Origin: Desulfurococcaceae archaeon MEX13E-LK6-19
GTDB lineage: Archaea; Thermoproteota; Thermoprotei_A; Sulfolobales; Desulfurococcaceae
DNA: 64,000 nucleotides
Reading direction: 5' to 3'
Assembly (NCBI GenBank): GCA_029637525.1
Contig: CP072660.1
Coordinates: forward strand, 893,612-957,611
This document shows, one piece after another, positions 1 through 64,000 of this stretch. Within the stretch, counting starts at the first letter, position 1, and each line of letters begins with the position of its first letter. The notes below the pieces were generated by a model. It had not been told where the DNA came from. It searched no databases and saw only the letters and a program-made list of their open reading frames with translations. The translations under genes were made by a program, and so were the position numbers.

Positions 1-597
1 CATATCAAGGAATACTATATCATTGAATAGATAATAGAAACGGCTTCCAGCAACTTGTCCTGCTTTTATAGTATTGCCTAGCTGAAGAACATTTTCAAGC
101 ATGTCGGCGTGTCCAACAGGTTTCCAGTCTATTAGCTCATAATCTACTTTAAATCCATACTTTTCTGTTTGTTCCTTGAATGCTTCAAGATGTCCTTCCC
201 AGACTTTGGGTTTTCCAAAGAACCTTATGGGGACATTATATGTATCGTCAGGGCCTATAGGCACGCTTTCATGAACAATATTGGGCAAGCTGTACAATGC
301 CTTAAGTCTAGCTTCTTCAACCTCTTTTAATTCACGCTCCATTTCTTCCAGTTTTTGGAGAAGCTCTTTTGCTTCCCTGATTTTCTCTTGTTTTTCAGGA
401 CCACTAAGTTTGGGTATCATTTTACTGATCTCATTGTGTTTATGACGGAGCTTCTGTATTTCTGTTAGCATTTTTCTCCATTTAACATCAAGCTCGTAAG
501 CTCTATCAACAATACTTGGGTCCATAAAGCGTTTCTTCACATATTCTTTAAGTTTATCCGGGTTATTTCTCAAGAGTTCTAGTATACTCCAGCTCAA
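1..597 (-). CDS. serS: Seryl-tRNA synthetase, N-terminal part (cut by window edge)
   Basis: Charges tRNA(Ser) with serine in the cytoplasm. Only the first 199 codons are present; the gene runs off the left edge. The translation starts [20 protein letters not shown], followed by a long charged helical hairpin (about residues 30-105), the tRNA-binding coiled-coil arm of SerRS. The start of the catalytic domain follows ([10 protein letters not shown], then [17 protein letters not shown]), typical of class II SerRS before motif 1. No ATG fits. The start is TTG at 597, five bases after AGGTGA, and an in-frame stop lies directly upstream. A TATA-like element at 669-678 would give a leader of about 50 bases. 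The family call is firm; the missing C-terminus cannot be judged. Confidence 0.93.
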
Positions 598-668
598 AAT
601 AATTCACCTTGATCATGGACTGGATAGGGTAGTGGTTCTGTATACTATGGGAGAAACATTATCTCGTG

Positions 669-678
669 TTTATAAATA
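669..678 (-). promoter_or_regulatory. TATA-like box for serS
   Basis: On the minus strand this reads TATTTATAAA. It lies about 70-80 bases upstream of the serS TTG start, so transcription would begin near 645 and leave a leader that can hold the Shine-Dalgarno seen there. Position and composition only. Confidence 0.4.
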
Positions 679-737
679 GTTTTATCTCCTAACAAACATG
701 TAATCGCCAATAACACTACATGGTTTTTCAGAGGTAT

Positions 738-1394
738 TCATATAACTGAAAGTATGTCGCGAAGAGAATGAATTACTAGATCTGGTTTATATTTCCATGT
801 TTTTACGTCACAACAGTCACGATTTATCAATATAAACGATATTCCTGCATTACGTGCTGTTATACAATCTATTTCGGCATCACCAATATAGACTGTACAT
901 TCCCGTTGTATACCAGTCTTTTCCATGGCATATATCAATACATCGGGGTGAGGTTTACCTCTAACACCCTTATGCACACCAGATAGTATTTTGAAGTATT
1001 TTATAATGCCGAAGTATTTTGTCATCTCAATAATTCTTTCAATAATACTAGATGATGCTATCCCAAGTACTACATCTTTACGTTTCGACAACGCTTCAAG
1101 AACAGGTATAACATCACTAAATAATTTTGCTTCTTTTCTCCAAAGCTGCTCCATAATGCTTTTTCGTAGTCTGACAAATCTGTCTATAGTTTCTTCATCA
1201 TAGTTGTCTAGAAGAGAACCCTTTACAACATCCATTAGAGGATAGCCGATAAGTTCTCTAACTCTTTTTGGATCGATTTTTATGCCCATCTTTTGTGCGG
1301 CTAATACAAAACTTTTTACGATAACATCTTTTGTATCGACAAGTGTACCATCTAGATCAAATAGGAGCAGTTTTGTATTATCACAAAGTATCAT
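738..1394 (-). CDS. HAD-superfamily hydrolase (phosphoglycolate phosphatase-like)
   Basis: Predicted small-molecule phosphatase of HAD subfamily IA. Motif I is DLDGTLVDT near the N-terminus with both catalytic aspartates. Motif II is in GIASSS, the motif III lysine in RGKPHPDV, and motif IV in YIGDAEIDCITARNAG. The cap between motifs I and II is helical, as in phosphoglycolate phosphatases. A longer frame opens at 1421, but it overlaps the upstream gene and its ATG has no usable spacing to GAGG. The ATG at 1394 lies five bases after the upstream stop and gives a normal N-terminus (MILCDNTKLLLFDLDGTL). It is probably co-transcribed with the MIP18-like gene. Substrate unknown. Confidence 0.85.
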   Translation of the reverse strand: MILCDNTKLLLFDLDGTLVDTKDVIVKSFVLAAQKMGIKIDPKRVRELIGYPLMDVVKGSLLDNYDEETIDRFVRLRKSIMEQLWRKEAKLFSDVIPVLEALSKRKDVVLGIASSSIIERIIEMTKYFGIIKYFKILSGVHKGVRGKPHPDVLIYAMEKTGIQRECTVYIGDAEIDCITARNAGISFILINRDCCDVKTWKYKPDLVIHSLRDILSVI

Positions 1395-1399
1395 AGTAC

Positions 1400-1750
1400 T
1401 TAGACGTTCCTCCGTTTCCATTCCTCAACAATGTCGTATCCATATCTTTCCTTAAACATTCTTCTCCCCTTTTCTGTCATTCTCTCAGGAGTCCATGGGG
1501 GGTCATACACTATTTCTACATCAACATTAATCCCGAGGGTTTTCTCTAATTTTTCTTTGATCATTAGTGGCAGTACGTTTGCAAGAGGACAGAATGGAGT
1601 TGTCAGCGCCATTTTTATTTTGATATTTTTCTTGTCCTCAAACAGTATATCGTATATCATGCCTAGGTTCCAGACATCAATTCCTATTTCCGGATCAATT
1701 ATTGTTTCGAGAACTTCTATGATTTTCTTCCTTAATTCTTCATTGTCCAT
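1400..1750 (-). CDS. MIP18/SufT-like (DUF59) iron-sulfur cluster assembly protein
   Basis: About 116 residues, single DUF59/MIP18 domain. Hallmarks are IDPEIGIDVWNLGMIYD and the segment TTPFCPLANVLP with the conserved cysteine, then a YDPPWTPERMTEKGRR tail as in PaaD/SufT-type proteins. The family helps mature Fe-S proteins, and this window encodes many Fe-S enzymes. The frame opens at 1762 (MVKSMDNEE), but GGTGA lies five bases before the second methionine at 1750, so that start is preferred. It overlaps none of the next gene if that gene starts at 1394. A terminal WKRRNV follows the domain. The exact client is unknown. Confidence 0.85.
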   Translation of the reverse strand: MDNEELRKKIIEVLETIIDPEIGIDVWNLGMIYDILFEDKKNIKIKMALTTPFCPLANVLPLMIKEKLEKTLGINVDVEIVYDPPWTPERMTEKGRRMFKERYGYDIVEEWKRRNV

Positions 1751-1928
1751 TGATTTCACCATTATAACATCTAATCTTTTACATGAATGTAATGACTAAT
1801 AATGTTTTTCATTTTCATACATATCTTCTATAATTAATATCATGATGAATAGTATGTTTGAATTGTTGTATGTGTCTAAGAGTTATTAAAAAATGAATTT
1901 GTTAATATGTCTAAAGAAAAGAAGGATT

Positions 1929-3251
1929 CTAGACTGGTTGTGGATCCATCATTAGTTTTAGTAACTTCGTTGCTTCTTCGTCGGAGATGTCGATACAGTA
2001 GTGTACTTTAATGAATTCTTTTCTGAATTCAGCAACCTTCTTACCGACTTCTTTCGGGTCTTTCTTGTCTATGACTACTTCTCTGAAGAATCTAGCTATT
2101 TCTTTCATATCGCTTTCCTTCATACCCCATCTAGTTACTTCTTGTGTTCCTATTCTGATACCACTTGGGTCTTTGATGTCTTCAGGTCTATCGTATGGTA
2201 GCATGTTCTTGTTAACTATTATATTGGCTTCTTCAAGTAGTTTTGCTACTTTTGCTCCTCTACCAAATTCTTTGACGTCAGCTACTATTGTGTGGCTTGT
2301 TGTGAATCCTTTATCTTCGGCTAATACCTTAAATCCTTCTTCTACTAGTGCTTGTGCTAGTGCTTTGGCATTCCTAACTATTTGTCTAGCATACTCTTCA
2401 CCGTACTTCATCATCTCATAGGCCGTAATAGCTAGTGCTGGTAGCCTATGTAGATGGTGGTTTGAGACGAATCTTGGGAATACTACTTTTGCTATGATCT
2501 TGTAGTCTTCTTCATTAGATGTAGCAATGAGGCCTCCCTGTGGACCAGGGAATGTCTTGTGTGTGGATGAGGTTAATACATCGGCTCCAAGTTTTAATGG
2601 GTTCTCCCATACTTTGCCGACAATAAGTCCTAGCACATGGGCCACGTCGTGTATCAATTTTGCTCCTACGGCATGCGCTGCCTCTGCCAGCTCTTTTGTT
2701 GGGTGAGGGAACAAGTATACGCTCGCGCCAAGTGTTACAATCTTTGGCTTAACTTCTTCTATCATCTTGACGGCTTTATCAACATCTATATTGAATTCTT
2801 CTAGACTAAACGGGAGCTCTATCTGTTCAATACCTAGAGCACCTAGGGTACCGTACCTAGTATGACTTACATGAGCACCGGCTTGTACAGGTGCAACACA
2901 TGCTTTATCTCCTGGTTTTGCAAACGAGTAGAATGCGGTTGCGTTAGCTATGGTTCCACTAATAGGTCTTAAATCAACATAGGGTGTGTCAAGGAGTTTA
3001 CTCATGAGCTCCATTGCTTTTACTTCCATTTGATCAACATAAATAAGTCCCTGATAGTATCTTTTAAACGGTTTACCTTCCGCATAACGATGCATCATAT
3101 CGGTCAAATAGAATATCGTGGCAAGAGGGCTCATTTTATTCTCGCTTGCAATAAGATTTATTGTCTGACGTTCACGCCAGTAATTGTGTTTAAGAACTAT
3201 GTCGAGTATTTCAGCTAAGTCAGAGGGGAGTTTTTGAAGAATCTCAGACAA
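1929..3251 (-). CDS. glyA: Serine hydroxymethyltransferase
   Basis: PLP-dependent interconversion of serine and glycine with transfer of a one-carbon unit to a pterin carrier. The catalytic lysine lies in [13 protein letters not shown] (residue 237 of the 445-residue frame), preceded by [10 protein letters not shown] with the PLP-binding Asp/His. [11 protein letters not shown] and the substrate-binding RYYQG are near the N-terminus. The length matches archaeal SHMTs. The longest frame starts TTG at 3266, but GAGGTGA is placed for the TTG at 3251, giving [12 protein letters not shown]. An A+T-rich 60-base gap separates it from the upstream unknown gene and may hold its promoter. The pterin used cannot be told from sequence. 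Confidence 0.95.
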
Positions 3252-3327
3252 AGTCTCACCTCTCAAGAACTAAAATATGTGAAATAGATGATAAAAACTT
3301 ATTTCATAAAACCTTTTTTACTGTATT

Positions 3328-3660
3328 TTATTTAGAACTAAAGATCTTTTTGAGCTTCTTAAGAAAGCCTTCCTTCTTTTCAGTGACCTGTTGTTCCCCG
3401 AATAAGAATTGTCTCTGGATAGCGGCTACGGGCATTCGTGAATATTCTTCGGCCTTCTTAACAAGAACAGATAATTCTTCATCGGTAGCATAATTAAGCG
3501 GCATGCCTTCTCTATTATTTTTGTTCCATCTTTCATATAATGAGTTTAGTATACTCTGCACATCAGGGTCTCCATAGAACCCTGCTTTTCTCCATTGGTC
3601 TTTGCTTTCATCGATTAAAGATATGATTCTATTTATTGCTTCTTGGCGATCAAACTTCAT
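3328..3660 (-). CDS. Small hypothetical protein
   Basis: I do not recognise this 110-residue protein. It is mostly helical and charged, has no membrane segment or signal, and ends in a basic tail (FLKKLKKIF). The centre carries GFYGDPDVQSILNSLYERW, and the last third has VAAIQRQFLFGEQQV. It lies eight bases downstream of the ribose-1,5-bisphosphate isomerase gene on the same strand, so it is probably in that operon. The helical pattern and basic tail suggest a small partner protein rather than an enzyme; that is only inference. Coding is supported by tight spacing to its neighbour and ordinary codon use. Confidence 0.7.
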   Translation of the reverse strand: MKFDRQEAINRIISLIDESKDQWRKAGFYGDPDVQSILNSLYERWNKNNREGMPLNYATDEELSVLVKKAEEYSRMPVAAIQRQFLFGEQQVTEKKEGFLKKLKKIFSSK

Positions 3661-3667
3661 GCCGGAT

Positions 3668-4669
3668 TTACTCCTCTATAGTCTCTTCAAACTTTAATCT
3701 AGCGAACTCACCTTGTTTAATCTTACTGAGAGCCCAGCCGAATCTATCCATGAGCACCAGTATAGCTGCCTGTGGCGGTATTACTCCCCTCTCTGTTATT
3801 ATTGCGTCAATGTACTCGGGAGGAGTTACATCAAATGAGGGATTGAGTACTTCTATGTTTGGATGCTTCTTTATCCACTCTTCACTAACTATTTCTGTTG
3901 GCGGTCTGAACTCTATTGGCACAAGCTCGCCTATTACGGTTGCTGGAGAGAATTTGTACGTCTCTGCCGCGACAAACACTCTTACACGTGCTTCATGAGC
4001 TGCCAAGGCTACTTGACTTGTACCAATCTTGTTTACTACCGCTCCATTACTAGCTATAGTGTCAGCCCCTACAACTACTTGATCTACTTCATGCATTATG
4101 TAGCGGACGGCACTATCAGGTATCTGAGTGGCTGGCACACCTGCTTCAAGTAGATGACGCATAGTTATTCTTCCTTGATAGAATGGCCTTGTCTCAGTAC
4201 TATAGACCTTCCTTATTTTGCCCATTTTGTATGCTGTAACTATTACTGATACCGAGGCAGTACTATGGCAATGAGTTAAAACTACTGCATCATCCTTTAT
4301 TCTGCGAGCACCTATTTCGCCAATCTTCTTTACAGCCTCTAGGCTTTCTTGTATGAATCTATCAGCAGTATTAACTACAGTTTCAATAAGCTCCTTGACG
4401 CTCCCGCGAGCAGTCATTAATCTGTACATAACGTAAAGAACAGCATTGGGAAGACTAACAGCTGTTGGTCTCGTCGAGATTATTAAGTCGGCTATTCGTG
4501 CCATGTATTTCCGGAAGCTCTGTTCATTCATAGGGCCCTTGTACTCTAGTGCTGCAATTTTTAATGCCTCCGCTGCTGCTCGAGCTATTCTCCCAGCTCC
4601 ACGTATTCTCATAGTCTTTATTCCTTCGGCTATCTCGAGAACCTTAGGCGGAACCTCCATTTCAGACAC
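3668..4669 (-). CDS. Ribose-1,5-bisphosphate isomerase (eIF2B alpha-like family)
   Basis: Predicted to convert ribose-1,5-bisphosphate to ribulose-1,5-bisphosphate in the archaeal AMP/nucleoside pathway. It belongs to the eIF2B-alpha/MtnA family. The N-terminus carries MRIRGAGRIARAAAEAL, typical of the archaeal enzyme. The catalytic pair of the family is visible: Cys134 in LTHCHSTA and Asp203 in VGADTIASNGAVVNKIGTS. The C-terminus has FDVTPPEYIDAIITERGVIPP. The length of 333 matches the characterised Thermococcus enzyme (about 322). Its start overlaps the end of the upstream paralogue by eight bases, indicating an operon. Alternative: a true eIF2B-like subunit, less likely because both catalytic residues are kept. 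Confidence 0.85.
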   Translation of the reverse strand: MSEMEVPPKVLEIAEGIKTMRIRGAGRIARAAAEALKIAALEYKGPMNEQSFRKYMARIADLIISTRPTAVSLPNAVLYVMYRLMTARGSVKELIETVVNTADRFIQESLEAVKKIGEIGARRIKDDAVVLTHCHSTASVSVIVTAYKMGKIRKVYSTETRPFYQGRITMRHLLEAGVPATQIPDSAVRYIMHEVDQVVVGADTIASNGAVVNKIGTSQVALAAHEARVRVFVAAETYKFSPATVIGELVPIEFRPPTEIVSEEWIKKHPNIEVLNPSFDVTPPEYIDAIITERGVIPPQAAILVLMDRFGWALSKIKQGEFARLKFEETIEE

Positions 4670-5648
4670 CTTGGTAAATCTGTTTTACTTTTTCTACAAC
4701 CTCTTCTATACTAGGCAAGCTAGGAGGCCAGGAACCATATACTTCCTTTAATACAACAGGTAAGGCTTGTGGAGCGAAAAGCCCTTGCTCTGTAGCAATT
4801 CCATCTATATAGTTTGGTGGTGTTACATCAAATAATGGTGCTCGTGCATTATAGTTTTCGGGCATTGAAGCAAATACATCAGGGCTCATGAGTCTTCTCC
4901 AGTCTCCTTCGGGAAGTTTTACTAGCTCTCCAAATAATGTTTCAATACTAAACTTCGTTGTTGGTGCAATATAGAATACTCTTACCCGTGCCTCATAGGC
5001 AATCAAGCTTATGAGGCTTGAACCGACTTTGCTTATAACAGCACCATTTATTGCCACTGCTTCCGAACCCATTAACACTTTGTCAACATCCTTCATGAAG
5101 TATCTTGCACCAGAGTCTACAATCAATTTTACCTTATGTCCTAGCTCAGCAATTTTTTCAGCCGTAATAAGACCCTCCATCCCGGGTCTAGACTCTGTAA
5201 CATAAACTGTTAATCGTTTACCCTCATTTGCAGCGTATTCAAAAGCTTTTAATACACATATACTCCTGCTATTAGTCATGACTACTTCTCCGTCAAGAAG
5301 TCTTCGTGAAGCTATTAATGCGGCTTCATTACATTCTTCAACAACTTTTCTTCTCCAGAGCTCAATGGATTTAAAGAGGTTTTCTCTAGTCTTATCATAC
5401 ATTATATTGTCCTCATAGCCTTCAGCAATAATCAATCCAAGATCTCTTAATATGTTATGGGCTTGTGCAGAAGTAGGTCTTTCAAGCATTGTTTTCTCGA
5501 CAATGTCTATGAAAGCTCTTGCTAATGACTTATAGTCTGTTGTTTTCTCAAAAGAAGCCCTTATTTCATCGAGAAGCTTTAAGGAGTATTCAGTTGCTGT
5601 AAAACCTATATTAAAACCATGTTTCTTAAGTTCTTCAATAAAATCCAT
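4662..5648 (-). CDS. eIF2B/R15P-isomerase family paralogue lacking the catalytic Cys and Asp
   Basis: 328 residues, homologous along its length to the next gene downstream (FDVTPPNYIDGIATEQGLFAPQALP matches its C-terminus). At the catalytic positions it differs: VVMTNSRSICVL replaces VVLTHCHSTASV, so Ser stands where the Cys is, and MGSEAVAINGAV replaces VGADTIASNGAV, so Glu stands for Asp. The sugar-phosphate fold is therefore kept while isomerase chemistry is probably lost. It could be a regulatory or structural partner forming a hetero-oligomer with the active copy, or an eIF2B-like nucleotide sensor. The eight-base overlap with the active gene favours joint expression. The N-terminal 100 residues are a helical eIF2B-type domain. 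Confidence 0.8.
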   Translation of the reverse strand: MDFIEELKKHGFNIGFTATEYSLKLLDEIRASFEKTTDYKSLARAFIDIVEKTMLERPTSAQAHNILRDLGLIIAEGYEDNIMYDKTRENLFKSIELWRRKVVEECNEAALIASRRLLDGEVVMTNSRSICVLKAFEYAANEGKRLTVYVTESRPGMEGLITAEKIAELGHKVKLIVDSGARYFMKDVDKVLMGSEAVAINGAVISKVGSSLISLIAYEARVRVFYIAPTTKFSIETLFGELVKLPEGDWRRLMSPDVFASMPENYNARAPLFDVTPPNYIDGIATEQGLFAPQALPVVLKEVYGSWPPSLPSIEEVVEKVKQIYQGV

Positions 5649-5708
5649 TTAGGACCACCGCTTGTTAATTTATACTATTGTCAAAAGAGGTGTATAAGAA
5701 GTATTTGC

Positions 5709-6590
5709 TCAACTCTTTTCTAAAACTAGTGATAAAGCTTTCTCAGCAGCTTCAGAAGGCTTTATGACAACATGTTTTTCTTGTAAACGAGGCTCCCAAT
5801 CAAGCACAAGTACAGGGTTCTTAAGAAGGCTTATTACTGGTGCTGTCTCATATGCCAGTAAACCAGGTACCGTACCATAGACTGCAAGAGCTCTCCTATA
5901 ATCATCTCCTTTATACAACAATATCTTACCGGGAGCAACAACAAATACATAATCGGCCTTTATAGCAGAGGGTATAGGCAATGCAACGTTATTGAAACTC
6001 TCTATAACAAGAACATCTGATTCCTTCTCAAGTCTTTCCTGGATTAGTGCTAAGCCATTAATAATAGTTGGCGACTCAAGTAGTTTGAGAAATATTTGCG
6101 AAGTAGTTTTCATAACGTTCTTTATCTTATTCTTGAGAATTTCAAGGTCAGTTCTTAGGGACTTTATTGTTTTAACATAATTGTCCTCGATCACATAATG
6201 TGTTGTAGTATAAACCTCACCATATGGAAGCGTTATACGGGCCAGCACGGCCTGTTTTTCTAGAAGACTACTATCATCAATATATCTCCTGTAGTCGTTC
6301 TCATAAAGTGATGGATCAGGAGGAGCTAAGAGTATATCAATAGGGGATAGTATCTCTATCATGTTGGTTAAACCAGAAACCCTTGCTAGTTTATAGGCGT
6401 CCTCACCAACTAGTGTACCAAGTTCAATACTATACTTCAATGTATTGTATTGATACCATGCATTATGTCCGCCAACAGGCTTGAAAGGTATTGCTTTAAC
6501 TCCGTACTCCTTTAATAACTCGATCAACTCCATAACCCATGTTGTCTTGCCAGCGTCATACCTTAGCAAACCTATAACCAGTATAATCAT
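5709..6590 (-). CDS. BioD/CobQ-like P-loop ATPase
   Basis: 293 residues with a P-loop at the very N-terminus: VIGLLRYDAGKTTWVMELI. GxxxxxxGKT recalls dethiobiotin synthetase and CobQ-type amidoligase ATPases. Further on are FKPVGGHNAWYQYNT, where BioD-like enzymes bind substrate, and ADYVFVVAPGKILLY near the C-terminus. The middle (about 110-180) is helical. The function is not known to me. The start gives the hydrophobic beta strand of the P-loop as residues 2-6, so no longer start is needed. It lies about 60 bases upstream of the eIF2B-family pair on the same strand; a functional link is not evident. Confidence 0.65.
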   Translation of the reverse strand: MIILVIGLLRYDAGKTTWVMELIELLKEYGVKAIPFKPVGGHNAWYQYNTLKYSIELGTLVGEDAYKLARVSGLTNMIEILSPIDILLAPPDPSLYENDYRRYIDDSSLLEKQAVLARITLPYGEVYTTTHYVIEDNYVKTIKSLRTDLEILKNKIKNVMKTTSQIFLKLLESPTIINGLALIQERLEKESDVLVIESFNNVALPIPSAIKADYVFVVAPGKILLYKGDDYRRALAVYGTVPGLLAYETAPVISLLKNPVLVLDWEPRLQEKHVVIKPSEAAEKALSLVLEKS

Positions 6591-6735
6591 TAACTATCAC
6601 CGTCTCATATCCCTCTTCACGATAGGATATTGTATATTACCTCAATTATATCATGTAGAGAAACCCCAAAGTTAATTTTTAATTTAGTAACCTACATTAC
6701 TATTCCTACTTAGATTGATTCACTGGGTGTAGCCC

Positions 6736-8463
6736 ATGAATAGAGTAGCTGTGTATGCACTAGTAATAGCTTTGCTATTAACGACGTTCGTCTCTCCAGT
6801 ACTTTCATCGGATGAAGTAGAACATGCCTATAAACGAATAGCAGTAATAATAGTTCCTGGGCTTTCTTACAACGATGTCATAAAGTATTACAGTAATTCA
6901 TCAATTATAGACTTGAACAAATCATCAATACTAGAAGTAGAGCCATTCCCGCCATACACTAGTTTATACTATGAACTATCAATAGTCAACGGTATATCAT
7001 GGGATCTAAAGCAAGGAATACCTCTAGCCAATAAAACCCTTTTGGTTCCCGGTGAGAACAAAACCTATGAGCCATGGGTTATAGTTAATCAAAGCATAGT
7101 AGACTATGCTTGGGGGCAATGGAAGACTGTTTTCATAGGTATTCATGGCATAGATGTTAAACGTATAAACAATACAGTTAATTTCGACTACAATATAACG
7201 TACAAGCAAATACCACCAGCACTGTTTACATTAAAGATAAACTCAAGTACAAAGTGGGACTTAATTAATGGAACAATATATCTCTTTGCAGAGAACAATA
7301 CATTAAAGCTTAAGATAGATAATGAGACAAGCGATATTAAAGACAATGTATCATCGATAATAACGCTAAATATAACTAATTCCAAGTACTTAGAACCAGG
7401 ATTATATGACATAAAGTTCTATGTCTTCAAAATAAATAATGAGACCTACAAATTAGTTACACTAGGAACTATAAGGAGAGATCAAGTATTCTCAGCAAAT
7501 ACTATAGGCTTCGACAAACCCATAACACCTCATATACCAGCAGGATTAATGAATGATTTGACGAAAGAGGAGTTCTTATTCCTAGCAAGGGAACTAACAA
7601 AATTCTATAAAGATATAGTCAGTCATGTTTTCACGGAGACAGGGTTAACACAAACGGTGCTAATCAATTACCCGTTAATAGAAGAAGCGGAAAGGATACT
7701 AGTCAGCAGTAACGATGGGGAGTTCAATAATAATCTTACATCGATAATTTACAAAGGCCTTGAAGATCTAGTAGAAACTATATACAACCACTTAGGAAAA
7801 GATGAAACCTTAGTAGTACTATTCTCTCCGTACACCTATACCAAGGCAAACGACACGCTAATAGATATTGAGGCTTCTTCAATAATAACTCCAGGTATAG
7901 TGAAATATAATGATACACTAGTGGATGCGTTATTGAATAATAATATAGAGTTCTCAATAAAAACGATTAATGGTGAGAAAATAATTCTGATAGATAGTGA
8001 TAAAGTGTCGTTTAATAAAATAGTCTATGGCAATGGTGTATTGGTTCTAGTAAACATTGACAAGAAATCCATTGTTGAAACAATTGACTCCAATACAGTA
8101 CTTGGATACATTATGAGTTTATCAAATGTCCTAGGATACGGCGGAGTCTCCCTCTTAGAAAAATATCATAGTTTGAGTGTTGAATACAATAAACTCAAAA
8201 CAGATTATGATATCTTGAATGCGACTGCAGAGGACCTAAAAAGACAAATCAATGACTTAAACAAAGAGCTTGGTGATGTACGAGCCGACTATGAAAATCT
8301 AACTAGCAAACTAGCTGAATTAGAGAAGGAACTGGAAGCAGAAAAGCAGAAAACGAGTTCTCTAACTACGTTCCTGACAGCAGGTATGGCCAGCATTGTA
8401 GTAATAGCAGTTATTTATGGTTTAATAGTGAGAAGTATAGCGAAAGGTGGTAGATCAAAATAA
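6736..8463 (+). CDS. Membrane-anchored extracellular protein with a degenerate alkaline-phosphatase-like domain
   Basis: 575 residues. A signal peptide covers residues 1-24 (MNRVAVYALVIALLLTTF, cut near SSDE). The ectodomain is rich in N-glycosylation sequons (NNT, NGT, NSS, NDT). A coiled coil spans about 470-540 (VEYNKLKTDYDILNATAEDL, then EKELEAEKQ), followed by one membrane helix and a basic tail (RSIAKGGRSK). The start of the mature part, KRIAVIIVPGLSYNDVI, and later KDETLVVLFSPYT resemble strands of alkaline-phosphatase/PglZ-type folds, but the metal ligands are not visible; this is weak inference. GGGTG lies six bases before the ATG. It has no obvious operon partner. Confidence 0.75.
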   Translation: MNRVAVYALVIALLLTTFVSPVLSSDEVEHAYKRIAVIIVPGLSYNDVIKYYSNSSIIDLNKSSILEVEPFPPYTSLYYELSIVNGISWDLKQGIPLANKTLLVPGENKTYEPWVIVNQSIVDYAWGQWKTVFIGIHGIDVKRINNTVNFDYNITYKQIPPALFTLKINSSTKWDLINGTIYLFAENNTLKLKIDNETSDIKDNVSSIITLNITNSKYLEPGLYDIKFYVFKINNETYKLVTLGTIRRDQVFSANTIGFDKPITPHIPAGLMNDLTKEEFLFLARELTKFYKDIVSHVFTETGLTQTVLINYPLIEEAERILVSSNDGEFNNNLTSIIYKGLEDLVETIYNHLGKDETLVVLFSPYTYTKANDTLIDIEASSIITPGIVKYNDTLVDALLNNNIEFSIKTINGEKIILIDSDKVSFNKIVYGNGVLVLVNIDKKSIVETIDSNTVLGYIMSLSNVLGYGGVSLLEKYHSLSVEYNKLKTDYDILNATAEDLKRQINDLNKELGDVRADYENLTSKLAELEKELEAEKQKTSSLTTFLTAGMASIVVIAVIYGLIVRSIAKGGRSK

Positions 8464-8502
8464 AGTTATGATTTCCAATAATTTATTTCACAAAAACAGT
8501 TT

Positions 8503-9000
8503 TTATGAAAACTCTCTTAAAACATTAACAAGACCTGTTGAATAAGCCATCCATAAGAAGAAGATCAGTATTGATATGAATATTCCAAATCCATTGTAAA
8601 ACTTATTGTCAGACTTTATCCTTCCTAATCTAAGCCTTGCTGATGATATGGGCCATAGAATAAATACTCCCCTTGGAGTAAATGAGTCAAAGAACACGTG
8701 GGCAAGAGCACCGAGAAGAAATGACAGTGCCATGTACTTACTGTATAGAGGTATGTACTTTGGCTCTAAAGTACCCCAATTTACGAATAAACTATAGGCG
8801 CCAACGTATATTATTACCGTAGCTGTAGCTATGGCGAAGATGTTGTGAAGACTCTTTCTATGCCTAAATTTTAAGTCTATGTCTGGAAAGTATCCTCCAA
8901 TCCAACCAAATATTAGACTTGGAAAGAAGACTAGAGCATTATTCCATGCCAAGAGCACACCTAGAGATGCGCCCATTAGGGCATGAACGCTTCTCCTCAT
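8503..9000 (-). CDS. DUF457/YdjM-like membrane-bound metal-dependent hydrolase
   Basis: Small integral membrane protein of the DUF457 family (often annotated as membrane-bound metal-dependent hydrolase). It has four to five hydrophobic segments and the conserved polar motifs HALMGASLG, GGYFPDIDLKFRHRKSLHN and AHVFFDSFTPRGV, where His and Asp residues form the presumed metal site. The frame is open to 9063, but family members begin just before the first histidine, so the ATG at 9000 (MRRSVHALMGAS) is chosen. The upstream extension would add 21 residues of no clear function. Substrate unknown. Confidence 0.82.
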   Translation of the reverse strand: MRRSVHALMGASLGVLLAWNNALVFFPSLIFGWIGGYFPDIDLKFRHRKSLHNIFAIATATVIIYVGAYSLFVNWGTLEPKYIPLYSKYMALSFLLGALAHVFFDSFTPRGVFILWPISSARLRLGRIKSDNKFYNGFGIFISILIFFLWMAYSTGLVNVLREFS

Positions 9001-9084
9001 TTCTTGATACACCTTATCAATACGATATATCTCCAGGAGACTTAATAATGTTGTGGAAACCATGAAAGAAAAATTAAAAACATT

Positions 9085-9093
9085 TTTTATAAA
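9085..9093 (+). promoter_or_regulatory. TATA box of the sRNA candidate at 9119
   Basis: TTTTATAAA about 26-34 bases before the first conserved base of the C/D-like RNA. The spacing fits an archaeal TATA box for a stand-alone RNA gene starting near 9117. Confidence 0.45.
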
Positions 9094-9118
9094 CTAGTTA
9101 CTATGAAACCTAGGACTA

Positions 9119-9180
9119 CGTGGATGAAGAAATACCCCGGAAGCGACCGAAGGCGTGACGAAGTGGTCCTCTGCTGACAC
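9119..9180 (+). ncRNA. C/D-box-like sRNA candidate (variant C box GTGGATGA)
   Basis: A G+C-rich block in an otherwise A+T-rich gap. In order it shows the C-box-like GTGGATGA (ending at 9127), the D'-like CCGA (9147-9150), the C'-like GTGACGA (9155-9161), a 12-base guide-like stretch (9162-9173) and the D box CTGA (9174-9177). Bases GTG before the C core can pair with CAC after the D box, as in a kink-turn stem. A TATA box sits about 30 bases upstream. The same 13-base start recurs at 26593 in front of ogt. The first C box has one mismatch to the consensus and the first guide is long (19 bases), so confidence is moderate. Confidence 0.5.
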
Positions 9181-9231
9181 ACTTTACGAGTTTTGTACCT
9201 TAATTGCCAGTTTGTATACTTACTATAAAAA

Positions 9232-9996
9232 TCATGGTACTATGGAAGTACTGTAAGTGGTCCCCGTTACGATAATCTTTCTTATGTTCTTGTTCGTGTA
9301 GAAACTTAGTTTTGACGCAATTCCATCAAGGAAACCTGTTAATTGCTCTGTAGGAGCGTCTGTTACAAGTATCAACATAATTTCCTTCTCTGTCTCAACA
9401 ATTATAAGCGGGTAATTATCTATTCTTGTTAAGACCATGGGGTTCTTGCCATGTTTTTTCTTGAGTTCATTAATGATGCTATTAGTGATCACGCCTAGAA
9501 GCATTTCTTTAGATAAACTTATTACGCCGCTTTGTTTTTCAAGTTTTTCAGCAATAATGGAATTAGCTTCTTTAATCATGTATAGTATTCTTGATGAAGA
9601 CTCGTCTATGTAATTCTTTAGCTCGGTACGAATGTTCTCTAGTTCCTTCTTTAGGCTCCTAGTACTATCGTTGATGTTCTTAATGATTTCATGTCTCGAC
9701 GCTTCTATTCTATTAATTGCTTCTTTTTGTTCCTGTGATAGTGTATCGAGTCTTCTTGTAACGTTATCAGACATACTTGATAGTTCATTACGTAATTCCT
9801 CGGATATGTATGATACTCTTGTTATGATATCGTGTGTTTTCATTATTATTGGTGACAAATCCTGTATTGTCTTGGTGTTATCTTTTATCTCCTCTAGGTA
9901 TTGTACAATTGATGCTAAGGCCATGTTTATGTCGTTTATTTTCCTGTTTAGGTCATTGATGCGTGCCATCAAGTTTTTATCTTTAGAGCCTGTCAT
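9232..9996 (-). CDS. Long coiled-coil protein, partner of the 1106-residue beta-domain protein
   Basis: 254 residues. About 1-175 is nearly continuous heptad-like helix (INDLNRKINDINMALASIVQ, then RLDTLSQEQKEAINRIEASR and ILYMIKEANSIIAEKLEKQ). The last 75 residues form a small alpha/beta domain with NYPLIIVETEKEIMLILVTD and IRKIIVTGTTYSTSIVP. There is no signal peptide or membrane span, so it is cytoplasmic or peripheral. Its start overlaps the stop of the giant upstream gene by one base (TAATG), which strongly suggests coupled translation and one complex. I do not recognise the C-terminal domain; it could be an oligomer cap or ligand-binding module. Confidence 0.7.
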   Translation of the reverse strand: MTGSKDKNLMARINDLNRKINDINMALASIVQYLEEIKDNTKTIQDLSPIIMKTHDIITRVSYISEELRNELSSMSDNVTRRLDTLSQEQKEAINRIEASRHEIIKNINDSTRSLKKELENIRTELKNYIDESSSRILYMIKEANSIIAEKLEKQSGVISLSKEMLLGVITNSIINELKKKHGKNPMVLTRIDNYPLIIVETEKEIMLILVTDAPTEQLTGFLDGIASKLSFYTNKNIRKIIVTGTTYSTSIVP

Positions 9997-12900
9997 TAGA
10001 CTACACCTCTAGATAATTCTTTTAGATCATGGATTGTCATGCCCTTGAAAAGAGGCTTAGAGTAATCAGGTGCTTTATAGTCTCTATATACAATGTATCG
10101 AGTTATTATGGCTGCGGCAAGACTTGCTTTAGGCTCGCTTATGTTCTTTAGTATGTTTCTTAGGTAAGGAGCAAACCTCATGTTCAATAGAGTTTTCCAG
10201 CCGCCTGCAGCTAGGGCAAACATTAAACTATCTATATTCTTGTTTTTAATGAGATACTCTATTGCACCATAATTGTAGATAGGTTTTCCGGAAAGTAATG
10301 TATACATTACCATTAAATCTCCTATTAACGGATCCTTTGGTAATAGAGGCTCGCTATAGGGGTTTAAAAGCAGTTTTCTTATCTGCGAGTAGATCATGCT
10401 TGGATTCATTATTACTCTATCTCTCTTTAGCGGAATTATTGCTTGAGGGGCTTCTATTGACTCAATAATTTCAATTAATTTATCATAGTCACGTTCACTA
10501 CACGCCATTGTGTAACGACATAGAGTGAGTGCCCAAGCAAGCTCCATGAATATAATGAAGTCTTTTTGCGAACTCACGTATCTAGACACGCTTTCGTTAA
10601 TGACCTTCTTAATATAGTCTACGTTTCCATTGGGAGTCATTGATTCGATAATGTATTTTGCTAAGAGACTATAGAAATCAATCGGGTAAGATATTCTTCG
10701 TCTATGAATACTATCAATTGCTTCTTTTGCGATACTGTATAGTATTCTTGACGCCTCATAAGGTGTTCCGCAATCAAGAGGATTATCGGATATTGGTAAC
10801 AATACCTCGGCCCAGCCGTTGGGTAATATTGTGTGCGGATATTGTCTTATACATTCATAATCGTAAGACCTTGGTGGATAGAATATGTCAACAAATACCT
10901 GGGGCTCAATAGCAACATTGATTTCCTCTTTAATTACATCGCTAGAACCGGGTATTGATGCCGTTAGTTCAACGACTCTATTTTCTTGAAGACTATATGG
11001 TATGTCAATTACGAGTCTTAATCTTGTCTGGTACTTACCTTCTAGCGTGATCCCTGTAAGCTCGTTTGACTGTAGTGTGCCAGTGTTATAGAATGGTTTG
11101 ATATCTCTCGATCTTGCGGAGAGTTTTATTCCAGAAACCTGTTTATGTGATATATTGGATAATTTAACATCTATAGTCTTAACATTGTATTCTTCATTAA
11201 AGACTATCTTAACCGGGGGATACGGGTTTTTCACGTTAATTTGTTTTTCACTAACTATTATACGAAGCGGGTAATCTGCGGTAAACTCTTTCTCGATTAC
11301 AACTTCTCTACCGCTATATTGTTTGTCTCCTACTATGTGTACTGGCGTATATGTTAGACTTACGACAGCTCTATCTTTTCTAGGAATAATCACGGTAAAT
11401 GTTTCAGAACTACTTGTTCCTAGACCTGGTTCCATGAACAAGGAGCCTTTTACTATACGTTCTTGTTTGTTTCCACTTATGAACAATATGTTATCAATGG
11501 CTTTTAGTTCGTAAATAATCTTTGGCGCGATATGGGTTTGATTGATAAAACTTATTTTCAGTGTCAGTGGTATGCCTGTGAACACGTCTTCGGCAATGGT
11601 TATTTCAGCTGATACTAGAGGCTCTATTATCTCATTAATCGTATCTATAGAATCTTCATAGGCTTCATCGCGGACAAATATTGTTGCTTTACCAGGTTTC
11701 TCGGCTGTACAGGGGATTTCGTAGATGCTTCTACCAGGATCTAATAATAATTCCCTGCTATGTAGCCTGATATTGTCAGAAGAATCTATTTCTACTTTAA
11801 GTTGTTTATCGAAATTATTTACTACTTCAAGTAAAAGTCTTGCATTTTCTCCGATAACAACTTTCTCTCCGCCTAAAGGAGATATTATTTTGGCCGAGAG
11901 GAGCTTGAAACGAGGTATAACTTCTACTTTCAGTTCGAACTTATCTTCGTAAAGCACGACGTTCCTATTCAGTACTCTCACGGTTATAGGGATCGTGAAT
12001 ACACCGGTTTCTAAGCCAGCAATCTTTATGCTTATTGGGGTAGTCTTATTGGCATCAAGATCTCTAGATTCAATATCTACATCTACTTGTGGAGGAGCTA
12101 GGGCGTTTATTTCTGGTTTGAGTATTATACTTGTAGGATTAGTTATTAGTAATCCTGTGGAAGCTTCTTCGCCATGAATAATTTTTAATTCTTTATCAAT
12201 TAATTCTATTTTTATTTCTGGTCTCGTTAATGGTGGGAGTTTTGTTAATTCTATGCTGTATGTTATTGGCTCGAAAGACTCTATTTGTTCTTCAACAACG
12301 ACTTCACCTTTTTCATCACTAAGTACATCAAGCTCTGTAGTTACAACAACTTCTCCTTCGGGATCTATTGTTGTTTGTACTGTTGATTCAGAGCCATAGG
12401 CTTTAATGTATAGTTTAATATTTACAGGTGACATGAAATCTTCATTTATTATCTTAAAGAATAATTTTACCCGTGAACCAGGGATAAGTAATCCTTCAGC
12501 CCAATGATCAACTATTTTTGTCCGTGGCGGTTTAACTACTTTAACAGGGATGGTGATTTTTTCTTCATAACCAGTTACTTCATCAATGGCGTGGACGATA
12601 ATATTGTCTCCTTCCTCAGTAAATTTTAGAAGAAGCTTATCGTATACAGGTTTATGCGCATCAACAATGTAGTCTTTAACGATGGGCTCACCAGGGTACT
12701 TTACGACTAATCTAATCTTATTGTTAAGGTAAGGCTTTATTGCAATACGTAGATCAACTTGATCGCCAATGAAAAACGCCTTTTGCTCATAGCCTTCTTT
12801 AATCCTGAGACCGGCTTCTAAAGTATATGGTGGGACTATGGATAATTCTAGTATTTCGCTCAAAAGCTTGTTTTCTTTTTCTTCCTTTTGGAGTTTATAG

Positions 12901-13316
12901 CTAACTTCTATGGGGATGCTTTCTTTCTTAGCTATTGTCTCGGGGCTGTAGAATATCGTCATTTCTATGGAGAATGTATCTTCAGCTTTTCCCTTCTTTA
13001 CAGTAATAGGTAGGATTATTTCAAGTTGTTCTGGTGTCGATGTTCTGCTCACGTTTCCTGGTAGTATCTTTCCTTTATCATCGTACTTAGGCTCCGATAA
13101 TCTATAATCTATGATTCCATGTAGCGGATTACCAAGTTTTAGAATTATATCGAAATTATCTATACATTTTCCAAACATTTTCGTACAGACGTATTTGAAT
13201 GAAATACTTACCCTAGCTACTTCAACGGCACCAGCACCATAAACTACATGATCAACAAGCTTTTCTATATTTACGTTAAACGTCAAAGGCTGCGACATGT
13301 TCATCATCTTGAACAC
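9996..13316 (-). CDS. Giant (1106-residue) tandem beta-sandwich protein without signal peptide
   Basis: I do not recognise this protein. Residues 1 to about 790 are almost entirely beta-strand and look like seven to nine CARDB/Ig-like repeats. The recurring pattern is a strand, an LRIAIKP- or LLLEVVNN-like core and a threonine- or valine-rich end strand (GEKVVIGENARLLLEVVN, then GIPLTLKISFINQTHI). Residues about 830-1106 switch to an all-helical domain (EASRILYSIAKEAIDSIHRR, then FIIFMELAWALTLCRYTMA). No signal peptide or membrane helix is visible, which is odd for such repeats, usually found on exported proteins. Cysteines near residue 49 (VCTKMFGKCID) could form a disulfide or bind metal. 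Its stop overlaps the start of the coiled-coil gene. Confidence 0.75.
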   Translation of the reverse strand: MFKMMNMSQPLTFNVNIEKLVDHVVYGAGAVEVARVSISFKYVCTKMFGKCIDNFDIILKLGNPLHGIIDYRLSEPKYDDKGKILPGNVSRTSTPEQLEIILPITVKKGKAEDTFSIEMTIFYSPETIAKKESIPIEVSYKLQKEEKENKLLSEILELSIVPPYTLEAGLRIKEGYEQKAFFIGDQVDLRIAIKPYLNNKIRLVVKYPGEPIVKDYIVDAHKPVYDKLLLKFTEEGDNIIVHAIDEVTGYEEKITIPVKVVKPPRTKIVDHWAEGLLIPGSRVKLFFKIINEDFMSPVNIKLYIKAYGSESTVQTTIDPEGEVVVTTELDVLSDEKGEVVVEEQIESFEPITYSIELTKLPPLTRPEIKIELIDKELKIIHGEEASTGLLITNPTSIILKPEINALAPPQVDVDIESRDLDANKTTPISIKIAGLETGVFTIPITVRVLNRNVVLYEDKFELKVEVIPRFKLLSAKIISPLGGEKVVIGENARLLLEVVNNFDKQLKVEIDSSDNIRLHSRELLLDPGRSIYEIPCTAEKPGKATIFVRDEAYEDSIDTINEIIEPLVSAEITIAEDVFTGIPLTLKISFINQTHIAPKIIYELKAIDNILFISGNKQERIVKGSLFMEPGLGTSSSETFTVIIPRKDRAVVSLTYTPVHIVGDKQYSGREVVIEKEFTADYPLRIIVSEKQINVKNPYPPVKIVFNEEYNVKTIDVKLSNISHKQVSGIKLSARSRDIKPFYNTGTLQSNELTGITLEGKYQTRLRLVIDIPYSLQENRVVELTASIPGSSDVIKEEINVAIEPQVFVDIFYPPRSYDYECIRQYPHTILPNGWAEVLLPISDNPLDCGTPYEASRILYSIAKEAIDSIHRRRISYPIDFYSLLAKYIIESMTPNGNVDYIKKVINESVSRYVSSQKDFIIFMELAWALTLCRYTMACSERDYDKLIEIIESIEAPQAIIPLKRDRVIMNPSMIYSQIRKLLLNPYSEPLLPKDPLIGDLMVMYTLLSGKPIYNYGAIEYLIKNKNIDSLMFALAAGGWKTLLNMRFAPYLRNILKNISEPKASLAAAIITRYIVYRDYKAPDYSKPLFKGMTIHDLKELSRGVV

Positions 13317-13407
13317 TATATCTTACTTTGTAAATAAACTTGTCCCTAGAACATATTAACTATATCCTGTTCTTGCCTAAATTACATGAATTCTTGAACC
13401 TAAGTAT

Positions 13408-14775
13408 CTAAGAAGACTTCCAGTACCATGGGACGTATAGTCTTTTAGGTGGTTCTTTTTTCTCCCTACCAAATCTCTCAATGGGCTTCATTAAATGTTT
13501 AAAACTCCTAGGTGGAGGCTGGTAAAATCCTGGTGTAACATCTCTTGGAAGAGGAATAGCTATTTTCTTGGCATTAGGATCCTTATACCCGCATTTCTTA
13601 CATCTATACCCTTTACCTCTACCCATTGACTCCATGCGTGCACTACATCTAGGACATCGTGGAGCTACATACTTGTACCTAGGAGCGAGCTTAATGATAC
13701 GTATTTTTTCGAGGTTAAGAGTTGGGCCATGATTAGAGCTAGGTGGTCTTATAATGCCGTATACTTCAACAATATCGCCCGGTATTAGTTTTTCAACAAT
13801 ATTTCTGAATCCACCCGTAGGCTCATAAGCAGCTACATCGAGTTCTCTAGTGTTATCCGTTATTTTGAAGACGACATGTCCACCACGTATCCTTCTTGGC
13901 TGGCTATATACTGTGGCAATAATTCTTATTCCTGTGTAAATATATGCCTCGTTTAAACTAGTTATTTGCCTTAAATGCATGTCTGTAGCTTGATTAGTCC
14001 TGTATATAATCCACATGTCGATGGGTTCGAGTACATGTATCATTCGAAGAGCCTCTACTAAATACTCGGGTTCTTCGCCTCGTATACCGAACAATACAGG
14101 ATCCGGTCCATGAGGTGTTATGAGGGGCTTGTCCACTTCATGATCATAATTAAGAAAAGTCTTACCCTTCAAGGCTAAATCCATGTTCTTTACACTCAAT
14201 GGATCTACGAGTCTTGGTTTTCCCCAATACTCTGGCTTCCTGTAGGCTATTAGTTCATAAGTATAATCGCTATCTCTAAGCGTTACTCCTATGGATGCAT
14301 ATGCCCCAACAAGACCCCTATATCCTCGTATCCTCGTGTCTTTATGAAGATTAGTTATCTTGTCGATGACTCTTAGTAGAAGATCTTTTGGAATAATATC
14401 CTGGACTGCTTTGTGCCCCAGCCATTCAAGTGTTTTATCAGGATACCCTACGACCATAGCGAGAGCTGGATGACTTTCTGGATGCATGAATTCTCTGACA
14501 TAGTTTTCTACTTCAACAACAGCTTCTTCGTATAGATCGAAAGCTTTTTCTTCGTCTGGCACTCTTACTCTAACAACAAGTCCTCCATTACCTCTTGTCT
14601 TCCATGGGACACCGGGGGCTAGTCTTATCAAGTTTGGATAATCTATAAACTCGACCCAAGGTTTTTTAGACCATTTTATGATGAGTTCAGAAACAAAATG
14701 TGTTGTACAACCACCTTGAGGGCTATCTATGTCGTCGAACCCTATGTTAACTACTACTCCCTGTTTATTCGTCAA
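13408..14775 (-). CDS. tiaS: tRNA(Ile2) 2-agmatinylcytidine synthetase
   Basis: Modifies C34 of tRNA(Ile2) with agmatine so that it reads AUA; specific to archaea. The N-terminal kinase-like region starts VVNIGFDDIDSPQGGCTTHF and continues APGVPWKTRGNGGLVVRV. An OB fold follows at about 280-360 (GHVVFKITDNTRELDVAAYE, then GDIVEVYGIIRPP). A zinc ribbon sits near 375-400 with CPRC and CKKCGYKD. The length of 455 is normal. The start is TTG at 14775, inside the end of the deoxyhypusine synthase gene (11-base overlap), so the two genes are co-transcribed. Both act on translation. Confidence 0.93.
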   Translation of the reverse strand: MTNKQGVVVNIGFDDIDSPQGGCTTHFVSELIIKWSKKPWVEFIDYPNLIRLAPGVPWKTRGNGGLVVRVRVPDEEKAFDLYEEAVVEVENYVREFMHPESHPALAMVVGYPDKTLEWLGHKAVQDIIPKDLLLRVIDKITNLHKDTRIRGYRGLVGAYASIGVTLRDSDYTYELIAYRKPEYWGKPRLVDPLSVKNMDLALKGKTFLNYDHEVDKPLITPHGPDPVLFGIRGEEPEYLVEALRMIHVLEPIDMWIIYRTNQATDMHLRQITSLNEAYIYTGIRIIATVYSQPRRIRGGHVVFKITDNTRELDVAAYEPTGGFRNIVEKLIPGDIVEVYGIIRPPSSNHGPTLNLEKIRIIKLAPRYKYVAPRCPRCSARMESMGRGKGYRCKKCGYKDPNAKKIAIPLPRDVTPGFYQPPPRSFKHLMKPIERFGREKKEPPKRLYVPWYWKSS

Positions 14776-15793
14776 GTTTTATTTTGCCCTCCATTATACA
14801 CTTAGCGCCAGCAACAACTAATGGTAGCGTGATAGTAGCATCACCATATACTACAGCTCTACGTCCTCCAGCCTTTAGCTTACCCCATGATATCGCCTCT
14901 CTTGGTTGTGCACCACTTAAACTTCCATCGTATTCAACAGCGGTTGTAAGGTATACCACGTAGTCAAGTCCGTCTCTGAATTGCGACCACCATATGGTAT
15001 GGTGCTTGCTTATCCCACCACCTATTATGAGTCCGCCGAGCTTCTTTGCCTCGAAAACCTTGTCGGCTAATAGCTTTTCGTCCCCTATGACATCTAATTT
15101 TAAGCCAGTAAACTGGCTTTGTATAACTATTTGTGTACCAAAAGCTCCATCCGTTATACCTGGCACTATTACTGGTATATTCTTTTCAGCCGCAGCTCTA
15201 AGTATTGAGAACGGGTCCTGGATCTTCTCTCCAACTCTACGTAGGATCTCATGTGGACTCCATTCTTTCTTCTCGTTTGCTAGTTCCCTCAATAACTCTC
15301 GAGTGAAGTCTTCTATTGCAATGCCATAGTTTTCAAATGGTATGAATATATTTCCTAGTCTATGTATTTCGAGAGTTCTCAACAGAGCGTCATCAGCATA
15401 GAATGTGCCTTTATAGTATTTGCGTCCAGTACCACGGGCTATGTCGTGGTCTATGGTGCCACATGTTGTTATGATTATATGGGGGAATCCTTCACGGATA
15501 AGTTGTGTCAACACCCCTCTTAGACCAGTGGCAACAATATTTGCCGTGAATGCTAGGAAGCGAGTTGTATTGTCATCACTCCACATTTCGGCAAGTATTT
15601 TAGCTGCTTCAATTATATGCCCTGCCATAAATCCATGGGCTTGATTAAAGTACTCTATAAGATCGCATATACAAGTATTTGTATGTATCATGTAATCCTT
15701 GATAGGCTTCTTGAGGAGTTCTTTACGTATATCGCCAAGCATGATATCTTCGTCAACCGGCATGATTATCACGGGCTTCTTGTTTGTTTTCAT
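14765..15793 (-). CDS. dhs: Deoxyhypusine synthase
   Basis: Transfers the aminobutyl group of spermidine to a lysine of archaeal initiation factor aIF5A, the first step to (deoxy)hypusine. The active-site lysine lies in GGGISKHHTIWWSQFRDG. The NAD-binding and substrate segments TTCGTIDHDIARGTG and TAVEYDGSLSGAQPREAISW are clear. The length of 342 is normal for the family. ATG at 15793 gives MKTNKKPVIIMPVDEDIMLG. It overlaps tiaS downstream by 11 bases and faces the nuclease gene across a 61-base divergent promoter region. Confidence 0.95.
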   Translation of the reverse strand: MKTNKKPVIIMPVDEDIMLGDIRKELLKKPIKDYMIHTNTCICDLIEYFNQAHGFMAGHIIEAAKILAEMWSDDNTTRFLAFTANIVATGLRGVLTQLIREGFPHIIITTCGTIDHDIARGTGRKYYKGTFYADDALLRTLEIHRLGNIFIPFENYGIAIEDFTRELLRELANEKKEWSPHEILRRVGEKIQDPFSILRAAAEKNIPVIVPGITDGAFGTQIVIQSQFTGLKLDVIGDEKLLADKVFEAKKLGGLIIGGGISKHHTIWWSQFRDGLDYVVYLTTAVEYDGSLSGAQPREAISWGKLKAGGRRAVVYGDATITLPLVVAGAKCIMEGKIKLDE

Positions 15794-15854
15794 AATACCT
15801 TAGGGTTAGTTATTTATTAAAATATTGTTTGGGAGATAGTAAATCTGGATAATT

Positions 15855-16577
15855 ATGTGTGGTGTACTTAGCGGTATGGAAGCTGGTACTGTGAGGATGA
15901 TTATTGAGGAGGTTTTGAAGAGGAACAAGGTTACCATAGATGATTTATCTAAGACTCTTCACATATCGAAGGAAGTTGTTTCACTAGCGTTAAGGCTTAT
16001 TCCGGGTATTTCATTAAAGAATGGCAGTGTTGTTGTGGAGAATAAGTTAGTACTCGTTATTGAGGGTATTAAGCGGGGTTTGCCTGTAAAGAGGCTTTCG
16101 CGTTATGTTGACTGGAGAGACTTCGAGAAATTGTCTGCAGAGATCCTCTCTAGCCATGGTTATAGTGTTTATACAAATGTGTTAATGACCAAGCCTATTA
16201 GGCTTGAAATAGATGTTGTTGGCGTCGATATTGGCTCTGGTAGAGCTATTGTTGTTGATTGTAAACACTGGATCCATGGTTTATCTCCGTCAATGCTCTA
16301 TGATGTCGGAAGAAAACATATCGAGAGAACAGTGAAGTTTCTAAAGTACATTGACTGGATTACAAGAAAATATCCTCTCCTAAAGAAAGTAAAATACGCC
16401 GTACCGGTCATAGTTACTTTAACCACGCCTAAAATAAGAACAGTAGATCGACGTGTTGTGATAGTCAATATAGGCGAGTTCAATAACTTTCTTCAAGACA
16501 TACATCTTGTTCTCGATGAATTAGGTATAGAAACTATAGCAAGAGAAAACACTGGGACACTGGAATCTCTTCTCTAA
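15855..16577 (+). CDS. Predicted PD-(D/E)XK nuclease with N-terminal helix-turn-helix (Mrr-like)
   Basis: 240 residues. The N-terminal third is a small helical domain (VTIDDLSKTLHISKEVVSLA) like a winged helix. The middle resembles Mrr-type restriction-endonuclease folds: DWRDFEKLSAEILSSHGY, then LEIDVVGVDIGSGRAIVVDC ending in KHW. The D...(x)VDCK pattern supplies the metal-binding Asp and the Asp/Lys of a PD-(D/E)XK site, with Cys adjoining. It could be a DNA repair or defence nuclease; no modification gene is nearby, so a classical restriction role is unlikely. Alternative starts are ATG at 15855 or at 15876 (MEAGTVRM). Confidence 0.72.
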   Translation: MCGVLSGMEAGTVRMIIEEVLKRNKVTIDDLSKTLHISKEVVSLALRLIPGISLKNGSVVVENKLVLVIEGIKRGLPVKRLSRYVDWRDFEKLSAEILSSHGYSVYTNVLMTKPIRLEIDVVGVDIGSGRAIVVDCKHWIHGLSPSMLYDVGRKHIERTVKFLKYIDWITRKYPLLKKVKYAVPVIVTLTTPKIRTVDRRVVIVNIGEFNNFLQDIHLVLDELGIETIARENTGTLESLL

Positions 16578-17308
16578 ATCAATGAATCTATATTCTTGTA
16601 AAGCACTATAAACGCGTGTATGGAGTGATACAAGCTTACACCGGCCATCAAGGCTATACCTGCCAATACAAGATATGCTATCACAGGACTGACTCCTAAT
16701 GCCTCGGTTATCTCCTGGATTTCGCTTGGAGAAGTACAGGCGTAGGCCACATAGTATAAAGCTATGGAGTCTATGAAGACGATGAGTGGAAGAAGTATTG
16801 AAGCTATTACTGCTCCTAGTTTTCTCCTAGCTCTAAACGCATGTATCGATATAAGCATTGGGAAGAGTAGGAAACCTATTAGAATTCCTGCTCCCTGGAA
16901 GAATAATGGCGTCAATATTATTGCCAGTACAAATGCGAGAATGTACTTCTTATAGGCTCTTCTTACAATAGTTATCTTACCCGAGAAATCATAATAGGCT
17001 GCGGAAGCATATGAGCGGAGTAAGCTTATTCTGTGTGCAAGTTCGCTAGGTCTTTGAACAAGTTTTGTTATTTCTCTTAAAATACTACGTGATGCCTTAA
17101 GCAGTTTCTCTGCTAGAAGAACGTTACTGTACTTCATTTCCTTCAAGGACATGTCTATGTATTTGAGAGCTTCTTCTAGGTTCTTTTTTGTTTTAAAAGA
17201 AATTTTAGGAGGTAAAAGACCTTGTTTAGAAAAATAATCTATTTTTTCCATGATTTTCTGGATACTGTTCTTCGTATCTAGTAGTAGTTCATTGGGGTTT
17301 TTGCTCAC
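16574..17308 (-). CDS. Multi-span membrane protein coupled to the transporter operon
   Basis: 244 residues if begun at the GTG at 17308, which overlaps the stop of the 36-residue membrane peptide (GTGA) and follows GAGGAAG. A longer frame runs to 17425 but would overlap that peptide. The N-terminal half is soluble, helical and basic (about 1-125). Four hydrophobic segments follow: AFVLAIILTPLFF, ILIGFLLFPMLISI, VIASILLPLIVFIDSIAL and VIAYLVLAGIALMAGV. I do not recognise the family. Its last bases overlap the nuclease stop by four bases on the opposite strand. Coupling suggests an accessory function for the sodium-dependent transporter. Confidence 0.7.
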   Translation of the reverse strand: MSKNPNELLLDTKNSIQKIMEKIDYFSKQGLLPPKISFKTKKNLEEALKYIDMSLKEMKYSNVLLAEKLLKASRSILREITKLVQRPSELAHRISLLRSYASAAYYDFSGKITIVRRAYKKYILAFVLAIILTPLFFQGAGILIGFLLFPMLISIHAFRARRKLGAVIASILLPLIVFIDSIALYYVAYACTSPSEIQEITEALGVSPVIAYLVLAGIALMAGVSLYHSIHAFIVLYKNIDSLI

Positions 17309-17415
17309 TCTTTCTTCCTCTTGGAAACTTTTAGCCATTTTATACCAACAAACGCCAGCAGTAGAAATACTATTCCCCAGCCGATTGCAAGGAACACGAG
17401 TGCTTCGAAGGCCAT
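17305..17415 (-). CDS. 36-residue single-span membrane peptide, MetS-like transporter subunit
   Basis: A short gene not found by length-based calling. It begins MAFEALVFLAIGWGIVFLLL and ends with a basic tail VSKRKKE, giving one membrane helix with a positive C-terminus. It starts 11 bases after the transporter stop, behind GGGTGAT. Its stop overlaps the GTG start of the next membrane gene. Bacterial NSS-family methionine/alanine carriers (MetP) need a small membrane partner, MetS, encoded directly downstream. Position, size and topology fit the same role here. The homology itself is inferred, since such peptides are too short to prove by eye. Confidence 0.72.
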   Translation of the reverse strand: MAFEALVFLAIGWGIVFLLLAFVGIKWLKVSKRKKE

Positions 17416-17426
17416 GGCTTATCACC

Positions 17427-18992
17427 CTAAGATAGGTACCTCTTCTTTAGTGACAGGTATGATATTACGATTCCTACTAGGAACATTAGTACTAGCATGC
17501 CCGCTGCTATCCATCCGAAGATGTTGTCTGGTCTAGCTGCGCCCACTATTTCTCCCTTTAGGAATGATGTGTATATGAACCATCCTAGTAGTATGACTAG
17601 ATATATCGGAGCGAGTACTCCTGCCACGTACTTCCAGTAACCTTTCGGCACGGTTATGTATGCTCCTTTGTGTAGTTCTTCGTAGCTCTTATCAACACCC
17701 CATAGCCACAGGACGGCTGCTACCTCGAATAATGCTACGACAAGCAATAGTAGTGATCCTGCGTAGAAGTCTGCTAGGTCAAGGTAGTCTGTTGAGGCGT
17801 TATTTAGCCAGCCTTCTATGTTTACGAATACTCCTGTTAGGAATACTAGACCAAATGCTATCCATGCACCCTTACTTCTTGCAATACCAAAGTCTTCTTC
17901 GAATATTGATGTGACAACATTTACTAATGCTATAGCGCTAGTCACGCCAGCGAACCATAGTAGTGAGAACCATAGGAATCCGGCAATGTTTCCTACGAAT
18001 CCTAGTCTACCGAATAGTGGTGGTAGAGCGCTTACTGATAACACGAAGCCTGACATTCCAGCCTCTACTTTAGCCATTAAGTCGGGTCCTCCGAACGCGT
18101 ATGCTAGTGGTATAGCTATACTGGCACCCATGACTACCTCGGCAAACTCGTTGAGTGAAGTGGTTGTTAGTGCACTTAATGGTATGTCGTCTTCTCTTCT
18201 TAGATAGCTTGCATAGTTAGGTATTATTCCAGCGATACCGATACTTAATGTGAAGAATATTTGTCCAGCGCCTTCAATGAATGAAGCGGGGTCTGTCAGC
18301 TTATCTAGTTTGGGTGTCCATAGCCACTCGAATCCTTTTAGGCTAGTCCACTCGGGTTTCACTGGTGCACCGAGGGTTAGTGACATTACTACTAGTACTA
18401 CTCCTTCTAAGAACAGTATTGGCATCATGATTTTTGCTGCTACTTCAATTCCACGTCTTATACCTCTTGCAACAATTAGTGTTATTATTAGTAGGGATAT
18501 AATCCATGCTGGTAGGTTGTATTGTAGTGTTGCTAGGAAGTTAACGAGGAACCCTATAGCTGCGTCGGCATCAGTTAGTGCTGCAAAGTCTCCTTTCAGA
18601 GATGATACTGCATAGAAGCCCATCCATCCTATTATGTTTGTGTAGTAACCTGTGATCATTACACCTGTGACAAAGGCTATAGCACCACCGAGTATAGCAA
18701 AAGCAGCTGCTTTACCTGTTGAGAGCCTGTGACGTGCGGCTAGGAATAGCATTGGGGTTAAGTGTCCGTGTCCATGTGCACCTCCATAACGTCCTAGAGT
18801 CCATTCTACAAACATTATTGGTATACCTAGTATGACGAGAGCCAGGAAGTATGGTATGAGGTATGCTCCTCCACCGTATGCGGCTGCTTTTGCGGGGAAT
18901 CTGATGAAGTTTCCTAGTCCTATAGCGTTTCCAGCCATTGCGAGTATGAGACCTATTTTTGTGGCCCAGTGTTCTCTTTTAACTTCTCCCAC
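17427..18992 (-). CDS. Neurotransmitter:sodium symporter (NSS/SNF) family amino-acid transporter
   Basis: 521 residues with about twelve membrane helices. It probably imports an amino acid with sodium. The first helix carries the NSS sodium/substrate motif: LILAMAGNAIGLGNFIRFP, followed by GGGAYLIPYFLALVILGIP and FVEWTLGRYGG. The unwound helix-6 region is near FFTLSIGIAGIIPNYASYL, and helix 8 near FAGVTSAIALVN. The GTG start at 18992 is preceded by a GGGGGG Shine-Dalgarno. A TATA-like ATTTAAAAAC lies upstream, and a set of GTGA/TCAC inverted repeats lies further out. The next two genes are a 36-residue membrane peptide and a membrane protein, probably one operon. Substrate not deducible; methionine or small neutral amino acids are candidates by family. 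Confidence 0.92.
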   Translation of the reverse strand: MGEVKREHWATKIGLILAMAGNAIGLGNFIRFPAKAAAYGGGAYLIPYFLALVILGIPIMFVEWTLGRYGGAHGHGHLTPMLFLAARHRLSTGKAAAFAILGGAIAFVTGVMITGYYTNIIGWMGFYAVSSLKGDFAALTDADAAIGFLVNFLATLQYNLPAWIISLLIITLIVARGIRRGIEVAAKIMMPILFLEGVVLVVMSLTLGAPVKPEWTSLKGFEWLWTPKLDKLTDPASFIEGAGQIFFTLSIGIAGIIPNYASYLRREDDIPLSALTTTSLNEFAEVVMGASIAIPLAYAFGGPDLMAKVEAGMSGFVLSVSALPPLFGRLGFVGNIAGFLWFSLLWFAGVTSAIALVNVVTSIFEEDFGIARSKGAWIAFGLVFLTGVFVNIEGWLNNASTDYLDLADFYAGSLLLLVVALFEVAAVLWLWGVDKSYEELHKGAYITVPKGYWKYVAGVLAPIYLVILLGWFIYTSFLKGEIVGAARPDNIFGWIAAGMLVLMFLVGIVISYLSLKKRYLS

Positions 18993-19321
18993 GTTAATCC
19001 CCCCGCTTACAATTACTTAGTTATGACTAACCTATAATGCAACAGTTTTTAAATTTAATCCTGTGAATTCCAATCACAGCGCCATTAGTGATTGTTATTT
19101 ACTTTAAATGATAAAAGTTTTAATATACCATTATGGTGATGTATTATGCTACACACTTTACAGCTTACTAATGACAGAGTTTGAATTGAACGCTAGTGGA
19201 AATAGTGGTGTATTTTATGATTTATTAATACAGTGTATTGAGGGTTTTTGTCTTTTATTTATTTGGGGAAAAAGGATTATTATTTAGGTGTTAAACTAGA
19301 AATAACTATGTCGCAGTACTG
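18993..19321. other. Divergent promoter region between transporter operon and PCNA
   Basis: 329 bases without a convincing gene. The left half holds the minus-strand TATA-like ATTTAAAAAC (about 19043-19052) and the inverted repeats described at 19061-19094. The right half is A+T-rich with several possible TATA elements for PCNA. I see no RNA fold or C/D boxes here. Confidence 0.6.
19061..19094. promoter_or_regulatory. Overlapping inverted repeats, candidate operator of the transporter operon
   Basis: Two perfect inverted repeats share one arm: CTGTGA (19061-19066) with TCACAG (19074-19079), spacer 7; and CAATCAC (19071-19077) with GTGATTG (19088-19094), spacer 10. The core is GTGA-TCAC-GTGA. 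It lies roughly ten bases upstream of the transporter TATA-like box, a usual place for an activator or co-regulator. An Lrp/AsnC-type regulator would fit an amino-acid carrier; that is inference. Confidence 0.5.
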
Positions 19322-20077
19322 GTGAGGTGCAGGGTCTTGATTGCAAGAGTTGTTTATCCTGAGGCAAAAAGTATAAAGAGTATAGTTGATTCTCTTGCCA
19401 AGCTAGTTGATGAAGTTGCAATAACGATAAACAATGATGGTTTATTCCTTAAGGCGCTTGATCCAGCTAGAGTAGCTTTAATTGAAGTCATGTTGCCTGC
19501 GACTAGTTTCCTTGAATACGAGGTTAACGAGGAAACCACTCTCGGTATAAGTATGGCCAACTTATCTAAACTCTTGACGAGGCTTAAGAAAGGCGATAGG
19601 TTTGAGTTATTTGCTGAAGAAGACTATGTTGGAGTTACTATTCATGCTGCGATAAAGAGGACTTATAGGTTTAAGAATCTAGAGGTTCAAGTACCAGAGA
19701 TACCAGAGGCTTCACTGGAATTTACTGTTGAGGCGCAAGTTCTGGCTGATGCTATAAAGCATGCTATCAAGGATGCTGAAGCTGTGGGAGATACTCTTGA
19801 GTTTGAAGCGAAAGACGACCAAGCACTATACATGAGGGGTGTAGGAGGGACTATGGCCGAGACTAAGCTTACACGTGATATGCCTGCATTAATAGATCTT
19901 GTAGTAAAGGAGCCGGCTAAATCAGCTTATAGTATAGAATACCTTAAGAATGTTGTAGCGTTAACAAAGATTGCTGAAGCAACCATAGTAAAATTCTCGA
20001 ATGATGCGCCAATATATCTCGAGTTTGCATTAGCGGGAGAAGGTAGAGTGAAATTCTTACTAGCACCCAAAGCGTAA
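19322..20077 (+). CDS. pcn: DNA polymerase sliding clamp (PCNA)
   Basis: 251-residue processivity clamp for replicative DNA polymerase and many repair enzymes. Both PCNA repeats are visible: KSIVDSLAKLVDEVAITIN with DGLFLKALDPARVALIEVML, and the C-terminal half with LEFEAKDDQALYMRG and a KFLLAPKA end. The interdomain loop lies near residues 115-130 (NLEVQVPEIPEASLEF). GTG at 19322 starts MRCRVLIARVVYPEAKSIK. Crenarchaea often have three PCNAs; only this one is here. The small nucleotidyltransferase-like gene follows closely on the same strand. Confidence 0.95.
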   Translation: MRCRVLIARVVYPEAKSIKSIVDSLAKLVDEVAITINNDGLFLKALDPARVALIEVMLPATSFLEYEVNEETTLGISMANLSKLLTRLKKGDRFELFAEEDYVGVTIHAAIKRTYRFKNLEVQVPEIPEASLEFTVEAQVLADAIKHAIKDAEAVGDTLEFEAKDDQALYMRGVGGTMAETKLTRDMPALIDLVVKEPAKSAYSIEYLKNVVALTKIAEATIVKFSNDAPIYLEFALAGEGRVKFLLAPKA

Positions 20078-20089
20078 AAGTATTTTCAT

Positions 20090-20731
20090 GTGGTTGTAAA
20101 TAAAATGAGTAGTTTCACGGCGTATGTTCTTGAACGTATTTTTCGTTTACAAAACGAGTTTGAGCTACTTGGTTTTGAAGTAGCCATACTCAATGATATG
20201 ACAACAATATTTTATGGAGTCCCTAGGACAATTAATGAGATAAGAATCCTTGTATCAGATGGGGATACAAACCTACTGGCAGACGCGTTATCAAATGTCC
20301 TTTCTCTTCATACATACAGAGAAAGAATAAAAGAATCATTAGATACACAAGGATCTGTAGCAGTCAACCCAGTAACCTTACCAGTAACATATATTGTTAT
20401 CGCCAAAAACGAATACTTAACTAGAATTCTTTCTGCAAAGAGAAAAATCAGTGTCCGCGGATACGTGTTTACTATTCCTTCAATAGAGGCATATGTAAGT
20501 TATCTAATTAAACTAAATCAGTATCCATATACAGTAGACGGGATCACACTGTTACTTCTATGGAGTAACAAAATCGATAAGGAGAAGCTTATCCAATATA
20601 GTATTGATCGAAATACAATATGTAAAATTGTTGAAGACATAAAGAATAGGGCATCAGTTTTCTATGAGATCGAGGAAATAATCAATAAAGTTTTGGAGAT
20701 TTTCTGTAAAGGAGAATACGGAAGTAAGTAA
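20090..20731 (+). CDS. Degenerate nucleotidyltransferase-fold protein (DUF6036-like)
   Basis: 213 residues, probably of the MNT/antitoxin-like nucleotidyltransferase fold. The N-terminal helix FRLQNEFELLGFEVAILND, then FYGVPRTINEIRILVSDGD, parallels the GG(A)...G..R.T.DIDL pattern of these proteins. The second and third catalytic aspartates are replaced (NEIRI instead of DIDL), and the Gly-Ser motif is missing. An IPSIEAYVSYLIKLNQYP segment matches the following domain. A catalytic role is doubtful; it may bind nucleic acid or a partner. The second start, ATG at 20105 (MSSFTAYVLERI), is also possible. It lies 12 bases after PCNA and is probably co-transcribed. The family is inferred by motif only. 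Confidence 0.6.
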   Translation: MVVNKMSSFTAYVLERIFRLQNEFELLGFEVAILNDMTTIFYGVPRTINEIRILVSDGDTNLLADALSNVLSLHTYRERIKESLDTQGSVAVNPVTLPVTYIVIAKNEYLTRILSAKRKISVRGYVFTIPSIEAYVSYLIKLNQYPYTVDGITLLLLWSNKIDKEKLIQYSIDRNTICKIVEDIKNRASVFYEIEEIINKVLEIFCKGEYGSK

Positions 20732-20760
20732 CTAGAACTAAATAAGATCTAATGGATAGA

Positions 20761-20769
20761 ATATATAAA
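20761..20769 (+). promoter_or_regulatory. TATA box of the PhoH-KH ATPase gene
   Basis: ATATATAAA, about 56 bases before the ATG at 20825; expected transcription start near 20793. The GGTGATAG Shine-Dalgarno just before the ATG fits a leadered mRNA. Confidence 0.5.
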
Positions 20770-20824
20770 CCGGGTTCTCCAGAGTATTCTTTACCGAGAC
20801 AATAATGCGGTATGGTGATAGAGT

Positions 20825-21973
20825 ATGGGCGAACTATTTGAGAAACTCAAGCCATTGAGCGTGGGACAAGAGGAGATAAAGAAAGCGTTTGCAAACAAGA
20901 ACTATGAGATTATAGGGTTGTTTGGCCCCACTGGTACTGGTAAGAGTCTCTTCAGTGTAATCTATGGTATTGATGCCATACTTTCTGGAGAATACAAGAG
21001 GTTCATTATATCAAGACCTGTAGTCGATGTTGTTACAGGGAAAGAACTCACGGCAGTTGAATTAGGGGAAATGTACTATGACATAGCAATACATTATTTA
21101 AGAGATATATTAGAGGGGTTTATTGAATGGAGTAAAATCGAGGAGCTCATTAAGGCTGGCAAGATAGTATTTGCTGATACACACTATCTACGTGGAAGGA
21201 CCTTTGACGACTCAGTGATATTCCTCGATGATGCGCAGAGTATTCCTCCCGAGAGCAGTATAGAGATAATGATGAGAATTGGTAGGAATAGTAGGTTCAT
21301 AATAGCAGGTGACCCGGTGTTCCAGAAAACGACATGGATGGAGAGAGATGGAGCTACCGTTGTCAGGGAAGTTCTTCTTGGCGAAGAGAACGCCAAAGTA
21401 ATAGATCTTGGTTTAAAGGATATTGTCAGGCCTGGCGCGAAAAGAGGTATTAGATTACTCATAGAGACAAGAATGAGAAACCGTAAACTCAATGATGTAG
21501 AGAAAAACGTGCTGGATGTAGCTAGAGTACATGCCCCAGACGCCGATATTATTACTGTCGTGGAGTTCATTGACGAGAAGAAAACATTCAATATAGAGAG
21601 CGAGAATGTGCCGGATGCAATAATTATAGTCAAAGAAGGCAGTCTAGGAAGACTAATAGGTAAAGGAGGAGAGAGAATTGAAGCAATGGAAGCTGATACA
21701 AACTTGAAGCTACGTGGCGTAGAGTTATCACTAGACTTCAAGCCCTTGATAAGAGCAATGCACCCAGTAAGCTGGATTCACAGACATATCGTCGATATAG
21801 ATTTCGCTGGACCGGAACTAGCAGTAAAAGTAGAGACTGATGCATTTGGAGCATTTGTTGGACAGAAAGGATTCCATGTAAAGTTCGTTGATGCGGTTAT
21901 GAAGAAACTCATGGGTGTTGGTGTACGAGCTATAGAAGTCGAGACAGCAAGACCTAAGCGCAGAAAACGATGA
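20825..21973 (+). CDS. PhoH-like ATPase with C-terminal KH RNA-binding domain
   Basis: 382 residues. Walker A GPTGTGKS at 34-41; Walker B in DDSVIFLDDAQSIPPE; a sensor-like motif in FIIAGDPVFQ, all as in PhoH proteins. From about residue 260 follows a KH module with IIVKEGSLGRLIGKGGERIE, and a second KH-like segment from about 335 (VETDAFGAFVGQKGFHVKFV). The tail is basic (ARPKRRKR). The fusion of a PhoH motor and KH domains suggests an RNA helicase or chaperone in RNA processing or ribosome work. The exact reaction is unknown. It is a single gene, with the next gene convergent and abutting. Confidence 0.88.
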   Translation: MGELFEKLKPLSVGQEEIKKAFANKNYEIIGLFGPTGTGKSLFSVIYGIDAILSGEYKRFIISRPVVDVVTGKELTAVELGEMYYDIAIHYLRDILEGFIEWSKIEELIKAGKIVFADTHYLRGRTFDDSVIFLDDAQSIPPESSIEIMMRIGRNSRFIIAGDPVFQKTTWMERDGATVVREVLLGEENAKVIDLGLKDIVRPGAKRGIRLLIETRMRNRKLNDVEKNVLDVARVHAPDADIITVVEFIDEKKTFNIESENVPDAIIIVKEGSLGRLIGKGGERIEAMEADTNLKLRGVELSLDFKPLIRAMHPVSWIHRHIVDIDFAGPELAVKVETDAFGAFVGQKGFHVKFVDAVMKKLMGVGVRAIEVETARPKRRKR

Positions 21974-22834
21974 TCACTCTATAAGCAAGTCTAGTACAAC
22001 CTGGTATTTTCTAGGACCAACCATTCTGACTTTTCTCGCAAACAATACTCTCCCACTAACATTTATTTCGTCGAGCCTTTTTAACACAAGATCCTTTGCT
22101 TTCTCAATATATGATTCGCCAGGCAAGGTCTTAACATGGACGTAAACGTGTATGAAACCCTTCCTACCGCGGAGAGCTTTGATAGCATATGGAAGATAAT
22201 CTATAGCTAGTTCGGGCAATGGCATTAACACTCTATCTGAGGTATCGACAAGCTTTTCATCAATAACTTTTGCGGCATCGCCAAGCAATGGTATAACTAT
22301 GTCTTCTACTTTATTCAACTTAATATTCTCAACCATGTATTTGTAGGCGATGGGGTTTATGTCGATACTATAGACTCTCGCTGGTCTTGAATATTTCGCT
22401 ATAATTATTGAAAACAGACCTGCACCAGCAAACATGTTTGTTACTACTTCGCCTGGCTTGACAAGTTTAGCTATTCTCTTATGTTCATAATTTAGTCTTG
22501 GGGAGATATAGACCTTAGTTATATCTGTTTTAAAAAGACAACCATGCTCCTTGTATATGGTTTCACTTCTTTTCTCGCCAGCTAAATGAACATACTCGCG
22601 GAGTCTATACTCGCCTTTGACGCCAGGTAGTCCCGCCCAAACACTCTTCACATAAGGTATTTTCTCCAGAATAGCTTTGGCTAAAGGCTTTAATTCCTCG
22701 GGTGTTACATTGAATGATACTCTTATTACCGCTATGTCTCCTATTATTTCTATTCTCTTCCATATCTTGTTCGCGAATTCCTCTCCATAGACCTCTTCCG
22801 CTATTCTTCTCAGCAATGGTTTTTGTCTGGCCAT
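21974..22834 (-). CDS. trm5: tRNA (guanine37-N1)-methyltransferase Trm5
   Basis: Methylates G37 next to the anticodon, as prerequisite for wybutosine-type bases. SAM-binding motif: VVTNMFAGAGLFSIIIAKY, acidic strand VYSIDINPIAYKYMVENI. The catalytic-site segment DRVLMPLPELAIDYLPYA corresponds to the Trm5 N(L)PP-like motif, and the end has GFIHVYVHVKTLPGESYIEK. The length is about 286-289. The first ATG is at 22843, but AGGATGAT lies in front of the ATG at 22834 (MARQKPLLRRIAEE), which is preferred. It follows nth by a couple of bases, in an operon with asnS. Taw3 is encoded at 25018, so part of the wybutosine route is in this window. Confidence 0.88.
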   Translation of the reverse strand: MARQKPLLRRIAEEVYGEEFANKIWKRIEIIGDIAVIRVSFNVTPEELKPLAKAILEKIPYVKSVWAGLPGVKGEYRLREYVHLAGEKRSETIYKEHGCLFKTDITKVYISPRLNYEHKRIAKLVKPGEVVTNMFAGAGLFSIIIAKYSRPARVYSIDINPIAYKYMVENIKLNKVEDIVIPLLGDAAKVIDEKLVDTSDRVLMPLPELAIDYLPYAIKALRGRKGFIHVYVHVKTLPGESYIEKAKDLVLKRLDEINVSGRVLFARKVRMVGPRKYQVVLDLLIE

Positions 22835-22844
22835 AATGATCATC

Positions 22845-23555
22845 CTAGACGGTTTCCTGTTTTGAGGGACAGTATTCAGCTAGGAGGCATTTGGTGCAGG
22901 AAGGATTTCTTGACTTGCATATTCTGCGTCCATGAGTAATTAGTAGCAGGTGTGTTTCAAGGTAATCTCTGCTATCAAGGAACTTCATCCAAAAACTTCT
23001 AGCCTGCTCGTAATCGTTTTTATTAATGAAGCCAAGCCTCCTAGTGATCCTCATAATATGTGTATCCACGGGGAAAGTTGGTTTACCAAAATACATTAAC
23101 AAAACTACATCAGCAGTTTTTCTGCCAACTCCCGGGATCTCCATTAGTATTCTTCTAGCATCCTCTACTGGCACTTTATTCAGTTTATCAATTAGTTTTG
23201 TTACAAAGTTTTTATCTGAGAAGAGCTTCGCGATCTCAATGATCCTTTTCGCTCTCTCTTTATGCATGCCAGCAGGTCTTATTGCTTCAGCTATCTCGTT
23301 TATGTTTAGTGAAAGAATTCTCTCGGGACTGATACTGTTGCCCGTAACTTCTCTTAGCCGCTCAAAAGCCTTGATGGCGTTTTTATCGCTTGTATTCTGG
23401 CTCAATAAAACAGCTATAATGAACTCAAAGAGGCTTCTTCCTTTAACGTAATTCACAATAAAGCTAGATGGATCAACGTATTTGCTGTGCATTTTCCTGA
23501 GCAAGTTTATTAGAGTCTTGGAGTCAATAGCAGGGTTCTTATCGTTTTTTGTCAC
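22845..23555 (-). CDS. nth: Endonuclease III (DNA glycosylase/AP lyase)
   Basis: Removes oxidised pyrimidines and cuts the abasic strand. The helix-hairpin-helix has the catalytic lysine: IPGVGRKTADVVLL (Lys146), and the catalytic aspartate is Asp164 in PVDTHIMRITRRLG. The C-terminal Fe4S4 loop has the exact Cys-x6-Cys-x2-Cys-x5-Cys spacing (ICKSRNPSCTKCLLAEYC). The length of 236 is typical. Its start overlaps the end of asnS by four bases (ATGA), and trm5 follows with almost no gap, so the three are one transcript. Repair is the firm function; the link with tRNA genes seems to be co-expression only. Confidence 0.95.
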   Translation of the reverse strand: MTKNDKNPAIDSKTLINLLRKMHSKYVDPSSFIVNYVKGRSLFEFIIAVLLSQNTSDKNAIKAFERLREVTGNSISPERILSLNINEIAEAIRPAGMHKERAKRIIEIAKLFSDKNFVTKLIDKLNKVPVEDARRILMEIPGVGRKTADVVLLMYFGKPTFPVDTHIMRITRRLGFINKNDYEQARSFWMKFLDSRDYLETHLLLITHGRRICKSRNPSCTKCLLAEYCPSKQETV

Positions 23556-24874
23556 GGGTATATTCTCCCTCTAAATCGCGGGAATGGTATTGCATCCCTG
23601 ATATGGTCTAGTCCAGCTATCCACATTACAACACGTTCTATGCCAAGTCCAAAGCCACTATGTGGAACACTGCCATACCTTCTTAAGTCTAGGTACCACT
23701 TGTAATCATCGGGGTTTAGATCATTCTCCTTGATTCGTGTAAGTAACTTATCATAGTCATCTTCTCTCTCGCTACCACCAATAATCTCGCCATAACCCTC
23801 TGGGGCTAGTAGATCAAAGCCTCTTACCACTTCGGGCCTACTTGGCTCCAGCTTCATGTAGAACGACTTGATTTCCTTGGGGAAGTGGGTGATGAAGAAT
23901 GGTGTCTCAAATTCTGTTGTCAGGATCCTTTCCTCATCTGCTCCAAGATCGTCGCCCCACTTTATCTTTACTCCTTTCTTCTGTAGAATTTCTATGGCTT
24001 CATCATATGTTATTCTAGGATATGGTGTCTCAAGGGCTTTCTCTAGTTTTTTGATGTCCCTTCCTAGGAATTTTAGTTCATTCTCGTTCTCTTCGAGAAC
24101 ACGGCCAACAATATACGATACTAGTTCTTCACACACTTTCATCATATCTTCCATGTCATACCATGCAGCTTCGGCTTCGAGATGCCAGTACTCTGCTAGA
24201 TGACGACGTGTTCTGCTTTTTTCTGCTCTAAAGCTAGGTGTTAAACTCCATACTTTTTCTAGACTATAAATGAGTACTTCTAGGTAAAGCTGTGCACTTT
24301 GACTAAGATACGCCTTTTTATCAAAATACTTCACTTCGAAGAGAGTTGCTCCGCCCTCACAAGCTGATGCTGTTAGTATTGGTGGCGTAACTTCCCACCA
24401 GCCATCTTGTATAAAGTATTCTCGCCCGGCTCTGAGGACGGTATGTTTAATCTTCATTATTGCTGTTAGTTTCCTACTTCTTATCCATAAGTGCCTATTG
24501 TCTAGAAGATACTCTATTCCCTCACCGCCTTTAATTGGGAAATCCCTTGACCAGCCATAGACTTTCAAGTAATCGACTGTTAGTTCATAGCCGCCAGGTG
24601 CTCTAGGCTCTTTCCTAACAACACCAGCAACCTCAATGCTAGCCTCAAGATCTAGTTTTTCAGCGGTCTCATGCACTTCTTTTGGAGTATTTTCTTTATC
24701 AACAACACATTGGAGAATCCCAGTGCTATCCCTAAGTACAATAAATATCTTTGTCCCCACAACTCTATGTCTGTAAACCCATCCTCGTAATAGTACTCGT
24801 TCGCCCGTAAACAGCCCTTTCAGAACATCCTCTACATAGACACGTTCTAGAGATTCCCTTGACAAAACTTTCAC
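23552..24874 (-). CDS. asnS: Asparaginyl-tRNA synthetase (archaeal type)
   Basis: Class II synthetase of 440 residues. The N-terminal OB fold binds the anticodon (VLLRGWVYRHRVVGTKIFIVL, residues about 25-120). The catalytic core has EYLLDNRHLWIRSRK, motif 2 TPSFRAEKSRTRRHLAEYWH and motif 3 GFGLGIERVVMWIAGLD. The SQSAQLYLE segment (Ala instead of the Pro of AspRS) and the EYLLDNRHLW context favour Asn over Asp as substrate. An AspRS that also makes Asp-tRNA(Asn) is the alternative. It is first in the asnS-nth-trm5 operon; a 143-base gap precedes it. Confidence 0.87.
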   Translation of the reverse strand: MKVLSRESLERVYVEDVLKGLFTGERVLLRGWVYRHRVVGTKIFIVLRDSTGILQCVVDKENTPKEVHETAEKLDLEASIEVAGVVRKEPRAPGGYELTVDYLKVYGWSRDFPIKGGEGIEYLLDNRHLWIRSRKLTAIMKIKHTVLRAGREYFIQDGWWEVTPPILTASACEGGATLFEVKYFDKKAYLSQSAQLYLEVLIYSLEKVWSLTPSFRAEKSRTRRHLAEYWHLEAEAAWYDMEDMMKVCEELVSYIVGRVLEENENELKFLGRDIKKLEKALETPYPRITYDEAIEILQKKGVKIKWGDDLGADEERILTTEFETPFFITHFPKEIKSFYMKLEPSRPEVVRGFDLLAPEGYGEIIGGSEREDDYDKLLTRIKENDLNPDDYKWYLDLRRYGSVPHSGFGLGIERVVMWIAGLDHIRDAIPFPRFRGRIYP

Positions 24875-25017
24875 CAGCCATTCTACTCTTTTCTAAAGCA
24901 TAACAATAAATCTGGTGTCATAAATGTTTCCCGGTAGTAAATCATTAGGGAGAAGTGAAGTATAGTTAACAACATAACTTTCTAGGATATTTAAGTAATT
25001 GTGTTGCTGGCAGCATA

Positions 25018-25680
25018 TCAATAATCACTGTAAGGAGGGATTCTTCTTTTCTTCAAGTCATTGATAATTATTGGGTCCAGTTTTTCCGGTCTATGTTCTT
25101 TAAGTACTTTTAGCAAGAGATCTAGTCTTTTCTTTCCATCCATAAGAATCTTGTTAGCGATATCGACGACTACGTGTATCTTTGTCTCGGGGACTACGTC
25201 TTCCTTGGGTGTTTTCAGTAATTGTGTGAAACGAACACCTGTCCTTAATTCAATGATTATCCCTTTTATTTTATTGAATGATAGTATCCCGCTATGTTTG
25301 AATCCTGCTAGTCTTGCTATTTGTAGTATCTTTGCGGCTTCACGCATGCTCATAGTGGAGACGTGTATTATTGGGCCTACGACGTTAAGCCATAGGTTTC
25401 GTACAACAGGTTTTCTATAAACAGCCAGGATGTCATCAGGCGATATAGGTTCGTGTTTCTTAAATACAATGCTTGTTTCTTCACGTGACCAAGGCCTAGA
25501 TGAGTCGCTTAATGTTATTCTGCCACTACAACTGCTCAGCGTATATGTTTCTGGTCTTAGGAAAAACTCTATCAGTATCGGCAGGAGATCCTCATCTAAA
25601 TACCCTATCTCAAGATCCTCCCACAGCCTCTCCCAGAAATCATATTTCCTCTCAAGCCATTTCTCGTGGTTAACCGGCAT
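25018..25680 (-). CDS. taw3: tRNA wybutosine-synthesising protein Taw3 (TYW3 family)
   Basis: S-adenosylmethionine-dependent N4-methylation in wyosine-derivative synthesis at position 37 of tRNA(Phe). Family hallmarks: YTLSSCSGRITLSD near residue 50, LWLNVVGPIIHVSTMSMREA, and GFKHSGILSFNKIKGIIIEL with RTGVRFTQLL. The length of 220 is normal. The C-terminus is basic and proline-rich (KKRRIPPYSDY). It stands alone on the minus strand, divergent from the MetG-like gene. Together with Trm5 at 21974 it indicates wyosine-type modification in this organism. Confidence 0.92.
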   Translation of the reverse strand: MPVNHEKWLERKYDFWERLWEDLEIGYLDEDLLPILIEFFLRPETYTLSSCSGRITLSDSSRPWSREETSIVFKKHEPISPDDILAVYRKPVVRNLWLNVVGPIIHVSTMSMREAAKILQIARLAGFKHSGILSFNKIKGIIIELRTGVRFTQLLKTPKEDVVPETKIHVVVDIANKILMDGKKRLDLLLKVLKEHRPEKLDPIIINDLKKRRIPPYSDY

Positions 25681-25778
25681 CGCTGTTTCCTCTTGTCGGA
25701 ACTATTTTATTAACTGTATTTATTGTGTATTTAGTGAGTAAAGAAGTTTAAAACACGGGTAAATAGTGGTGGATACGG

Positions 25779-26123
25779 ATGAGCCAGGGACAGGAGACTA
25801 TAAGTTTTGAAGAGTTTATGAAATGTGATCTACGTGTTGGTGTTGTTAAGCAGGCTGAGAGGATCCCTGGGACGAAAAAACTACTAAGGCTTATTGTTGA
25901 CTTAGGCGAACTTGGAGAAAGACAGCTTGTTGCAGGATTGGGGGAATGGTATAGTCCTGAAGATCTTGTAGGGAAATATATTATTGTAGTGGCGAATCTC
26001 GCGCCGAAGAAATTTAGAGGCTATGTAAGCCAGGGGATGCTCTTAGCTGCTGAAGACGAAAAGGGAGTGCCAGTACTATTAACTGTCGAAAAACCAGTTA
26101 AACCCGGTGCTAAAGTACATTAA
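25779..26123 (+). CDS. tRNA-binding domain protein (MetRS beta-subunit / Arc1p-like)
   Basis: 114-residue OB-fold tRNA-binding domain: SFEEFMKCDLRVGVVKQAER, IPGTKKLLRLIVDLG, RQLVAGLGEWYSPEDLVGK, FRGYVSQGMLLAAED. It matches the C-terminal domain of methionyl-tRNA synthetase, which many archaea encode separately. It may dimerise and help MetRS or act as a general tRNA carrier. GGTGG lies six bases before the ATG and a TTTAAAAC TATA-like box about 30 bases before, so the leader is very short. It overlaps the convergent gene on the other strand by 14 bases at the end. Confidence 0.9.
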   Translation: MSQGQETISFEEFMKCDLRVGVVKQAERIPGTKKLLRLIVDLGELGERQLVAGLGEWYSPEDLVGKYIIVVANLAPKKFRGYVSQGMLLAAEDEKGVPVLLTVEKPVKPGAKVH

Positions 26124-26475
26124 CCTCTGCCTTCAATCCTTTAATACATGCTTTTTTATCGTAAAGTAGGAAAACAGGCGTGAACGCAAGTAAATTAACA
26201 AGACCCTTCATTCTCACTAATACTTTTGTCTTCTTTGACGCACAATAGATTTCAATAAGCGAGAGATCCTCGCCCATGTTTACTCTCTGGTAATCGCCTA
26301 TAACAACTTCTTCACAGTAATCCTGGAGTCTAGACCAAAGAGCATAAGGATCTCGTGCATCAATAATTATATTATTGTTTTCAAGAAAGACCTTTCCTTC
26401 ACTACTTATTACCGATGCAAGCTCCCAATAAATAGAATCAATAACGTTTTGTTTTCTCCTTCTTCGCCTAGGCAT
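26110..26475 (-). CDS. Hypothetical basic protein
   Basis: About 121 residues from ATG at 26475 (MPRRRRRKQNVIDSIYWELA); a longer frame opens at 26502 but adds only nine residues. The N-terminus is strongly basic. The remainder alternates helix and strand (DARDPYALWSRLQDYCEEVV, then LVRMKGLVNLLAFTPVFLLY) and has three cysteines. I do not recognise the family. The basic head suggests nucleic-acid or ribosome contact. Its last 14 bases overlap the end of the convergent tRNA-binding gene, which limits free change of both C-termini. Confidence 0.6.
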   Translation of the reverse strand: MPRRRRRKQNVIDSIYWELASVISSEGKVFLENNNIIIDARDPYALWSRLQDYCEEVVIGDYQRVNMGEDLSLIEIYCASKKTKVLVRMKGLVNLLAFTPVFLLYDKKACIKGLKAEVNVL

Positions 26476-26558
26476 AAAAAGCCACCTTTCCCAACTATGC
26501 AATCTCTAGACTAATAGTATCGTTATAAACAGGAGGCCGTATCATAACGATATGAGTG

Positions 26559-26566
26559 TTTAAAAG
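26559..26566 (+). promoter_or_regulatory. TATA box of the sRNA candidate at 26592
   Basis: TTTAAAAG about 27-34 bases before the conserved start of the RNA at 26593, the expected archaeal spacing. It probably also serves ogt downstream by read-through. Confidence 0.5.
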
Positions 26567-26591
26567 GATGGTATTGCTAAACTTAAGTAAT

Positions 26592-26662
26592 AGTGGATGA
26601 AGAAACTCCCCGCTGCGAACCCGTAAAACGGGTTATGAGCAAGCAGGTGAGCTGCCTGACAC
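26592..26662 (+). ncRNA. C/D-box-like sRNA candidate, twin of the one at 9119
   Basis: G+C-rich island between a TATA box and ogt. It opens with the same bases as the RNA at 9119 (GTGGATGAAGAAA, then CCCCG) and closes with the same CTGACAC (D box CTGA 26656-26659). GTG before and CAC after the boxes can pair. Internally it differs: a perfect hairpin AACCCGT-AAA-ACGGGTT (26618-26634) and a second, GCAG-GTGAG-CTGC (26643-26655). Clear D' and C' boxes are lacking, so it may be a single-guide or atypical kink-turn RNA. It ends 27 bases before the ogt start, so a leader element of ogt is the alternative. Confidence 0.48.
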
Positions 26663-26688
26663 TCTCTTAGAACCTAGGTGTAAAAACA

Positions 26689-27054
26689 ATGGTTCTTTAT
26701 GTTCTCGAGCTCGAAGAGAACAAGGTAAGAAAAGCTCGACTAGAAGATTACATGGAGGTAATATATGCTCTAATAAGTCTTGTTGAACCGGGTAAAGTTA
26801 CAACATACGGTTCTATAGCGAAATTACTTGGAATAAGTCCGAGACTTGTAGGAAAAATAATGGCGGCTAACAAATCACCCATTGTTATACCATGTCATAG
26901 AGTTGTAAAGAGTAATGGAGATTTAGGTGGATATAGTCGTGGCGGCGTAAAAATAAAGAAAAGACTCCTAGAGCTTGAAGGGGTTGTTTTTAGCCGAGGT
27001 GAAGTGGTTGATAAGAAGTGTATTATTGATTTAAAAGAGCTTCTTGACCCTTGA
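26689..27054 (+). CDS. ogt: Methylated-DNA--protein-cysteine methyltransferase
   Basis: Suicide repair protein that takes the alkyl group from O6-alkylguanine. Acceptor cysteine is Cys69 in IVIPCHRVVKSNGDLGGY, with the DNA-binding helix before it (YGSIAKLLGISPRLVGKIM, Arg finger included) and GGVKIKKRLLELEG after. At 121 residues it lacks the usual N-terminal domain, as in several thermophilic archaea. Because the Cys is kept, it is not an alkyltransferase-like (ATL) protein. AGGTG lies eight bases before the ATG. Its 3' end overlaps the convergent radical SAM gene by 24 bases. Confidence 0.93.
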   Translation: MVLYVLELEENKVRKARLEDYMEVIYALISLVEPGKVTTYGSIAKLLGISPRLVGKIMAANKSPIVIPCHRVVKSNGDLGGYSRGGVKIKKRLLELEGVVFSRGEVVDKKCIIDLKELLDP

Positions 27055-28005
27055 GATATCTTGTGTATGTTGTTTAGGTATGAGGTGTGTTCCATCGCAA
27101 CTCTCTGCATTGAAGTATGTTGGTTCTAGAAATCCTTCTCTACAAACAGCATGGGATAACCCTGCTTCTCTTGCAGCTTCTACAACTGGTTTCAATAATT
27201 GTTTTCTCAGCTCTTGGTTTAAGTAATAGTATCCATGTATCCGAGTTCCTTTTTCTAGATAAAGTCTTCTCCAATAGCTTGCCATATCAGGGAATTCTTC
27301 AATGAGGCGTTTGATGTTATCTGGTCTAGCTTTATATGTGGAAGTTACGATATGTTTCCCTCCATACTCTTTTACACGATGTACTAGTTCTCGAAGCATT
27401 TCAGGATCATCGTTTAGCCCGGGTATGATAGGATCTATTCGTACTCCTACGGGAATGTTTCTGTTCGATAAAACCCTTATCGCTTCTAAACGTTTAGTAT
27501 AAGGTGGTGCATAAGGTTCAAGTCTTCTAGCTAATGAGTCATCAAGACCTGTTATGGTTATCATAACGGCTGCCGGGATCTTAGACAATAGGTCAGCGTC
27601 CCTAGTAACTAGATCGGATTTAGTTGTAATCAATGTCTTTACAGAGTACTTGTAAAAGATCTCAAGGACTTTTCTAGTCAGCAAAAGCCATTTCTCAATG
27701 GGAGGATATGGATCAGAACTGCTGCTCATTTCAACAACAAGTTCTCTGTTTATAAACGCTATGTCGTGAGTTACATTCCTAAGAAGCATTTTCTTAGGCG
27801 TACTAGGTTTACGACCGATATAGCTTGTTGCATAACAATACAGACAAAAATGGCTACAACCTGTATAGGGTTGCAGACTATATTTTGGACGACAAGTACA
27901 TAGAGGACTACGCCATGGATCGAATGGTCTTATCACTTTAAGCTTTCTTATATTCCCATAAATCTTATGGCCTTTAACTAGAGAAGTCATGTACCTCTTC
28001 CTCAC
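27031..28005 (-). CDS. Radical SAM protein, SplB-like (COG1533)
   Basis: 324 residues. The Fe4S4/SAM loop is YTGCSHFCLYCYATSYIGRK with the three cysteines spaced C-x3-C-x2-C. TIM-barrel elements follow (ELVVEMSSSSDPYPPIEKWL, typical of the spore-photoproduct-lyase-like family; RIDPIIPGLND; HIVTSTYKARP). Another cysteine cluster near the end (AVCREGF, ESCDGTHL) may hold substrate. The biological substrate of COG1533 proteins in archaea is not known; DNA photolesion repair is a guess encouraged only by the neighbouring ogt. The start is at 28005, shortly after the H/ACA RNA candidate on the same strand. Confidence 0.85.
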   Translation of the reverse strand: MRKRYMTSLVKGHKIYGNIRKLKVIRPFDPWRSPLCTCRPKYSLQPYTGCSHFCLYCYATSYIGRKPSTPKKMLLRNVTHDIAFINRELVVEMSSSSDPYPPIEKWLLLTRKVLEIFYKYSVKTLITTKSDLVTRDADLLSKIPAAVMITITGLDDSLARRLEPYAPPYTKRLEAIRVLSNRNIPVGVRIDPIIPGLNDDPEMLRELVHRVKEYGGKHIVTSTYKARPDNIKRLIEEFPDMASYWRRLYLEKGTRIHGYYYLNQELRKQLLKPVVEAAREAGLSHAVCREGFLEPTYFNAESCDGTHLIPKQHTQDISRVKKLF

Positions 28006-28032
28006 ATGATTACAGAAACTTTTAGCTAAAAA

Positions 28033-28115
28033 TGGTGTCCCCCGCCAGACCGACCCTCCTCATATTCATCCCCCACACGGGGGTCTCGGGAGAGTGTGAG
28101 ATGGCGGGGGCCCCT
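28033..28115 (-). ncRNA. H/ACA-box guide RNA candidate
   Basis: A very G+C-rich, foldable island in an A+T-rich gap, read on the minus strand. A perfect nine-pair lower stem is formed by CCCCCGCCA (28110-28102) and TGGCGGGGG (28047-28039). ACA follows immediately (28038-28036), then a T run. Within is a closed hairpin CCCCC-GTGT-GGGGG. Between hairpin and stem is an asymmetric loop with GAGA opposite ATGA, compatible with an L7Ae kink-turn, and then an internal loop that can serve as a pseudouridylation pocket. A TATA-like TATTAAAG lies about 25 bases before the 5' end. The target is not identified. Confidence 0.62.
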
Positions 28116-28137
28116 CTTTTCTTTTAGTTATTTCCTC

Positions 28138-28145
28138 CTTTAATA
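28138..28145 (-). promoter_or_regulatory. TATA-like box of the H/ACA RNA candidate
   Basis: On the minus strand TATTAAAG, preceding the first G of the G+C-rich RNA by about 23-28 bases; consistent with an independent RNA gene. Confidence 0.45.
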
Positions 28146-28246
28146 GTTGTATGGTCTGTTCGTTCTTTTTTCAATGATCAATTAAGTAATAATTATATAG
28201 CAACGCTGTTGAAATAATAAGATAAGATATTCTGGGGTTGATTGTT

Positions 28247-30664
28247 ATGAGTAAGAAATACATGAGTATACTATCATTGATCTTTGTCTTCATATTAGTT
28301 ACTTCATTTATGCCAGTAATCCATACAGAGACACAATTAGAGACGATACCAGAACTACCAGGCCTCGATTCAATGCCTGGAGAAACACTGGCCAAGAATG
28401 TTACTCTAGGAAAACCAGCTGTGGTATTTCCTGGAGACTCATTTACAATAGAGTTCAAAGCTCCTGTCGATGCGTCAACAGGTTATATCTATGGCGTCTT
28501 TGCTGAAGACGATCATCTTGTTGTCAGAAACTACACGGTAACCGTGGTAGCTCACACAGAATCCAACACAACCACGATAACATTACCAGAAGACGTTGAG
28601 CCGGGTCTTTATGACCTAGTACTTGTTGGGAGCAGTGTCGTTGAATTACCACGTAGCGTCTGGGTAATAACAGAAGAAACACTAGCAAAGCTCTTTATAG
28701 CACATGTAAGTGATCAGCATTATGGCTCAGGTGAACCAGACACAATTACTGGTCAGTACAAGAGATTCGCTGGACAAATGCTCATAAACCTGCTTGGTGT
28801 AGACGCTGTATTCGTGACGGGAGATGAAGCCGATGGTGCCGCAGAACCAGAGTACAAGTATAGTGTAGGGTTTAGAACAAGCTTCCTATACTCAATACCA
28901 TTCTTCATAGTACCAGGAAACCATGATTGGCCATTGAAACACTTCCTAAGATTCTACGGTGACGATAAATGGTATAGAGTTATTGGCGGTAAGTATCTAA
29001 TCATAGGAATGGATACTAGAGATGAAGGATATCCTACAGAAGACCAAATGAGATGGCTCGAAGGAATACTGAAAGAGTACAAGGACATACCAATAAAAAT
29101 AGTAATGATGCACCACCCAGTATTCTACTACCAGGGAACACTAGAAATAAGCTCAAGCGATCCGATCCTGCAAACAGACCCACATACGAACCCCGACAAC
29201 CCATTAAGCTACTATTGGGGTGCAAACACAACCATAGCAACATGGTTCCTTAGATTATGTGAAGACTATAAGATAACATTGGTACTAGCAGGACACATTC
29301 ATAGAGACCAATACGTAAAATTTGTATCAACAAGAACTGGTACAACAACATACTTCATCACAACAACAACATTTGCACAAAGCAGACCCAACTACAACGG
29401 ATTCATAGCATTCGAAATATCTAGCGATGGGAGCATATCATTCCCGATCAAGATGCCAACATTTGTTGGTTTCGATGACGTTGATAGGAGAAGAGTATAC
29501 AATTCTATATCACTTGATCCAGAATGGGACAAGTACTTCTTCGGACATGTATATGAGGCACCTCACGCCTATAGATTCGATCTAATAAACAACCTTAGTA
29601 TAATAGATGTATCAAGAAAGGTGATCATATCACTACCATGGGCTGGTCCAGCATTCTCCAAAGAGTTGTCAGCTACTAATGGAGGCTCCATAAAAGTACT
29701 TGACATGAAAGTAATTGGTAACAGACTATACGCCCTGTTAGACATTAATCTGCCAGGTAATGGAAGTACGGTAGAGTTTGTCTTCTACAATATGCCAGAC
29801 TACTTCCCGCCTAGCGTAGACATATTATTCTTTGGTACGCCAGAAACAGGAAAAACCAATATGATCTTCGTGACAGTAAATGACGGCGAATGGGGTCTTG
29901 TGAAAATCTCTGGATACCTCATGTTAGGAGATACAATTGTTAACCTCAAGAAGTATAGTGCAGATACGTATATGGTAACAATTAGTGTACCGTCATCTGA
30001 CCAGCCTATTGAAGGAATACTTCACGTAGAAGCCGTAGATGCAGCAGGAAATATACTGTCAAGAAACTTCACTATAACATTCTATCCACCAGGCCAAGCT
30101 CCATCACCGTCTACACATACGTTAAACATTAGCATTACAATAGAAGGAGTAGAGAAAACACCATTAGCGAAAATAGCTATTGCATCAAACACATTCTATA
30201 AACTATACGACTTAGAGAGCACTGTGCTAAGTCTTGAATTACCTGAGGGAGTATACGAGATAACGGTAATACCTACTGAAGGTAATACAACAGACTTCCT
30301 AGGAAACTTTAGTTTCATTAAATGGGTTGTAGGAGAAACAGAATCAACCGAGCCATCAATAACTATAAACTTAACAAGTGACATAACTCTACAGTTATAC
30401 TTTGAAACACATGAACTACCATTACCAACAACTACAACCACTACGACCACTACTACAACCACGACTACAACTACTACGACAACCACTACAACTACAACAA
30501 CTACTACGACTACGACCACCACTACAACGACAACTACAACAACCACGACCACAACAACTACAACGACACCACCAGCACCAGGAGTCAACATAGGACTAAT
30601 AGCAGCAGCAATCATAATAATCATAATAATAATTGCTGTAGCACTTTACCTAAAAAGAAAGTAA
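28247..30664 (+). CDS. Cell-surface metallophosphoesterase on a threonine stalk
   Basis: About 805 residues. Signal peptide MSKKYMSILSLIFVFILVTS; beta-rich domain to about 150; calcineurin-like phosphoesterase core with the dimetal motifs SDQHYG, VTGDEADG (GDLVD in most relatives), VPGNHDWP, MMHHPVFY and LAGHIHRDQ. Beta domains follow. Then comes an uninterrupted run of 47 threonines, one membrane helix (IAAAIIIIIIIIAVALYL) and KRK. So it is an extracellular phosphatase or nucleotidase held off the membrane by a probably O-glycosylated stalk. A TTG nine bases upstream is the longer start; GGGG spacing favours the ATG at 28247. The substrate is unknown. Confidence 0.88.
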   Translation: MSKKYMSILSLIFVFILVTSFMPVIHTETQLETIPELPGLDSMPGETLAKNVTLGKPAVVFPGDSFTIEFKAPVDASTGYIYGVFAEDDHLVVRNYTVTVVAHTESNTTTITLPEDVEPGLYDLVLVGSSVVELPRSVWVITEETLAKLFIAHVSDQHYGSGEPDTITGQYKRFAGQMLINLLGVDAVFVTGDEADGAAEPEYKYSVGFRTSFLYSIPFFIVPGNHDWPLKHFLRFYGDDKWYRVIGGKYLIIGMDTRDEGYPTEDQMRWLEGILKEYKDIPIKIVMMHHPVFYYQGTLEISSSDPILQTDPHTNPDNPLSYYWGANTTIATWFLRLCEDYKITLVLAGHIHRDQYVKFVSTRTGTTTYFITTTTFAQSRPNYNGFIAFEISSDGSISFPIKMPTFVGFDDVDRRRVYNSISLDPEWDKYFFGHVYEAPHAYRFDLINNLSIIDVSRKVIISLPWAGPAFSKELSATNGGSIKVLDMKVIGNRLYALLDINLPGNGSTVEFVFYNMPDYFPPSVDILFFGTPETGKTNMIFVTVNDGEWGLVKISGYLMLGDTIVNLKKYSADTYMVTISVPSSDQPIEGILHVEAVDAAGNILSRNFTITFYPPGQAPSPSTHTLNISITIEGVEKTPLAKIAIASNTFYKLYDLESTVLSLELPEGVYEITVIPTEGNTTDFLGNFSFIKWVVGETESTEPSITINLTSDITLQLYFETHELPLPTTTTTTTTTTTTTTTTTTTTTTTTTTTTTTTTTTTTTTTTTTTTTTTPPAPGVNIGLIAAAIIIIIIIIAVALYLKRK
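30428..30568 (+). repeat. 47-codon threonine homopolymer
   Basis: Forty-seven consecutive ACN codons. All four codons (ACA, ACT, ACC, ACG) are mixed irregularly, so the DNA is not a simple microsatellite; the amino acid is what is conserved. It forms the stalk between ectodomain and membrane anchor of the phosphoesterase. Confidence 0.95.
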
Positions 30665-30684
30665 TGTAGAGAAAAATTATGTAA

Positions 30685-30702
30685 TTTTTAACATTTTTTT
30701 AA
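30685..30702 (+). terminator. T-rich tract after the phosphoesterase gene
   Basis: Two T runs (five and seven) within 40 bases of the stop codon, in the short gap before the convergent ABC ATPase gene. T tracts are the usual crenarchaeal termination signal; no hairpin is needed or seen. Confidence 0.4.
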
Positions 30703-30780
30703 TAATACAAACTAAATTCCCTGTTAAGGATGTGTAAAATATTGTTTACTGAATAAGGTAAGGAAGTTAAAATTATGTTT

Positions 30781-31848
30781 TTATTTAAAAGGAATTATTC
30801 TAACGTTTTCTCTATGTATATACACTGTTATTTCTGAGCCGAGTGGAACTTCTAATTGGTTTGGCAGATATGCTATGAGGGATGCGTTACCGATTTTTAT
30901 TCTTGCTTCGATTTTCTCTCCTACAAACATCTGGAAGTCTAGTTTTCCTTTCAACACATTATATCCTGTTAAGTTGGCTGGTTTGGATACTTCAATGTTT
31001 TCAGGTCTTATGACAACTGCTGCTGTTCCCTTCATACCGGGCTCGACAAGTGTTCCATCTAGTTCGATGCCTAGTTCATCGACGTGTATTTTTGCGTAAA
31101 TGTCTTTGCTTTCGGTGATAACTCCTTTGTAGATGTTGCTTCTACCAATGAATCCTGCTACAAACATTGACCTTGGATAGAAGTATACTTCTTTCGGTGT
31201 ACCTACTTGTAATATCTTGCCATCCTTCATTACTGCTATTCTATCGCTGAGACTCATTGCTTCAAGCTGGTCGTGTGTAACATAAATAGTTGTGATTCCT
31301 AGTCTCTTTTGTATTCTCTTTATCTCCTCTCTCATCTCAATTCTTAGTTTGGCATCGAGGTTTGATAATGGCTCGTCGAGTAGGAGAACACGTGGCTCTA
31401 CTACTAGTGCTCTAGCAAGTGCTACACGTTGCTGTTGACCACCAGATAATTGTAGTGGATACCTTCTCTCTAAACCCTCTAATCTAACCAGCTCTAGTAC
31501 TTGCTTAACTCTTTTCCTTATCTCTTCCTCAGGTAGTTTACGAAGTCTGAGTCCGTAAGCGATGTTGTCATAGACTGTCATATGGGGCCATAGAGCATAG
31601 TTCTGGAAAACCATGGCAGTATTTCTCTCGTAGGGCTTCTTGAACGTTACATCCTCATCATCGAAGTAAACACGTCCTTCTTCTGGCGCCTCGAAGCCAG
31701 CTATTATTCTTAGTGTTGTTGTTTTACCACAACCACTAGGACCTAGTAGTGTAAACAATTCGCCAGACTCGATTTCAAGATTTATATGGTCTACTGCTAC
31801 AACGGCGCCATAAACCTTCGTTATATTCACGAGCCTAACCTTTGTCAT
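30781..31848 (-). CDS. ABC transporter ATP-binding subunit (CUT1/FbpC-like)
   Basis: 355 residues. Walker A GPSGCGKTT, Q-loop in MVFQNYALWPHMTVYDNI, signature LSGGQQQRVALARAL, Walker B RVLLLDEPLSNLD and switch histidine in YVTHDQLEAMSLSDRI. Residues 240-355 are a TOBE-type beta domain as in MalK, UgpC, PotA and FbpC. It energises the permease encoded just upstream, and AGGTGTCCCACA precedes the ATG. Operon order: binding protein, permease, ATPase. The TOBE domain fits sugar, iron, thiamine or polyamine importers; the mannosidase nearby makes a glycoside the best guess. Confidence 0.93.
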   Translation of the reverse strand: MTKVRLVNITKVYGAVVAVDHINLEIESGELFTLLGPSGCGKTTTLRIIAGFEAPEEGRVYFDDEDVTFKKPYERNTAMVFQNYALWPHMTVYDNIAYGLRLRKLPEEEIRKRVKQVLELVRLEGLERRYPLQLSGGQQQRVALARALVVEPRVLLLDEPLSNLDAKLRIEMREEIKRIQKRLGITTIYVTHDQLEAMSLSDRIAVMKDGKILQVGTPKEVYFYPRSMFVAGFIGRSNIYKGVITESKDIYAKIHVDELGIELDGTLVEPGMKGTAAVVIRPENIEVSKPANLTGYNVLKGKLDFQMFVGEKIEARIKIGNASLIAYLPNQLEVPLGSEITVYIHRENVRIIPFK

Positions 31849-31914
31849 TGTGGGACACCTAGTTTTTAGTTAATTATGTGTTTTGAACATTATAAAACAT
31901 ACTTTCATTTAAAG

Positions 31915-34155
31915 CTAGGCAGCTCCTATGAATGCGTATCTCTGCTTGAATCCTAGCGTAATTATCAGTACGACAGCCAACTGTATTAGTATCAATAGCA
32001 AGCCCATTGCAGCAGTATATGGTATACCCTCGGTTGTCCCGCCCTTGTATATGTGCATCATATACCACGTCATCGGTGCTTGTTCTTGGTTAAATGAACC
32101 AATGGTAATGCTTGTGCTAACTTCTGTTGATATGTAGATGAAGCCTACCATGGCACCACTAATCATGTTCAATACTATGAGGGGTAACACAATACTTCCT
32201 AGGACTTTAAGTCTTTTTGCTCCAAGATTGAGAGCAGCTTCTTCAAGTGTTTCATGTACTTGCTGGAATCCTGCATATACGGAACGCGCCACGAATGGTA
32301 GCTTTCTAATACTATATGCTGTTATTAGTACTGCCCATGCCTGGAACTTAAGTGGGCCACTAGTCGGGTCAAGAGGTGTTCCTGTAAAGAATGTTGAGTA
32401 GAAGTAGAAGTAACCAATAGCTATCACTAGTCCTGGAATAGCGATTGGTATAGTGATTAGTGTATCTAGTAGTGGTGTTATTATCTTTATCTTTGCTCTA
32501 CTTACAGCATATGTTGTTATCAATGATATTATTGTGGCTATTATTGTTGCCACGGTAGCATAGATTATTGTGTTTCTAACATATTTTGCTATATCTGAGA
32601 CGGTGAATATTTCTATAAAGTATTTCAGTGTTGCTTGATCTAATTGTAGAGTGAATTGTCTTACAGGGATGATGTTTAGTGCCATAAGTGCTACGGTTAT
32701 CTGTGGTAGGGCAGTGAATATTACTAATGGGAATATCAATAAGTACACTGCAAGAAGACCTTTCCATCCAAGTTTTCTTTCACGTGGATTCCAGCGTCCG
32801 CCACGCGAGATCATGGCATAGGCTCTCATACCGACGTAACTTCTTATAGTAATGAATCCTAGTACAGCTAATCCTAATAGAATGAATCCAAGCGCTGCTA
32901 TTTCTGGGGAGACTTGTCCATACTCGCTGATGAGGCTACTAAAGATCTTGTAACTTATTAGTCTTCTTTCTTGGAATACTATTGGTGCGCCTAGATCCTC
33001 CAAGCTGAATATAAATACTATTATGGAACCTGCTGCTATACCTGGTAATGCAAGTGGTAGTGTTACTGTCAGGAATAATTTTAATCCTTTAGCACCAAGG
33101 TTTTCGGCCTGTTCCTCCATGCTAGGATCTATGTTAACAAAGCTAGAGTAAGCGTTGAGATAGACTATCGGGTAGAACGCCATTATTTGTGCTAGTGCTA
33201 CACCAGCTAACTCGTGTATTCTTATTTTGAACCCAAAGAGCATGCTGGTTATTTGTGATATGAGTCCATCTAGGCCGAAGAGCAATTTTATCGCGTAAGC
33301 ATTAATGAATGGTGTTACAAACAATGGTATTATCGCTATTATCCTAAGTATTCTTCTACCAGGGAACTGGTATCTGGCAAGAACGAATCCGACTATTATG
33401 CCTAATATTGTGGCAACAGAAGTTACTATTGCTGAGTTTATTAGTGAATTCAGCAGTATACCGTAATCAATACCTGTTATGTCAAAGTAATTAGCATAGG
33501 GCTGCCATGTCCAAGGTTCTCGTTGTACTATTTGACGCAGTTTTATGTATGTTCTGCTCTTGAATATTACTTCAAACCAGTAGTACCATGGTTTTCCTTC
33601 TGGTACTTCAAAAGCGTGTATTAGCATCATTAACAATGGTACTATCAAGAACACTATAAGTATTACAAATGATATGACTATGAATGATATAAGCACGTAA
33701 TCTAGTTTGAATGTAGCTGTCTTTACACGGCGCTGCAAAGCTATGATTTTGTATGCCCTTACTCCTCGTTCTTTTATCCATTTTTGTTTTTGTTTGTATA
33801 GATCTATACGAGATTTTATGTGACCCCAAATGGTCATTGCAACTATTGATAGTAGGAAGAATGCTATGACTCTTGGTATTCCAGGTATTCCGATCATTAG
33901 TACAATAAATATGTATATTATACCGATCATTGATACAAAGCTCCAGGAGAAGGAATATATTAGTCTATATGGGTCGAAGCCCAGTCTGTATGCTATGAAT
34001 ACCCATACTAGCATGCCTAGCCAAAAATAGATCTCGATGTCCTTCATTATATCTGGTGGTATAAGGTCATACGCAATATAATATATTATTGATACTACTA
34101 GTGTGCCTACTAGGAAGTCTTTTAAGCTTAAGTATCTTTCTTCTGAAAGGCTCAT
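31915..34155 (-). CDS. Fused double ABC permease (two MetI-type domains)
   Basis: About 746 residues with fourteen or more membrane helices. Two binding-protein-dependent permease domains are joined in one chain. Each has its EAA loop contacting the ATPase: MEEQAENLGAKGLKLFLTV (first half) and HETLEEAALNLGAKRLKVLG (second half). Such fusions are typical of FbpB/ThiP-type importers. An extra N-terminal region of about 150 residues holds four hydrophobic helices. The longest frame starts GTG at 34164, but this GTG is part of the AGGTGAT Shine-Dalgarno; the ATG at 34155 (MSLSEERYLSLKD) fits. The ATPase gene follows after 66 bases. Confidence 0.9.
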   Translation of the reverse strand: MSLSEERYLSLKDFLVGTLVVSIIYYIAYDLIPPDIMKDIEIYFWLGMLVWVFIAYRLGFDPYRLIYSFSWSFVSMIGIIYIFIVLMIGIPGIPRVIAFFLLSIVAMTIWGHIKSRIDLYKQKQKWIKERGVRAYKIIALQRRVKTATFKLDYVLISFIVISFVILIVFLIVPLLMMLIHAFEVPEGKPWYYWFEVIFKSRTYIKLRQIVQREPWTWQPYANYFDITGIDYGILLNSLINSAIVTSVATILGIIVGFVLARYQFPGRRILRIIAIIPLFVTPFINAYAIKLLFGLDGLISQITSMLFGFKIRIHELAGVALAQIMAFYPIVYLNAYSSFVNIDPSMEEQAENLGAKGLKLFLTVTLPLALPGIAAGSIIVFIFSLEDLGAPIVFQERRLISYKIFSSLISEYGQVSPEIAALGFILLGLAVLGFITIRSYVGMRAYAMISRGGRWNPRERKLGWKGLLAVYLLIFPLVIFTALPQITVALMALNIIPVRQFTLQLDQATLKYFIEIFTVSDIAKYVRNTIIYATVATIIATIISLITTYAVSRAKIKIITPLLDTLITIPIAIPGLVIAIGYFYFYSTFFTGTPLDPTSGPLKFQAWAVLITAYSIRKLPFVARSVYAGFQQVHETLEEAALNLGAKRLKVLGSIVLPLIVLNMISGAMVGFIYISTEVSTSITIGSFNQEQAPMTWYMMHIYKGGTTEGIPYTAAMGLLLILIQLAVVLIITLGFKQRYAFIGAA

Positions 34156-34380
34156 CAATATCACCTAGCTCTAGGTAATATACTTGTGAAGATACTGAAA
34201 TACTTTCTTTCTCTTAGGAAAATAATTTAGTTGGTGGATAGGGGTATTAAGTGTTGTCTATTAGGTTATGTTATGTTAATTGATATTTTAACAGACAATT
34301 TTGGTTAGTTGAAGAAAAAATAACTTATAATGAAGCCTATGTTAAAAAGCTACCTACAACACGGTATTTTGATGCTACCG

Positions 34381-36204
34381 CTACTTCTTTTTAGTTAATA
34401 GATATGCTGCAATAATAATCACTAGCAACACTATAGCACCTATCACTGGATAATACCTTGATATGTCTGCGGCTGTCGTGGTTGTTGTGGTTGTAGTTGT
34501 TGTCGTGGTTGTCGTCGTGGTCGTTGTTGTGGTAGTTGTCGTGGTTGTTGTAGTAGTTGGTGTTTCTGTTGTTGGGCTTGTTGTCGTCGTGGTTGTGGTT
34601 GTAGTTGTTGTAGTGGTTGTAGTTGTGGTGGTTATTACGAGTTCGCCGGAAAGTATTTGTTGTAATAAGTCATATACGTGTTGATACTTTTCTCTAGCTT
34701 TCTCTTCCCATGTACTCTTGAGCTGGTTCCATATAGTGGCATCGCCTAGGTATGGGTTAATCTTTATAGCATATTCTTCAGTAAATGTTACTGTTTCACC
34801 GGTAATCGGGTCAGTGAATTCAAGAGGCTTTACAAGCTCGTTGACAAGGAAGTTGAATTCTACTTCAGTTATTTCTCCATCTAGATATGCTTTGGCTATT
34901 TCTGACCATACATCTTGTAGGTCATCGTGTGCATCTACTAGTGTTGCTTTGAAGTATGTTTGCATCGCCTTTTCCCAGAGTTCGGCGAGTGTTTCATTAA
35001 ATTGTATTACGCTTGCTGTTGTTGCAGCTTCGTATGCAGCTTTTAGATCGGGTCTTTGTTGTCCAGCTTGTGTGTCAAATACTTTTTCGTTAATCGGTAA
35101 TCTGTTGATGTCTGAGTCAAGCCATAATTGTTGTCCACCGTATTCGCTTAATACCCATGCAATGAATGCTGCTGCGTGTATCTTGTGTTTTGAACCTTTT
35201 AGAAGTGCTATTGGGTCAGCGTTTACAATACTTTCTCCTTGTGGTATAATGTATTCACAGTCGGGGTTCTGATGCATTGCTGTATAACCGTAGAAGTCGA
35301 TTGTTATGCCTATAGCTATTTCGCCTATGATTACGCCGTCTCTTACAGCACTACTTGAGTCATAGATCTTGGCGTTGGCTGCCATTAGTGTTAGTACTTT
35401 CCATCCTTCCTCCCATCCATAGGCTTGTAGTATGATTTCATACATTCTAGTATTGCTGGTGCTCATGAAGGGATCTGCTATGCCTACTAATGGTGTGGTG
35501 GGTAGATATCTTGCCAGTAATGGGGATGTCAAGTCGCTCCATTTTTCTGGTTTGAAGTCAGCTAAACCGAATTCTTCTAGTTTCTTGTGGTTAACAGTAA
35601 ATCCGAAGCTACTTATTGCGGCACCGACCCAGTGTATTATCCCGTTTTCGTCATAAGATTTTGTTGGTGCACCCGCAAGGGTGTCATTGATTTTTGATGC
35701 CTCATAGAGGATAGCATAGTAGGCCGGATTCTGGTTTGGATCAAGTGGTTCTATGAGTCCCTCTTTGTCTATTATGTTGAATAGTGTTGGGCCGCCTCCC
35801 CATGCTATATCGTATGGATTACCGCTTTCTTCAGCCTTCTTTATTGTGTCGATCCATAAGGCTGGTCCAACGCTTCGAAGAACTATGTCTACTATACCAA
35901 GCTTTTTAGCTACCTCGCTTTGCAGAAACTCTACTCTTGCTTTCTCTAGTATAGTTGCTTCGTGTCTTGATATCACCGTCAATACAACGTCTCTTTCTGT
36001 AGTTAAGCTGGCAAGATAGTCAAGCCAGGGGAATGGTTCTGTAGCATTACCCCAAGGCCACTCGTTGTCCTGTAAAATAGTTTTGTTTTTAATGGTATTT
36101 ATGGTAGTTGGAGTTGATGCATAAGTAATATTTGCTGGTATGCTTGCAAGTATTGCCAATAATAGTAAGCTACATAGTATGTATCCTGATTTCAGCTTAG
36201 CCAA
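34381..36204 (-). CDS. ABC transporter solute-binding protein on a threonine stalk
   Basis: About 607 residues. Signal peptide MAKLKSGYILCSLLLLAILA; a family-1/Fe3+-type solute-binding fold at about 50-510 (ERDVVLTVISRHEATILEKA, then NPYDIAWGGGPTLFNI and VNADPIALLKGSKHKIHAAA). A stalk of two threonine blocks split by SPTTETP follows, then one membrane helix and a KKK tail. Anchoring by a C-terminal helix and Thr stalk is typical for archaeal binding proteins. The TTG start at 36204 follows GGGTGAT; the GTG at 36213 is within that signal. The ligand is unknown. The promoter contains a 7-base-arm inverted repeat at 36248-36268. Confidence 0.88.
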   Translation of the reverse strand: MAKLKSGYILCSLLLLAILASIPANITYASTPTTINTIKNKTILQDNEWPWGNATEPFPWLDYLASLTTERDVVLTVISRHEATILEKARVEFLQSEVAKKLGIVDIVLRSVGPALWIDTIKKAEESGNPYDIAWGGGPTLFNIIDKEGLIEPLDPNQNPAYYAILYEASKINDTLAGAPTKSYDENGIIHWVGAAISSFGFTVNHKKLEEFGLADFKPEKWSDLTSPLLARYLPTTPLVGIADPFMSTSNTRMYEIILQAYGWEEGWKVLTLMAANAKIYDSSSAVRDGVIIGEIAIGITIDFYGYTAMHQNPDCEYIIPQGESIVNADPIALLKGSKHKIHAAAFIAWVLSEYGGQQLWLDSDINRLPINEKVFDTQAGQQRPDLKAAYEAATTASVIQFNETLAELWEKAMQTYFKATLVDAHDDLQDVWSEIAKAYLDGEITEVEFNFLVNELVKPLEFTDPITGETVTFTEEYAIKINPYLGDATIWNQLKSTWEEKAREKYQHVYDLLQQILSGELVITTTTTTTTTTTTTTTTTTSPTTETPTTTTTTTTTTTTTTTTTTTTTTTTTTTTAADISRYYPVIGAIVLLVIIIAAYLLTKKK

Positions 36205-36247
36205 ATTAATCACCCAAGGGCAGAGTTTCCTCTAAAATATATATTTA

Positions 36248-36268
36248 TTATACTCTTTTTAAGTATAA
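36248..36268. promoter_or_regulatory. Inverted repeat in the binding-protein promoter
   Basis: TTATACT (36248-36254) and AGTATAA (36262-36268) separated by seven bases, 35-64 bases before the gene start on the minus strand. It overlaps the place where TATA/BRE should be, so a repressor binding here would block transcription. Inference from position and symmetry. Confidence 0.4.
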
Positions 36269-36462
36269 TAGTTACCTTCATGGTTATTTTCTTTCAATTT
36301 ATGGTGTCCATGACTTGTTGAAAGAACGTACTCTACCATGGCCTCATATGGGCTATGCTTGTTTTCCAACACTTCGTATTAATGAACGTATTAATGAGAA
36401 CAAAATTCAAGTCCTATGAGGTAAAGGTAAATAATAAAATAAGATTGACTTGTGTTTGTTGT

Positions 36463-39400
36463 TTAATTCTTTTTAAGGCGTACAATGAGTTTCAGTGTTT
36501 TAATTTCGTATGGCTTAAGTTTTAATGTTATTTTTTGTTCATTTACTTCATGCTCTCCTAGTATTTGTGTTTCTATGATGTTTGTTTCCAATATTTTCTC
36601 TATTGGCGCTGGTATTTTTAGTAGTATTGATGCCTCGGCTTTGCTTAAATTACATATCCTGATTAGGTATCCTTCTTTATCTTCAGACTTCTTTACAGTT
36701 CCAAGCTCTATGTTTGAAGCAGGTGTTATTTCTAGTAATGTGTAGCTCTTTATTGGTTCTCCTCTAATGTTGTGGTTCTTTGGATATATCACTTTTAGTG
36801 GTGACCATACCTCGAGGGCTTTGTTTGGCACCTTTCCTTTCATCCAGTCTCCTTGGTGCGGGTATAGGTGATATGTAAACTCTTCTTGACCCAGGTCACT
36901 CCATGGATTCGGGAATATTGGTGATTTTAATAGGCTTAAGCCTATTTTTGATCCTATGGCACTGTATCCATGTCTTGCGGGAGATATTATTGCTACACCA
37001 TATATTCCGTCGGATACGTCAGCCCATCTGAGTGCTGGTACTTCGAATTTTGCTTTTTCCCAGGAGGTATTCCTTTGTGATGATCTCTCGATGACTCCGT
37101 ATGGTATTTCATAGTGTACGGTTTTGTTGTTTACATTTATGTTGAACCAAGCTTTAACAAGTACTAGCTTGTCTTTCCAGTCGATTATGTTCTTGAAATC
37201 AATTACTTTTGAAGACTTGTAAATGCATATTCTTTGTTTAATTCTTGATTTTCCGAAGCCTTTCGTGTATTCTATACATCCTACTATTGGGCCATCGCAT
37301 ACTATTCTTGGTTTTTCAAGTACGGAGAGTTCTTCGCCGTACGAGAGAAAGTCTTCATCAACATCCCATGCGTCGAAGATGTTAGGACGATCTGGGTGAG
37401 CTATTAGTACATTGCTTTTATCTTTGATCATTTCCCTGGAGTATTCTTTATCAAATAACGATACAAGCTCTCCTTTACTATTTATTTTAACTCTTATCTT
37501 TTCGTTTTCTAGAACTAAATCATCGCCTTCATGGAATACTCTTACTCCACCTTTTTTGTCGGCTTTTTTAGTGGTTAACCTATAGACAACGTACCCTAGT
37601 GGTGGTATGTTGTCTACATATACGTAGGTTTTTCCTTCGAATGATTGACACTCCAAAGGATTGCCATTAAGATCTTCCAAGCAGACATTATCGAGATCTA
37701 ATATTATAACACCGCTTCTAGGCCAAGGGAGATCATTGTATATAATGATCTCGTCTTTTCCGGCAACAGGGCTTAAAGACGTGTCAATTATGTTTTTGGC
37801 TTCATTAATAACCTTTCTTAGATCATCTATCGCGTAATCATACGTCTCCTTAACCGATGAACCTGGTAAGACATCATGGAATTGGTGCAAGAGGACTCTT
37901 TTCCAAAGAGACTCAATTTTATCCATAGGGTACTGCTTAAGCCCTAAGACCTCAGCTATGGTGGATGCTATTTCGGCTGACCTTAGGAGAGACTCGGCTT
38001 CCGCCATTAATTTCTTGATTGTAAGATTTGTTGTATAGGTCCCCCTATGCATTTCTAGGTAAAGCTCGTCAGTCCATATGGGAACTCTATTTTTGATCTC
38101 CTTTACTTTTTTGATGTATTCCTCCTCGTCTATGCTCTTGATCTGAGGGATAAGTGGTAATTTATTAATGAACTCTATGTTCTCGATCATCTCTAGTGTT
38201 GGACCGCCTCCTCCATCTCCGTATCCATATGATACTATTGAGAACGGAGCTTCATTCTTATTGTTGTATTTTTTCCAATAATTATATATTCTATCAGGGG
38301 TCAGTATTTCATTATAATTAGTAATTATTATTTGCACGGGGATTTTTGTTCCATCAATTCCTTCCCAAATAAATGTATGGTAGGGAAATTTGTTGATCTG
38401 ATTCCACATAACCTTATGTGTTATAAACACTTCTATACCGCTTTTCTTCATTATCTGGGGAAGCGATGCTGGGAAGCCGAAGGTGTCTGGGAGCCATCCT
38501 ATTTTTGCTATTTTACCGAATTTTTCTAGGAAGTACTTCTGTCCATAAAGAAACTGTCTGGCGATAGATTCCCCTGTTATGAGTTGTACATCGCTTTCAA
38601 CCCACATGCCTCCAACAGGAATCCATTTATTTTTGTTTATAAACTCCCTTATCTTCGAGAATAATTCTTTATCAATATCTTCAATCCATTTATAATATTG
38701 TGCACTACTTTGGACAAATGTTATATTGGGGTAAAGTTCAAGATACCTTACTATTGTGGAAAATGTCCTTAGTAATTTTCTTTTTGTTTCATTGTAAGAC
38801 CAAAGCCATGCAGCATCTATATGACTATGACCACAAATGTAAAGTAGTCCTCGGTTAGGGTACTTTTTTCGCAACTTTTCAAGTCCTTTGTAGAGTTCCT
38901 CTTCTATTCGAGTTGCTTCATTTACAACGCTCTCCATAGAGGGCATAGTGAGATCTTCATAGAGGTTTTCAAGGATGTACTTACCGTAGAGACCAGCAAG
39001 GGCCTTGTGATCCCATGATGGTGTAATAAGATCCTCACGTTGAAATTCATTTAGATGCAATGGTGTATACAGCAATATTAGTGCTAATGTTACTTGTTTT
39101 ATATTTGGCACTATTCTTGTTCTTAACATAATGTCTGTGAGAAGTGAAGTCAATTCCTCTCGCAGCTCATCATTAGCTGGTAAAGATTCAATAAATTTAG
39201 TAAGGCTAAGCACTCTATTAGCAACAATATATGGTTTCCAGGCAACACCTATGAGTAAAGCAGTTTTAAACTCAAAATACAGATCAATGTATCCAAACAG
39301 CTTACGTGGTGAGAGAATTAATTCGACGACGCTATGGCCTGGTCTAATAGGTATATAAGTATGTACATCATCTATTCCAGACCATGTTGTTCCATTTATT

Positions 39401-39624
39401 TTTACTAAGCCATTACCGTTAGTAGCAATTTTAAGAAACCAGAAAAGTCCGTTGTTAGGTACGTTTAATGATGTAGTAAATCTAAATTCATCTTCATGTT
39501 TTGTGGCTACATAAGGTAGAGTAATGGTTTTCCCGTTAAGACGCCATTGTTTAACAAACTTGAATTCTTGTATAGATGCAGCAAGTAATTCAAAGGCAAT
39601 TCTCCTGATTTTCCTAAGAAGCAT
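36463..39624 (-). CDS. Alpha-mannosidase, glycoside hydrolase family 38
   Basis: 1053 residues from ATG at 39624 (a longer frame to 39786 lacks a ribosome site, whereas GGAGGT precedes 39624 by 12 bases). The N-terminal 240 residues form a beta-jelly-roll-like region. The catalytic domain has the zinc motif CGHSHIDAAWLW (His268, Asp270) and the nucleophile Asp380 in WLPDTFGFPASLPQI. Large C-terminal beta domains follow (FHEGDDLVLENEKIRVKINS). There is no signal peptide, so it acts in the cytoplasm on imported mannosides or on the cell's own glycans. It is next to the ABC importer on the same strand and divergent from the surface gene at 39872. Confidence 0.9.
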   Translation of the reverse strand: MLLRKIRRIAFELLAASIQEFKFVKQWRLNGKTITLPYVATKHEDEFRFTTSLNVPNNGLFWFLKIATNGNGLVKINGTTWSGIDDVHTYIPIRPGHSVVELILSPRKLFGYIDLYFEFKTALLIGVAWKPYIVANRVLSLTKFIESLPANDELREELTSLLTDIMLRTRIVPNIKQVTLALILLYTPLHLNEFQREDLITPSWDHKALAGLYGKYILENLYEDLTMPSMESVVNEATRIEEELYKGLEKLRKKYPNRGLLYICGHSHIDAAWLWSYNETKRKLLRTFSTIVRYLELYPNITFVQSSAQYYKWIEDIDKELFSKIREFINKNKWIPVGGMWVESDVQLITGESIARQFLYGQKYFLEKFGKIAKIGWLPDTFGFPASLPQIMKKSGIEVFITHKVMWNQINKFPYHTFIWEGIDGTKIPVQIIITNYNEILTPDRIYNYWKKYNNKNEAPFSIVSYGYGDGGGGPTLEMIENIEFINKLPLIPQIKSIDEEEYIKKVKEIKNRVPIWTDELYLEMHRGTYTTNLTIKKLMAEAESLLRSAEIASTIAEVLGLKQYPMDKIESLWKRVLLHQFHDVLPGSSVKETYDYAIDDLRKVINEAKNIIDTSLSPVAGKDEIIIYNDLPWPRSGVIILDLDNVCLEDLNGNPLECQSFEGKTYVYVDNIPPLGYVVYRLTTKKADKKGGVRVFHEGDDLVLENEKIRVKINSKGELVSLFDKEYSREMIKDKSNVLIAHPDRPNIFDAWDVDEDFLSYGEELSVLEKPRIVCDGPIVGCIEYTKGFGKSRIKQRICIYKSSKVIDFKNIIDWKDKLVLVKAWFNINVNNKTVHYEIPYGVIERSSQRNTSWEKAKFEVPALRWADVSDGIYGVAIISPARHGYSAIGSKIGLSLLKSPIFPNPWSDLGQEEFTYHLYPHQGDWMKGKVPNKALEVWSPLKVIYPKNHNIRGEPIKSYTLLEITPASNIELGTVKKSEDKEGYLIRICNLSKAEASILLKIPAPIEKILETNIIETQILGEHEVNEQKITLKLKPYEIKTLKLIVRLKKN

Positions 39625-39817
39625 ATGTACTATCGTACCTCCATGCCATCTAGCATCATTTTGAAGTGGTGTTTTGTTAGACAATAAAAAACTTGCGGAG
39701 GAGAGCATAAATATCCACTTAAAGTATAACAATATTATATTCTCCATTAAATAATTAGTTCTGATAATTCTGAATGATAAGTTCATATATATAGTGATAT
39801 GATCTGTTATGCGTAGG

Positions 39818-39825
39818 TTTTAAAT
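39818..39825 (+). promoter_or_regulatory. TATA-like box of the surface-protein gene
   Basis: TTTTAAAT, about 47-54 bases before the ATG at 39872. Expected start of transcription near 39850, leaving a short leader that contains GGGGAGTGAT. Confidence 0.45.
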
Positions 39826-39871
39826 TCTAGGCGTATTAATATTAGATTTAAGGTTAGGGGAGTGATTTGAT

Positions 39872-41938
39872 ATGAGACATATAGCATTAATTCTTTTAAT
39901 GGTTATAAGTATATTCGCGCCCCTCTTCCTTACCACTAGTATAACAAAGGCACAAACACCAGAGATAACAGTTGCTGTAGACCTAGCACATGGTGAGAGA
40001 GATAAGTATCTAGACTATATTATTGGTAATATAACATTCGTCAATTGGGTAAAAATTGAAGACGAGATAACTCCCGATATCCTATCGAATGTTGACATAC
40101 TAATTCTTGGTCAGCCTACGACAAACTTATCACCAACAGAACTTATCGCAATACAGGACTGGCTAGCTCAAGGAAACAAGGTAATATGGGTAGCCAGCGA
40201 CAGCGACTACGGTTCTGGTCCAGACAGCCAGAAAGCCTGTAACTTCCTTCTAGAACAAATTGGTGCTAAGCTAAGAATAGAGTATGCTTCAGCATATGAC
40301 AGCTACTTTAATGCTAGAAGGTTCTACAGAGTACTAGGCTTCGTAGCACCCGATCCTATACCATTACTCAACACATCAATAATTGTTGACGGCGTCAAGA
40401 AGCCAGTACTATACCACGGTACAGCCCCAGTCATCTGGGTCGACGAGAATGGCACACCACACGACCCAGTAACAGAGACATTCCCAGGACTAATCAGAAT
40501 AGTCTGGACATCACCAATCGCCTGGATTGGTATCAACAACCCACCAGAGCCAATGCTATACGATGAGACCTATAGAGACAGAACCTTCATACTACTAGCA
40601 GCAGAGTACCACAATGACACTGGCAACCTAATCGTCGTAAGCGGTGAGTCACCATACGGTGACTACGAGCCAACATGGTCCTGGGAGTACTACGGTATAC
40701 CACTAGATGGACCACGCTTTGTAACGAACATGATCAAATGGTTTGTATGGATCATTGAAAATCATCCTGTAGCTACTTACGACTTTGAGATTACTCCACC
40801 ACCAATGCCAGTAAATACGACTTACATGTTCAGTTATGTGTCCTATATACCATTCCAGGATGGCGTGAACATCTATGGTTTTGAGTTAGACAATGGTGGA
40901 GTACTAGCTGACATAACGAACATGGCTGAAAACATCGTTTTAGGAAAAGAGAGACCTGGTACACCTGGCTATAAAGCAGCTATCTTCGAACTAGTAACTG
41001 ATGGAGCTAACCCATGGTATGGCTTAATACCTGAATACAGGGCACAAGTTATTGCAGTCGTACATAACCCAACTAATATTACGTTCGTCGAACTCATAGG
41101 ACCATTCACTGATGTATATCCAGGATTAGCAGTAGTTAGAGTATTTGTAGCATACCTTAACGACCCAACATTCCTCATAGGATACTTCCTGATAAACCTA
41201 GGTAATCAAACACTTAACTTAACAGTAGGGCCAGTATGGGGTGTACAATCAGGTTTCATGGTTGAGATTAATGCAGATATAGGCGATCCTGCCAATGACT
41301 TCTATTATGCTATATTTGACGATGGTACAGAGTATCTTGACTTAAAGAACCTAGTACCATGGGGTACACAATTCTACAAACCTATAAGAGGAATCGCTGT
41401 TGTTGACAACAAGGATACAACAGAGGGCTTCCTATTCGCATTAGGAGTAATACCTGACAACATAACGGCAACATATCGTTTATGGGTTGAACCAGCTGTA
41501 ATAAGAGTTGAATTTGCCAATGTAACACTCGCTCCCAATAGCACTATAGCTTATATACTCTACGGATATGCAGGCCCATTAGACTACGATACAATAGCTG
41601 CTACAGGATCAGGCGAATTAATGAAGATATACAATGTATTTACATCACTTGTAAGGACAGAGACATTGACAGAAACCGTTACCGAAACAGAAACTGAAAC
41701 TGTAACAGAAACAGCTACAGAGACTGTAACAGCTACAGTAACCGAAACCACGACCGAAACAACTACAGAGACTACAACCGAGACAGTAACCACCACACAG
41801 ACAACAACAAAGACTACAACGTCAACTGTAACTGAAACAACTACAGAGAAAGTAACAGATTGGACCATGACAGGTATTGTTGCAGTAATATTGCTAATCA
41901 TAGGTATAGCCATAGGATTCATAGCGAAGAGACATTAG
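39872..41938 (+). CDS. Stalked surface protein with GATase1/DUF4350-like N-terminal domain
   Basis: 688 residues. Signal peptide up to about residue 27 (LILLMVISIFAPLFL). The domain at about 30-300 resembles the class-I amidotransferase-like fold: EITVAVDLAHGERDKYLDYI, then NVDILILGQPTTNLSPTELI and WLAQGNKVIWVASDSDYGSG. A beta-rich middle part follows. From about 600 comes a stalk of TET/TVTE repeats (about 65 residues), then a helix (MTGIVAVILLIIGIAIGFIA) and KRH. Probably a glycan- or ligand-binding surface protein working with the mannosidase and importer. GGGGAGTGAT precedes the ATG. No catalytic Cys is evident. Confidence 0.8.
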   Translation: MRHIALILLMVISIFAPLFLTTSITKAQTPEITVAVDLAHGERDKYLDYIIGNITFVNWVKIEDEITPDILSNVDILILGQPTTNLSPTELIAIQDWLAQGNKVIWVASDSDYGSGPDSQKACNFLLEQIGAKLRIEYASAYDSYFNARRFYRVLGFVAPDPIPLLNTSIIVDGVKKPVLYHGTAPVIWVDENGTPHDPVTETFPGLIRIVWTSPIAWIGINNPPEPMLYDETYRDRTFILLAAEYHNDTGNLIVVSGESPYGDYEPTWSWEYYGIPLDGPRFVTNMIKWFVWIIENHPVATYDFEITPPPMPVNTTYMFSYVSYIPFQDGVNIYGFELDNGGVLADITNMAENIVLGKERPGTPGYKAAIFELVTDGANPWYGLIPEYRAQVIAVVHNPTNITFVELIGPFTDVYPGLAVVRVFVAYLNDPTFLIGYFLINLGNQTLNLTVGPVWGVQSGFMVEINADIGDPANDFYYAIFDDGTEYLDLKNLVPWGTQFYKPIRGIAVVDNKDTTEGFLFALGVIPDNITATYRLWVEPAVIRVEFANVTLAPNSTIAYILYGYAGPLDYDTIAATGSGELMKIYNVFTSLVRTETLTETVTETETETVTETATETVTATVTETTTETTTETTTETVTTTQTTTKTTTSTVTETTTEKVTDWTMTGIVAVILLIIGIAIGFIAKRH
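41655..41875 (+). repeat. Degenerate Thr/Glu/Val stalk-coding repeat
   Basis: About 70 codons of T-E-T, T-V-T-E and T-T-T units with third-position variation. Unlike the pure threonine stalks at 30428 and 34475, glutamate is interspersed, which would space negative charges along the stalk. Confidence 0.85.
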
Positions 41939-42061
41939 ATGCGGACTAATAATTTTACTTAAAACCAATATTTTTTCTCAATATTAACACTATTATGAGC
42001 GCTCTTATCTGACGGACATTTTAGTGTTGTTAAACTTTTTCGTCATAAATACGTCGCATAG

Positions 42062-42071
42062 TTTTATAAAA
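42062..42071 (+). promoter_or_regulatory. TATA box of the hexuloisomerase gene
   Basis: TTTTATAAAA, 37 bases before the ATG at 42108; a near-consensus archaeal TATA box with a short leader (about 10-15 bases). Confidence 0.55.
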
Positions 42072-42107
42072 TCAGGGATGAGTAGATGTCTATAAGGGAA
42101 CTACGAG

Positions 42108-42716
42108 ATGGTATCTGGTCTCATTAGAGACGCTATGCTTGAAATAACTGAGTTTATCAGGAAATCCATTGATATAATAAAGGACGAGCATGTAAACCAG
42201 ATGATAGACAAACTCGTTGACGCGTACAATAAGGGCTCACGGATACTCGTAATGGGTGCGGGGAGAACAGGTCTCGTAGGTAAAGCTTTTGCTATGAGAC
42301 TACTGCATCTTGGATACAATGTGGCAGTGCTTGGAGAAACAATTGTTCCAAGAATAAGAAAAGAAGATCTTGTTATCGCGTTAAGTGGTTCGGGTAGGAC
42401 AAGACTTATTGTTACGGCAGCTGAGGCGGCGAAAAGCATTGGTGCACACATAATAGCTATAACAAGCTATGCTGATAGCCCACTTGCACGGCTTGCTGAT
42501 ACGCTTGTCCTCGTCCCTGGTAGAACAAAAGTTGCAACTGAAGAAGACTACTTCCTGAGACAGATCATGGGTATACATGAGCCATTAGCTCCTCTCGGCA
42601 CGCTCTTCGAAGACACACTCATGGTATTCCTTGATGGAGTAATAGTTGAGCTTATGCGTAAACTTGGTAAAACAGAAGAAGACTTAATGCAAGTTCATGC
42701 AAATATAGAGTTGTAG
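42108..42716 (+). CDS. hxlB: 6-phospho-3-hexuloisomerase
   Basis: SIS-domain protein of 202 residues; interconverts 3-hexulose-6-phosphate and fructose-6-phosphate. In archaea lacking the oxidative pentose pathway this reverse RuMP route makes ribulose-5-phosphate for nucleotides. SIS motif: [20 protein letters not shown], then [20 protein letters not shown], and [20 protein letters not shown] as in known PHI enzymes. The matching hexulose-phosphate synthase is not in the window. The C-terminus [11 protein letters not shown] is family-typical. A TATA box lies 37 bases upstream. Confidence 0.9.
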
Positions 42717-42824
42717 TGTTACAACTATGTTTTTTGATGTCCGAGCCATTTTTGGGCAAGAACAATTTATAAGTTTTCATAAATCGCGTTGGTTATTTTA
42801 GGGAGAGTGGTTTTAGAGAGAATA

Positions 42825-42880
42825 ATGTGATGAAAAGCCGGTGCCCTGATCCGCTATGATGAATACGGCAAATACTGATG
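42825..42880 (+). ncRNA. C/D-box guide sRNA
   Basis: Textbook box order: C GTGATGA (42827-42833), guide, D' CTGA (42846-42849), spacer of six, C' ATGATGA (42856-42862), 12-base guide (42863-42874), D CTGA (42875-42878). All four boxes match consensus. Guides would direct 2'-O-methylation opposite the fifth base before D' and D. The target of the first guide would contain GGCACCGGC; that of the second would contain TTTGCCGTATT. It lies between hxlB and a HAD gene, ending about 15 bases before the GTG start of the latter. A TTTATAAG box lies about 55 bases upstream and a weaker TATTTTAG about 27 bases upstream. Confidence 0.82.
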
Positions 42881-42894
42881 GATTGTGATGCGAT

Positions 42895-43614
42895 GTGTCT
42901 TTGAAAGCAATCTCTCTCGATATAGGATGCACTCTTCTCTACAATACAGCTTGCTACGGGGAATACCCATCTGATAGTATGGCCGCAGCTTGGAATAACA
43001 TTGTATCGTTTTTACAAGGCAAGGGATATGATATTTCTATAGACGACGTGTTTAGAGCACTAAAAACTTGGAAGAACTTAGCGGGCATAGAAAGTGGTGT
43101 TGACTACGAGTATTGGGCAAAACTAATGATTTATTACGTGTTCAAGATTCTTGGCATAAAATTAAAACAAGGAATTATCGAGGAAGCCTATAGCCTTTAT
43201 ATTAATGTATACAAGACAACACTACGTCCATATAGTGATGTACGATGGTTTCTTGATAACGTGAAAAAACACGGATTATCAGTTGCTGCTATAACCAATG
43301 GAAGTAGCCATGATGTTGCAGTTAGTGCTCTTGAATATAATAACCTTCTAGATTATTTTGATGTAGTGGTTTCATCACAACTAATTGGATATAGAAAACC
43401 TAGCTCGGTGATATTTATTAAGACAGCCGAGCTCCTTGGAGTAAAACCGCAAGAGATAATACATTTAGGAGATGATCCTATTAAGGATTTTGATGGAGCG
43501 ATTAATGCTGGATACAAAGGCGCTATATTGATAGCAAGGCATAAACCATGTGAGAGAGAACCTTGCTTCAACGAGCTGTCCAGAGCATTCAATTATATAA
43601 AGACGATAAGCTAG
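42895..43614 (+). CDS. HAD-superfamily hydrolase
   Basis: 239 residues. Motif I is ISLDIGCTLLYNT with Asp nucleophile; its second acidic position is Cys (DxG-C instead of DxD), which is unusual and might lower phosphatase activity. Motif II VAAITNGSSHDVA, motif III lysine in GYRKPSSVIFIK, motif IV HLGDDPIKDFDGAINAGYKG. It belongs to the HAD-IA group, perhaps a 2-haloacid dehalogenase-like phosphatase. The start is GTG at 42895, directly after the C/D sRNA. The radical SAM gene follows after 18 bases. Confidence 0.8.
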   Translation: MSLKAISLDIGCTLLYNTACYGEYPSDSMAAAWNNIVSFLQGKGYDISIDDVFRALKTWKNLAGIESGVDYEYWAKLMIYYVFKILGIKLKQGIIEEAYSLYINVYKTTLRPYSDVRWFLDNVKKHGLSVAAITNGSSHDVAVSALEYNNLLDYFDVVVSSQLIGYRKPSSVIFIKTAELLGVKPQEIIHLGDDPIKDFDGAINAGYKGAILIARHKPCEREPCFNELSRAFNYIKTIS

Positions 43615-43632
43615 TGTTTTCTGTGGAGAAAA

Positions 43633-45225
43633 ATGAAGGTATCACGTGTAGTAATACTAGACGGGTATACCGACGAGCCAGCTGGCTTAGGGGTTCCTCC
43701 ATACATAGGTACTTACCCAAGGCTAATAGCCGGGTCTCTATGGCTTCATGATAAGAGTATTAGGATCCATTACTTTACAATAGATGAGGCAAGAAAGAAT
43801 CCCGAATTATTCGTAAATAAATGTCTTGAAAGTGATCAAATATACTTTATTGCTGGAGCAGAAGTACCAGGTAGATACATAGGTGGGAAACCAATCACTT
43901 TGGAAGAAATAGAACGATTTTCAATACTGTTATCTGAGAAAACAAGAATACTTGTTGGACCGGCAGCGAAGTTTGGATTAGGTCTTGGTGGAGGCTCGCA
44001 AGCTTATTCAAGAAAAAGACTTGAAAGACTATTTGACCACATTGTGCCGGGTGATATAGAGATCTTTATAACCGAGGCTCTTAAACATGGTTTTGAGAGA
44101 GCGGAACCCTGGAGACTACGTGAAAATTATACTATTGCTAATGAAGCATTTAGATTGGGTTCGGCAATAATAAGACAACATCCAAACTATGGCTGGAATC
44201 TTATAGTTGAAATAGAGACTTTCCGTGGATGCCCAAGATACGTTACGGGAGGTTGTAGCTTCTGTATAGAGCCAAGATACGGTAATGTGCTTTTTAGAGA
44301 ACCCAAGGACGTTATTAAAGAGATTGAAGCACTATACCAGAATGGTGCAATACACTTCAGGATAGGTAAACAACCTGATATACTAGCATACAAGGCTATT
44401 GATACAGGTAAAGAAGAATTCCCTAAACCAAACATCAGAGAATTGGAGAAACTATTTCATGGAATAAGAAGTGTTGCCCCCGGGCTCAAAGTTCTCCACA
44501 TAGATAACGTTAACCCTGGCACAATAGCTCATCACCCTGAGACTTCACGAGAAGCCCTCAAGATTATAATAAAATATCATACTCCTGGCGATGTAGCCGC
44601 TCTTGGTATAGAGAGTTTTGACCCCAAAGTCATTAAACGAAATAACTTAAAAGTAATGCCAGAAGAAGCCTTGGCTGCTATAAGAATAATAAACGAAATA
44701 GGCGCCAGACGTGGATGGAATGGATTACCAGAGCTTCTTCCAGGAGTAAACCTGTTATATGGTCTGCCCGGTGAGACTAAAGAAACCTACAGAATCAATT
44801 ATGAGTATTTGAAGAAAATACTTGATGAAGGATTACTCCTAAGGAGAATAAATATAAGGAAAGTAAGTGTTCTCGAAAACACGCCATTGTGGGCGAGACG
44901 TGATGAGGTTAACTATCTAATTAAAAAACATGATCGCTTATATAGATCATATAGAATTAAGATTATGCAGGAAATCGATCAGCCAATGATGAAGCGTCTT
45001 GTTCCACCAAACATTATTGTAAAGTATTTGTTTACAGAAACATACCAGGAAGGATTCACAATTGCGAGACAACCAGCGAGTTATCCCATAGTGTTCAAGA
45101 TAAGAGGGAAAATAGAGTTGAAAAAGATAGTTAGTGTAAAACCAATAAAGTATGCATCTAAATCTATTTTAGCAGAAATTATTGGGGAAAAAGAAATCAG
45201 CAATACACGGAGTCATCACCAGTAA
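43633..45225 (+). CDS. Radical SAM protein of the COG1031 type
   Basis: 530 residues. The Fe4S4 motif is in RGCPRYVTGGCSFCIEPRYG (Cys-x7-Cys-x2-Cys). The N-terminal part, about 1-185, looks like a small alpha/beta domain (VVILDGYTDEPAGLGVPPYI, then GPAAKFGLGLGGGSQAYSRK). The barrel continues to about 440 (LKVLHIDNVNPGTIAHHPET, LPGVNLLYGLPGETKETY). A small C-terminal beta domain ends the protein (PIVFKIRGKIELKKIVSVKP), perhaps TRAM-like for RNA binding. That hints at an RNA or tRNA substrate as in methylthiotransferases, but this is not shown. The 3' end is overlapped by an antisense C/D sRNA. Confidence 0.82.
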   Translation: MKVSRVVILDGYTDEPAGLGVPPYIGTYPRLIAGSLWLHDKSIRIHYFTIDEARKNPELFVNKCLESDQIYFIAGAEVPGRYIGGKPITLEEIERFSILLSEKTRILVGPAAKFGLGLGGGSQAYSRKRLERLFDHIVPGDIEIFITEALKHGFERAEPWRLRENYTIANEAFRLGSAIIRQHPNYGWNLIVEIETFRGCPRYVTGGCSFCIEPRYGNVLFREPKDVIKEIEALYQNGAIHFRIGKQPDILAYKAIDTGKEEFPKPNIRELEKLFHGIRSVAPGLKVLHIDNVNPGTIAHHPETSREALKIIIKYHTPGDVAALGIESFDPKVIKRNNLKVMPEEALAAIRIINEIGARRGWNGLPELLPGVNLLYGLPGETKETYRINYEYLKKILDEGLLLRRINIRKVSVLENTPLWARRDEVNYLIKKHDRLYRSYRIKIMQEIDQPMMKRLVPPNIIVKYLFTETYQEGFTIARQPASYPIVFKIRGKIELKKIVSVKPIKYASKSILAEIIGEKEISNTRSHHQ

Positions 45226-45250
45226 TCAAGCCCCGTAGGCCTCATCATCT
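45195..45250 (-). ncRNA. C/D-box guide sRNA antisense to the end of the radical SAM gene
   Basis: On the minus strand: C ATGATGA (45248-45242), 12-base guide (45241-45230), D' TTGA (45229-45226), spacer of six, C' GTGATGA (45219-45213), 12-base guide (45212-45201), D CTGA (45200-45197). Both guides are exactly 12 and the whole is 52 bases, the ideal archaeal sRNA layout. A strong TATA box (CTATAAAA at 45282-45275) lies 27 bases ahead of the C box. Its 3' half lies opposite the last codons of the radical SAM gene. Targets would contain GCCCCGTAGGCC and CAATACACGGAG; no target is identified. Confidence 0.85.
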
Positions 45251-45274
45251 AGTAATCTAGTAATTAATAAGGTC

Positions 45275-45282
45275 TTTTATAG
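45275..45282 (-). promoter_or_regulatory. TATA box of the C/D sRNA
   Basis: Minus-strand CTATAAAA, 27 bases before the C box; expected transcription start at about 45253. It supports an independent sRNA gene. Confidence 0.6.
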
Positions 45283-45346
45283 GTAGTTTCATGTACTCGA
45301 GGTTAAGTGTTAATGTTAAGTGTTAATATTTAGTTAAAAATAACAT

Positions 45347-46225
45347 CTACTTGGATAAACTATGTCTTCTCTCTAAGAGGTCTCTGATTGTTGTTTTCAA
45401 GGGTCTAAACACTATTGGTGGCTTGTCCTTTATGGTTGGCATGAGCTCTTCGAATGTTGGTTTCCTGACTCTATAGAATATCCCTATGGGTATTCTCTCG
45501 CCCCACTCATATGCTTTCTTCATTGCTTCAACCCAGTTTGTTGGGTCATGACCTTCTTCTTCTAATTTATATATCCTCTCCCTATACCACTGATAGGTAT
45601 GTATTCTATCGAATGTAACACAGGGCTGAAGTATGTCTATTATTGCGAAGCCCTTATGTTTAATAGCTTCCTTCATAAGCCATTTGAGGTGCTCGATATC
45701 GCCAGCGAAGCCTCTTGCCACGAAACTTGCGCCAAGACTAATAGCCCATGCTATTGGGTTTATAGGTTCTTCTATATTACCCCATGGCGTCGTTCTTGTT
45801 ATCTGGCCCTTGTCTGTTGTTGGTGATGCCTGTCCTGTTGTTAAACCATAGATCTTGTTGTTATGAACAAATAATTTTATGTCAACATTCCTCCTTATAA
45901 CGTGTGGTAAGTGTCCAGCACCAATACCATAGGCATCTCCATCTCCAGCAAATCCAATAACGACAAGATCTGGGTTGACTAGCTTTATTGCAGTAGCTAA
46001 TGGTGGTACTCTGCCATGTAGGGTGTGTATAGAGTTTGTTGCTACGTAATCTGTTAATTTACCATGGCAACCAATACCTGTTATAACAACTACTCTCCAG
46101 GGCTCAATACCTAGTTCCTTAATAGCTGTGGTGAAAGCCTTGAATATACTGTAGTTACCACAGCCTGGACACCATGTTATTACGCGTTTTGTTTCAGGTG
46201 AAATAGGTTGTGCAAACACCATCAT
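45347..46225 (-). CDS. korB: 2-oxoacid:ferredoxin oxidoreductase, beta subunit
   Basis: About 292 residues, thiamine-diphosphate subunit. Key segments: TWCPGCGNYSIFKAFTTAIK (CxxC of the Fe4S4 site), GIGCHGKLTDYVATNSIHTL, the TPP/Mg motif VVIGFAGDGDAYGIGAGHLP with downstream VHNNKIYGLTTGQASPT, and a third cysteine in ILQPCVTF. It oxidises 2-oxoacids (2-oxoglutarate or branched-chain derived) to acyl-CoA with ferredoxin reduction. The stop of the alpha gene and this start overlap within AGAGGTGATCATGATG; ATG at 46225 or 46222 is the likely start, the GTG at 46231 being in the Shine-Dalgarno. Confidence 0.92.
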   Translation of the reverse strand: MMVFAQPISPETKRVITWCPGCGNYSIFKAFTTAIKELGIEPWRVVVITGIGCHGKLTDYVATNSIHTLHGRVPPLATAIKLVNPDLVVIGFAGDGDAYGIGAGHLPHVIRRNVDIKLFVHNNKIYGLTTGQASPTTDKGQITRTTPWGNIEEPINPIAWAISLGASFVARGFAGDIEHLKWLMKEAIKHKGFAIIDILQPCVTFDRIHTYQWYRERIYKLEEEGHDPTNWVEAMKKAYEWGERIPIGIFYRVRKPTFEELMPTIKDKPPIVFRPLKTTIRDLLERRHSLSK

Positions 46226-46227
46226 GA

Positions 46228-47994
46228 TCACCTCTTATAGAACTTTTCTATCTCTCGAGCAAGATCTTGTGCTCTAAAAGGTCTTCCATCAACTTTACCT
46301 ATGTGGCCATGTGGTTTGATCCCTGTTTCCAGAGCTATTAGTTTTCCAAGAAGACCTGTTGCATTATACTCTACTGTAACCATGGGTTTGCTTGTATTGT
46401 TGCCAATTATTTTCTTAAAGACGTTTACTGGGAATGGTGCTAGATATACTGGTTGCACAACGGCGATCTTGAGCCCTTGCTTATCTAGATACTTCTTTGC
46501 TTCAAGAACAGCCCATGTTGCACTGCCGAACGAGAATACTATCAAGTCTGCTTCATCGATACTATATCCGTATGTTTTTATAGGGTCATACTTCTCCTCT
46601 ATTTCTCTCCTCAAGTACTCGCCTTTCCTTATCCTCTTAAGATACATTTTCGAGGCTATCACAGGGTCTATGGTTCTATAACCGAATTCATCGTGCTCAT
46701 TGCCATCTGACTTTACTAGTGCGCCGGGAGTCCCCGGTATAACCCATGTGGAGACGCCTGTTTCCGTTATCTCATAGGGTTTGAATACCCATCCTTCCTT
46801 GATTTTCTTCATTGCCTCTTCGGGGAACAACAATGGACCACGATCTATTATTACGTCCTCGGGGAATGCATGAACGCTTCTATGGCTTTCAGCCATGTGT
46901 TTGTCTTCAAGTACAATAGCGGGAACACGGTATTTTTCGGCTAGGTTGAATGTTTCTATAATCCTCTTATAAGCATGGTACTGATCCTCCGGGGCCACGA
47001 CAAGTTTCGTGAACTCACCATGACCAGCGAATACTGCATAGAGAAGATCCTCTTGACCATTCATTGTAGCCATGCCTGTACTCGGCCCAGCTCTCATGGC
47101 TAATATTATGACCATTGGTGCTTCTACCATGCCAGCCATGCTGAGAGTTTCGTTCATGAGGGCGAATCCGCCGCCGCTGGTGGCTGTTGCTGCTCTCACA
47201 CCAGCCCATGCTGCGCCGAGAACCATTTGGGCGGCTGCTATCTCGCTCTCGGCTTGTACGACAATTATGTCCTTCTCGCGGGAAACACTGATCATGTAAT
47301 GTAGTATTGATGACGCTGGGGTCATCGGGTATGCAGCATAGAACTTAACCCCGGCTTTGATCATGCCGAGGCTTAACGCCTCATTACCTGTTACATAGAT
47401 TCTTTCTCCCCATGGTTTCGGTGGGAGTAGTCCTGGTGCATTCTCAAGAGGATTCATTGAAGCGTACTCGTATCCTATTGTGGCAGCCTTCTTGTTTATG
47501 TCAATAATTTTTTGTTTGCCGCTGAACTGATCTTCTATGCCCTTGTATATGTACTCGAGAGGTATTCCTAATAGTGCTGCTGTAGCGCCAATAGATATCA
47601 TGTTCATTGAAATTGGTTGTAAGTTATGTTCACGTAGAAGTTTTCTTAATGGAATGCTGTATACTTTGCCACGTGGAGGATTAATCTTTATTTGTTCTGG
47701 ATCGTAAATAACTATTGTTTTGTCACTGAACTCTTTTTCATGCCTAGTAAATGTATCTGGGTCCATTGCTATAATGTAGTCACAATAATTATCAAGCTCA
47801 TAAACTTCATCAACACCTGCTCTAACCCAATAAGCTGTATGTCCTCCTCGTATAATACTAGGGTACTCATTTACACCAACTACATGATATCCCAGTCGTG
47901 TAAGAGCTCTACCTAAAACAGTTCCTGCTGTAAGACTTCCGCTTCCAGCCGAACCGCCTATGAGAACTTGGATTACCTCTTGTGTATTCCCCAA
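46228..47994 (-). CDS. korA: 2-oxoacid:ferredoxin oxidoreductase, fused gamma-alpha subunit
   Basis: 588 residues. Residues about 10-190 are the gamma domain (GGSAGSGSLTAGTVLGRAL, then NEYPSIIRGGHTAYWVRAG). From about 200 follows the alpha (pyrimidine-binding) domain: GNEALSLGMIKAGVKFYAAY, PMTPASSILHYM, GVRAATATSGGGFALMNETL. This crenarchaeal two-subunit arrangement acts on several 2-oxoacids. TTG start at 47994 behind GGGGTG. korB is directly downstream. The YPMTPAS motif resembles the YPITP loop of broad-range 2-oxoacid enzymes. Amino-acid fermentation with peptides is the expected use. Confidence 0.93.
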   Translation of the reverse strand: MGNTQEVIQVLIGGSAGSGSLTAGTVLGRALTRLGYHVVGVNEYPSIIRGGHTAYWVRAGVDEVYELDNYCDYIIAMDPDTFTRHEKEFSDKTIVIYDPEQIKINPPRGKVYSIPLRKLLREHNLQPISMNMISIGATAALLGIPLEYIYKGIEDQFSGKQKIIDINKKAATIGYEYASMNPLENAPGLLPPKPWGERIYVTGNEALSLGMIKAGVKFYAAYPMTPASSILHYMISVSREKDIIVVQAESEIAAAQMVLGAAWAGVRAATATSGGGFALMNETLSMAGMVEAPMVIILAMRAGPSTGMATMNGQEDLLYAVFAGHGEFTKLVVAPEDQYHAYKRIIETFNLAEKYRVPAIVLEDKHMAESHRSVHAFPEDVIIDRGPLLFPEEAMKKIKEGWVFKPYEITETGVSTWVIPGTPGALVKSDGNEHDEFGYRTIDPVIASKMYLKRIRKGEYLRREIEEKYDPIKTYGYSIDEADLIVFSFGSATWAVLEAKKYLDKQGLKIAVVQPVYLAPFPVNVFKKIIGNNTSKPMVTVEYNATGLLGKLIALETGIKPHGHIGKVDGRPFRAQDLAREIEKFYKR

Positions 47995-48023
47995 AGCATA
48001 TACACCCCTGGTGTAAAGGAGAA

Positions 48024-48311
48024 TTATTCTCCAAAACGTTCAGAAATATACTTTAGCCAAGGAAGTAGATCCTTTATATCTATGGAAGCAACCTTCCCCG
48101 TTTCAACATTGACTACACAAGTCTCAATAATTATGTCGTTGTCCTCAATTCTTCCTTTTATATGGTACTGAATACCTCCCGCAACCTCCTCTACTTCAAC
48201 AGGTATGAAGACTTCAACGTTTTCTCCTTCAATAATAATCGTTCCACCTATTCTATCAATATAGTCTTTTAGTGCTTTCAGCTGTATCTTTACTGGTTTC
48301 TCTGTAGTCAA
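48024..48311 (-). CDS. Small hypothetical protein upstream of korA
   Basis: 95 residues from TTG at 48311 (MTTEKPVKIQLKALKDYIDR), nine bases after GAGGTGAT; the GTG at 48323 is inside that signal. One helix, then alternating strands (GTIIIEGENVEVFIPVEV, then GIQYHIKGRIEDNDIIIETC), then a short helix with SIDIKDLLPWLKYISERFGE. No cysteine pair and no membrane part. I do not recognise it. It ends 29 bases before korA on the same strand, so it may assist or be co-regulated with the oxidoreductase. Confidence 0.62.
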   Translation of the reverse strand: MTTEKPVKIQLKALKDYIDRIGGTIIIEGENVEVFIPVEVEEVAGGIQYHIKGRIEDNDIIIETCVVNVETGKVASIDIKDLLPWLKYISERFGE

Positions 48312-48380
48312 AATAATAATCACCTCTCAACATACATTAGATTAAAACTAGACTAGATTAATTTTTTCTTCGAACAACGT

Positions 48381-48510
48381 AGGAACAGTACGTTCCTTCA
48401 AGTAATACTATTAGTGTATAGAATTTTAGCATGTGGAAGTAAACTATGTACTCCAAGTAATACCGTAGTTACAGGTAGGTGCCTGTATATACTTGACGAT
48501 ACGTTATCGT
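48381..48510 (+). promoter_or_regulatory. Three short inverted repeats upstream of nrdD
   Basis: AGGAAC-N5-GTTCCT (48381-48397), TACAGG-N6-CCTGTA (48470-48487) and ACGAT-N5-ATCGT (48496-48510). All three have five- to six-base arms and five- to six-base spacers, and all lie within 215 bases of the nrdD start. A TATA-like element is near 48534. They could be operators or short RNA hairpins; the arm sequences differ, which weakens a single-regulator model. Confidence 0.35.
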
Positions 48511-48593
48511 AAATTATGTCCTCGCGTCTACTATATAGTATTACCACATTAATTACTCATGCAGAGTGGCTAGTGTTTTTTCTATAGGTTTTT

Positions 48594-50564
48594 ATGGTGT
48601 TTAAAGTGACTGTAAAAAAGATCTATAGAGTGGATTCTCGTTGGAGAGAAGGTGAAGCCAGTAGAGATTCCCATAGAAGTAGTGATATAATTGAAGAGTA
48701 TGCTAAGTGGAACTCTCTTGACGTACTCGAGAATGCCAATAGGTACCCGGGTCCCACGGGGTTCTTCTCATACATTACTGAACATGCAATGGAGAAATAC
48801 TTGAGTCTAATGCCTGATACCGTGCTAAAAGCTCATTTAGAGAGAATTATTTATGTCCATAAACTGCCATACAGTCTCTACATACCTTATTGTACTGGCC
48901 ATTCAATTGCCCGTTTACTTGAAAAAGGATTGAGGACACCAACGATCCTAGCTAGACCAGCCAGGCATTTGGATAGCTTTGTGGATCATGTCGCAAACTA
49001 TCTTATAACTTTGCAGCACTACTTTACAGGTGCTCAAGCATTTAGTGCTATTGAACTTTATGCAGGCCCGTTCATTAGAAATGAGGGTAGAGACTACAGG
49101 TATGTTAAACAACAAGTGCAAAGAATGATCTACAACCTTAACTTCCCGAGCCGTGTAGGCATGCAGACACCTTTCACGAACTTAACAGTGGTTCTTGATG
49201 CCGGTAAGAAGATTCTCGAGGGAGATTACGCTATCTATCGTGGCGAACGAGTTGCTCCTCTAGGAGAATACTTAGAAGAAGCAAAAACCTTCATAATGGC
49301 TCTCGCCGACGTGATGATGGAGGGTGATGCTATAGGTAGACCTTTCACCTTCCCTATACCAACGCTAATGGCTACAGCCAGGATGATCTGGGATGACCCC
49401 GAGGTGCACGAGGCAATATTCAAGACTGCTGCTAAGCGTGGTAGCTTCTACTGGCTCAACAGCAGGGTAGTCGACCCAGATGCAGCCTACGCTATGTGCT
49501 GTAGACTCAGTATCGACAAGAGAGAACTATTACACGCATACAGGAACTCAGCTAAAGGGCTAGGGCTAGGCTTCAGCCTCAAGAAAGACCTCAGGGAACT
49601 ACATGAAGAGACCCTAAAGACTATTGAGAGAAAGAGATTCGGCGGAATATGGGCTATGCCCGACATAACAGGCTCGATCAATGTGACAACAGTTAACTTG
49701 CCAAGAATAGCTTTGGAAGCTCGTGGAGACGATACAAGGTTCTGGGAGATCTATGACGATGTATTAGAGTTAGTCAAGATAAGTGAGGATTGGTTCAGAC
49801 AACGGTACATGAAACTAATGAAGATGTTCCCAAGTGTCTACAGCATGATAATAGAGTACCTTACAGAATTCCCATCAAGCCACTTCAACACCATAGGCAT
49901 TCTTGGGTTGCCCGAGGCAGCAGCGATATACATGCAGCAACCAGACTTATGGTTCGAAGGCAGTAAGAAAGACTGGCTACGTGCAACCGAGATCATGAAG
50001 AAGATCGTTGATTATGCTACGGCTAAGGCTAGGAAATGGATGGAGGAAACAGGAACTCCATGGAACGTTGAAGAGGTACCCGGTGAATCAGCAGCCGCTA
50101 AGCTAGCTCTAGCAGACGTGAAGAAGTACCCAGAGGTGATAGAGTATCTCAGCGACCCCGAGAACCCGATCTACTCGACCAGTATAGCACCGTACTATGG
50201 TGCATTGGAGTTGGCTGATAGGATAGAGATAGAGTCACGTGTCCAGAAGAGCTTTACTGGCGGCGTAATGATGCATATATTCCTAGGCGAAGAACCCGAT
50301 CCAGAAGCCCTTGCAAAGCTTACCAAGAGGCTTATCCAGACTGATCTCGTGTACTGGAGCTATACACCAGCAATAACAGTGTGTAACAAGTGTGGAAGAC
50401 ACTACACAGGCTTATACACAAAGTGCCCGGCTTGCGGCAACACAGACCTAGAGATCTGGAGCAGAATCATAGGCTACTACCGTCCGCTAAAGAACTGGAA
50501 CCCGTTCCGTAGAAAAGAATTCTGGACAAGAAGACACTATGGAAAGAATGGCTTGTCTAAATAA
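48594..50564 (+). CDS. nrdD: Anaerobic (class III) ribonucleoside-triphosphate reductase
   Basis: 656 residues; reduces NTPs to dNTPs with a glycyl radical. No N-terminal ATP cone is evident: the chain starts MVFKVTVKKIYRVDSRWREG and goes directly to GPTGFFSYITEHAMEKYL. The catalytic barrel has YCTGHSIARLLEKGL, TGAQAFSAIELYAGPF and the cysteine pair in YAMCCRLSID. The C-terminus holds four zinc cysteines (CNKCGRHY, then CPACGNTD) and the radical glycine in SRIIGYYRPLKNW. Only TAGG precedes the ATG, so the ribosome site is weak. nrdG follows after 84 bases. Oxygen-free life is implied. Confidence 0.93.
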   Translation: MVFKVTVKKIYRVDSRWREGEASRDSHRSSDIIEEYAKWNSLDVLENANRYPGPTGFFSYITEHAMEKYLSLMPDTVLKAHLERIIYVHKLPYSLYIPYCTGHSIARLLEKGLRTPTILARPARHLDSFVDHVANYLITLQHYFTGAQAFSAIELYAGPFIRNEGRDYRYVKQQVQRMIYNLNFPSRVGMQTPFTNLTVVLDAGKKILEGDYAIYRGERVAPLGEYLEEAKTFIMALADVMMEGDAIGRPFTFPIPTLMATARMIWDDPEVHEAIFKTAAKRGSFYWLNSRVVDPDAAYAMCCRLSIDKRELLHAYRNSAKGLGLGFSLKKDLRELHEETLKTIERKRFGGIWAMPDITGSINVTTVNLPRIALEARGDDTRFWEIYDDVLELVKISEDWFRQRYMKLMKMFPSVYSMIIEYLTEFPSSHFNTIGILGLPEAAAIYMQQPDLWFEGSKKDWLRATEIMKKIVDYATAKARKWMEETGTPWNVEEVPGESAAAKLALADVKKYPEVIEYLSDPENPIYSTSIAPYYGALELADRIEIESRVQKSFTGGVMMHIFLGEEPDPEALAKLTKRLIQTDLVYWSYTPAITVCNKCGRHYTGLYTKCPACGNTDLEIWSRIIGYYRPLKNWNPFRRKEFWTRRHYGKNGLSK

Positions 50565-50657
50565 AATAGTTGTCGACTCCAAAATACTTGTCATATTTTA
50601 TTTCATCAATTTTTAGACATTATTTTACATATATGACAACTTGTCTCGGTGTTTATT

Positions 50658-51449
50658 GTGGAATACTGTGGGAAACAAAATGGGTTGATTGGTTCTGGCT
50701 GGAAAAGTATAAGCATGGTTGATGTTTATCAGGCTGTAACGTTTACACTATGGTTATGTGGATGTAATCTCAAGTGTCCTTTCTGCCATAACTGGAAAAT
50801 AGCTACATGGAGTAAAGACTTGTGCAGAATAATTAATGAAGAAAAGCTTCTCAACGAACTAGAGTCGGCTAGATTGTTCATAGATTATTTACATATAACA
50901 GGAGGCGAACCACTAATTCAATGGAGAAATTTAATAGAGTTTCTAAGGAAAGTGAAAGAAAACATTGGTGTTCCTATAAGTATTAACTCTAACCTGACTT
51001 TGTTTAAACCCTTAGAGAAGATATTAGAGAAGGATCTTGTAGATCATATCGCGACGGATATCAAGATTCCACCAGAGCTTTTGTACGGATTTAATGTAGA
51101 TACATCAATGAAGTTATGGAGACTGTTCATTAAATCGCTGAAATTAGTTGTACTGCATAATATACCCTTGGAGCTGAGAATACCTGTTGCAAGAAATATT
51201 AGTCTAAGATACATGGAAAAGTATATCGATGAAGTGTTATCGGTACTAGGTTCCTACGATAACTACTACTTTATCATACAGCCTCTTCTAGGGCATCCTA
51301 TTACATCACCTAGAGATAGTAAGTGGTGTAGTGAATACTGTAATCCGCTCAATACTACTCTTGATAACATAGCCAAGATATTGAGGAGTAGAGGCATTGA
51401 TAAGATCTCAATTAAGTATGTAGTAGAGGAGTTAAAACAGGTAGCTTAA
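50658..51449 (+). CDS. nrdG: Anaerobic ribonucleotide reductase activating protein
   Basis: Radical SAM activase that makes the glycyl radical of NrdD. Motif LWLCGCNLKCPFCHNWKIAT gives Cys-x3-Cys-x2-Cys, followed by the GGEP motif in YLHITGGEPLIQW. 263 residues from GTG at 50658 (MEYCGKQNGLIGSGWKSISM) with GGTG in front; the frame can be extended by three codons to 50649. This is longer than bacterial NrdG (about 155) and resembles the archaeal pyruvate-formate-lyase-activase-like NrdG. It ends with an 18-base overlap with the convergent redoxin gene. Confidence 0.88.
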   Translation: MEYCGKQNGLIGSGWKSISMVDVYQAVTFTLWLCGCNLKCPFCHNWKIATWSKDLCRIINEEKLLNELESARLFIDYLHITGGEPLIQWRNLIEFLRKVKENIGVPISINSNLTLFKPLEKILEKDLVDHIATDIKIPPELLYGFNVDTSMKLWRLFIKSLKLVVLHNIPLELRIPVARNISLRYMEKYIDEVLSVLGSYDNYYFIIQPLLGHPITSPRDSKWCSEYCNPLNTTLDNIAKILRSRGIDKISIKYVVEELKQVA

Positions 51450-52727
51450 TGCGATTAATGAAATTATTATCAATATTATTATTCTGAACGCAGTTATCTT
51501 CTTTATATTAAGTATTGTTTTTGATATGAATTGTGATGCTACTCCAGCAAGAATGATTGGTATGACTATTATCGAGCAGTAAACGCCTATAAGTATTATT
51601 TTGACAGCCTCGCTTGTTACTGTTCTAGAGAGTAGCGTTACAAAGAGTATATACGGGGCAGCTGAGCATAGCATAAAAGACCATGATATTATCGCGCCGA
51701 AACCAAGTAGTGCTGTAGGGAAAAGCCATTTAGGAACCTTAGAAAGGAATCCCGGTAGACATTCACGTTCATCACATGTTATTTCTTCAGTTATTTTTCC
51801 TACACGGAACCTGTGTATGTCTCTGGCAATAAGCATTATCGCGAAAGCTATAACGATTGATAGGAAGATATTGTGATATGCAAGTATTGAAGCAAAGTAT
51901 CCTACAATAAAATATCCTATATACACGCCTAGGACAAACATTACTAACGGTAAATACTTCTTCTTACCCGAGAAACCAAGTGCTATAGCGTTAGCAGATA
52001 TAATCATAGCCGTAGATATAGCACATGGGTTTACTGAGTCTACCAGCGCTAAAACAAACATGCTCGTCATGAGACCAAATAGTTCTTCCTCATTGGCCGG
52101 AGCAATATTATTTGAGGCTCCTCCATTACTTGATGAACCTGCATTACTTGATGATAATACAGCTTCCTGTATTATTTTTGTAGCATTAGTATCAATAATC
52201 CATTTGCTTTCAACCTTAGTAGCTGATACTACATATACTGTTGCTGTACCGTTAGATGTACGATTCAATAGGTTTCTCCAAAACTTTATGTTAGAGATCT
52301 CCCCCTGAACAATAGCTACAACACTATTATTTGTGTCTAAGACTATAGTTGTCGGAACATAAGGCCCTAACCGTGCTTTCATTATAATAATCATGAAATC
52401 GTTTTTATAATCGTTTGAAGAGTATACATCGCGGAATTCACAGGTTATATTATTTTCGTCGAAAAACCTCTTTAAGGCATTACAATGAGGGCATGTAGAT
52501 AAACCATATATGATACATCTTGGAATATTCGTGGTCTCGTTGATTATGGTGGTATTATTTATCGCCGATGTAGTGGTGTTCTGGATTTGAATATAAGTTG
52601 CACTACCTGTAATGTTTTGAGCTTGTAATGTATTGTAAATTCCTAGAAGCAACACCAATGTTGCAAGTACTGCTCCTATAATGAATTCGGGAGGGATCTT
52701 TCTTAGATTAAGCATGGCTGCCTTCAT
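51432..52727 (-). CDS. Membrane fusion of glutaredoxin-like domain and CcdA/DsbD-type electron carrier
   Basis: 431 residues. A single helix at about 15-33, then a redoxin domain with the active site LSTCPHCNALKRFFDENNI, LGPYVPTTIVLD (cis-Pro context). An Asn/Ser-rich linker with N-glycosylation sequons follows (SSSNAGSSSNGGASNN). Then comes a six-helix CcdA-like domain with DSVNPCAISTAMIISANAIA and CSAAPYILFVTLLSRTVT. It moves reducing power across the membrane to an outside thioredoxin-like domain, e.g. for disulfide control of surface proteins. It converges on nrdG with an 18-base overlap. Confidence 0.85.
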   Translation of the reverse strand: MKAAMLNLRKIPPEFIIGAVLATLVLLLGIYNTLQAQNITGSATYIQIQNTTTSAINNTTIINETTNIPRCIIYGLSTCPHCNALKRFFDENNITCEFRDVYSSNDYKNDFMIIIMKARLGPYVPTTIVLDTNNSVVAIVQGEISNIKFWRNLLNRTSNGTATVYVVSATKVESKWIIDTNATKIIQEAVLSSSNAGSSSNGGASNNIAPANEEELFGLMTSMFVLALVDSVNPCAISTAMIISANAIALGFSGKKKYLPLVMFVLGVYIGYFIVGYFASILAYHNIFLSIVIAFAIMLIARDIHRFRVGKITEEITCDERECLPGFLSKVPKWLFPTALLGFGAIISWSFMLCSAAPYILFVTLLSRTVTSEAVKIILIGVYCSIIVIPIILAGVASQFISKTILNIKKITAFRIIILIIISLIALSYLF

Positions 52728-52854
52728 CTTTTCAGATATTGTATATTATTTCAGACATACGATATTATATGTGTACAGCCTATTACTTGTTCCAAGTTCT
52801 CTAAATAATTTCCTCGATATAAACTTGTGGTCTGTTATTTAAGAAGGTTTTATT

Positions 52855-53865
52855 GTGGAGCATGTAAAGCGGGAAACTAGGATGTTTGAGATTTGTAAAC
52901 CTAGTGTTGTGTTGATAAGGTATAGTGTTGATGGCGAAAATATTGTTGCTGGTGCTGCCAAGTTAACACTATCAAGCAAGGATATGAATACAATACTGTC
53001 AAGTATTGATGATGAACAAAAGGAGATATGGGTTAAAGAGCTTATAAGACGAGGTCATGGCTCACCGCTGGAGCACTCTTTCTATAGCTTCGAAATAACT
53101 TGCTCTAGAGTTGCCAGCCACCAAATCGTCAGACATAGGATTGCAAGTTATACACAATTGAGTCAAAGAAGAGGAGATAAATTATTGAAAAGTGTGGTCA
53201 ATGTCTCGGCGAAATACTTAGAGATAAGTATTCCTAGCTCGATTAGTAAGCAGGAACTCTATCATAAATATAGTACCATACTCCATGAGATCATTGAGAG
53301 AATTGATGAGATTAATGATGATGTGTTATACAATATTGTTTGTCAGGGATTTATTATACCCCCTAGAGTTGTCAAGAAAAACGATAAAGAGTTTATCAAG
53401 GAACTGTTGCTGTGTCTTGAAAAATACTACAAGGCACTTGCAAACGGATATCATCCCGAGGACGCTAGGTTTCTGCTACCACAAGCTGTTAAAACAAGGA
53501 TCTATGTCACGATGAATGCGCGTGAGCTTATAGAAAACTTTCTGCCATTAAGGACATGTAGTCATGCCCAGTGGGAAATAAGGTACATTGCCTGGAGTAT
53601 GTTGCGTGAATTACTCCGAGTACATCCATCAATGTTCTCCTATGCTGGTCCTCGATGCGTATTATATGAGAACCGTGTTAGAGACAATCCATGTAGTCTC
53701 CTCAGCTTCATTAAAGATAATATTGAATTCGTTATTGAGAGATGCCCTGAGCTTGTACCAAGAGATAATATTAGGCAATGTGTATTGTCCAGTCTAAAGG
53801 ATCCTTGGGAAGACAATTATATATTGTTTAACGAATATCTCCAAAACAATGGCAGAAAGCAGTAA
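52855..53865 (+). CDS. thyX: Flavin-dependent thymidylate synthase
   Basis: Makes dTMP from dUMP with FAD/NADPH and methylene-tetrahydrofolate-type donor. The ThyX signature is QIVRHRIASYTQLSQRRGDK (RHR...S...R). Other family segments are HGSPLEHSFYSFEITCSRVA near residue 70 and FLPLRTCSHAQWEIRYIAWS near 225. At 336 residues it is longer than the usual 220-260, the extra part being C-terminal (DNIEFVIERCPELVPRDNI). GTG at 52855 is used; ATG at 52882 (MFEICKPSVVLIRYS) is a fair alternative. dcd follows closely. Confidence 0.94.
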   Translation: MEHVKRETRMFEICKPSVVLIRYSVDGENIVAGAAKLTLSSKDMNTILSSIDDEQKEIWVKELIRRGHGSPLEHSFYSFEITCSRVASHQIVRHRIASYTQLSQRRGDKLLKSVVNVSAKYLEISIPSSISKQELYHKYSTILHEIIERIDEINDDVLYNIVCQGFIIPPRVVKKNDKEFIKELLLCLEKYYKALANGYHPEDARFLLPQAVKTRIYVTMNARELIENFLPLRTCSHAQWEIRYIAWSMLRELLRVHPSMFSYAGPRCVLYENRVRDNPCSLLSFIKDNIEFVIERCPELVPRDNIRQCVLSSLKDPWEDNYILFNEYLQNNGRKQ

Positions 53866-53882
53866 TTATACGGGTGTTTACA

Positions 53883-54419
53883 TTGATCCTAAGTGACTGG
53901 GATATAAGAATATATATTGAGAAAAAGCTACTAGTCATAAATCCACTATATGATGACACGATCAGAGAAAATGGTGTTGATTTAAGATTTGGAAATGAGT
54001 TCTGTAGATTCAAGAAGACGAGTAGCATAGTAGTAGACTCACGTAATCCAATACCTGAAGAGTTCTTAGAATGTATTGAGGTTGGTGAAGAAGGTTTTGT
54101 AATAAATCCTCTTGAGCACATACTAACCACTACTGAGGAATGGATAGAAATCCCACATGACCTCATAGGATTTGTAAATCTGAGGAGCACTTTTGCAAGA
54201 CTAGGATTGTACATACCTCCGACAATTATAGATTCCGGATTTAAAGGCCAGGTAACAATAGAGATTATTGGTAGTAGTGTACCCATAAGAGTGTATCCTG
54301 GACAAAGATTCTTGCATGTAATATTTGCTAGAACAAGTAGTCCTGTATACAAGCCTTATGAAGGAAAGTACCAGAAGCAAAAAGGAGTAACCCCACCTAA
54401 ACCCGATAAATCAAGGTAA
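53883..54419 (+). CDS. dcd: dCTP deaminase
   Basis: Deaminates dCTP (or dCTP/dUTP to dUMP) and so feeds ThyX. Family segments: RENGVDLRFGNEFCRFK, the uracil/active-site strand GFVNLRSTFARLGLYIPPT, and IDSGFKGQVTIEIIGSSVPI with the PGQRFLHVIFARTSSP end. The start is TTG at 53883, giving the canonical MILSDWDIRIYIEKK; a GTG at 53874 is in frame, but GGGTG lies at proper distance for the TTG. 178 residues, usual length. It is 17 bases after thyX, an operon for dTMP supply next to nrdDG. Confidence 0.92.
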   Translation: MILSDWDIRIYIEKKLLVINPLYDDTIRENGVDLRFGNEFCRFKKTSSIVVDSRNPIPEEFLECIEVGEEGFVINPLEHILTTTEEWIEIPHDLIGFVNLRSTFARLGLYIPPTIIDSGFKGQVTIEIIGSSVPIRVYPGQRFLHVIFARTSSPVYKPYEGKYQKQKGVTPPKPDKSR

Positions 54420-54503
54420 ATTTTAGGAAAACACGGGAAAACTATAGTAAACAGTTCTACAAACTCTACCTCTCTGTAAACAACTAAGGAGAGGCGGGGT
54501 ATA

Positions 54504-55067
54504 CTGAAGAAATATATTGTAGTCAGAAAGGGCGAGAAAATAAGGTATCAGTGTATTAGAAGTGGGCGTTGTTGTACTTCTGGTCCAAATGTTGCATTAA
54601 CTGCTTATGATGTTTGCCGTATTGCAAAGTACCTTGGTGTTGATTGGAGAGAACTGAAAGGCAAGTATATAATAGCTATTGTTGCAGACATGATTGCAGT
54701 ACCGGCTCTTAGGAGTGTTGGTAATGATGTCTGTGTATTCCTTAGGTATGATAACGGGTTACCTACATGTAGTATCTATCCAGCTAGGCCAATGAGATGT
54801 AGACTCTATCCATTTCTCCCAGCTAGTCCTAGTAAGCGGAACATCATGTATGTTGATGGGTATTGTCCAGGTGTAGGTAAAGGTGAGCCTATAGAACCTC
54901 CTTGGGATGACTTGGAGAAGTATTACCAAGAAGTAACTATGCATTACAAAAGAATGTACCAGCTAGTATTTGAGCTGGGATACGAACCTCTTGAGGCTTT
55001 AGAGAAACTCATTGATGAAGTATGTGGTGAAGAAGATAGTACCTCTTTTAAACATGACAAGGAATAA
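54504..55067 (+). CDS. YkgJ-family cysteine-rich metal-binding protein, no canonical start codon
   Basis: Conserved YkgJ (CxxxCxxCC zinc/iron-chelating) protein: QCIRSGRCCTSGPNVALTAY near the N-terminus, then YDNGLPTCSIYPARPMRCRL and YPFLPA. The frame is open and family-like from 54504, but after the upstream in-frame stop at 54477 there is no ATG, GTG or TTG before the first cysteine. The first in-frame candidates are ATA (54501) and CTG (54504) just after AAGGAGAGGCGGGG. So it probably starts at CTG, or the true start is lost by a mutation or sequence error. An ATG at 54690 would remove the N-terminal cysteines. About 187 residues, an ordinary size. It follows dcd by 85 bases. Confidence 0.78.
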   Translation: MKKYIVVRKGEKIRYQCIRSGRCCTSGPNVALTAYDVCRIAKYLGVDWRELKGKYIIAIVADMIAVPALRSVGNDVCVFLRYDNGLPTCSIYPARPMRCRLYPFLPASPSKRNIMYVDGYCPGVGKGEPIEPPWDDLEKYYQEVTMHYKRMYQLVFELGYEPLEALEKLIDEVCGEEDSTSFKHDKE

Positions 55068-55108
55068 ATATTATTTTGAAGACGAATTGTTCTTGAGGGA
55101 GAACTTGA

Positions 55109-55744
55109 TTGCAACAATGCAAAGACGTAGTTAACGAGATAGCTCGTTGGCTTAAAGAAGGGCGTCCTGATGCAGATAACCTTGTTGATTTCCCTTGGGA
55201 AGTAGAGATTGTTGACGAGAAATCAGTTAGAGCTATTCACCCAAGATTCCCCATAGAAATAACGATATTCTGTAGTGATGACACCAAAAGTATACGTGCA
55301 GTAATTTTAACCAACATACCTACTATTAATTTAGACAACAAAGATAGAGTAATGATCTACAGGAAACTTTTAAGATTAAACAACATACCAGTCGCGAAAA
55401 CACTTCTCTACGGAGACGAGGACTACATTGGCGTCGCTAGTGATATGAGTATTCATAGCCTCGGCAAAAAAGAATTCAATGATGCTCTTGCTTTCCTAAT
55501 AGCGCTACTGATTTCTGTTGCACGTGAAACAGGTTTTGAAGAAGAACTCTATAAGAGACTCATAGAAGAACTAAGTAGGCTTGTTTCAAAACACTTCGAG
55601 GAAGGATGGAGTAGAGAAAAACTTGTAAAATATCTTGTTGAAACAGTTGGTATGAACCCAAGTGATGCAGAAGACTTCCTCGAGTCCATAGGCATAAAAG
55701 CTAAAGACATAATATCTAGGATCAGAGAATCAATGAGTATGTAG
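55109..55744 (+). CDS. Hypothetical YbjN/secretion-chaperone-like fold protein
   Basis: 211 residues. About 1-135 alternate beta and alpha as in YbjN/type III chaperone-like proteins: NEIARWLKEGRPDADNLVDF, WEVEIVDEKSVRAIHPRFPI, EITIFCSDDTKSIRAVIL, YGDEDYIGVASDMSIHSLGK. The last 75 are helical (FNDALAFLIALLISVARETG, then ELSRLVSKHFEEG). No membrane span or signal. TTG at 55109 is used, preceded by GAGGGAGA. It is 41 bases after the YkgJ gene, so they may be co-transcribed. Function not known to me; the fold is an inference. The stop is directly followed by an sRNA C box. Confidence 0.62.
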   Translation: MQQCKDVVNEIARWLKEGRPDADNLVDFPWEVEIVDEKSVRAIHPRFPIEITIFCSDDTKSIRAVILTNIPTINLDNKDRVMIYRKLLRLNNIPVAKTLLYGDEDYIGVASDMSIHSLGKKEFNDALAFLIALLISVARETGFEEELYKRLIEELSRLVSKHFEEGWSREKLVKYLVETVGMNPSDAEDFLESIGIKAKDIISRIRESMSM

Positions 55745-55800
55745 ATGATGAACCTATCCCCTCACCGAACGCTAATGGTGTGGAGGGGTAGAGTATCTGA
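55745..55800 (+). ncRNA. C/D-box sRNA candidate with mutually complementary guides
   Basis: C box ATGATGA (55745-55751) starts one base after the stop of the preceding gene; a D' variant CCGA lies at 55765-55768, a degenerate C' ATGGTGT at 55775-55781 and D box CTGA at 55797-55800. Guide lengths are 13 and 15. The two guides contain CTATCCCCTC and GAGGGGTAG, which are complementary apart from one bulged A, so the RNA may also fold into a hairpin. This could mean both strands of an rRNA helix are targeted, or that the element is instead a hairpin terminator. Moderate confidence. Confidence 0.45.
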
Positions 55801-55801
55801 A

Positions 55802-56620
55802 CTAATGTTTATCCTGGGACAGTGTTTTTCTTAATTCATTAACTATCTTCATGAAGTTACTAACGCGCGCAGGGTCGACAGGGTTTTTTGTGACACCATT
55901 TTTCTTAAAGTAAGTTCCTACGATAAACCCGTCAGCAATTCTAAAGTAAAGTCTTATGTTAAACAAGTTAACGCCACTTCCAATAATAACAGGTTTCTTC
56001 GAGATCTTCTTTACATAATATACCAATCCAGGGGATGGTGCTTCACCTGTACGTTGTCCAGTTACTATCAATGCATCAGCCATACCTCTTTCTTCAGTCT
56101 CTTTAATAGCCATCTCAAGTGGAAACATACTCAAGCCATGTTTCACGTTAACATCAGCGAACACTTTTACGTTACAACGAAGCATCTTCTTTTTCAACAT
56201 AATGTCTCTGGCTATAGGTGTCAGTAAACCCTCGGGAGCCCATACATGTTCCACTAACGCGTTTACTCTTATGAAATCGAGCCCCGTAATACACGCTATC
56301 GACAATGCTTCAACGCCACTATTCCGTAAAACATTAATGCCTATGGGTTTACCTATTTCCTTCTGGATCTCCCAAGCAATTATGGACATTGTGCTAAGTG
56401 TTTCGGGCTCCAACACTCTAACAGCAAATGGTGCATCCATGAAGTTTTCCAGAATAATTGCATCGACACCGTTATCAATATAGATCTTGGCATCTCTAAT
56501 AGCATTATCAATAATAAAATCAATAGACGATTCAATGTTATGGCATGGCGAACCAGGTAAAGGAGGTAAATGTATAACACCAATCACTGGCTTTTTAGAG
56601 AAGAAACCCTCATCGATCAA
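55802..56620 (-). CDS. BtpA/SgcQ-family TIM-barrel protein
   Basis: About 272 residues. The start VIGVIHLPPLPGSPCHNI, GVDAIILENFMDAPFAVRV, PIGINVLRNSGVEALSIACI, FIRVNALVEHVWAPEGLL and ALIVTGQRTGEAPSPGLVYY are classical for the BtpA family, a TIM barrel with a phosphate-binding end (VIIGSGVN). The biological reaction in archaea is unknown; cyanobacterial BtpA affects photosystem I. AGGAGG lies nine bases before the TTG at 56620; the longer frame to 56644 starts with TTG too but has no signal. Confidence 0.85.
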   Translation of the reverse strand: MIDEGFFSKKPVIGVIHLPPLPGSPCHNIESSIDFIIDNAIRDAKIYIDNGVDAIILENFMDAPFAVRVLEPETLSTMSIIAWEIQKEIGKPIGINVLRNSGVEALSIACITGLDFIRVNALVEHVWAPEGLLTPIARDIMLKKKMLRCNVKVFADVNVKHGLSMFPLEMAIKETEERGMADALIVTGQRTGEAPSPGLVYYVKKISKKPVIIGSGVNLFNIRLYFRIADGFIVGTYFKKNGVTKNPVDPARVSNFMKIVNELRKTLSQDKH

Positions 56621-56690
56621 TACTCTTAGCCTCCTTGTTTTCAAGTCTACTGAAATACATATATTTATTTATTCAGAATATTATTAAACA

Positions 56691-56704
56691 GTCTCCGAGG
56701 AGAC
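56691..56704. promoter_or_regulatory. Palindrome overlapping the Shine-Dalgarno of the DUF4129 operon
   Basis: GTCTCC-GA-GGAGAC, perfect six-base arms, two-base centre. Its right arm contains the GGAG ribosome signal of the gene starting at 56711 or 56720. As RNA the two-base loop is tight, so a protein operator or a symmetric dimer site is at least as likely as a hairpin. Confidence 0.4.
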
Positions 56705-56710
56705 GACGTA

Positions 56711-57823
56711 TTGAATGTAATGCGTTTAACCGTTATACTGATAATGATAACGGTTATGGTGGCCGTATTTAATACTCTCCATGTAGTATCCATAACCCAA
56801 AGACAGGACCCTGATATGCCTGTAGAAAATCTTGTTAGAATAGATAATACTACATTGATAAACTATCTTGAAAGTTTGAGAAAACTTAATGATACTACCG
56901 TGAATAATTATGTTGACGAAATTGAAGCTGCATTGCAACGAGGAGACTATGAAACAGCCAATAAGCTACTTAACGAACTACAAGCTTATCTTGATGAAAA
57001 GTATGGAGGGGCTACAATATCTGATGAAGAACTGGCTAAAGCTTTAGCAGCTATTTCAGCTACAGAAGGAATAGGCTCTACTGGAGCTTATATTAATGTA
57101 TCTAAACTCCTCGAGGTTTATGGTGATTCTATAGGAGATCAAGATCTCCTTGAGCTAGCAGAAAAACTATCTAATTTACAAGAGCTATCGCCCGAGGAAC
57201 AAATGGAGCTCGATCAGGCATTAAACGAAGTTCTCGGATCGAATTTCGAAACAACAAATATTGGTGATTTATTCCAGTTACTTAACGAAACAGGCGGTGC
57301 AGCAAGCCTTGTTGAACCTCCACAACTACCAAGTAGTAAAGGAGGTCTCTTGCCTAGCGGTGGTGGTGTGGCTGCTCCATCCATTACGGCGCCAAATACT
57401 ACTGTTGTGTTCTTGATAATAATTGGGATTGTTACAGCAATGCTTATGATATTCCATAAACAGCTTTCGGAGTTATTTGCTACTCGTGTAAAACCGTTAC
57501 TTGGAGCGAAAATGGCTGATGTACTTGCTAAGACAAGTGCTAAGTTAACAAGTCTCCTTGCACGTGGCGAGAAAGACCCTGTTGTGAAGATCTATAAAGT
57601 TTATTACATGGCAGCCCGTGCCAAAGGCTTCAAGAAATATAGGCATGAAACTCCACGAGAGTTCCTCAGTAAGATAACAGATGAAACAATGAGGAAGATT
57701 GGTGAACCAGTTACAAAAATTTACGAGGAACGTGTTTATGGCGGTAGGTATCCTAGGAGAGATGAAATTGAAAGAGTAGCTGAAATTCTGAGAAAGCATT
57801 TGGGTGTTAGTATTGAATCCTAG
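56711..57823 (+). CDS. DUF4129 membrane protein, first gene of the MoxR operon
   Basis: 370 residues. Signal/anchor helix at the N-terminus (LTVILIMITVMVAVFNTL). The outer part is helical and acidic to about residue 200 (LNELQAYLDEKYGGATISDE), followed by a flexible Gly/Pro region (PPQLPSSKGGLLPSGGGVA). A second helix spans about 230-250 (TVVFLIIIGIVTAMLMIFH), and a C-terminal DUF4129 domain holds KVYYMAARAKGFKKYRHETP and YPRRDEIERVAEILRK. DUF4129 proteins go with MoxR and DUF58 in many archaea. TTG 56711 or ATG 56720 as start. Its end overlaps the next gene by 20 bases. Confidence 0.8.
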   Translation: MNVMRLTVILIMITVMVAVFNTLHVVSITQRQDPDMPVENLVRIDNTTLINYLESLRKLNDTTVNNYVDEIEAALQRGDYETANKLLNELQAYLDEKYGGATISDEELAKALAAISATEGIGSTGAYINVSKLLEVYGDSIGDQDLLELAEKLSNLQELSPEEQMELDQALNEVLGSNFETTNIGDLFQLLNETGGAASLVEPPQLPSSKGGLLPSGGGVAAPSITAPNTTVVFLIIIGIVTAMLMIFHKQLSELFATRVKPLLGAKMADVLAKTSAKLTSLLARGEKDPVVKIYKVYYMAARAKGFKKYRHETPREFLSKITDETMRKIGEPVTKIYEERVYGGRYPRRDEIERVAEILRKHLGVSIES

Positions 57824-59342
57824 GATAAAACTCTTCATCTTCATTCTATTCATAATAGGTATTGTTGCTGCACTAAGTATGCCAGCTAAAGTGATACAGT
57901 TCACAGTAAAACTATACCAAGGTACGGCGAGTCCTTACTCGATAGACTATATGGGTACATCTATGTTCTACAACTACTTGATTAAAAAGAACTACAGTGT
58001 AGTTGTAGCGGACACCTGGGATACAGTTATTAAAGAGGCGTCGAAAGGTAATGCAACAATTTTCATTATAGCGCCAGATAGACCTATAACGCAAGAAGAA
58101 GCCATTGAATTATATGCACTTCTTCTTACACACAATGTATCTATAGTTGTTGCTGATGAAAATATTACGTCAAATAGATTACTCGACCTATTTAATCTGA
58201 GAATTGATGGTCGTTTAGTGTTTCAACTTGGTTTTGTAGGAGGGAAATACGCTGCTACACCTTATCCTCAAGTGCAGGTATTGTTTGGTTTACAACAATG
58301 TGTACCTATATCAGCAGGATGTAGTATCTGTAGTATTGCTGTACCCAAGAAAGTAATTGATATGAGACTTAATTATGCTTCTATAATACTTGTAAACCGA
58401 ACGTGTGTTCCTCCATTTGATAGAATTATTGTTTACAGTACTGTAGAAGCTTCTTTCATTGATTTAAATGATAATGGTGAACCAGACGAACTAAACATAC
58501 TTGGTTTTGCGACCTATAGACAGTATTTTATGGTAGGATTATCATCATCCACTGAGGGTAAAAAACTAATAGTATTATCTGATAGCTTTCCATTTACTAA
58601 TCAAGCATTAACTACCCCTCAAATAAATAGAACATACTATAAGTTCATAGATGCATTATTGGCTGAGGTAGCCCCATCTAATAGTACGAGAATAATAATT
58701 GATAATAGTCATTATAACTTTAAACCACAAAATATAGGCATACCTTTCCATCCCGCTATGTTCCTCCTACTTATAGGCTTTTGGCTAAAAACTATTGACA
58801 ATATTGTTACAGGATTTATAACTGGTAATAAAATGATGACTTTCATCGCATCATTAGGTATTGCTACAGCAATAGTTCTTGTATTAAGAGGTGTCTTGGG
58901 TATAAAAGAGGAAGTATATCTTGAACTAAAGGGTGTCGATGAGATAAAAGTTTTAGCCGAAACAACTTTGAGGAAAAGTTTTCTTGAAAAAGGAGCCAAG
59001 GTTGCAAAGCCTAAGGAAGCTCTGATTAATCTATGGAAAATAATGGATTTGGCTACAAGAAGATTCTTTGGAGAACCACTGGAAGCAGTGGCTATGAGTA
59101 GGGAGAAAATAGCATCTTTTGCACGTGTACTAGGGGTCGACGAGGGACTTCTTATAAAAAGAATTGAATGGATGTATAAAGTGTATCTTAAAGCCCAAGG
59201 TAGGAGGAGATTACCTATAATCATTTCTTGGAGAAGATGCTTAGGTAAGTTTATAGACTACTCTGAACAAATACTTGAAAAAATGGGTTACACACTTATG
59301 AGGAAGGCTGGTTATCGTGGAATCGAGGCAATCCTTCATTAA
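57804..59342 (+). CDS. DUF4350-like membrane protein
   Basis: 512 residues. An N-terminal helix (IKLFIFILFIIGIVAALSMP) and a domain of about 30-300 with the DUF4350/GATase1-like pattern: YSIDYMGTSMFYNYLIKK, VVVADTWDTVIKEASK, NATIFIIAPDRPITQEEAIE and LLTHNVSIVVADEN. It has paired cysteines (QQCVPISAGCSICSIAV). Two helices at about 318-368 precede a soluble helical C-terminus (YLELKGVDEIKVLAETTL). Probably senses or binds a ligand outside and passes this to the MoxR ATPase. It overlaps both neighbours, so translation is coupled. Confidence 0.75.
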   Translation: MLVLNPRIKLFIFILFIIGIVAALSMPAKVIQFTVKLYQGTASPYSIDYMGTSMFYNYLIKKNYSVVVADTWDTVIKEASKGNATIFIIAPDRPITQEEAIELYALLLTHNVSIVVADENITSNRLLDLFNLRIDGRLVFQLGFVGGKYAATPYPQVQVLFGLQQCVPISAGCSICSIAVPKKVIDMRLNYASIILVNRTCVPPFDRIIVYSTVEASFIDLNDNGEPDELNILGFATYRQYFMVGLSSSTEGKKLIVLSDSFPFTNQALTTPQINRTYYKFIDALLAEVAPSNSTRIIIDNSHYNFKPQNIGIPFHPAMFLLLIGFWLKTIDNIVTGFITGNKMMTFIASLGIATAIVLVLRGVLGIKEEVYLELKGVDEIKVLAETTLRKSFLEKGAKVAKPKEALINLWKIMDLATRRFFGEPLEAVAMSREKIASFARVLGVDEGLLIKRIEWMYKVYLKAQGRRRLPIIISWRRCLGKFIDYSEQILEKMGYTLMRKAGYRGIEAILH

Positions 59343-60300
59343 AAAACGCATTAATCCGGGTTATGTTAAAGAGATAACAGATAAGATACTGCGTGAAGCA
59401 AGTAAGATCATAGTTGGTAAAAAAGATGTCTTAATACACATACTTATCTCACTATACTCTGGAGGACATGTCCTCTTAGAAGGTGTTCCGGGAGTAGCTA
59501 AAACAACTATGGCTAAGACTATTGCGAAAAGCTTTAACATGAAGTACTCTAGAATACAGGCAACACCTGACCTACTGCCAAGCGATATAATAGGCACCTT
59601 TGTTTATGATCCAAAGTCTGGCGAGTTCAAATTAAGAAAAGGACCAATATTTGCTAACATAGTGCTATTCGACGAGATTAACAGAGCAAGCCCTAGAACA
59701 CAATCAGCATTACTCGAGGCGATGCAAGAGAGGCAAGTAACTATAGAAGGCAATACACTCAAACTACCTGAACCATTCCTCGTTATTGCCACGATGAACC
59801 CGATAGAAATGGAGGGTACATTCCCTCTACCAGAAGCACAGCTAGATAGGTTTTTGATGAAGGTAATTGTAGATTATCCCGACCACGAGGAGACTAAAGA
59901 GATACTACGAAGAATACACACGATACAGTTATTCCAGGTAACCCCGGTGGCAACAGACAAAGACGTGTTAACCATAAGGAGTATGTTACCCTATGTTAGA
60001 GTAGATGATGCAATTATGGATTATATAACACAGATTGTTGAAGAAACAAGAAGACATCCAATGGTGAAACTAGGAGGCTCGCCAAGAGCAGCTATATCAT
60101 TGTATCTATGTAGTAAAGCCAAGGCATTAATTGATGGAAGAGACTATGTCATACCTGACGACGTGAAATTTGTCGCCAAACCAATACTGAGGCATAGAAT
60201 AATCCTGAAACCCGAAGCAGAACTAGAAGGTTATACAACAGATAAAGTGATAGATGATGTATTAAAGAAGGTTCCCGTGCCCACACCTGGTGTAGAGTAG
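59317..60300 (+). CDS. MoxR-type AAA+ ATPase
   Basis: 327 residues. Walker A EGVPGVAKTTMAKTIAKSF, Walker B IVLFDEINRASPRTQSALLE, MoxR segment MQERQVTIEGNTLKLPEPFL, sensor 1 IATMNPIEMEGTFPLPEAQL with the arginine finger nearby, and sensor 2 in KLGGSPRAAISLYLCSKAKA. The MoxR family acts as a chaperone that remodels or loads metal-binding (VWA) partner proteins; DUF58 next door is the usual partner. GTG start at 59317, a 26-base overlap with the previous gene. Confidence 0.93.
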   Translation: MESRQSFIKKRINPGYVKEITDKILREASKIIVGKKDVLIHILISLYSGGHVLLEGVPGVAKTTMAKTIAKSFNMKYSRIQATPDLLPSDIIGTFVYDPKSGEFKLRKGPIFANIVLFDEINRASPRTQSALLEAMQERQVTIEGNTLKLPEPFLVIATMNPIEMEGTFPLPEAQLDRFLMKVIVDYPDHEETKEILRRIHTIQLFQVTPVATDKDVLTIRSMLPYVRVDDAIMDYITQIVEETRRHPMVKLGGSPRAAISLYLCSKAKALIDGRDYVIPDDVKFVAKPILRHRIILKPEAELEGYTTDKVIDDVLKKVPVPTPGVE

Positions 60301-60312
60301 GTGTAACTGTTT

Positions 60313-61695
60313 TTGTCGCACGAAACCAGTGTGCGTATGACTAGTAGAATTTTTGCTCTGATGTTTATCATAGGCTTTATTGTAGCTGTAACAATAGTCT
60401 ATGAACCGTATATTCCTCGTGAACTATACTTGATTGTCGCCGTTATAATAGCGTATATAATGGTTATGAGAGTCATCGTAGAATTCTCCGCGAGAGCTAT
60501 ACATAAATTGAAAGTAGAAAGAATATATGAGAAACCTTTAATAGAAGGTAAAGAAGCGCAATTCATTACGCGTATCATAAACCCGACTTTTTATCCCCTA
60601 CTATATGTTGAAGTTAGCGACAACTATCCTAGTACTTTCGTGAAAGTAAAGGGAACAAATATTTCTTCTGGAATAATCCCGGCGAAAGGCTATCTAGAAT
60701 TATCTTATCGATTGATACCAAGGATAGGAACTCATGAATTCACTGGCGTTGAAGTTATTGCAAGAGACCTCCTTGGATTATTCTATTATAGAGCCATAAT
60801 ACCGGGGAGCAGAGAGCTTGTGAAGGTAAGGCCGAAACCAATGCCATTACCGCCAAGAGCACTCGGCAGATGGGTTTCAACAAGTCTTGGTCTAAGCAAA
60901 GCTCGTATGAAGGGTATAGGTCAAGAGTTCATGGGGCTGCGTGAATATGTCCCGGGTGATGATTACAGGTTTATTGATTGGAAAGCATTTGCTAGATACC
61001 ATAAGCCTTTCGTTAAAGAGTTTGAGAAAGAAGCAAGCCTTAACCTGGTAATAATACTTGATGCGACATCAGCTATGTATCACGGTATTTTAGGCAAGAC
61101 AATGCTTGAAGAAGCAATTAGGGTTATTGCTGGTGTTGGACAAGTTACTAGTCAGAAAGGAGACTGGATTGGATTGACTATAAGAATGCCTGACGAAATA
61201 ATATTCATTCCACCAAAGAGAGGGAAAACACAGTACTATAGAATACTTGATGCAATGGCTGACATAAGGATATATCTACCCGGCTCGGAGCCCCCAATAA
61301 GGTACAGTCTTGGAGATGCGTTGAAGTACTCTATAACAAGATTGCCTAGAAGAACAAAAACACTCTTCATGTTGTTCACGAGTATAAGCTCATATGTATT
61401 ATCAGATAAGGGTAAAGTCGAACTTGCCGAGCTCATAGATGCAGCGAAGAAAGCTGTTGCTATGAGACATGGAGTTGTCGTGGTATCGCCATTGCCGGAA
61501 CTGTATGAGTTAGAAGAAATCAGAGGGCCTGAAGCAAGCCTATATACGATCTTAGCCTATCCTAATATAGCGAAGGCCTCTGAGGCTGCAAGAATACTTG
61601 CAAGAAACGGTATAAGGGTAATCCAGGTGGGCCCGTCTACACTACTTCCTAGACTGCTTGCATTCATAGAGGAGTTTAGGTCGGTGACTCTATAA
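60313..61695 (+). CDS. DUF58 protein (VWA-related partner of MoxR)
   Basis: 460 residues. Two N-terminal membrane helices (about 12-55: FALMFIIGFIVAVTIVYE, then YLIVAVIIAYIMVMRVIVEF), a beta domain to 180, then the DUF58 core: GQEFMGLREYVPGDDYRFID and WKAFARYHKPFVKEFEKEAS, then LNLVIILDATSAMYHGIL, a VWA/MIDAS-like start with DxT-S. It is encoded 12 bases after MoxR and its stop overlaps the following start (TAATG). Role: client or effector of MoxR, at the cytoplasmic membrane face. TTG start at 60313. Confidence 0.88.
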   Translation: MSHETSVRMTSRIFALMFIIGFIVAVTIVYEPYIPRELYLIVAVIIAYIMVMRVIVEFSARAIHKLKVERIYEKPLIEGKEAQFITRIINPTFYPLLYVEVSDNYPSTFVKVKGTNISSGIIPAKGYLELSYRLIPRIGTHEFTGVEVIARDLLGLFYYRAIIPGSRELVKVRPKPMPLPPRALGRWVSTSLGLSKARMKGIGQEFMGLREYVPGDDYRFIDWKAFARYHKPFVKEFEKEASLNLVIILDATSAMYHGILGKTMLEEAIRVIAGVGQVTSQKGDWIGLTIRMPDEIIFIPPKRGKTQYYRILDAMADIRIYLPGSEPPIRYSLGDALKYSITRLPRRTKTLFMLFTSISSYVLSDKGKVELAELIDAAKKAVAMRHGVVVVSPLPELYELEEIRGPEASLYTILAYPNIAKASEAARILARNGIRVIQVGPSTLLPRLLAFIEEFRSVTL

Positions 61696-62945
61696 TGCCT
61701 AGAATTCTTTTCGACAAGAAAATGGGTATCTACAGGATTATTTACTTAGCAATCTATATAATTCTCATCATCTATCCTCTGTACAGAATTCTCATGTACG
61801 TTACAGCTCTTGACTTGTTGTTCCAAACAGTCCTCTTAGGCGGTCTATCGCTTGTTTTCATAGGAATAGTACTTGGAATGCCTGAATTAATCGTAATATA
61901 TTACATTGTAGCAGGTCTTGTATACAAAGTGAATTATATATTTGGTGCACCCGGTCTTCATGATGTTATTCTATACAGTATATTTATTCTTCACGCCGAT
62001 ATATTATCGAAGATGATAACAATAGGTGTAGGTTCTCGTAAGATCAGAATTAAACTATGGGGTATACCTTTCACAGTAATAGTCCCGGTAATTATAGTTG
62101 GTTCATATATAGCTCTTGCATACTACGTCCTTAACCTGTTCATGGGTATAGTAGACAATGTTATTTACAGTAGTGAACTAGCTCATATAGTCTTTACAAC
62201 ATTTCTATCTACACGAATAGGAAGCTTAATGTTGTTCGTATTCATAGTATTCGCTGTATTCTTTGTCTTGACGAATTATGTAACAGACCTTATATCAGAT
62301 ACTATTTGGCTAAACCCATCTTATGCCAAACAAAGGATTGCCGATTGGATTAAGAGAGAATACGATGAATTACTTAGGAATAAAACTTGGCATCAAAAAC
62401 TATATACAAGTGCGGTTACAACCTTCCTATTATTTGCAGTAATGTCGATTATATATCCCTTACTATATGATGTATTCGGGTTCCTTGTTGAGATGGGTTT
62501 CAGCGAGCAACTGAAGTACTTTGCATTCTTTGTCTCACTCCCAATATCGTATGTTTTCGGTAGGAGCTTTAAGAATTGGGCATATGGAATGGTTTCTCCA
62601 GAAAGATTCAAACGTAGTGTTGAGAGAGAAATAAGGTTTGTTCTACGGGTTCCGAAATCAGATCCGTTCCTTTATCTATTACTAACGTTAGCTTATGCAT
62701 TCTTCCTAATGTACATAAATCCTGATATAGTATATCATGCAATCTATACTGTTTTAGGGATGACACCTCCCCAGCCAACAACTACAGGCATTTTCGGGGA
62801 AGTTATAGACTTTCTTAATAGATTAGTTGAGTACATTAATACAAATACTATTCCTTACCTCAACAATTATATAGCACGAGCTACAAGTGAGTATAAAGGG
62901 TTAATAGGTATCATAAAAACAGTAATAAAAGTGTTGTGGGGGTAG
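61695..62945 (+). CDS. Polytopic membrane protein of the MoxR operon
   Basis: 416 residues with about eight hydrophobic segments: YRIIYLAIYIILIIYPLY, FQTVLLGGLSLVFIGIVLGM, LIVIYYIVAGLVYKVNYI, FTVIVPVIIVGSYIALAYYV, GSLMLFVFIVFAVFFVLTNY, VTTFLLFAVMSIIYPLLY and others. A cytoplasmic loop about 205-235 is charged (RIADWIKREYDELLRNK). No family recognised. Its ATG overlaps the DUF58 stop by one base, so production is coupled; it may form the membrane base of the complex. Confidence 0.7.
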   Translation: MPRILFDKKMGIYRIIYLAIYIILIIYPLYRILMYVTALDLLFQTVLLGGLSLVFIGIVLGMPELIVIYYIVAGLVYKVNYIFGAPGLHDVILYSIFILHADILSKMITIGVGSRKIRIKLWGIPFTVIVPVIIVGSYIALAYYVLNLFMGIVDNVIYSSELAHIVFTTFLSTRIGSLMLFVFIVFAVFFVLTNYVTDLISDTIWLNPSYAKQRIADWIKREYDELLRNKTWHQKLYTSAVTTFLLFAVMSIIYPLLYDVFGFLVEMGFSEQLKYFAFFVSLPISYVFGRSFKNWAYGMVSPERFKRSVEREIRFVLRVPKSDPFLYLLLTLAYAFFLMYINPDIVYHAIYTVLGMTPPQPTTTGIFGEVIDFLNRLVEYINTNTIPYLNNYIARATSEYKGLIGIIKTVIKVLWG

Positions 62946-62950
62946 ACTAG

Positions 62951-63199
62951 TTGCCTGGAGGAGATTATGTCTCTCCAATAGCAGGTCTTGTATTGATACT
63001 ATTTAGTCTGTATATGTTCTATCTAGGACTGGGGTTAATGCAGTCCGCACAAGATGTTGCTTCAAGCCTGTTGGCTACGTTGATAGGATTTGTTACAATG
63101 AGTGGTGGAGTGACTCTTATAAGGACTTGGTCGTTGTCGAGAGTATATCCGGGGAAAGAGGGTGAGCAAGAAAAGGGAGCTTCTCGAAAAACTAAGTGA
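62951..63199 (+). CDS. Small two-helix membrane protein of the MoxR operon
   Basis: 82 residues: two helices, SPIAGLVLILFSLYMFYLGL and ASSLLATLIGFVTMSGGVTL, and a charged cytoplasmic tail (YPGKEGEQEKGASRKTK). The TTG start lies five bases after the previous stop; the tail overlaps the start of the HD gene by 38 bases in another frame. Family unknown; size and position suggest an accessory subunit. Confidence 0.65.
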   Translation: MPGGDYVSPIAGLVLILFSLYMFYLGLGLMQSAQDVASSLLATLIGFVTMSGGVTLIRTWSLSRVYPGKEGEQEKGASRKTK

Positions 63200-63797
63200 G
63201 CTAGCGAAAAACGTTTTAGGCGATAATTTTAGTCATGGTTTTCCTCACGTAGCTCGTGTGAGGAGAATATCCTGGGAGATCGTAGATAATATTGACGCCG
63301 AAGTAGATCCTTTTCTTCTCGATGCTTCGATACTCCTACATGATATAGGACGTGTCGTCGGAGAACCACATGCATACTATTCTGCCTTGTTTGCCAGGGC
63401 CTATCTGTTAGAACACGGTATTGAAAGTAGTTGTGTAGAAAAAGTAGTGAATGCTATTCTCTACCACAGTTTTTCCTACGCTAGAAGGCATGGAATCAAA
63501 CCCATGACTGTGGAAGCAATGATTCTAAGTGATGCAGATAAACTCGATGCTCTCGGTATAGTTGGTTTTCTACGAGTATTCCATTATGGGTGGGAACGTA
63601 GGAGAAGCCTCGAGCAATCAATTAATCATTTCTACGAGAAAATATTCAAGTTACCTGAGCTAATGCATTTCGAGTATACTAGAAAGAAAGCTAAAGAATT
63701 AGTTGCTACAACTAAATGGGCACTAGATAGACTGCTGGATGAAATAGGTTCAGACTGGGGTTCGCAAAAACATCATCGCCTTACCCAGGCTCCGTAG
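63162..63797 (+). CDS. HD-domain phosphohydrolase
   Basis: 211 residues. Metal ligands: first His in NFSHGFPHVARVRRISWEI, the HD pair in LDASILLHDIGRVVG, further His in ILYHSFSYARRHG, and the last Asp in LSDADKLDALGIVGFL. That is the HD pattern of nucleotide phosphatases of the YedJ/uncharacterised HDIG group. Start GTG at 63162 (MSKKRELLEKLSELAK), inside the previous gene, so it belongs to the MoxR operon or its tail. The substrate is probably a nucleotide. The stop TAG (63795-63797) lies within the predicted pseudoknot. Confidence 0.85.
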   Translation: MSKKRELLEKLSELAKNVLGDNFSHGFPHVARVRRISWEIVDNIDAEVDPFLLDASILLHDIGRVVGEPHAYYSALFARAYLLEHGIESSCVEKVVNAILYHSFSYARRHGIKPMTVEAMILSDADKLDALGIVGFLRVFHYGWERRRSLEQSINHFYEKIFKLPELMHFEYTRKKAKELVATTKWALDRLLDEIGSDWGSQKHHRLTQAP

Positions 63798-63822
63798 CGG
63801 CGAGCCTCAACATCCCCGCTAT
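63787..63822 (+). other. Predicted H-type pseudoknot across the HD-gene stop codon
   Basis: Stem 1: AGGCTC (63787-63792) with GAGCCT (63802-63807). Stem 2: TAGCGG (63795-63800), inside the loop of stem 1, with CCGCTA (63816-63821); G63794 may add a wobble pair. Connecting loops are two, one and eight bases, a geometry possible for an H-type pseudoknot. It is a G+C-rich patch among A+T-rich sequence. Its role is unknown: transcript stability, termination control or stop-codon effect. Confidence 0.5.
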
Positions 63823-63944
63823 ATGTATAGTTTTAACGAAGAATAAAATGTTGTCCTATAATTAATGATAATAATTTCTATCTGCAAGCTTATTAACTAA
63901 AGCTAGCTTACGAATTACGGAAAATCGTGGAGGAGAGCACTAGG

Positions 63945-64000
63945 ATGTCTAAGGCCCTGATCTATGGTGTTGTATATTCCGTAAAAGATCCTGCGGGTAG
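63945..64000 (+). CDS. 5' end of a gene, cut by window edge (possibly D-aminoacyl-tRNA deacylase)
   Basis: Eighteen codons: MSKALIYGVVYSVKDPAG. A strong GGAGGAGAG lies about ten bases upstream of the ATG. A GTG at 63927 is also in frame and would add MEESTR. The start of archaeal DtdA-type deacylases resembles this (hydrophobic strand followed by a polar loop), but the fragment is too short for assignment. Confidence 0.5.
   Translation, partial: MSKALIYGVVYSVKDPAG

Follow-up and report, generated by a model that had tools for sequence, protein, structure and literature searches.

Two tightly linked, previously undescribed genes of a heat-loving archaeon, predicted to encode an Ig-like chain and its coiled-coil partner

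Introduction

Long chains of Ig-like domains are mostly extracellular. An Ig-like chain of the length considered here inside a prokaryotic cell is unusual, and in the present case it comes with a strictly co-occurring partner. The window analysed is a stretch of 64,000 nucleotides (G000:C1:893612-957611) within a 1.91 Mb archaeal genome, coded G000. The genes in question, A and B, are two tightly linked and previously undescribed genes of this heat-loving archaeon (Table 1).

The gene pair and its locus

An ORF check located A and B at the coordinates of Table 1, and full-length homologues of both rule out that they are spurious reading frames. The stop codon of A and the start codon of B overlap by one base (TAATG, read from the sequence). 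The open frame of A comprises 1108 residues, and the gene starts 91 bp after tiaS. Because a TATA-like box precedes the candidate starts of A by about 18-36 bp, the gene may have a promoter of its own, with this box as the candidate element. The GC content of A-B is 35-38%, versus about 42% over the upstream tiaS/DHPS genes.

Table 1. Features of the A-B locus, in window positions.
Feature	Position	Strand	Description
Protein A	9996..13316	-	1106 aa; about seven beta domains in a chain, Cys linker, helical C-terminus; export signal not seen
A residues 10-163	12828..13289	-	N-terminal beta region; Cys44 and Cys51 invariant; low model confidence
A residues 164-804	10905..12827	-	another six beta domains, of which the model shows residues 260-680 as Ig-like sandwiches
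A residues 805-850	10767..10904	-	linker with invariant Cys822 and Cys849-Gly850; best conserved stretch
A residues 851-1106	9999..10766	-	helical domain; pLDDT mostly below 50
Protein B	9232..9996	-	254 aa; one-base overlap with A
B residues 4-182	9451..9987	-	long helix, coiled-coil-like
B residues 187-252	9241..9438	-	alpha/beta head; nuclease-like in fold, catalytic residues not conserved
tiaS-A intergenic gap	13317..13407	.	one edge of probable insertion
B-ydjM intergenic gap	9064..9231	.	other edge of probable insertion
TATA-like box tttattta	13331..13338	-	upstream of A; sequence reading

The gene order of the window without A-B, that is tiaS, ydjM, the homologue of a 575-aa protein and further genes past it, is kept in G001, G003 and G013, which belong to three genera of the same family and have tiaS-ydjM distances of 86, 100 and 348 bp, respectively; in G006 the order downstream differs. 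Since these three related genera keep the locus without A-B, the pair probably entered G000 as a unit. A two-gene insertion is most simply the account of its presence, the alternative being repeated loss in the relatives. A viral origin was discarded, as two viral-contig scans gave no relative and PHROGs returned just a coiled-coil match for B.

Other genes of the window were also inspected. Beside the DHPS gene, 15855-16577 (+) encodes a nuclease-like protein of the Mrr type, which scores 25.6 bits against Mrr_cat, whose cut-off is 21; similar proteins adjoin DHPS in G001 and G003, which gives the gene the look of a core gene and not of a restriction island. Gene 16574-17425 (-) encodes a protein that has a helical N-terminal half and several transmembrane segments, with no Pfam match at cut-off. 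Two adjacent paralogous eIF2B-like genes (3668-4669 and 4662-5648, both on the minus strand) are also in tandem in G001, G003 and G013.

Distribution and divergence of the pair

A profile search of genome contigs with the A sequence alone gave no match, and a search with a three-protein alignment returned two MAGs (loci L050 in G135 and L051 in G078). In the set of 214 genomes of the order, a two-sequence profile found A in six, which span six genera and five families. A six-sequence profile detected no further full-length A in the class or in the phylum sample; the phylum sample gave single-domain matches.

The profile of B matched 136 genomes. The six A genomes did so at E 1.6e-53 or better with the head covered, whereas, among the matches listed, those outside the A genomes were at 9.5e-13 or weaker and covered the coil alone. 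The phyletic profile, named in the preliminary description as a check on the pair, is thus one of strict co-occurrence: A and head-bearing B are in the same six genomes and none of the 214 has just one of them, among the matches listed and with a B profile trained on the six A genomes, so that the test is not fully independent. For two of the B proteins, those of G078 and G173, the initial detection came from a four-sequence profile searched in the A genomes only. Under uniform chance the co-occurrence figure is 1e-11, a value that ignores the relatedness of the genomes and the training of the B profile. The two genes are adjacent in four of the six genomes (G000, G026, G077 and G135), with overlaps of 1-8 bp or a gap of 2 bp; they are 9.7 kb apart in G078 and on different contigs in G173.

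The homologues of A and B are 17-22% identical, with near-constant domain lengths. With the domain boundaries set as described below, pairwise identities along A average 15-24% for each beta domain and 29% for the Cys linker, and domain lengths vary little.

Domain structure of proteins A and B

The domain boundaries of A given in Table 1 were set by reading strand clusters and proline-rich linkers. An AF2 model built on three sequences places one beta sandwich after another over residues 260-680, at fair to good confidence; elsewhere it is poor (mean pLDDT 54). The preliminary description had the last part of A as helical; the helices are present in the model, although with low confidence there. 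Cys44, Cys51, Cys822 and Cys849-Gly are invariant in the alignment of six A proteins.

The window protein matches no family in Pfam, NCBIfam, PADLOC or PHROGs. Its homologues show sub-threshold Pfam matches to Ig-like families (e.g. ASH, CFAP74/65 and Transglut_C). A is an Ig-like repeat protein that diverges fast, but no fn3 family attains its cut-off. In PDB profile searches the matches of A, and those of the GTPase and GTPase partner described below, were all weak. The CARDB domains formerly ascribed to A did not hold up: the window protein has no Pfam family, and CARDB is absent from the six homologues at E 10. Foldseek on the model of A retrieved Ig-like chains from ciliary central-apparatus proteins and from TEP/A2M/complement (TM about 0.1), generic matches that would indicate the kind of domain and assign no family.

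The second of these groups suggests that A could be an archaeal trap of the alpha-2-macroglobulin/complement kind, its helical domain being of thioester type. Both share a beta-sandwich chain and a helical domain, and A carries its invariant Cys-Gly where the helical domain begins. However, the thioester motif CGEQ is absent, Cys-Gly being followed by TP, SL, DL, RP, PN or KP, and A has neither a signal peptide nor a Pfam A2M match. On the domain order, the Foldseek E is about 1e-14 but the TM value about 0.1, and the helical part has a pLDDT mostly below 50. The identification with alpha-2-macroglobulin was rejected on the missing motif, and the trap reading is highly improbable.

Protein B had been described as a long coiled coil with a small alpha/beta head, encoded with a one-base overlap, and the TAATG junction and the AF2 model bear this out. 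The model, built on two sequences, has one helix up to residue 182 followed by a beta-beta-beta-alpha-beta-beta head. Structure prediction of each protein, then, yields beta sandwiches with a helical end for A and a helix with a head for B. The best solved-structure match of the head is the archaeal splicing endonuclease 3ajv (probability 0.99 but a weak E of 0.02), and Hjc resolvases come further down the list (TMt 0.40-0.46). The likeness to EndA/TSEN and Hjc would be one of fold; unlike these enzymes, the head is joined to a coiled coil and has no conserved catalytic residues, with only M1, T234 and P254 invariant over six B proteins. The coiled coil also has matches in Pfam, NCBIfam and PADLOC, all of a generic kind.

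Localisation

Export was assessed by the maximum Kyte-Doolittle hydropathy over a 19-residue stretch, with four exported proteins encoded in the window as controls. A reaches 1.40 and B 1.31 by this measure, versus 2.4-3.4 for the controls, and none of five further A and three further B homologues exceeds 1.76. Hydropathy therefore reveals no signal peptide or transmembrane segment in any of the six A or the four B proteins, although the measure alone is not decisive, as the membrane coiled-coil homologue of G135 scores only 1.65. For A, the claim that it has neither signal peptide nor anchor is sustained by its low hydropathy relative to the exported controls and by the open frame, which ends about two codons upstream of the GTG. 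A leader overlooked by eye and a clear homology of the pair to a known secretion or surface system had been named beforehand as counter-evidence; neither was found. A CARDB or exported chain was rejected on the absent profile match and the absent leader. That A-B is an intracellular coupled pair, as originally suggested, gains from the missing export signal by hydropathy, from the co-occurrence and from the tight adjacency in four of six genomes. The two proteins would form a complex.

The habitual location of long Ig-like chains outside cells, together with a weak PDB profile match of A to S-layer proteins (E 0.0042), would fit a surface or secretion component leaving by a non-classical route. 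This reading is improbable in view of six A homologues without signal or anchor and of cassette partners that are cytosolic.

Three exported proteins of the window (28238-30664, 34381-36213 and 39872-41938) have Thr-rich stretches before a C-terminal transmembrane segment and are, by reading, phosphoesterase-like, solute-binding-like and of no recognised kind. Beside their genes are those of ABC transporters and, at 36463-39786, an alpha-mannosidase-like gene.

Signalling cassettes around homologous pairs

In G026 and G135 the pair belongs to a cassette encoding a kinase, A, B, a GTPase, a GTPase partner, an FHA protein (assigned by reading in G135), a coiled coil and a transmembrane coiled coil. 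The kinase, whose gene immediately precedes A in two genomes, has 1967 aa in G026 and 1959 aa in G135, and its C-terminal protein kinase domain is the sole part seen by Pfam; by reading, it has a propeller-like start, a long helical middle and an Ig-like stretch. P-loop, DxxGE and TKFD motifs are visible in the GTPase. Between the two cassettes the GTPase is 61% identical and its partner 43%, versus 22% for A, whose divergence is thus much the faster. The GTPase family is found in G026 and G135 only among the 214 genomes, full-length relatives of the kinase are confined to the same two, and so is the membrane coiled coil among the six A-B genomes.

Profile searches found neither the cassette GTPase nor the transmembrane coiled coil in the window genome. 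A Hanks-type kinase partner was also discarded there, since PF00069 yields Bud32 beside Kae1 and one weak match. In G078 the gene of a WD40-kinase separates B from A, G000 has no gene of this kind beside A, and the G077 contig is just 7.6 kb. The signalling context is therefore optional, and the kinase/GTPase link is not general across A-B pairs.

Several further genes of these genomes were noted. MoxR/DUF58-like genes adjoin A in G078, in this one genome only. The same genome encodes two large kinases with WD40-like propellers (L054:1850-5956 and L016:3875-6538); one of the two has a membrane anchor and seems to expose its propeller outside the cell. In G173 a 508-aa ORF about 5 kb upstream is putatively kinase-like by reading. 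Just beyond the GTPase cassette of G026 are two adjacent exported, TM-anchored proteins (L004:3629-6079 and 6142-7455), the first with a WD40 propeller, which are possibly outside receptors.

The kinase/GTPase/FHA cassettes around two homologous pairs make a scaffold or tether role plausible; the cytoskeleton-like part of the original idea is speculative. If the kinase and GTPase neighbours were incidental, the role of A-B could be purely structural, as a tether or cytoskeleton-like element that takes no part in signalling. The near-constant domain lengths of a ruler-like chain, the long coiled coil and the lack of the GTPase in four of the six A-B genomes agree with this, whereas a sporadic distribution and fast divergence are unlike those of a core structural protein and, in two genomes, a kinase gene immediately precedes A; we consider it quite unlikely.

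A model for the A-B pair

We propose, with a probability of roughly 45%, that A-B is an obligate cytosolic module which passes as a unit from one archaeal lineage to another and acts as a fast-evolving scaffold or sensor. In the model, A would consist of about seven Ig-like domains in a row, with a helical domain at the end. The coiled coil of B probably oligomerises, holding and presenting A, and its catalytically dead nuclease-like head would serve as a docking surface. A would bind a target, B would cluster it and the partners would read the event. These partners would be, in two genomes, the large kinase, the FHA protein, the GTPase with its partner and the membrane-anchored coiled coil and, in the genome of the window, other host proteins. 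The sequence of A might change fast because its surfaces bind variable targets. Going further, A-B might be central to a class of intracellular scaffolds not yet described in archaea, in which an Ig-like ruler and the coiled-coil partner that clusters it by way of its coil, and that bears a pseudo-nuclease head, form a horizontally spreading two-gene unit that plugs into different signalling cassettes; we put this forward tentatively, as a doubtful extension. If A-B does sense or scaffold something, it would offer a small testable system in hyperthermophilic archaea.

Comparison with known systems

The preliminary description knew no described system of this shape, which holds for the pair; the fuller cassettes do resemble a published one. 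Ciliary central-apparatus arrays of the ASH/HYDIN type are, like A, long cytosolic Ig-like chains and provide the top Foldseek and weak Pfam matches, but they are eukaryotic ciliary proteins, and the match of A is sub-threshold in sequence and of a generic fold. In Sulfolobus, ArnA-ArnB is an FHA/vWA phospho-signalling system with a kinase-FHA phospho-regulated complex (PMC6509490, PMC12852372). Compared by cassette gene content, it shares kinase and FHA genes with two A-B cassettes and differs in that no vWA gene was noticed in those of G026 and G135.

The closest organisation is that of the GTPase-centric systems described by Kaur et al. 2020, which combine a DO-GTPase and GAP1 with a rapidly evolving FNIII-repeat component and a kinase theme (PMC7159879). 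The cassettes of G026 and G135 likewise have a P-loop GTPase whose partner is encoded immediately downstream. They also contain a kinase, coiled coils, a membrane component and a repeat protein of beta sandwiches that evolves fast and has helices at its end. They differ in that FHA and B are outside the published core and A is Ig/ASH-like, not recognised FNIII; the A-B copy of the window, moreover, has no GTPase, and no DO-GTPase was found in its genome. The cassette GTPases score 14-15 bits against PF19993 (DO-GTPase2), whose cut-off is 27, and the GTPase partner (258/260 aa) gives no GAP1 match in Pfam at E 10. Membership in the DO-GTPase/GAP1 systems was rejected on these grounds, and the likeness, drawn by analogy, is one of organisation only.

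The layout of the two cassettes, the rapid evolution of A and the published FNIII-repeat and kinase themes could still be read as the marks of a pair that is satellite to a genuine conflict (defence) system of DO-GTPase/GAP1 type, with A as invader sensor and the window pair as a remnant or an orphan that borrows effectors. This is unlikely, given the GTPase scores and the unmatched GAP1, the absence of a PADLOC match for A and a window locus that is not a defence island. On the best reading, A-B would be a fast-evolving mobile scaffold or sensor working much as the FNIII-repeat component does in the GTPase-centric systems, and the GTPase/kinase/FHA cassettes would extend GTPase-centred signalling or conflict systems, in altered form, to these archaea.
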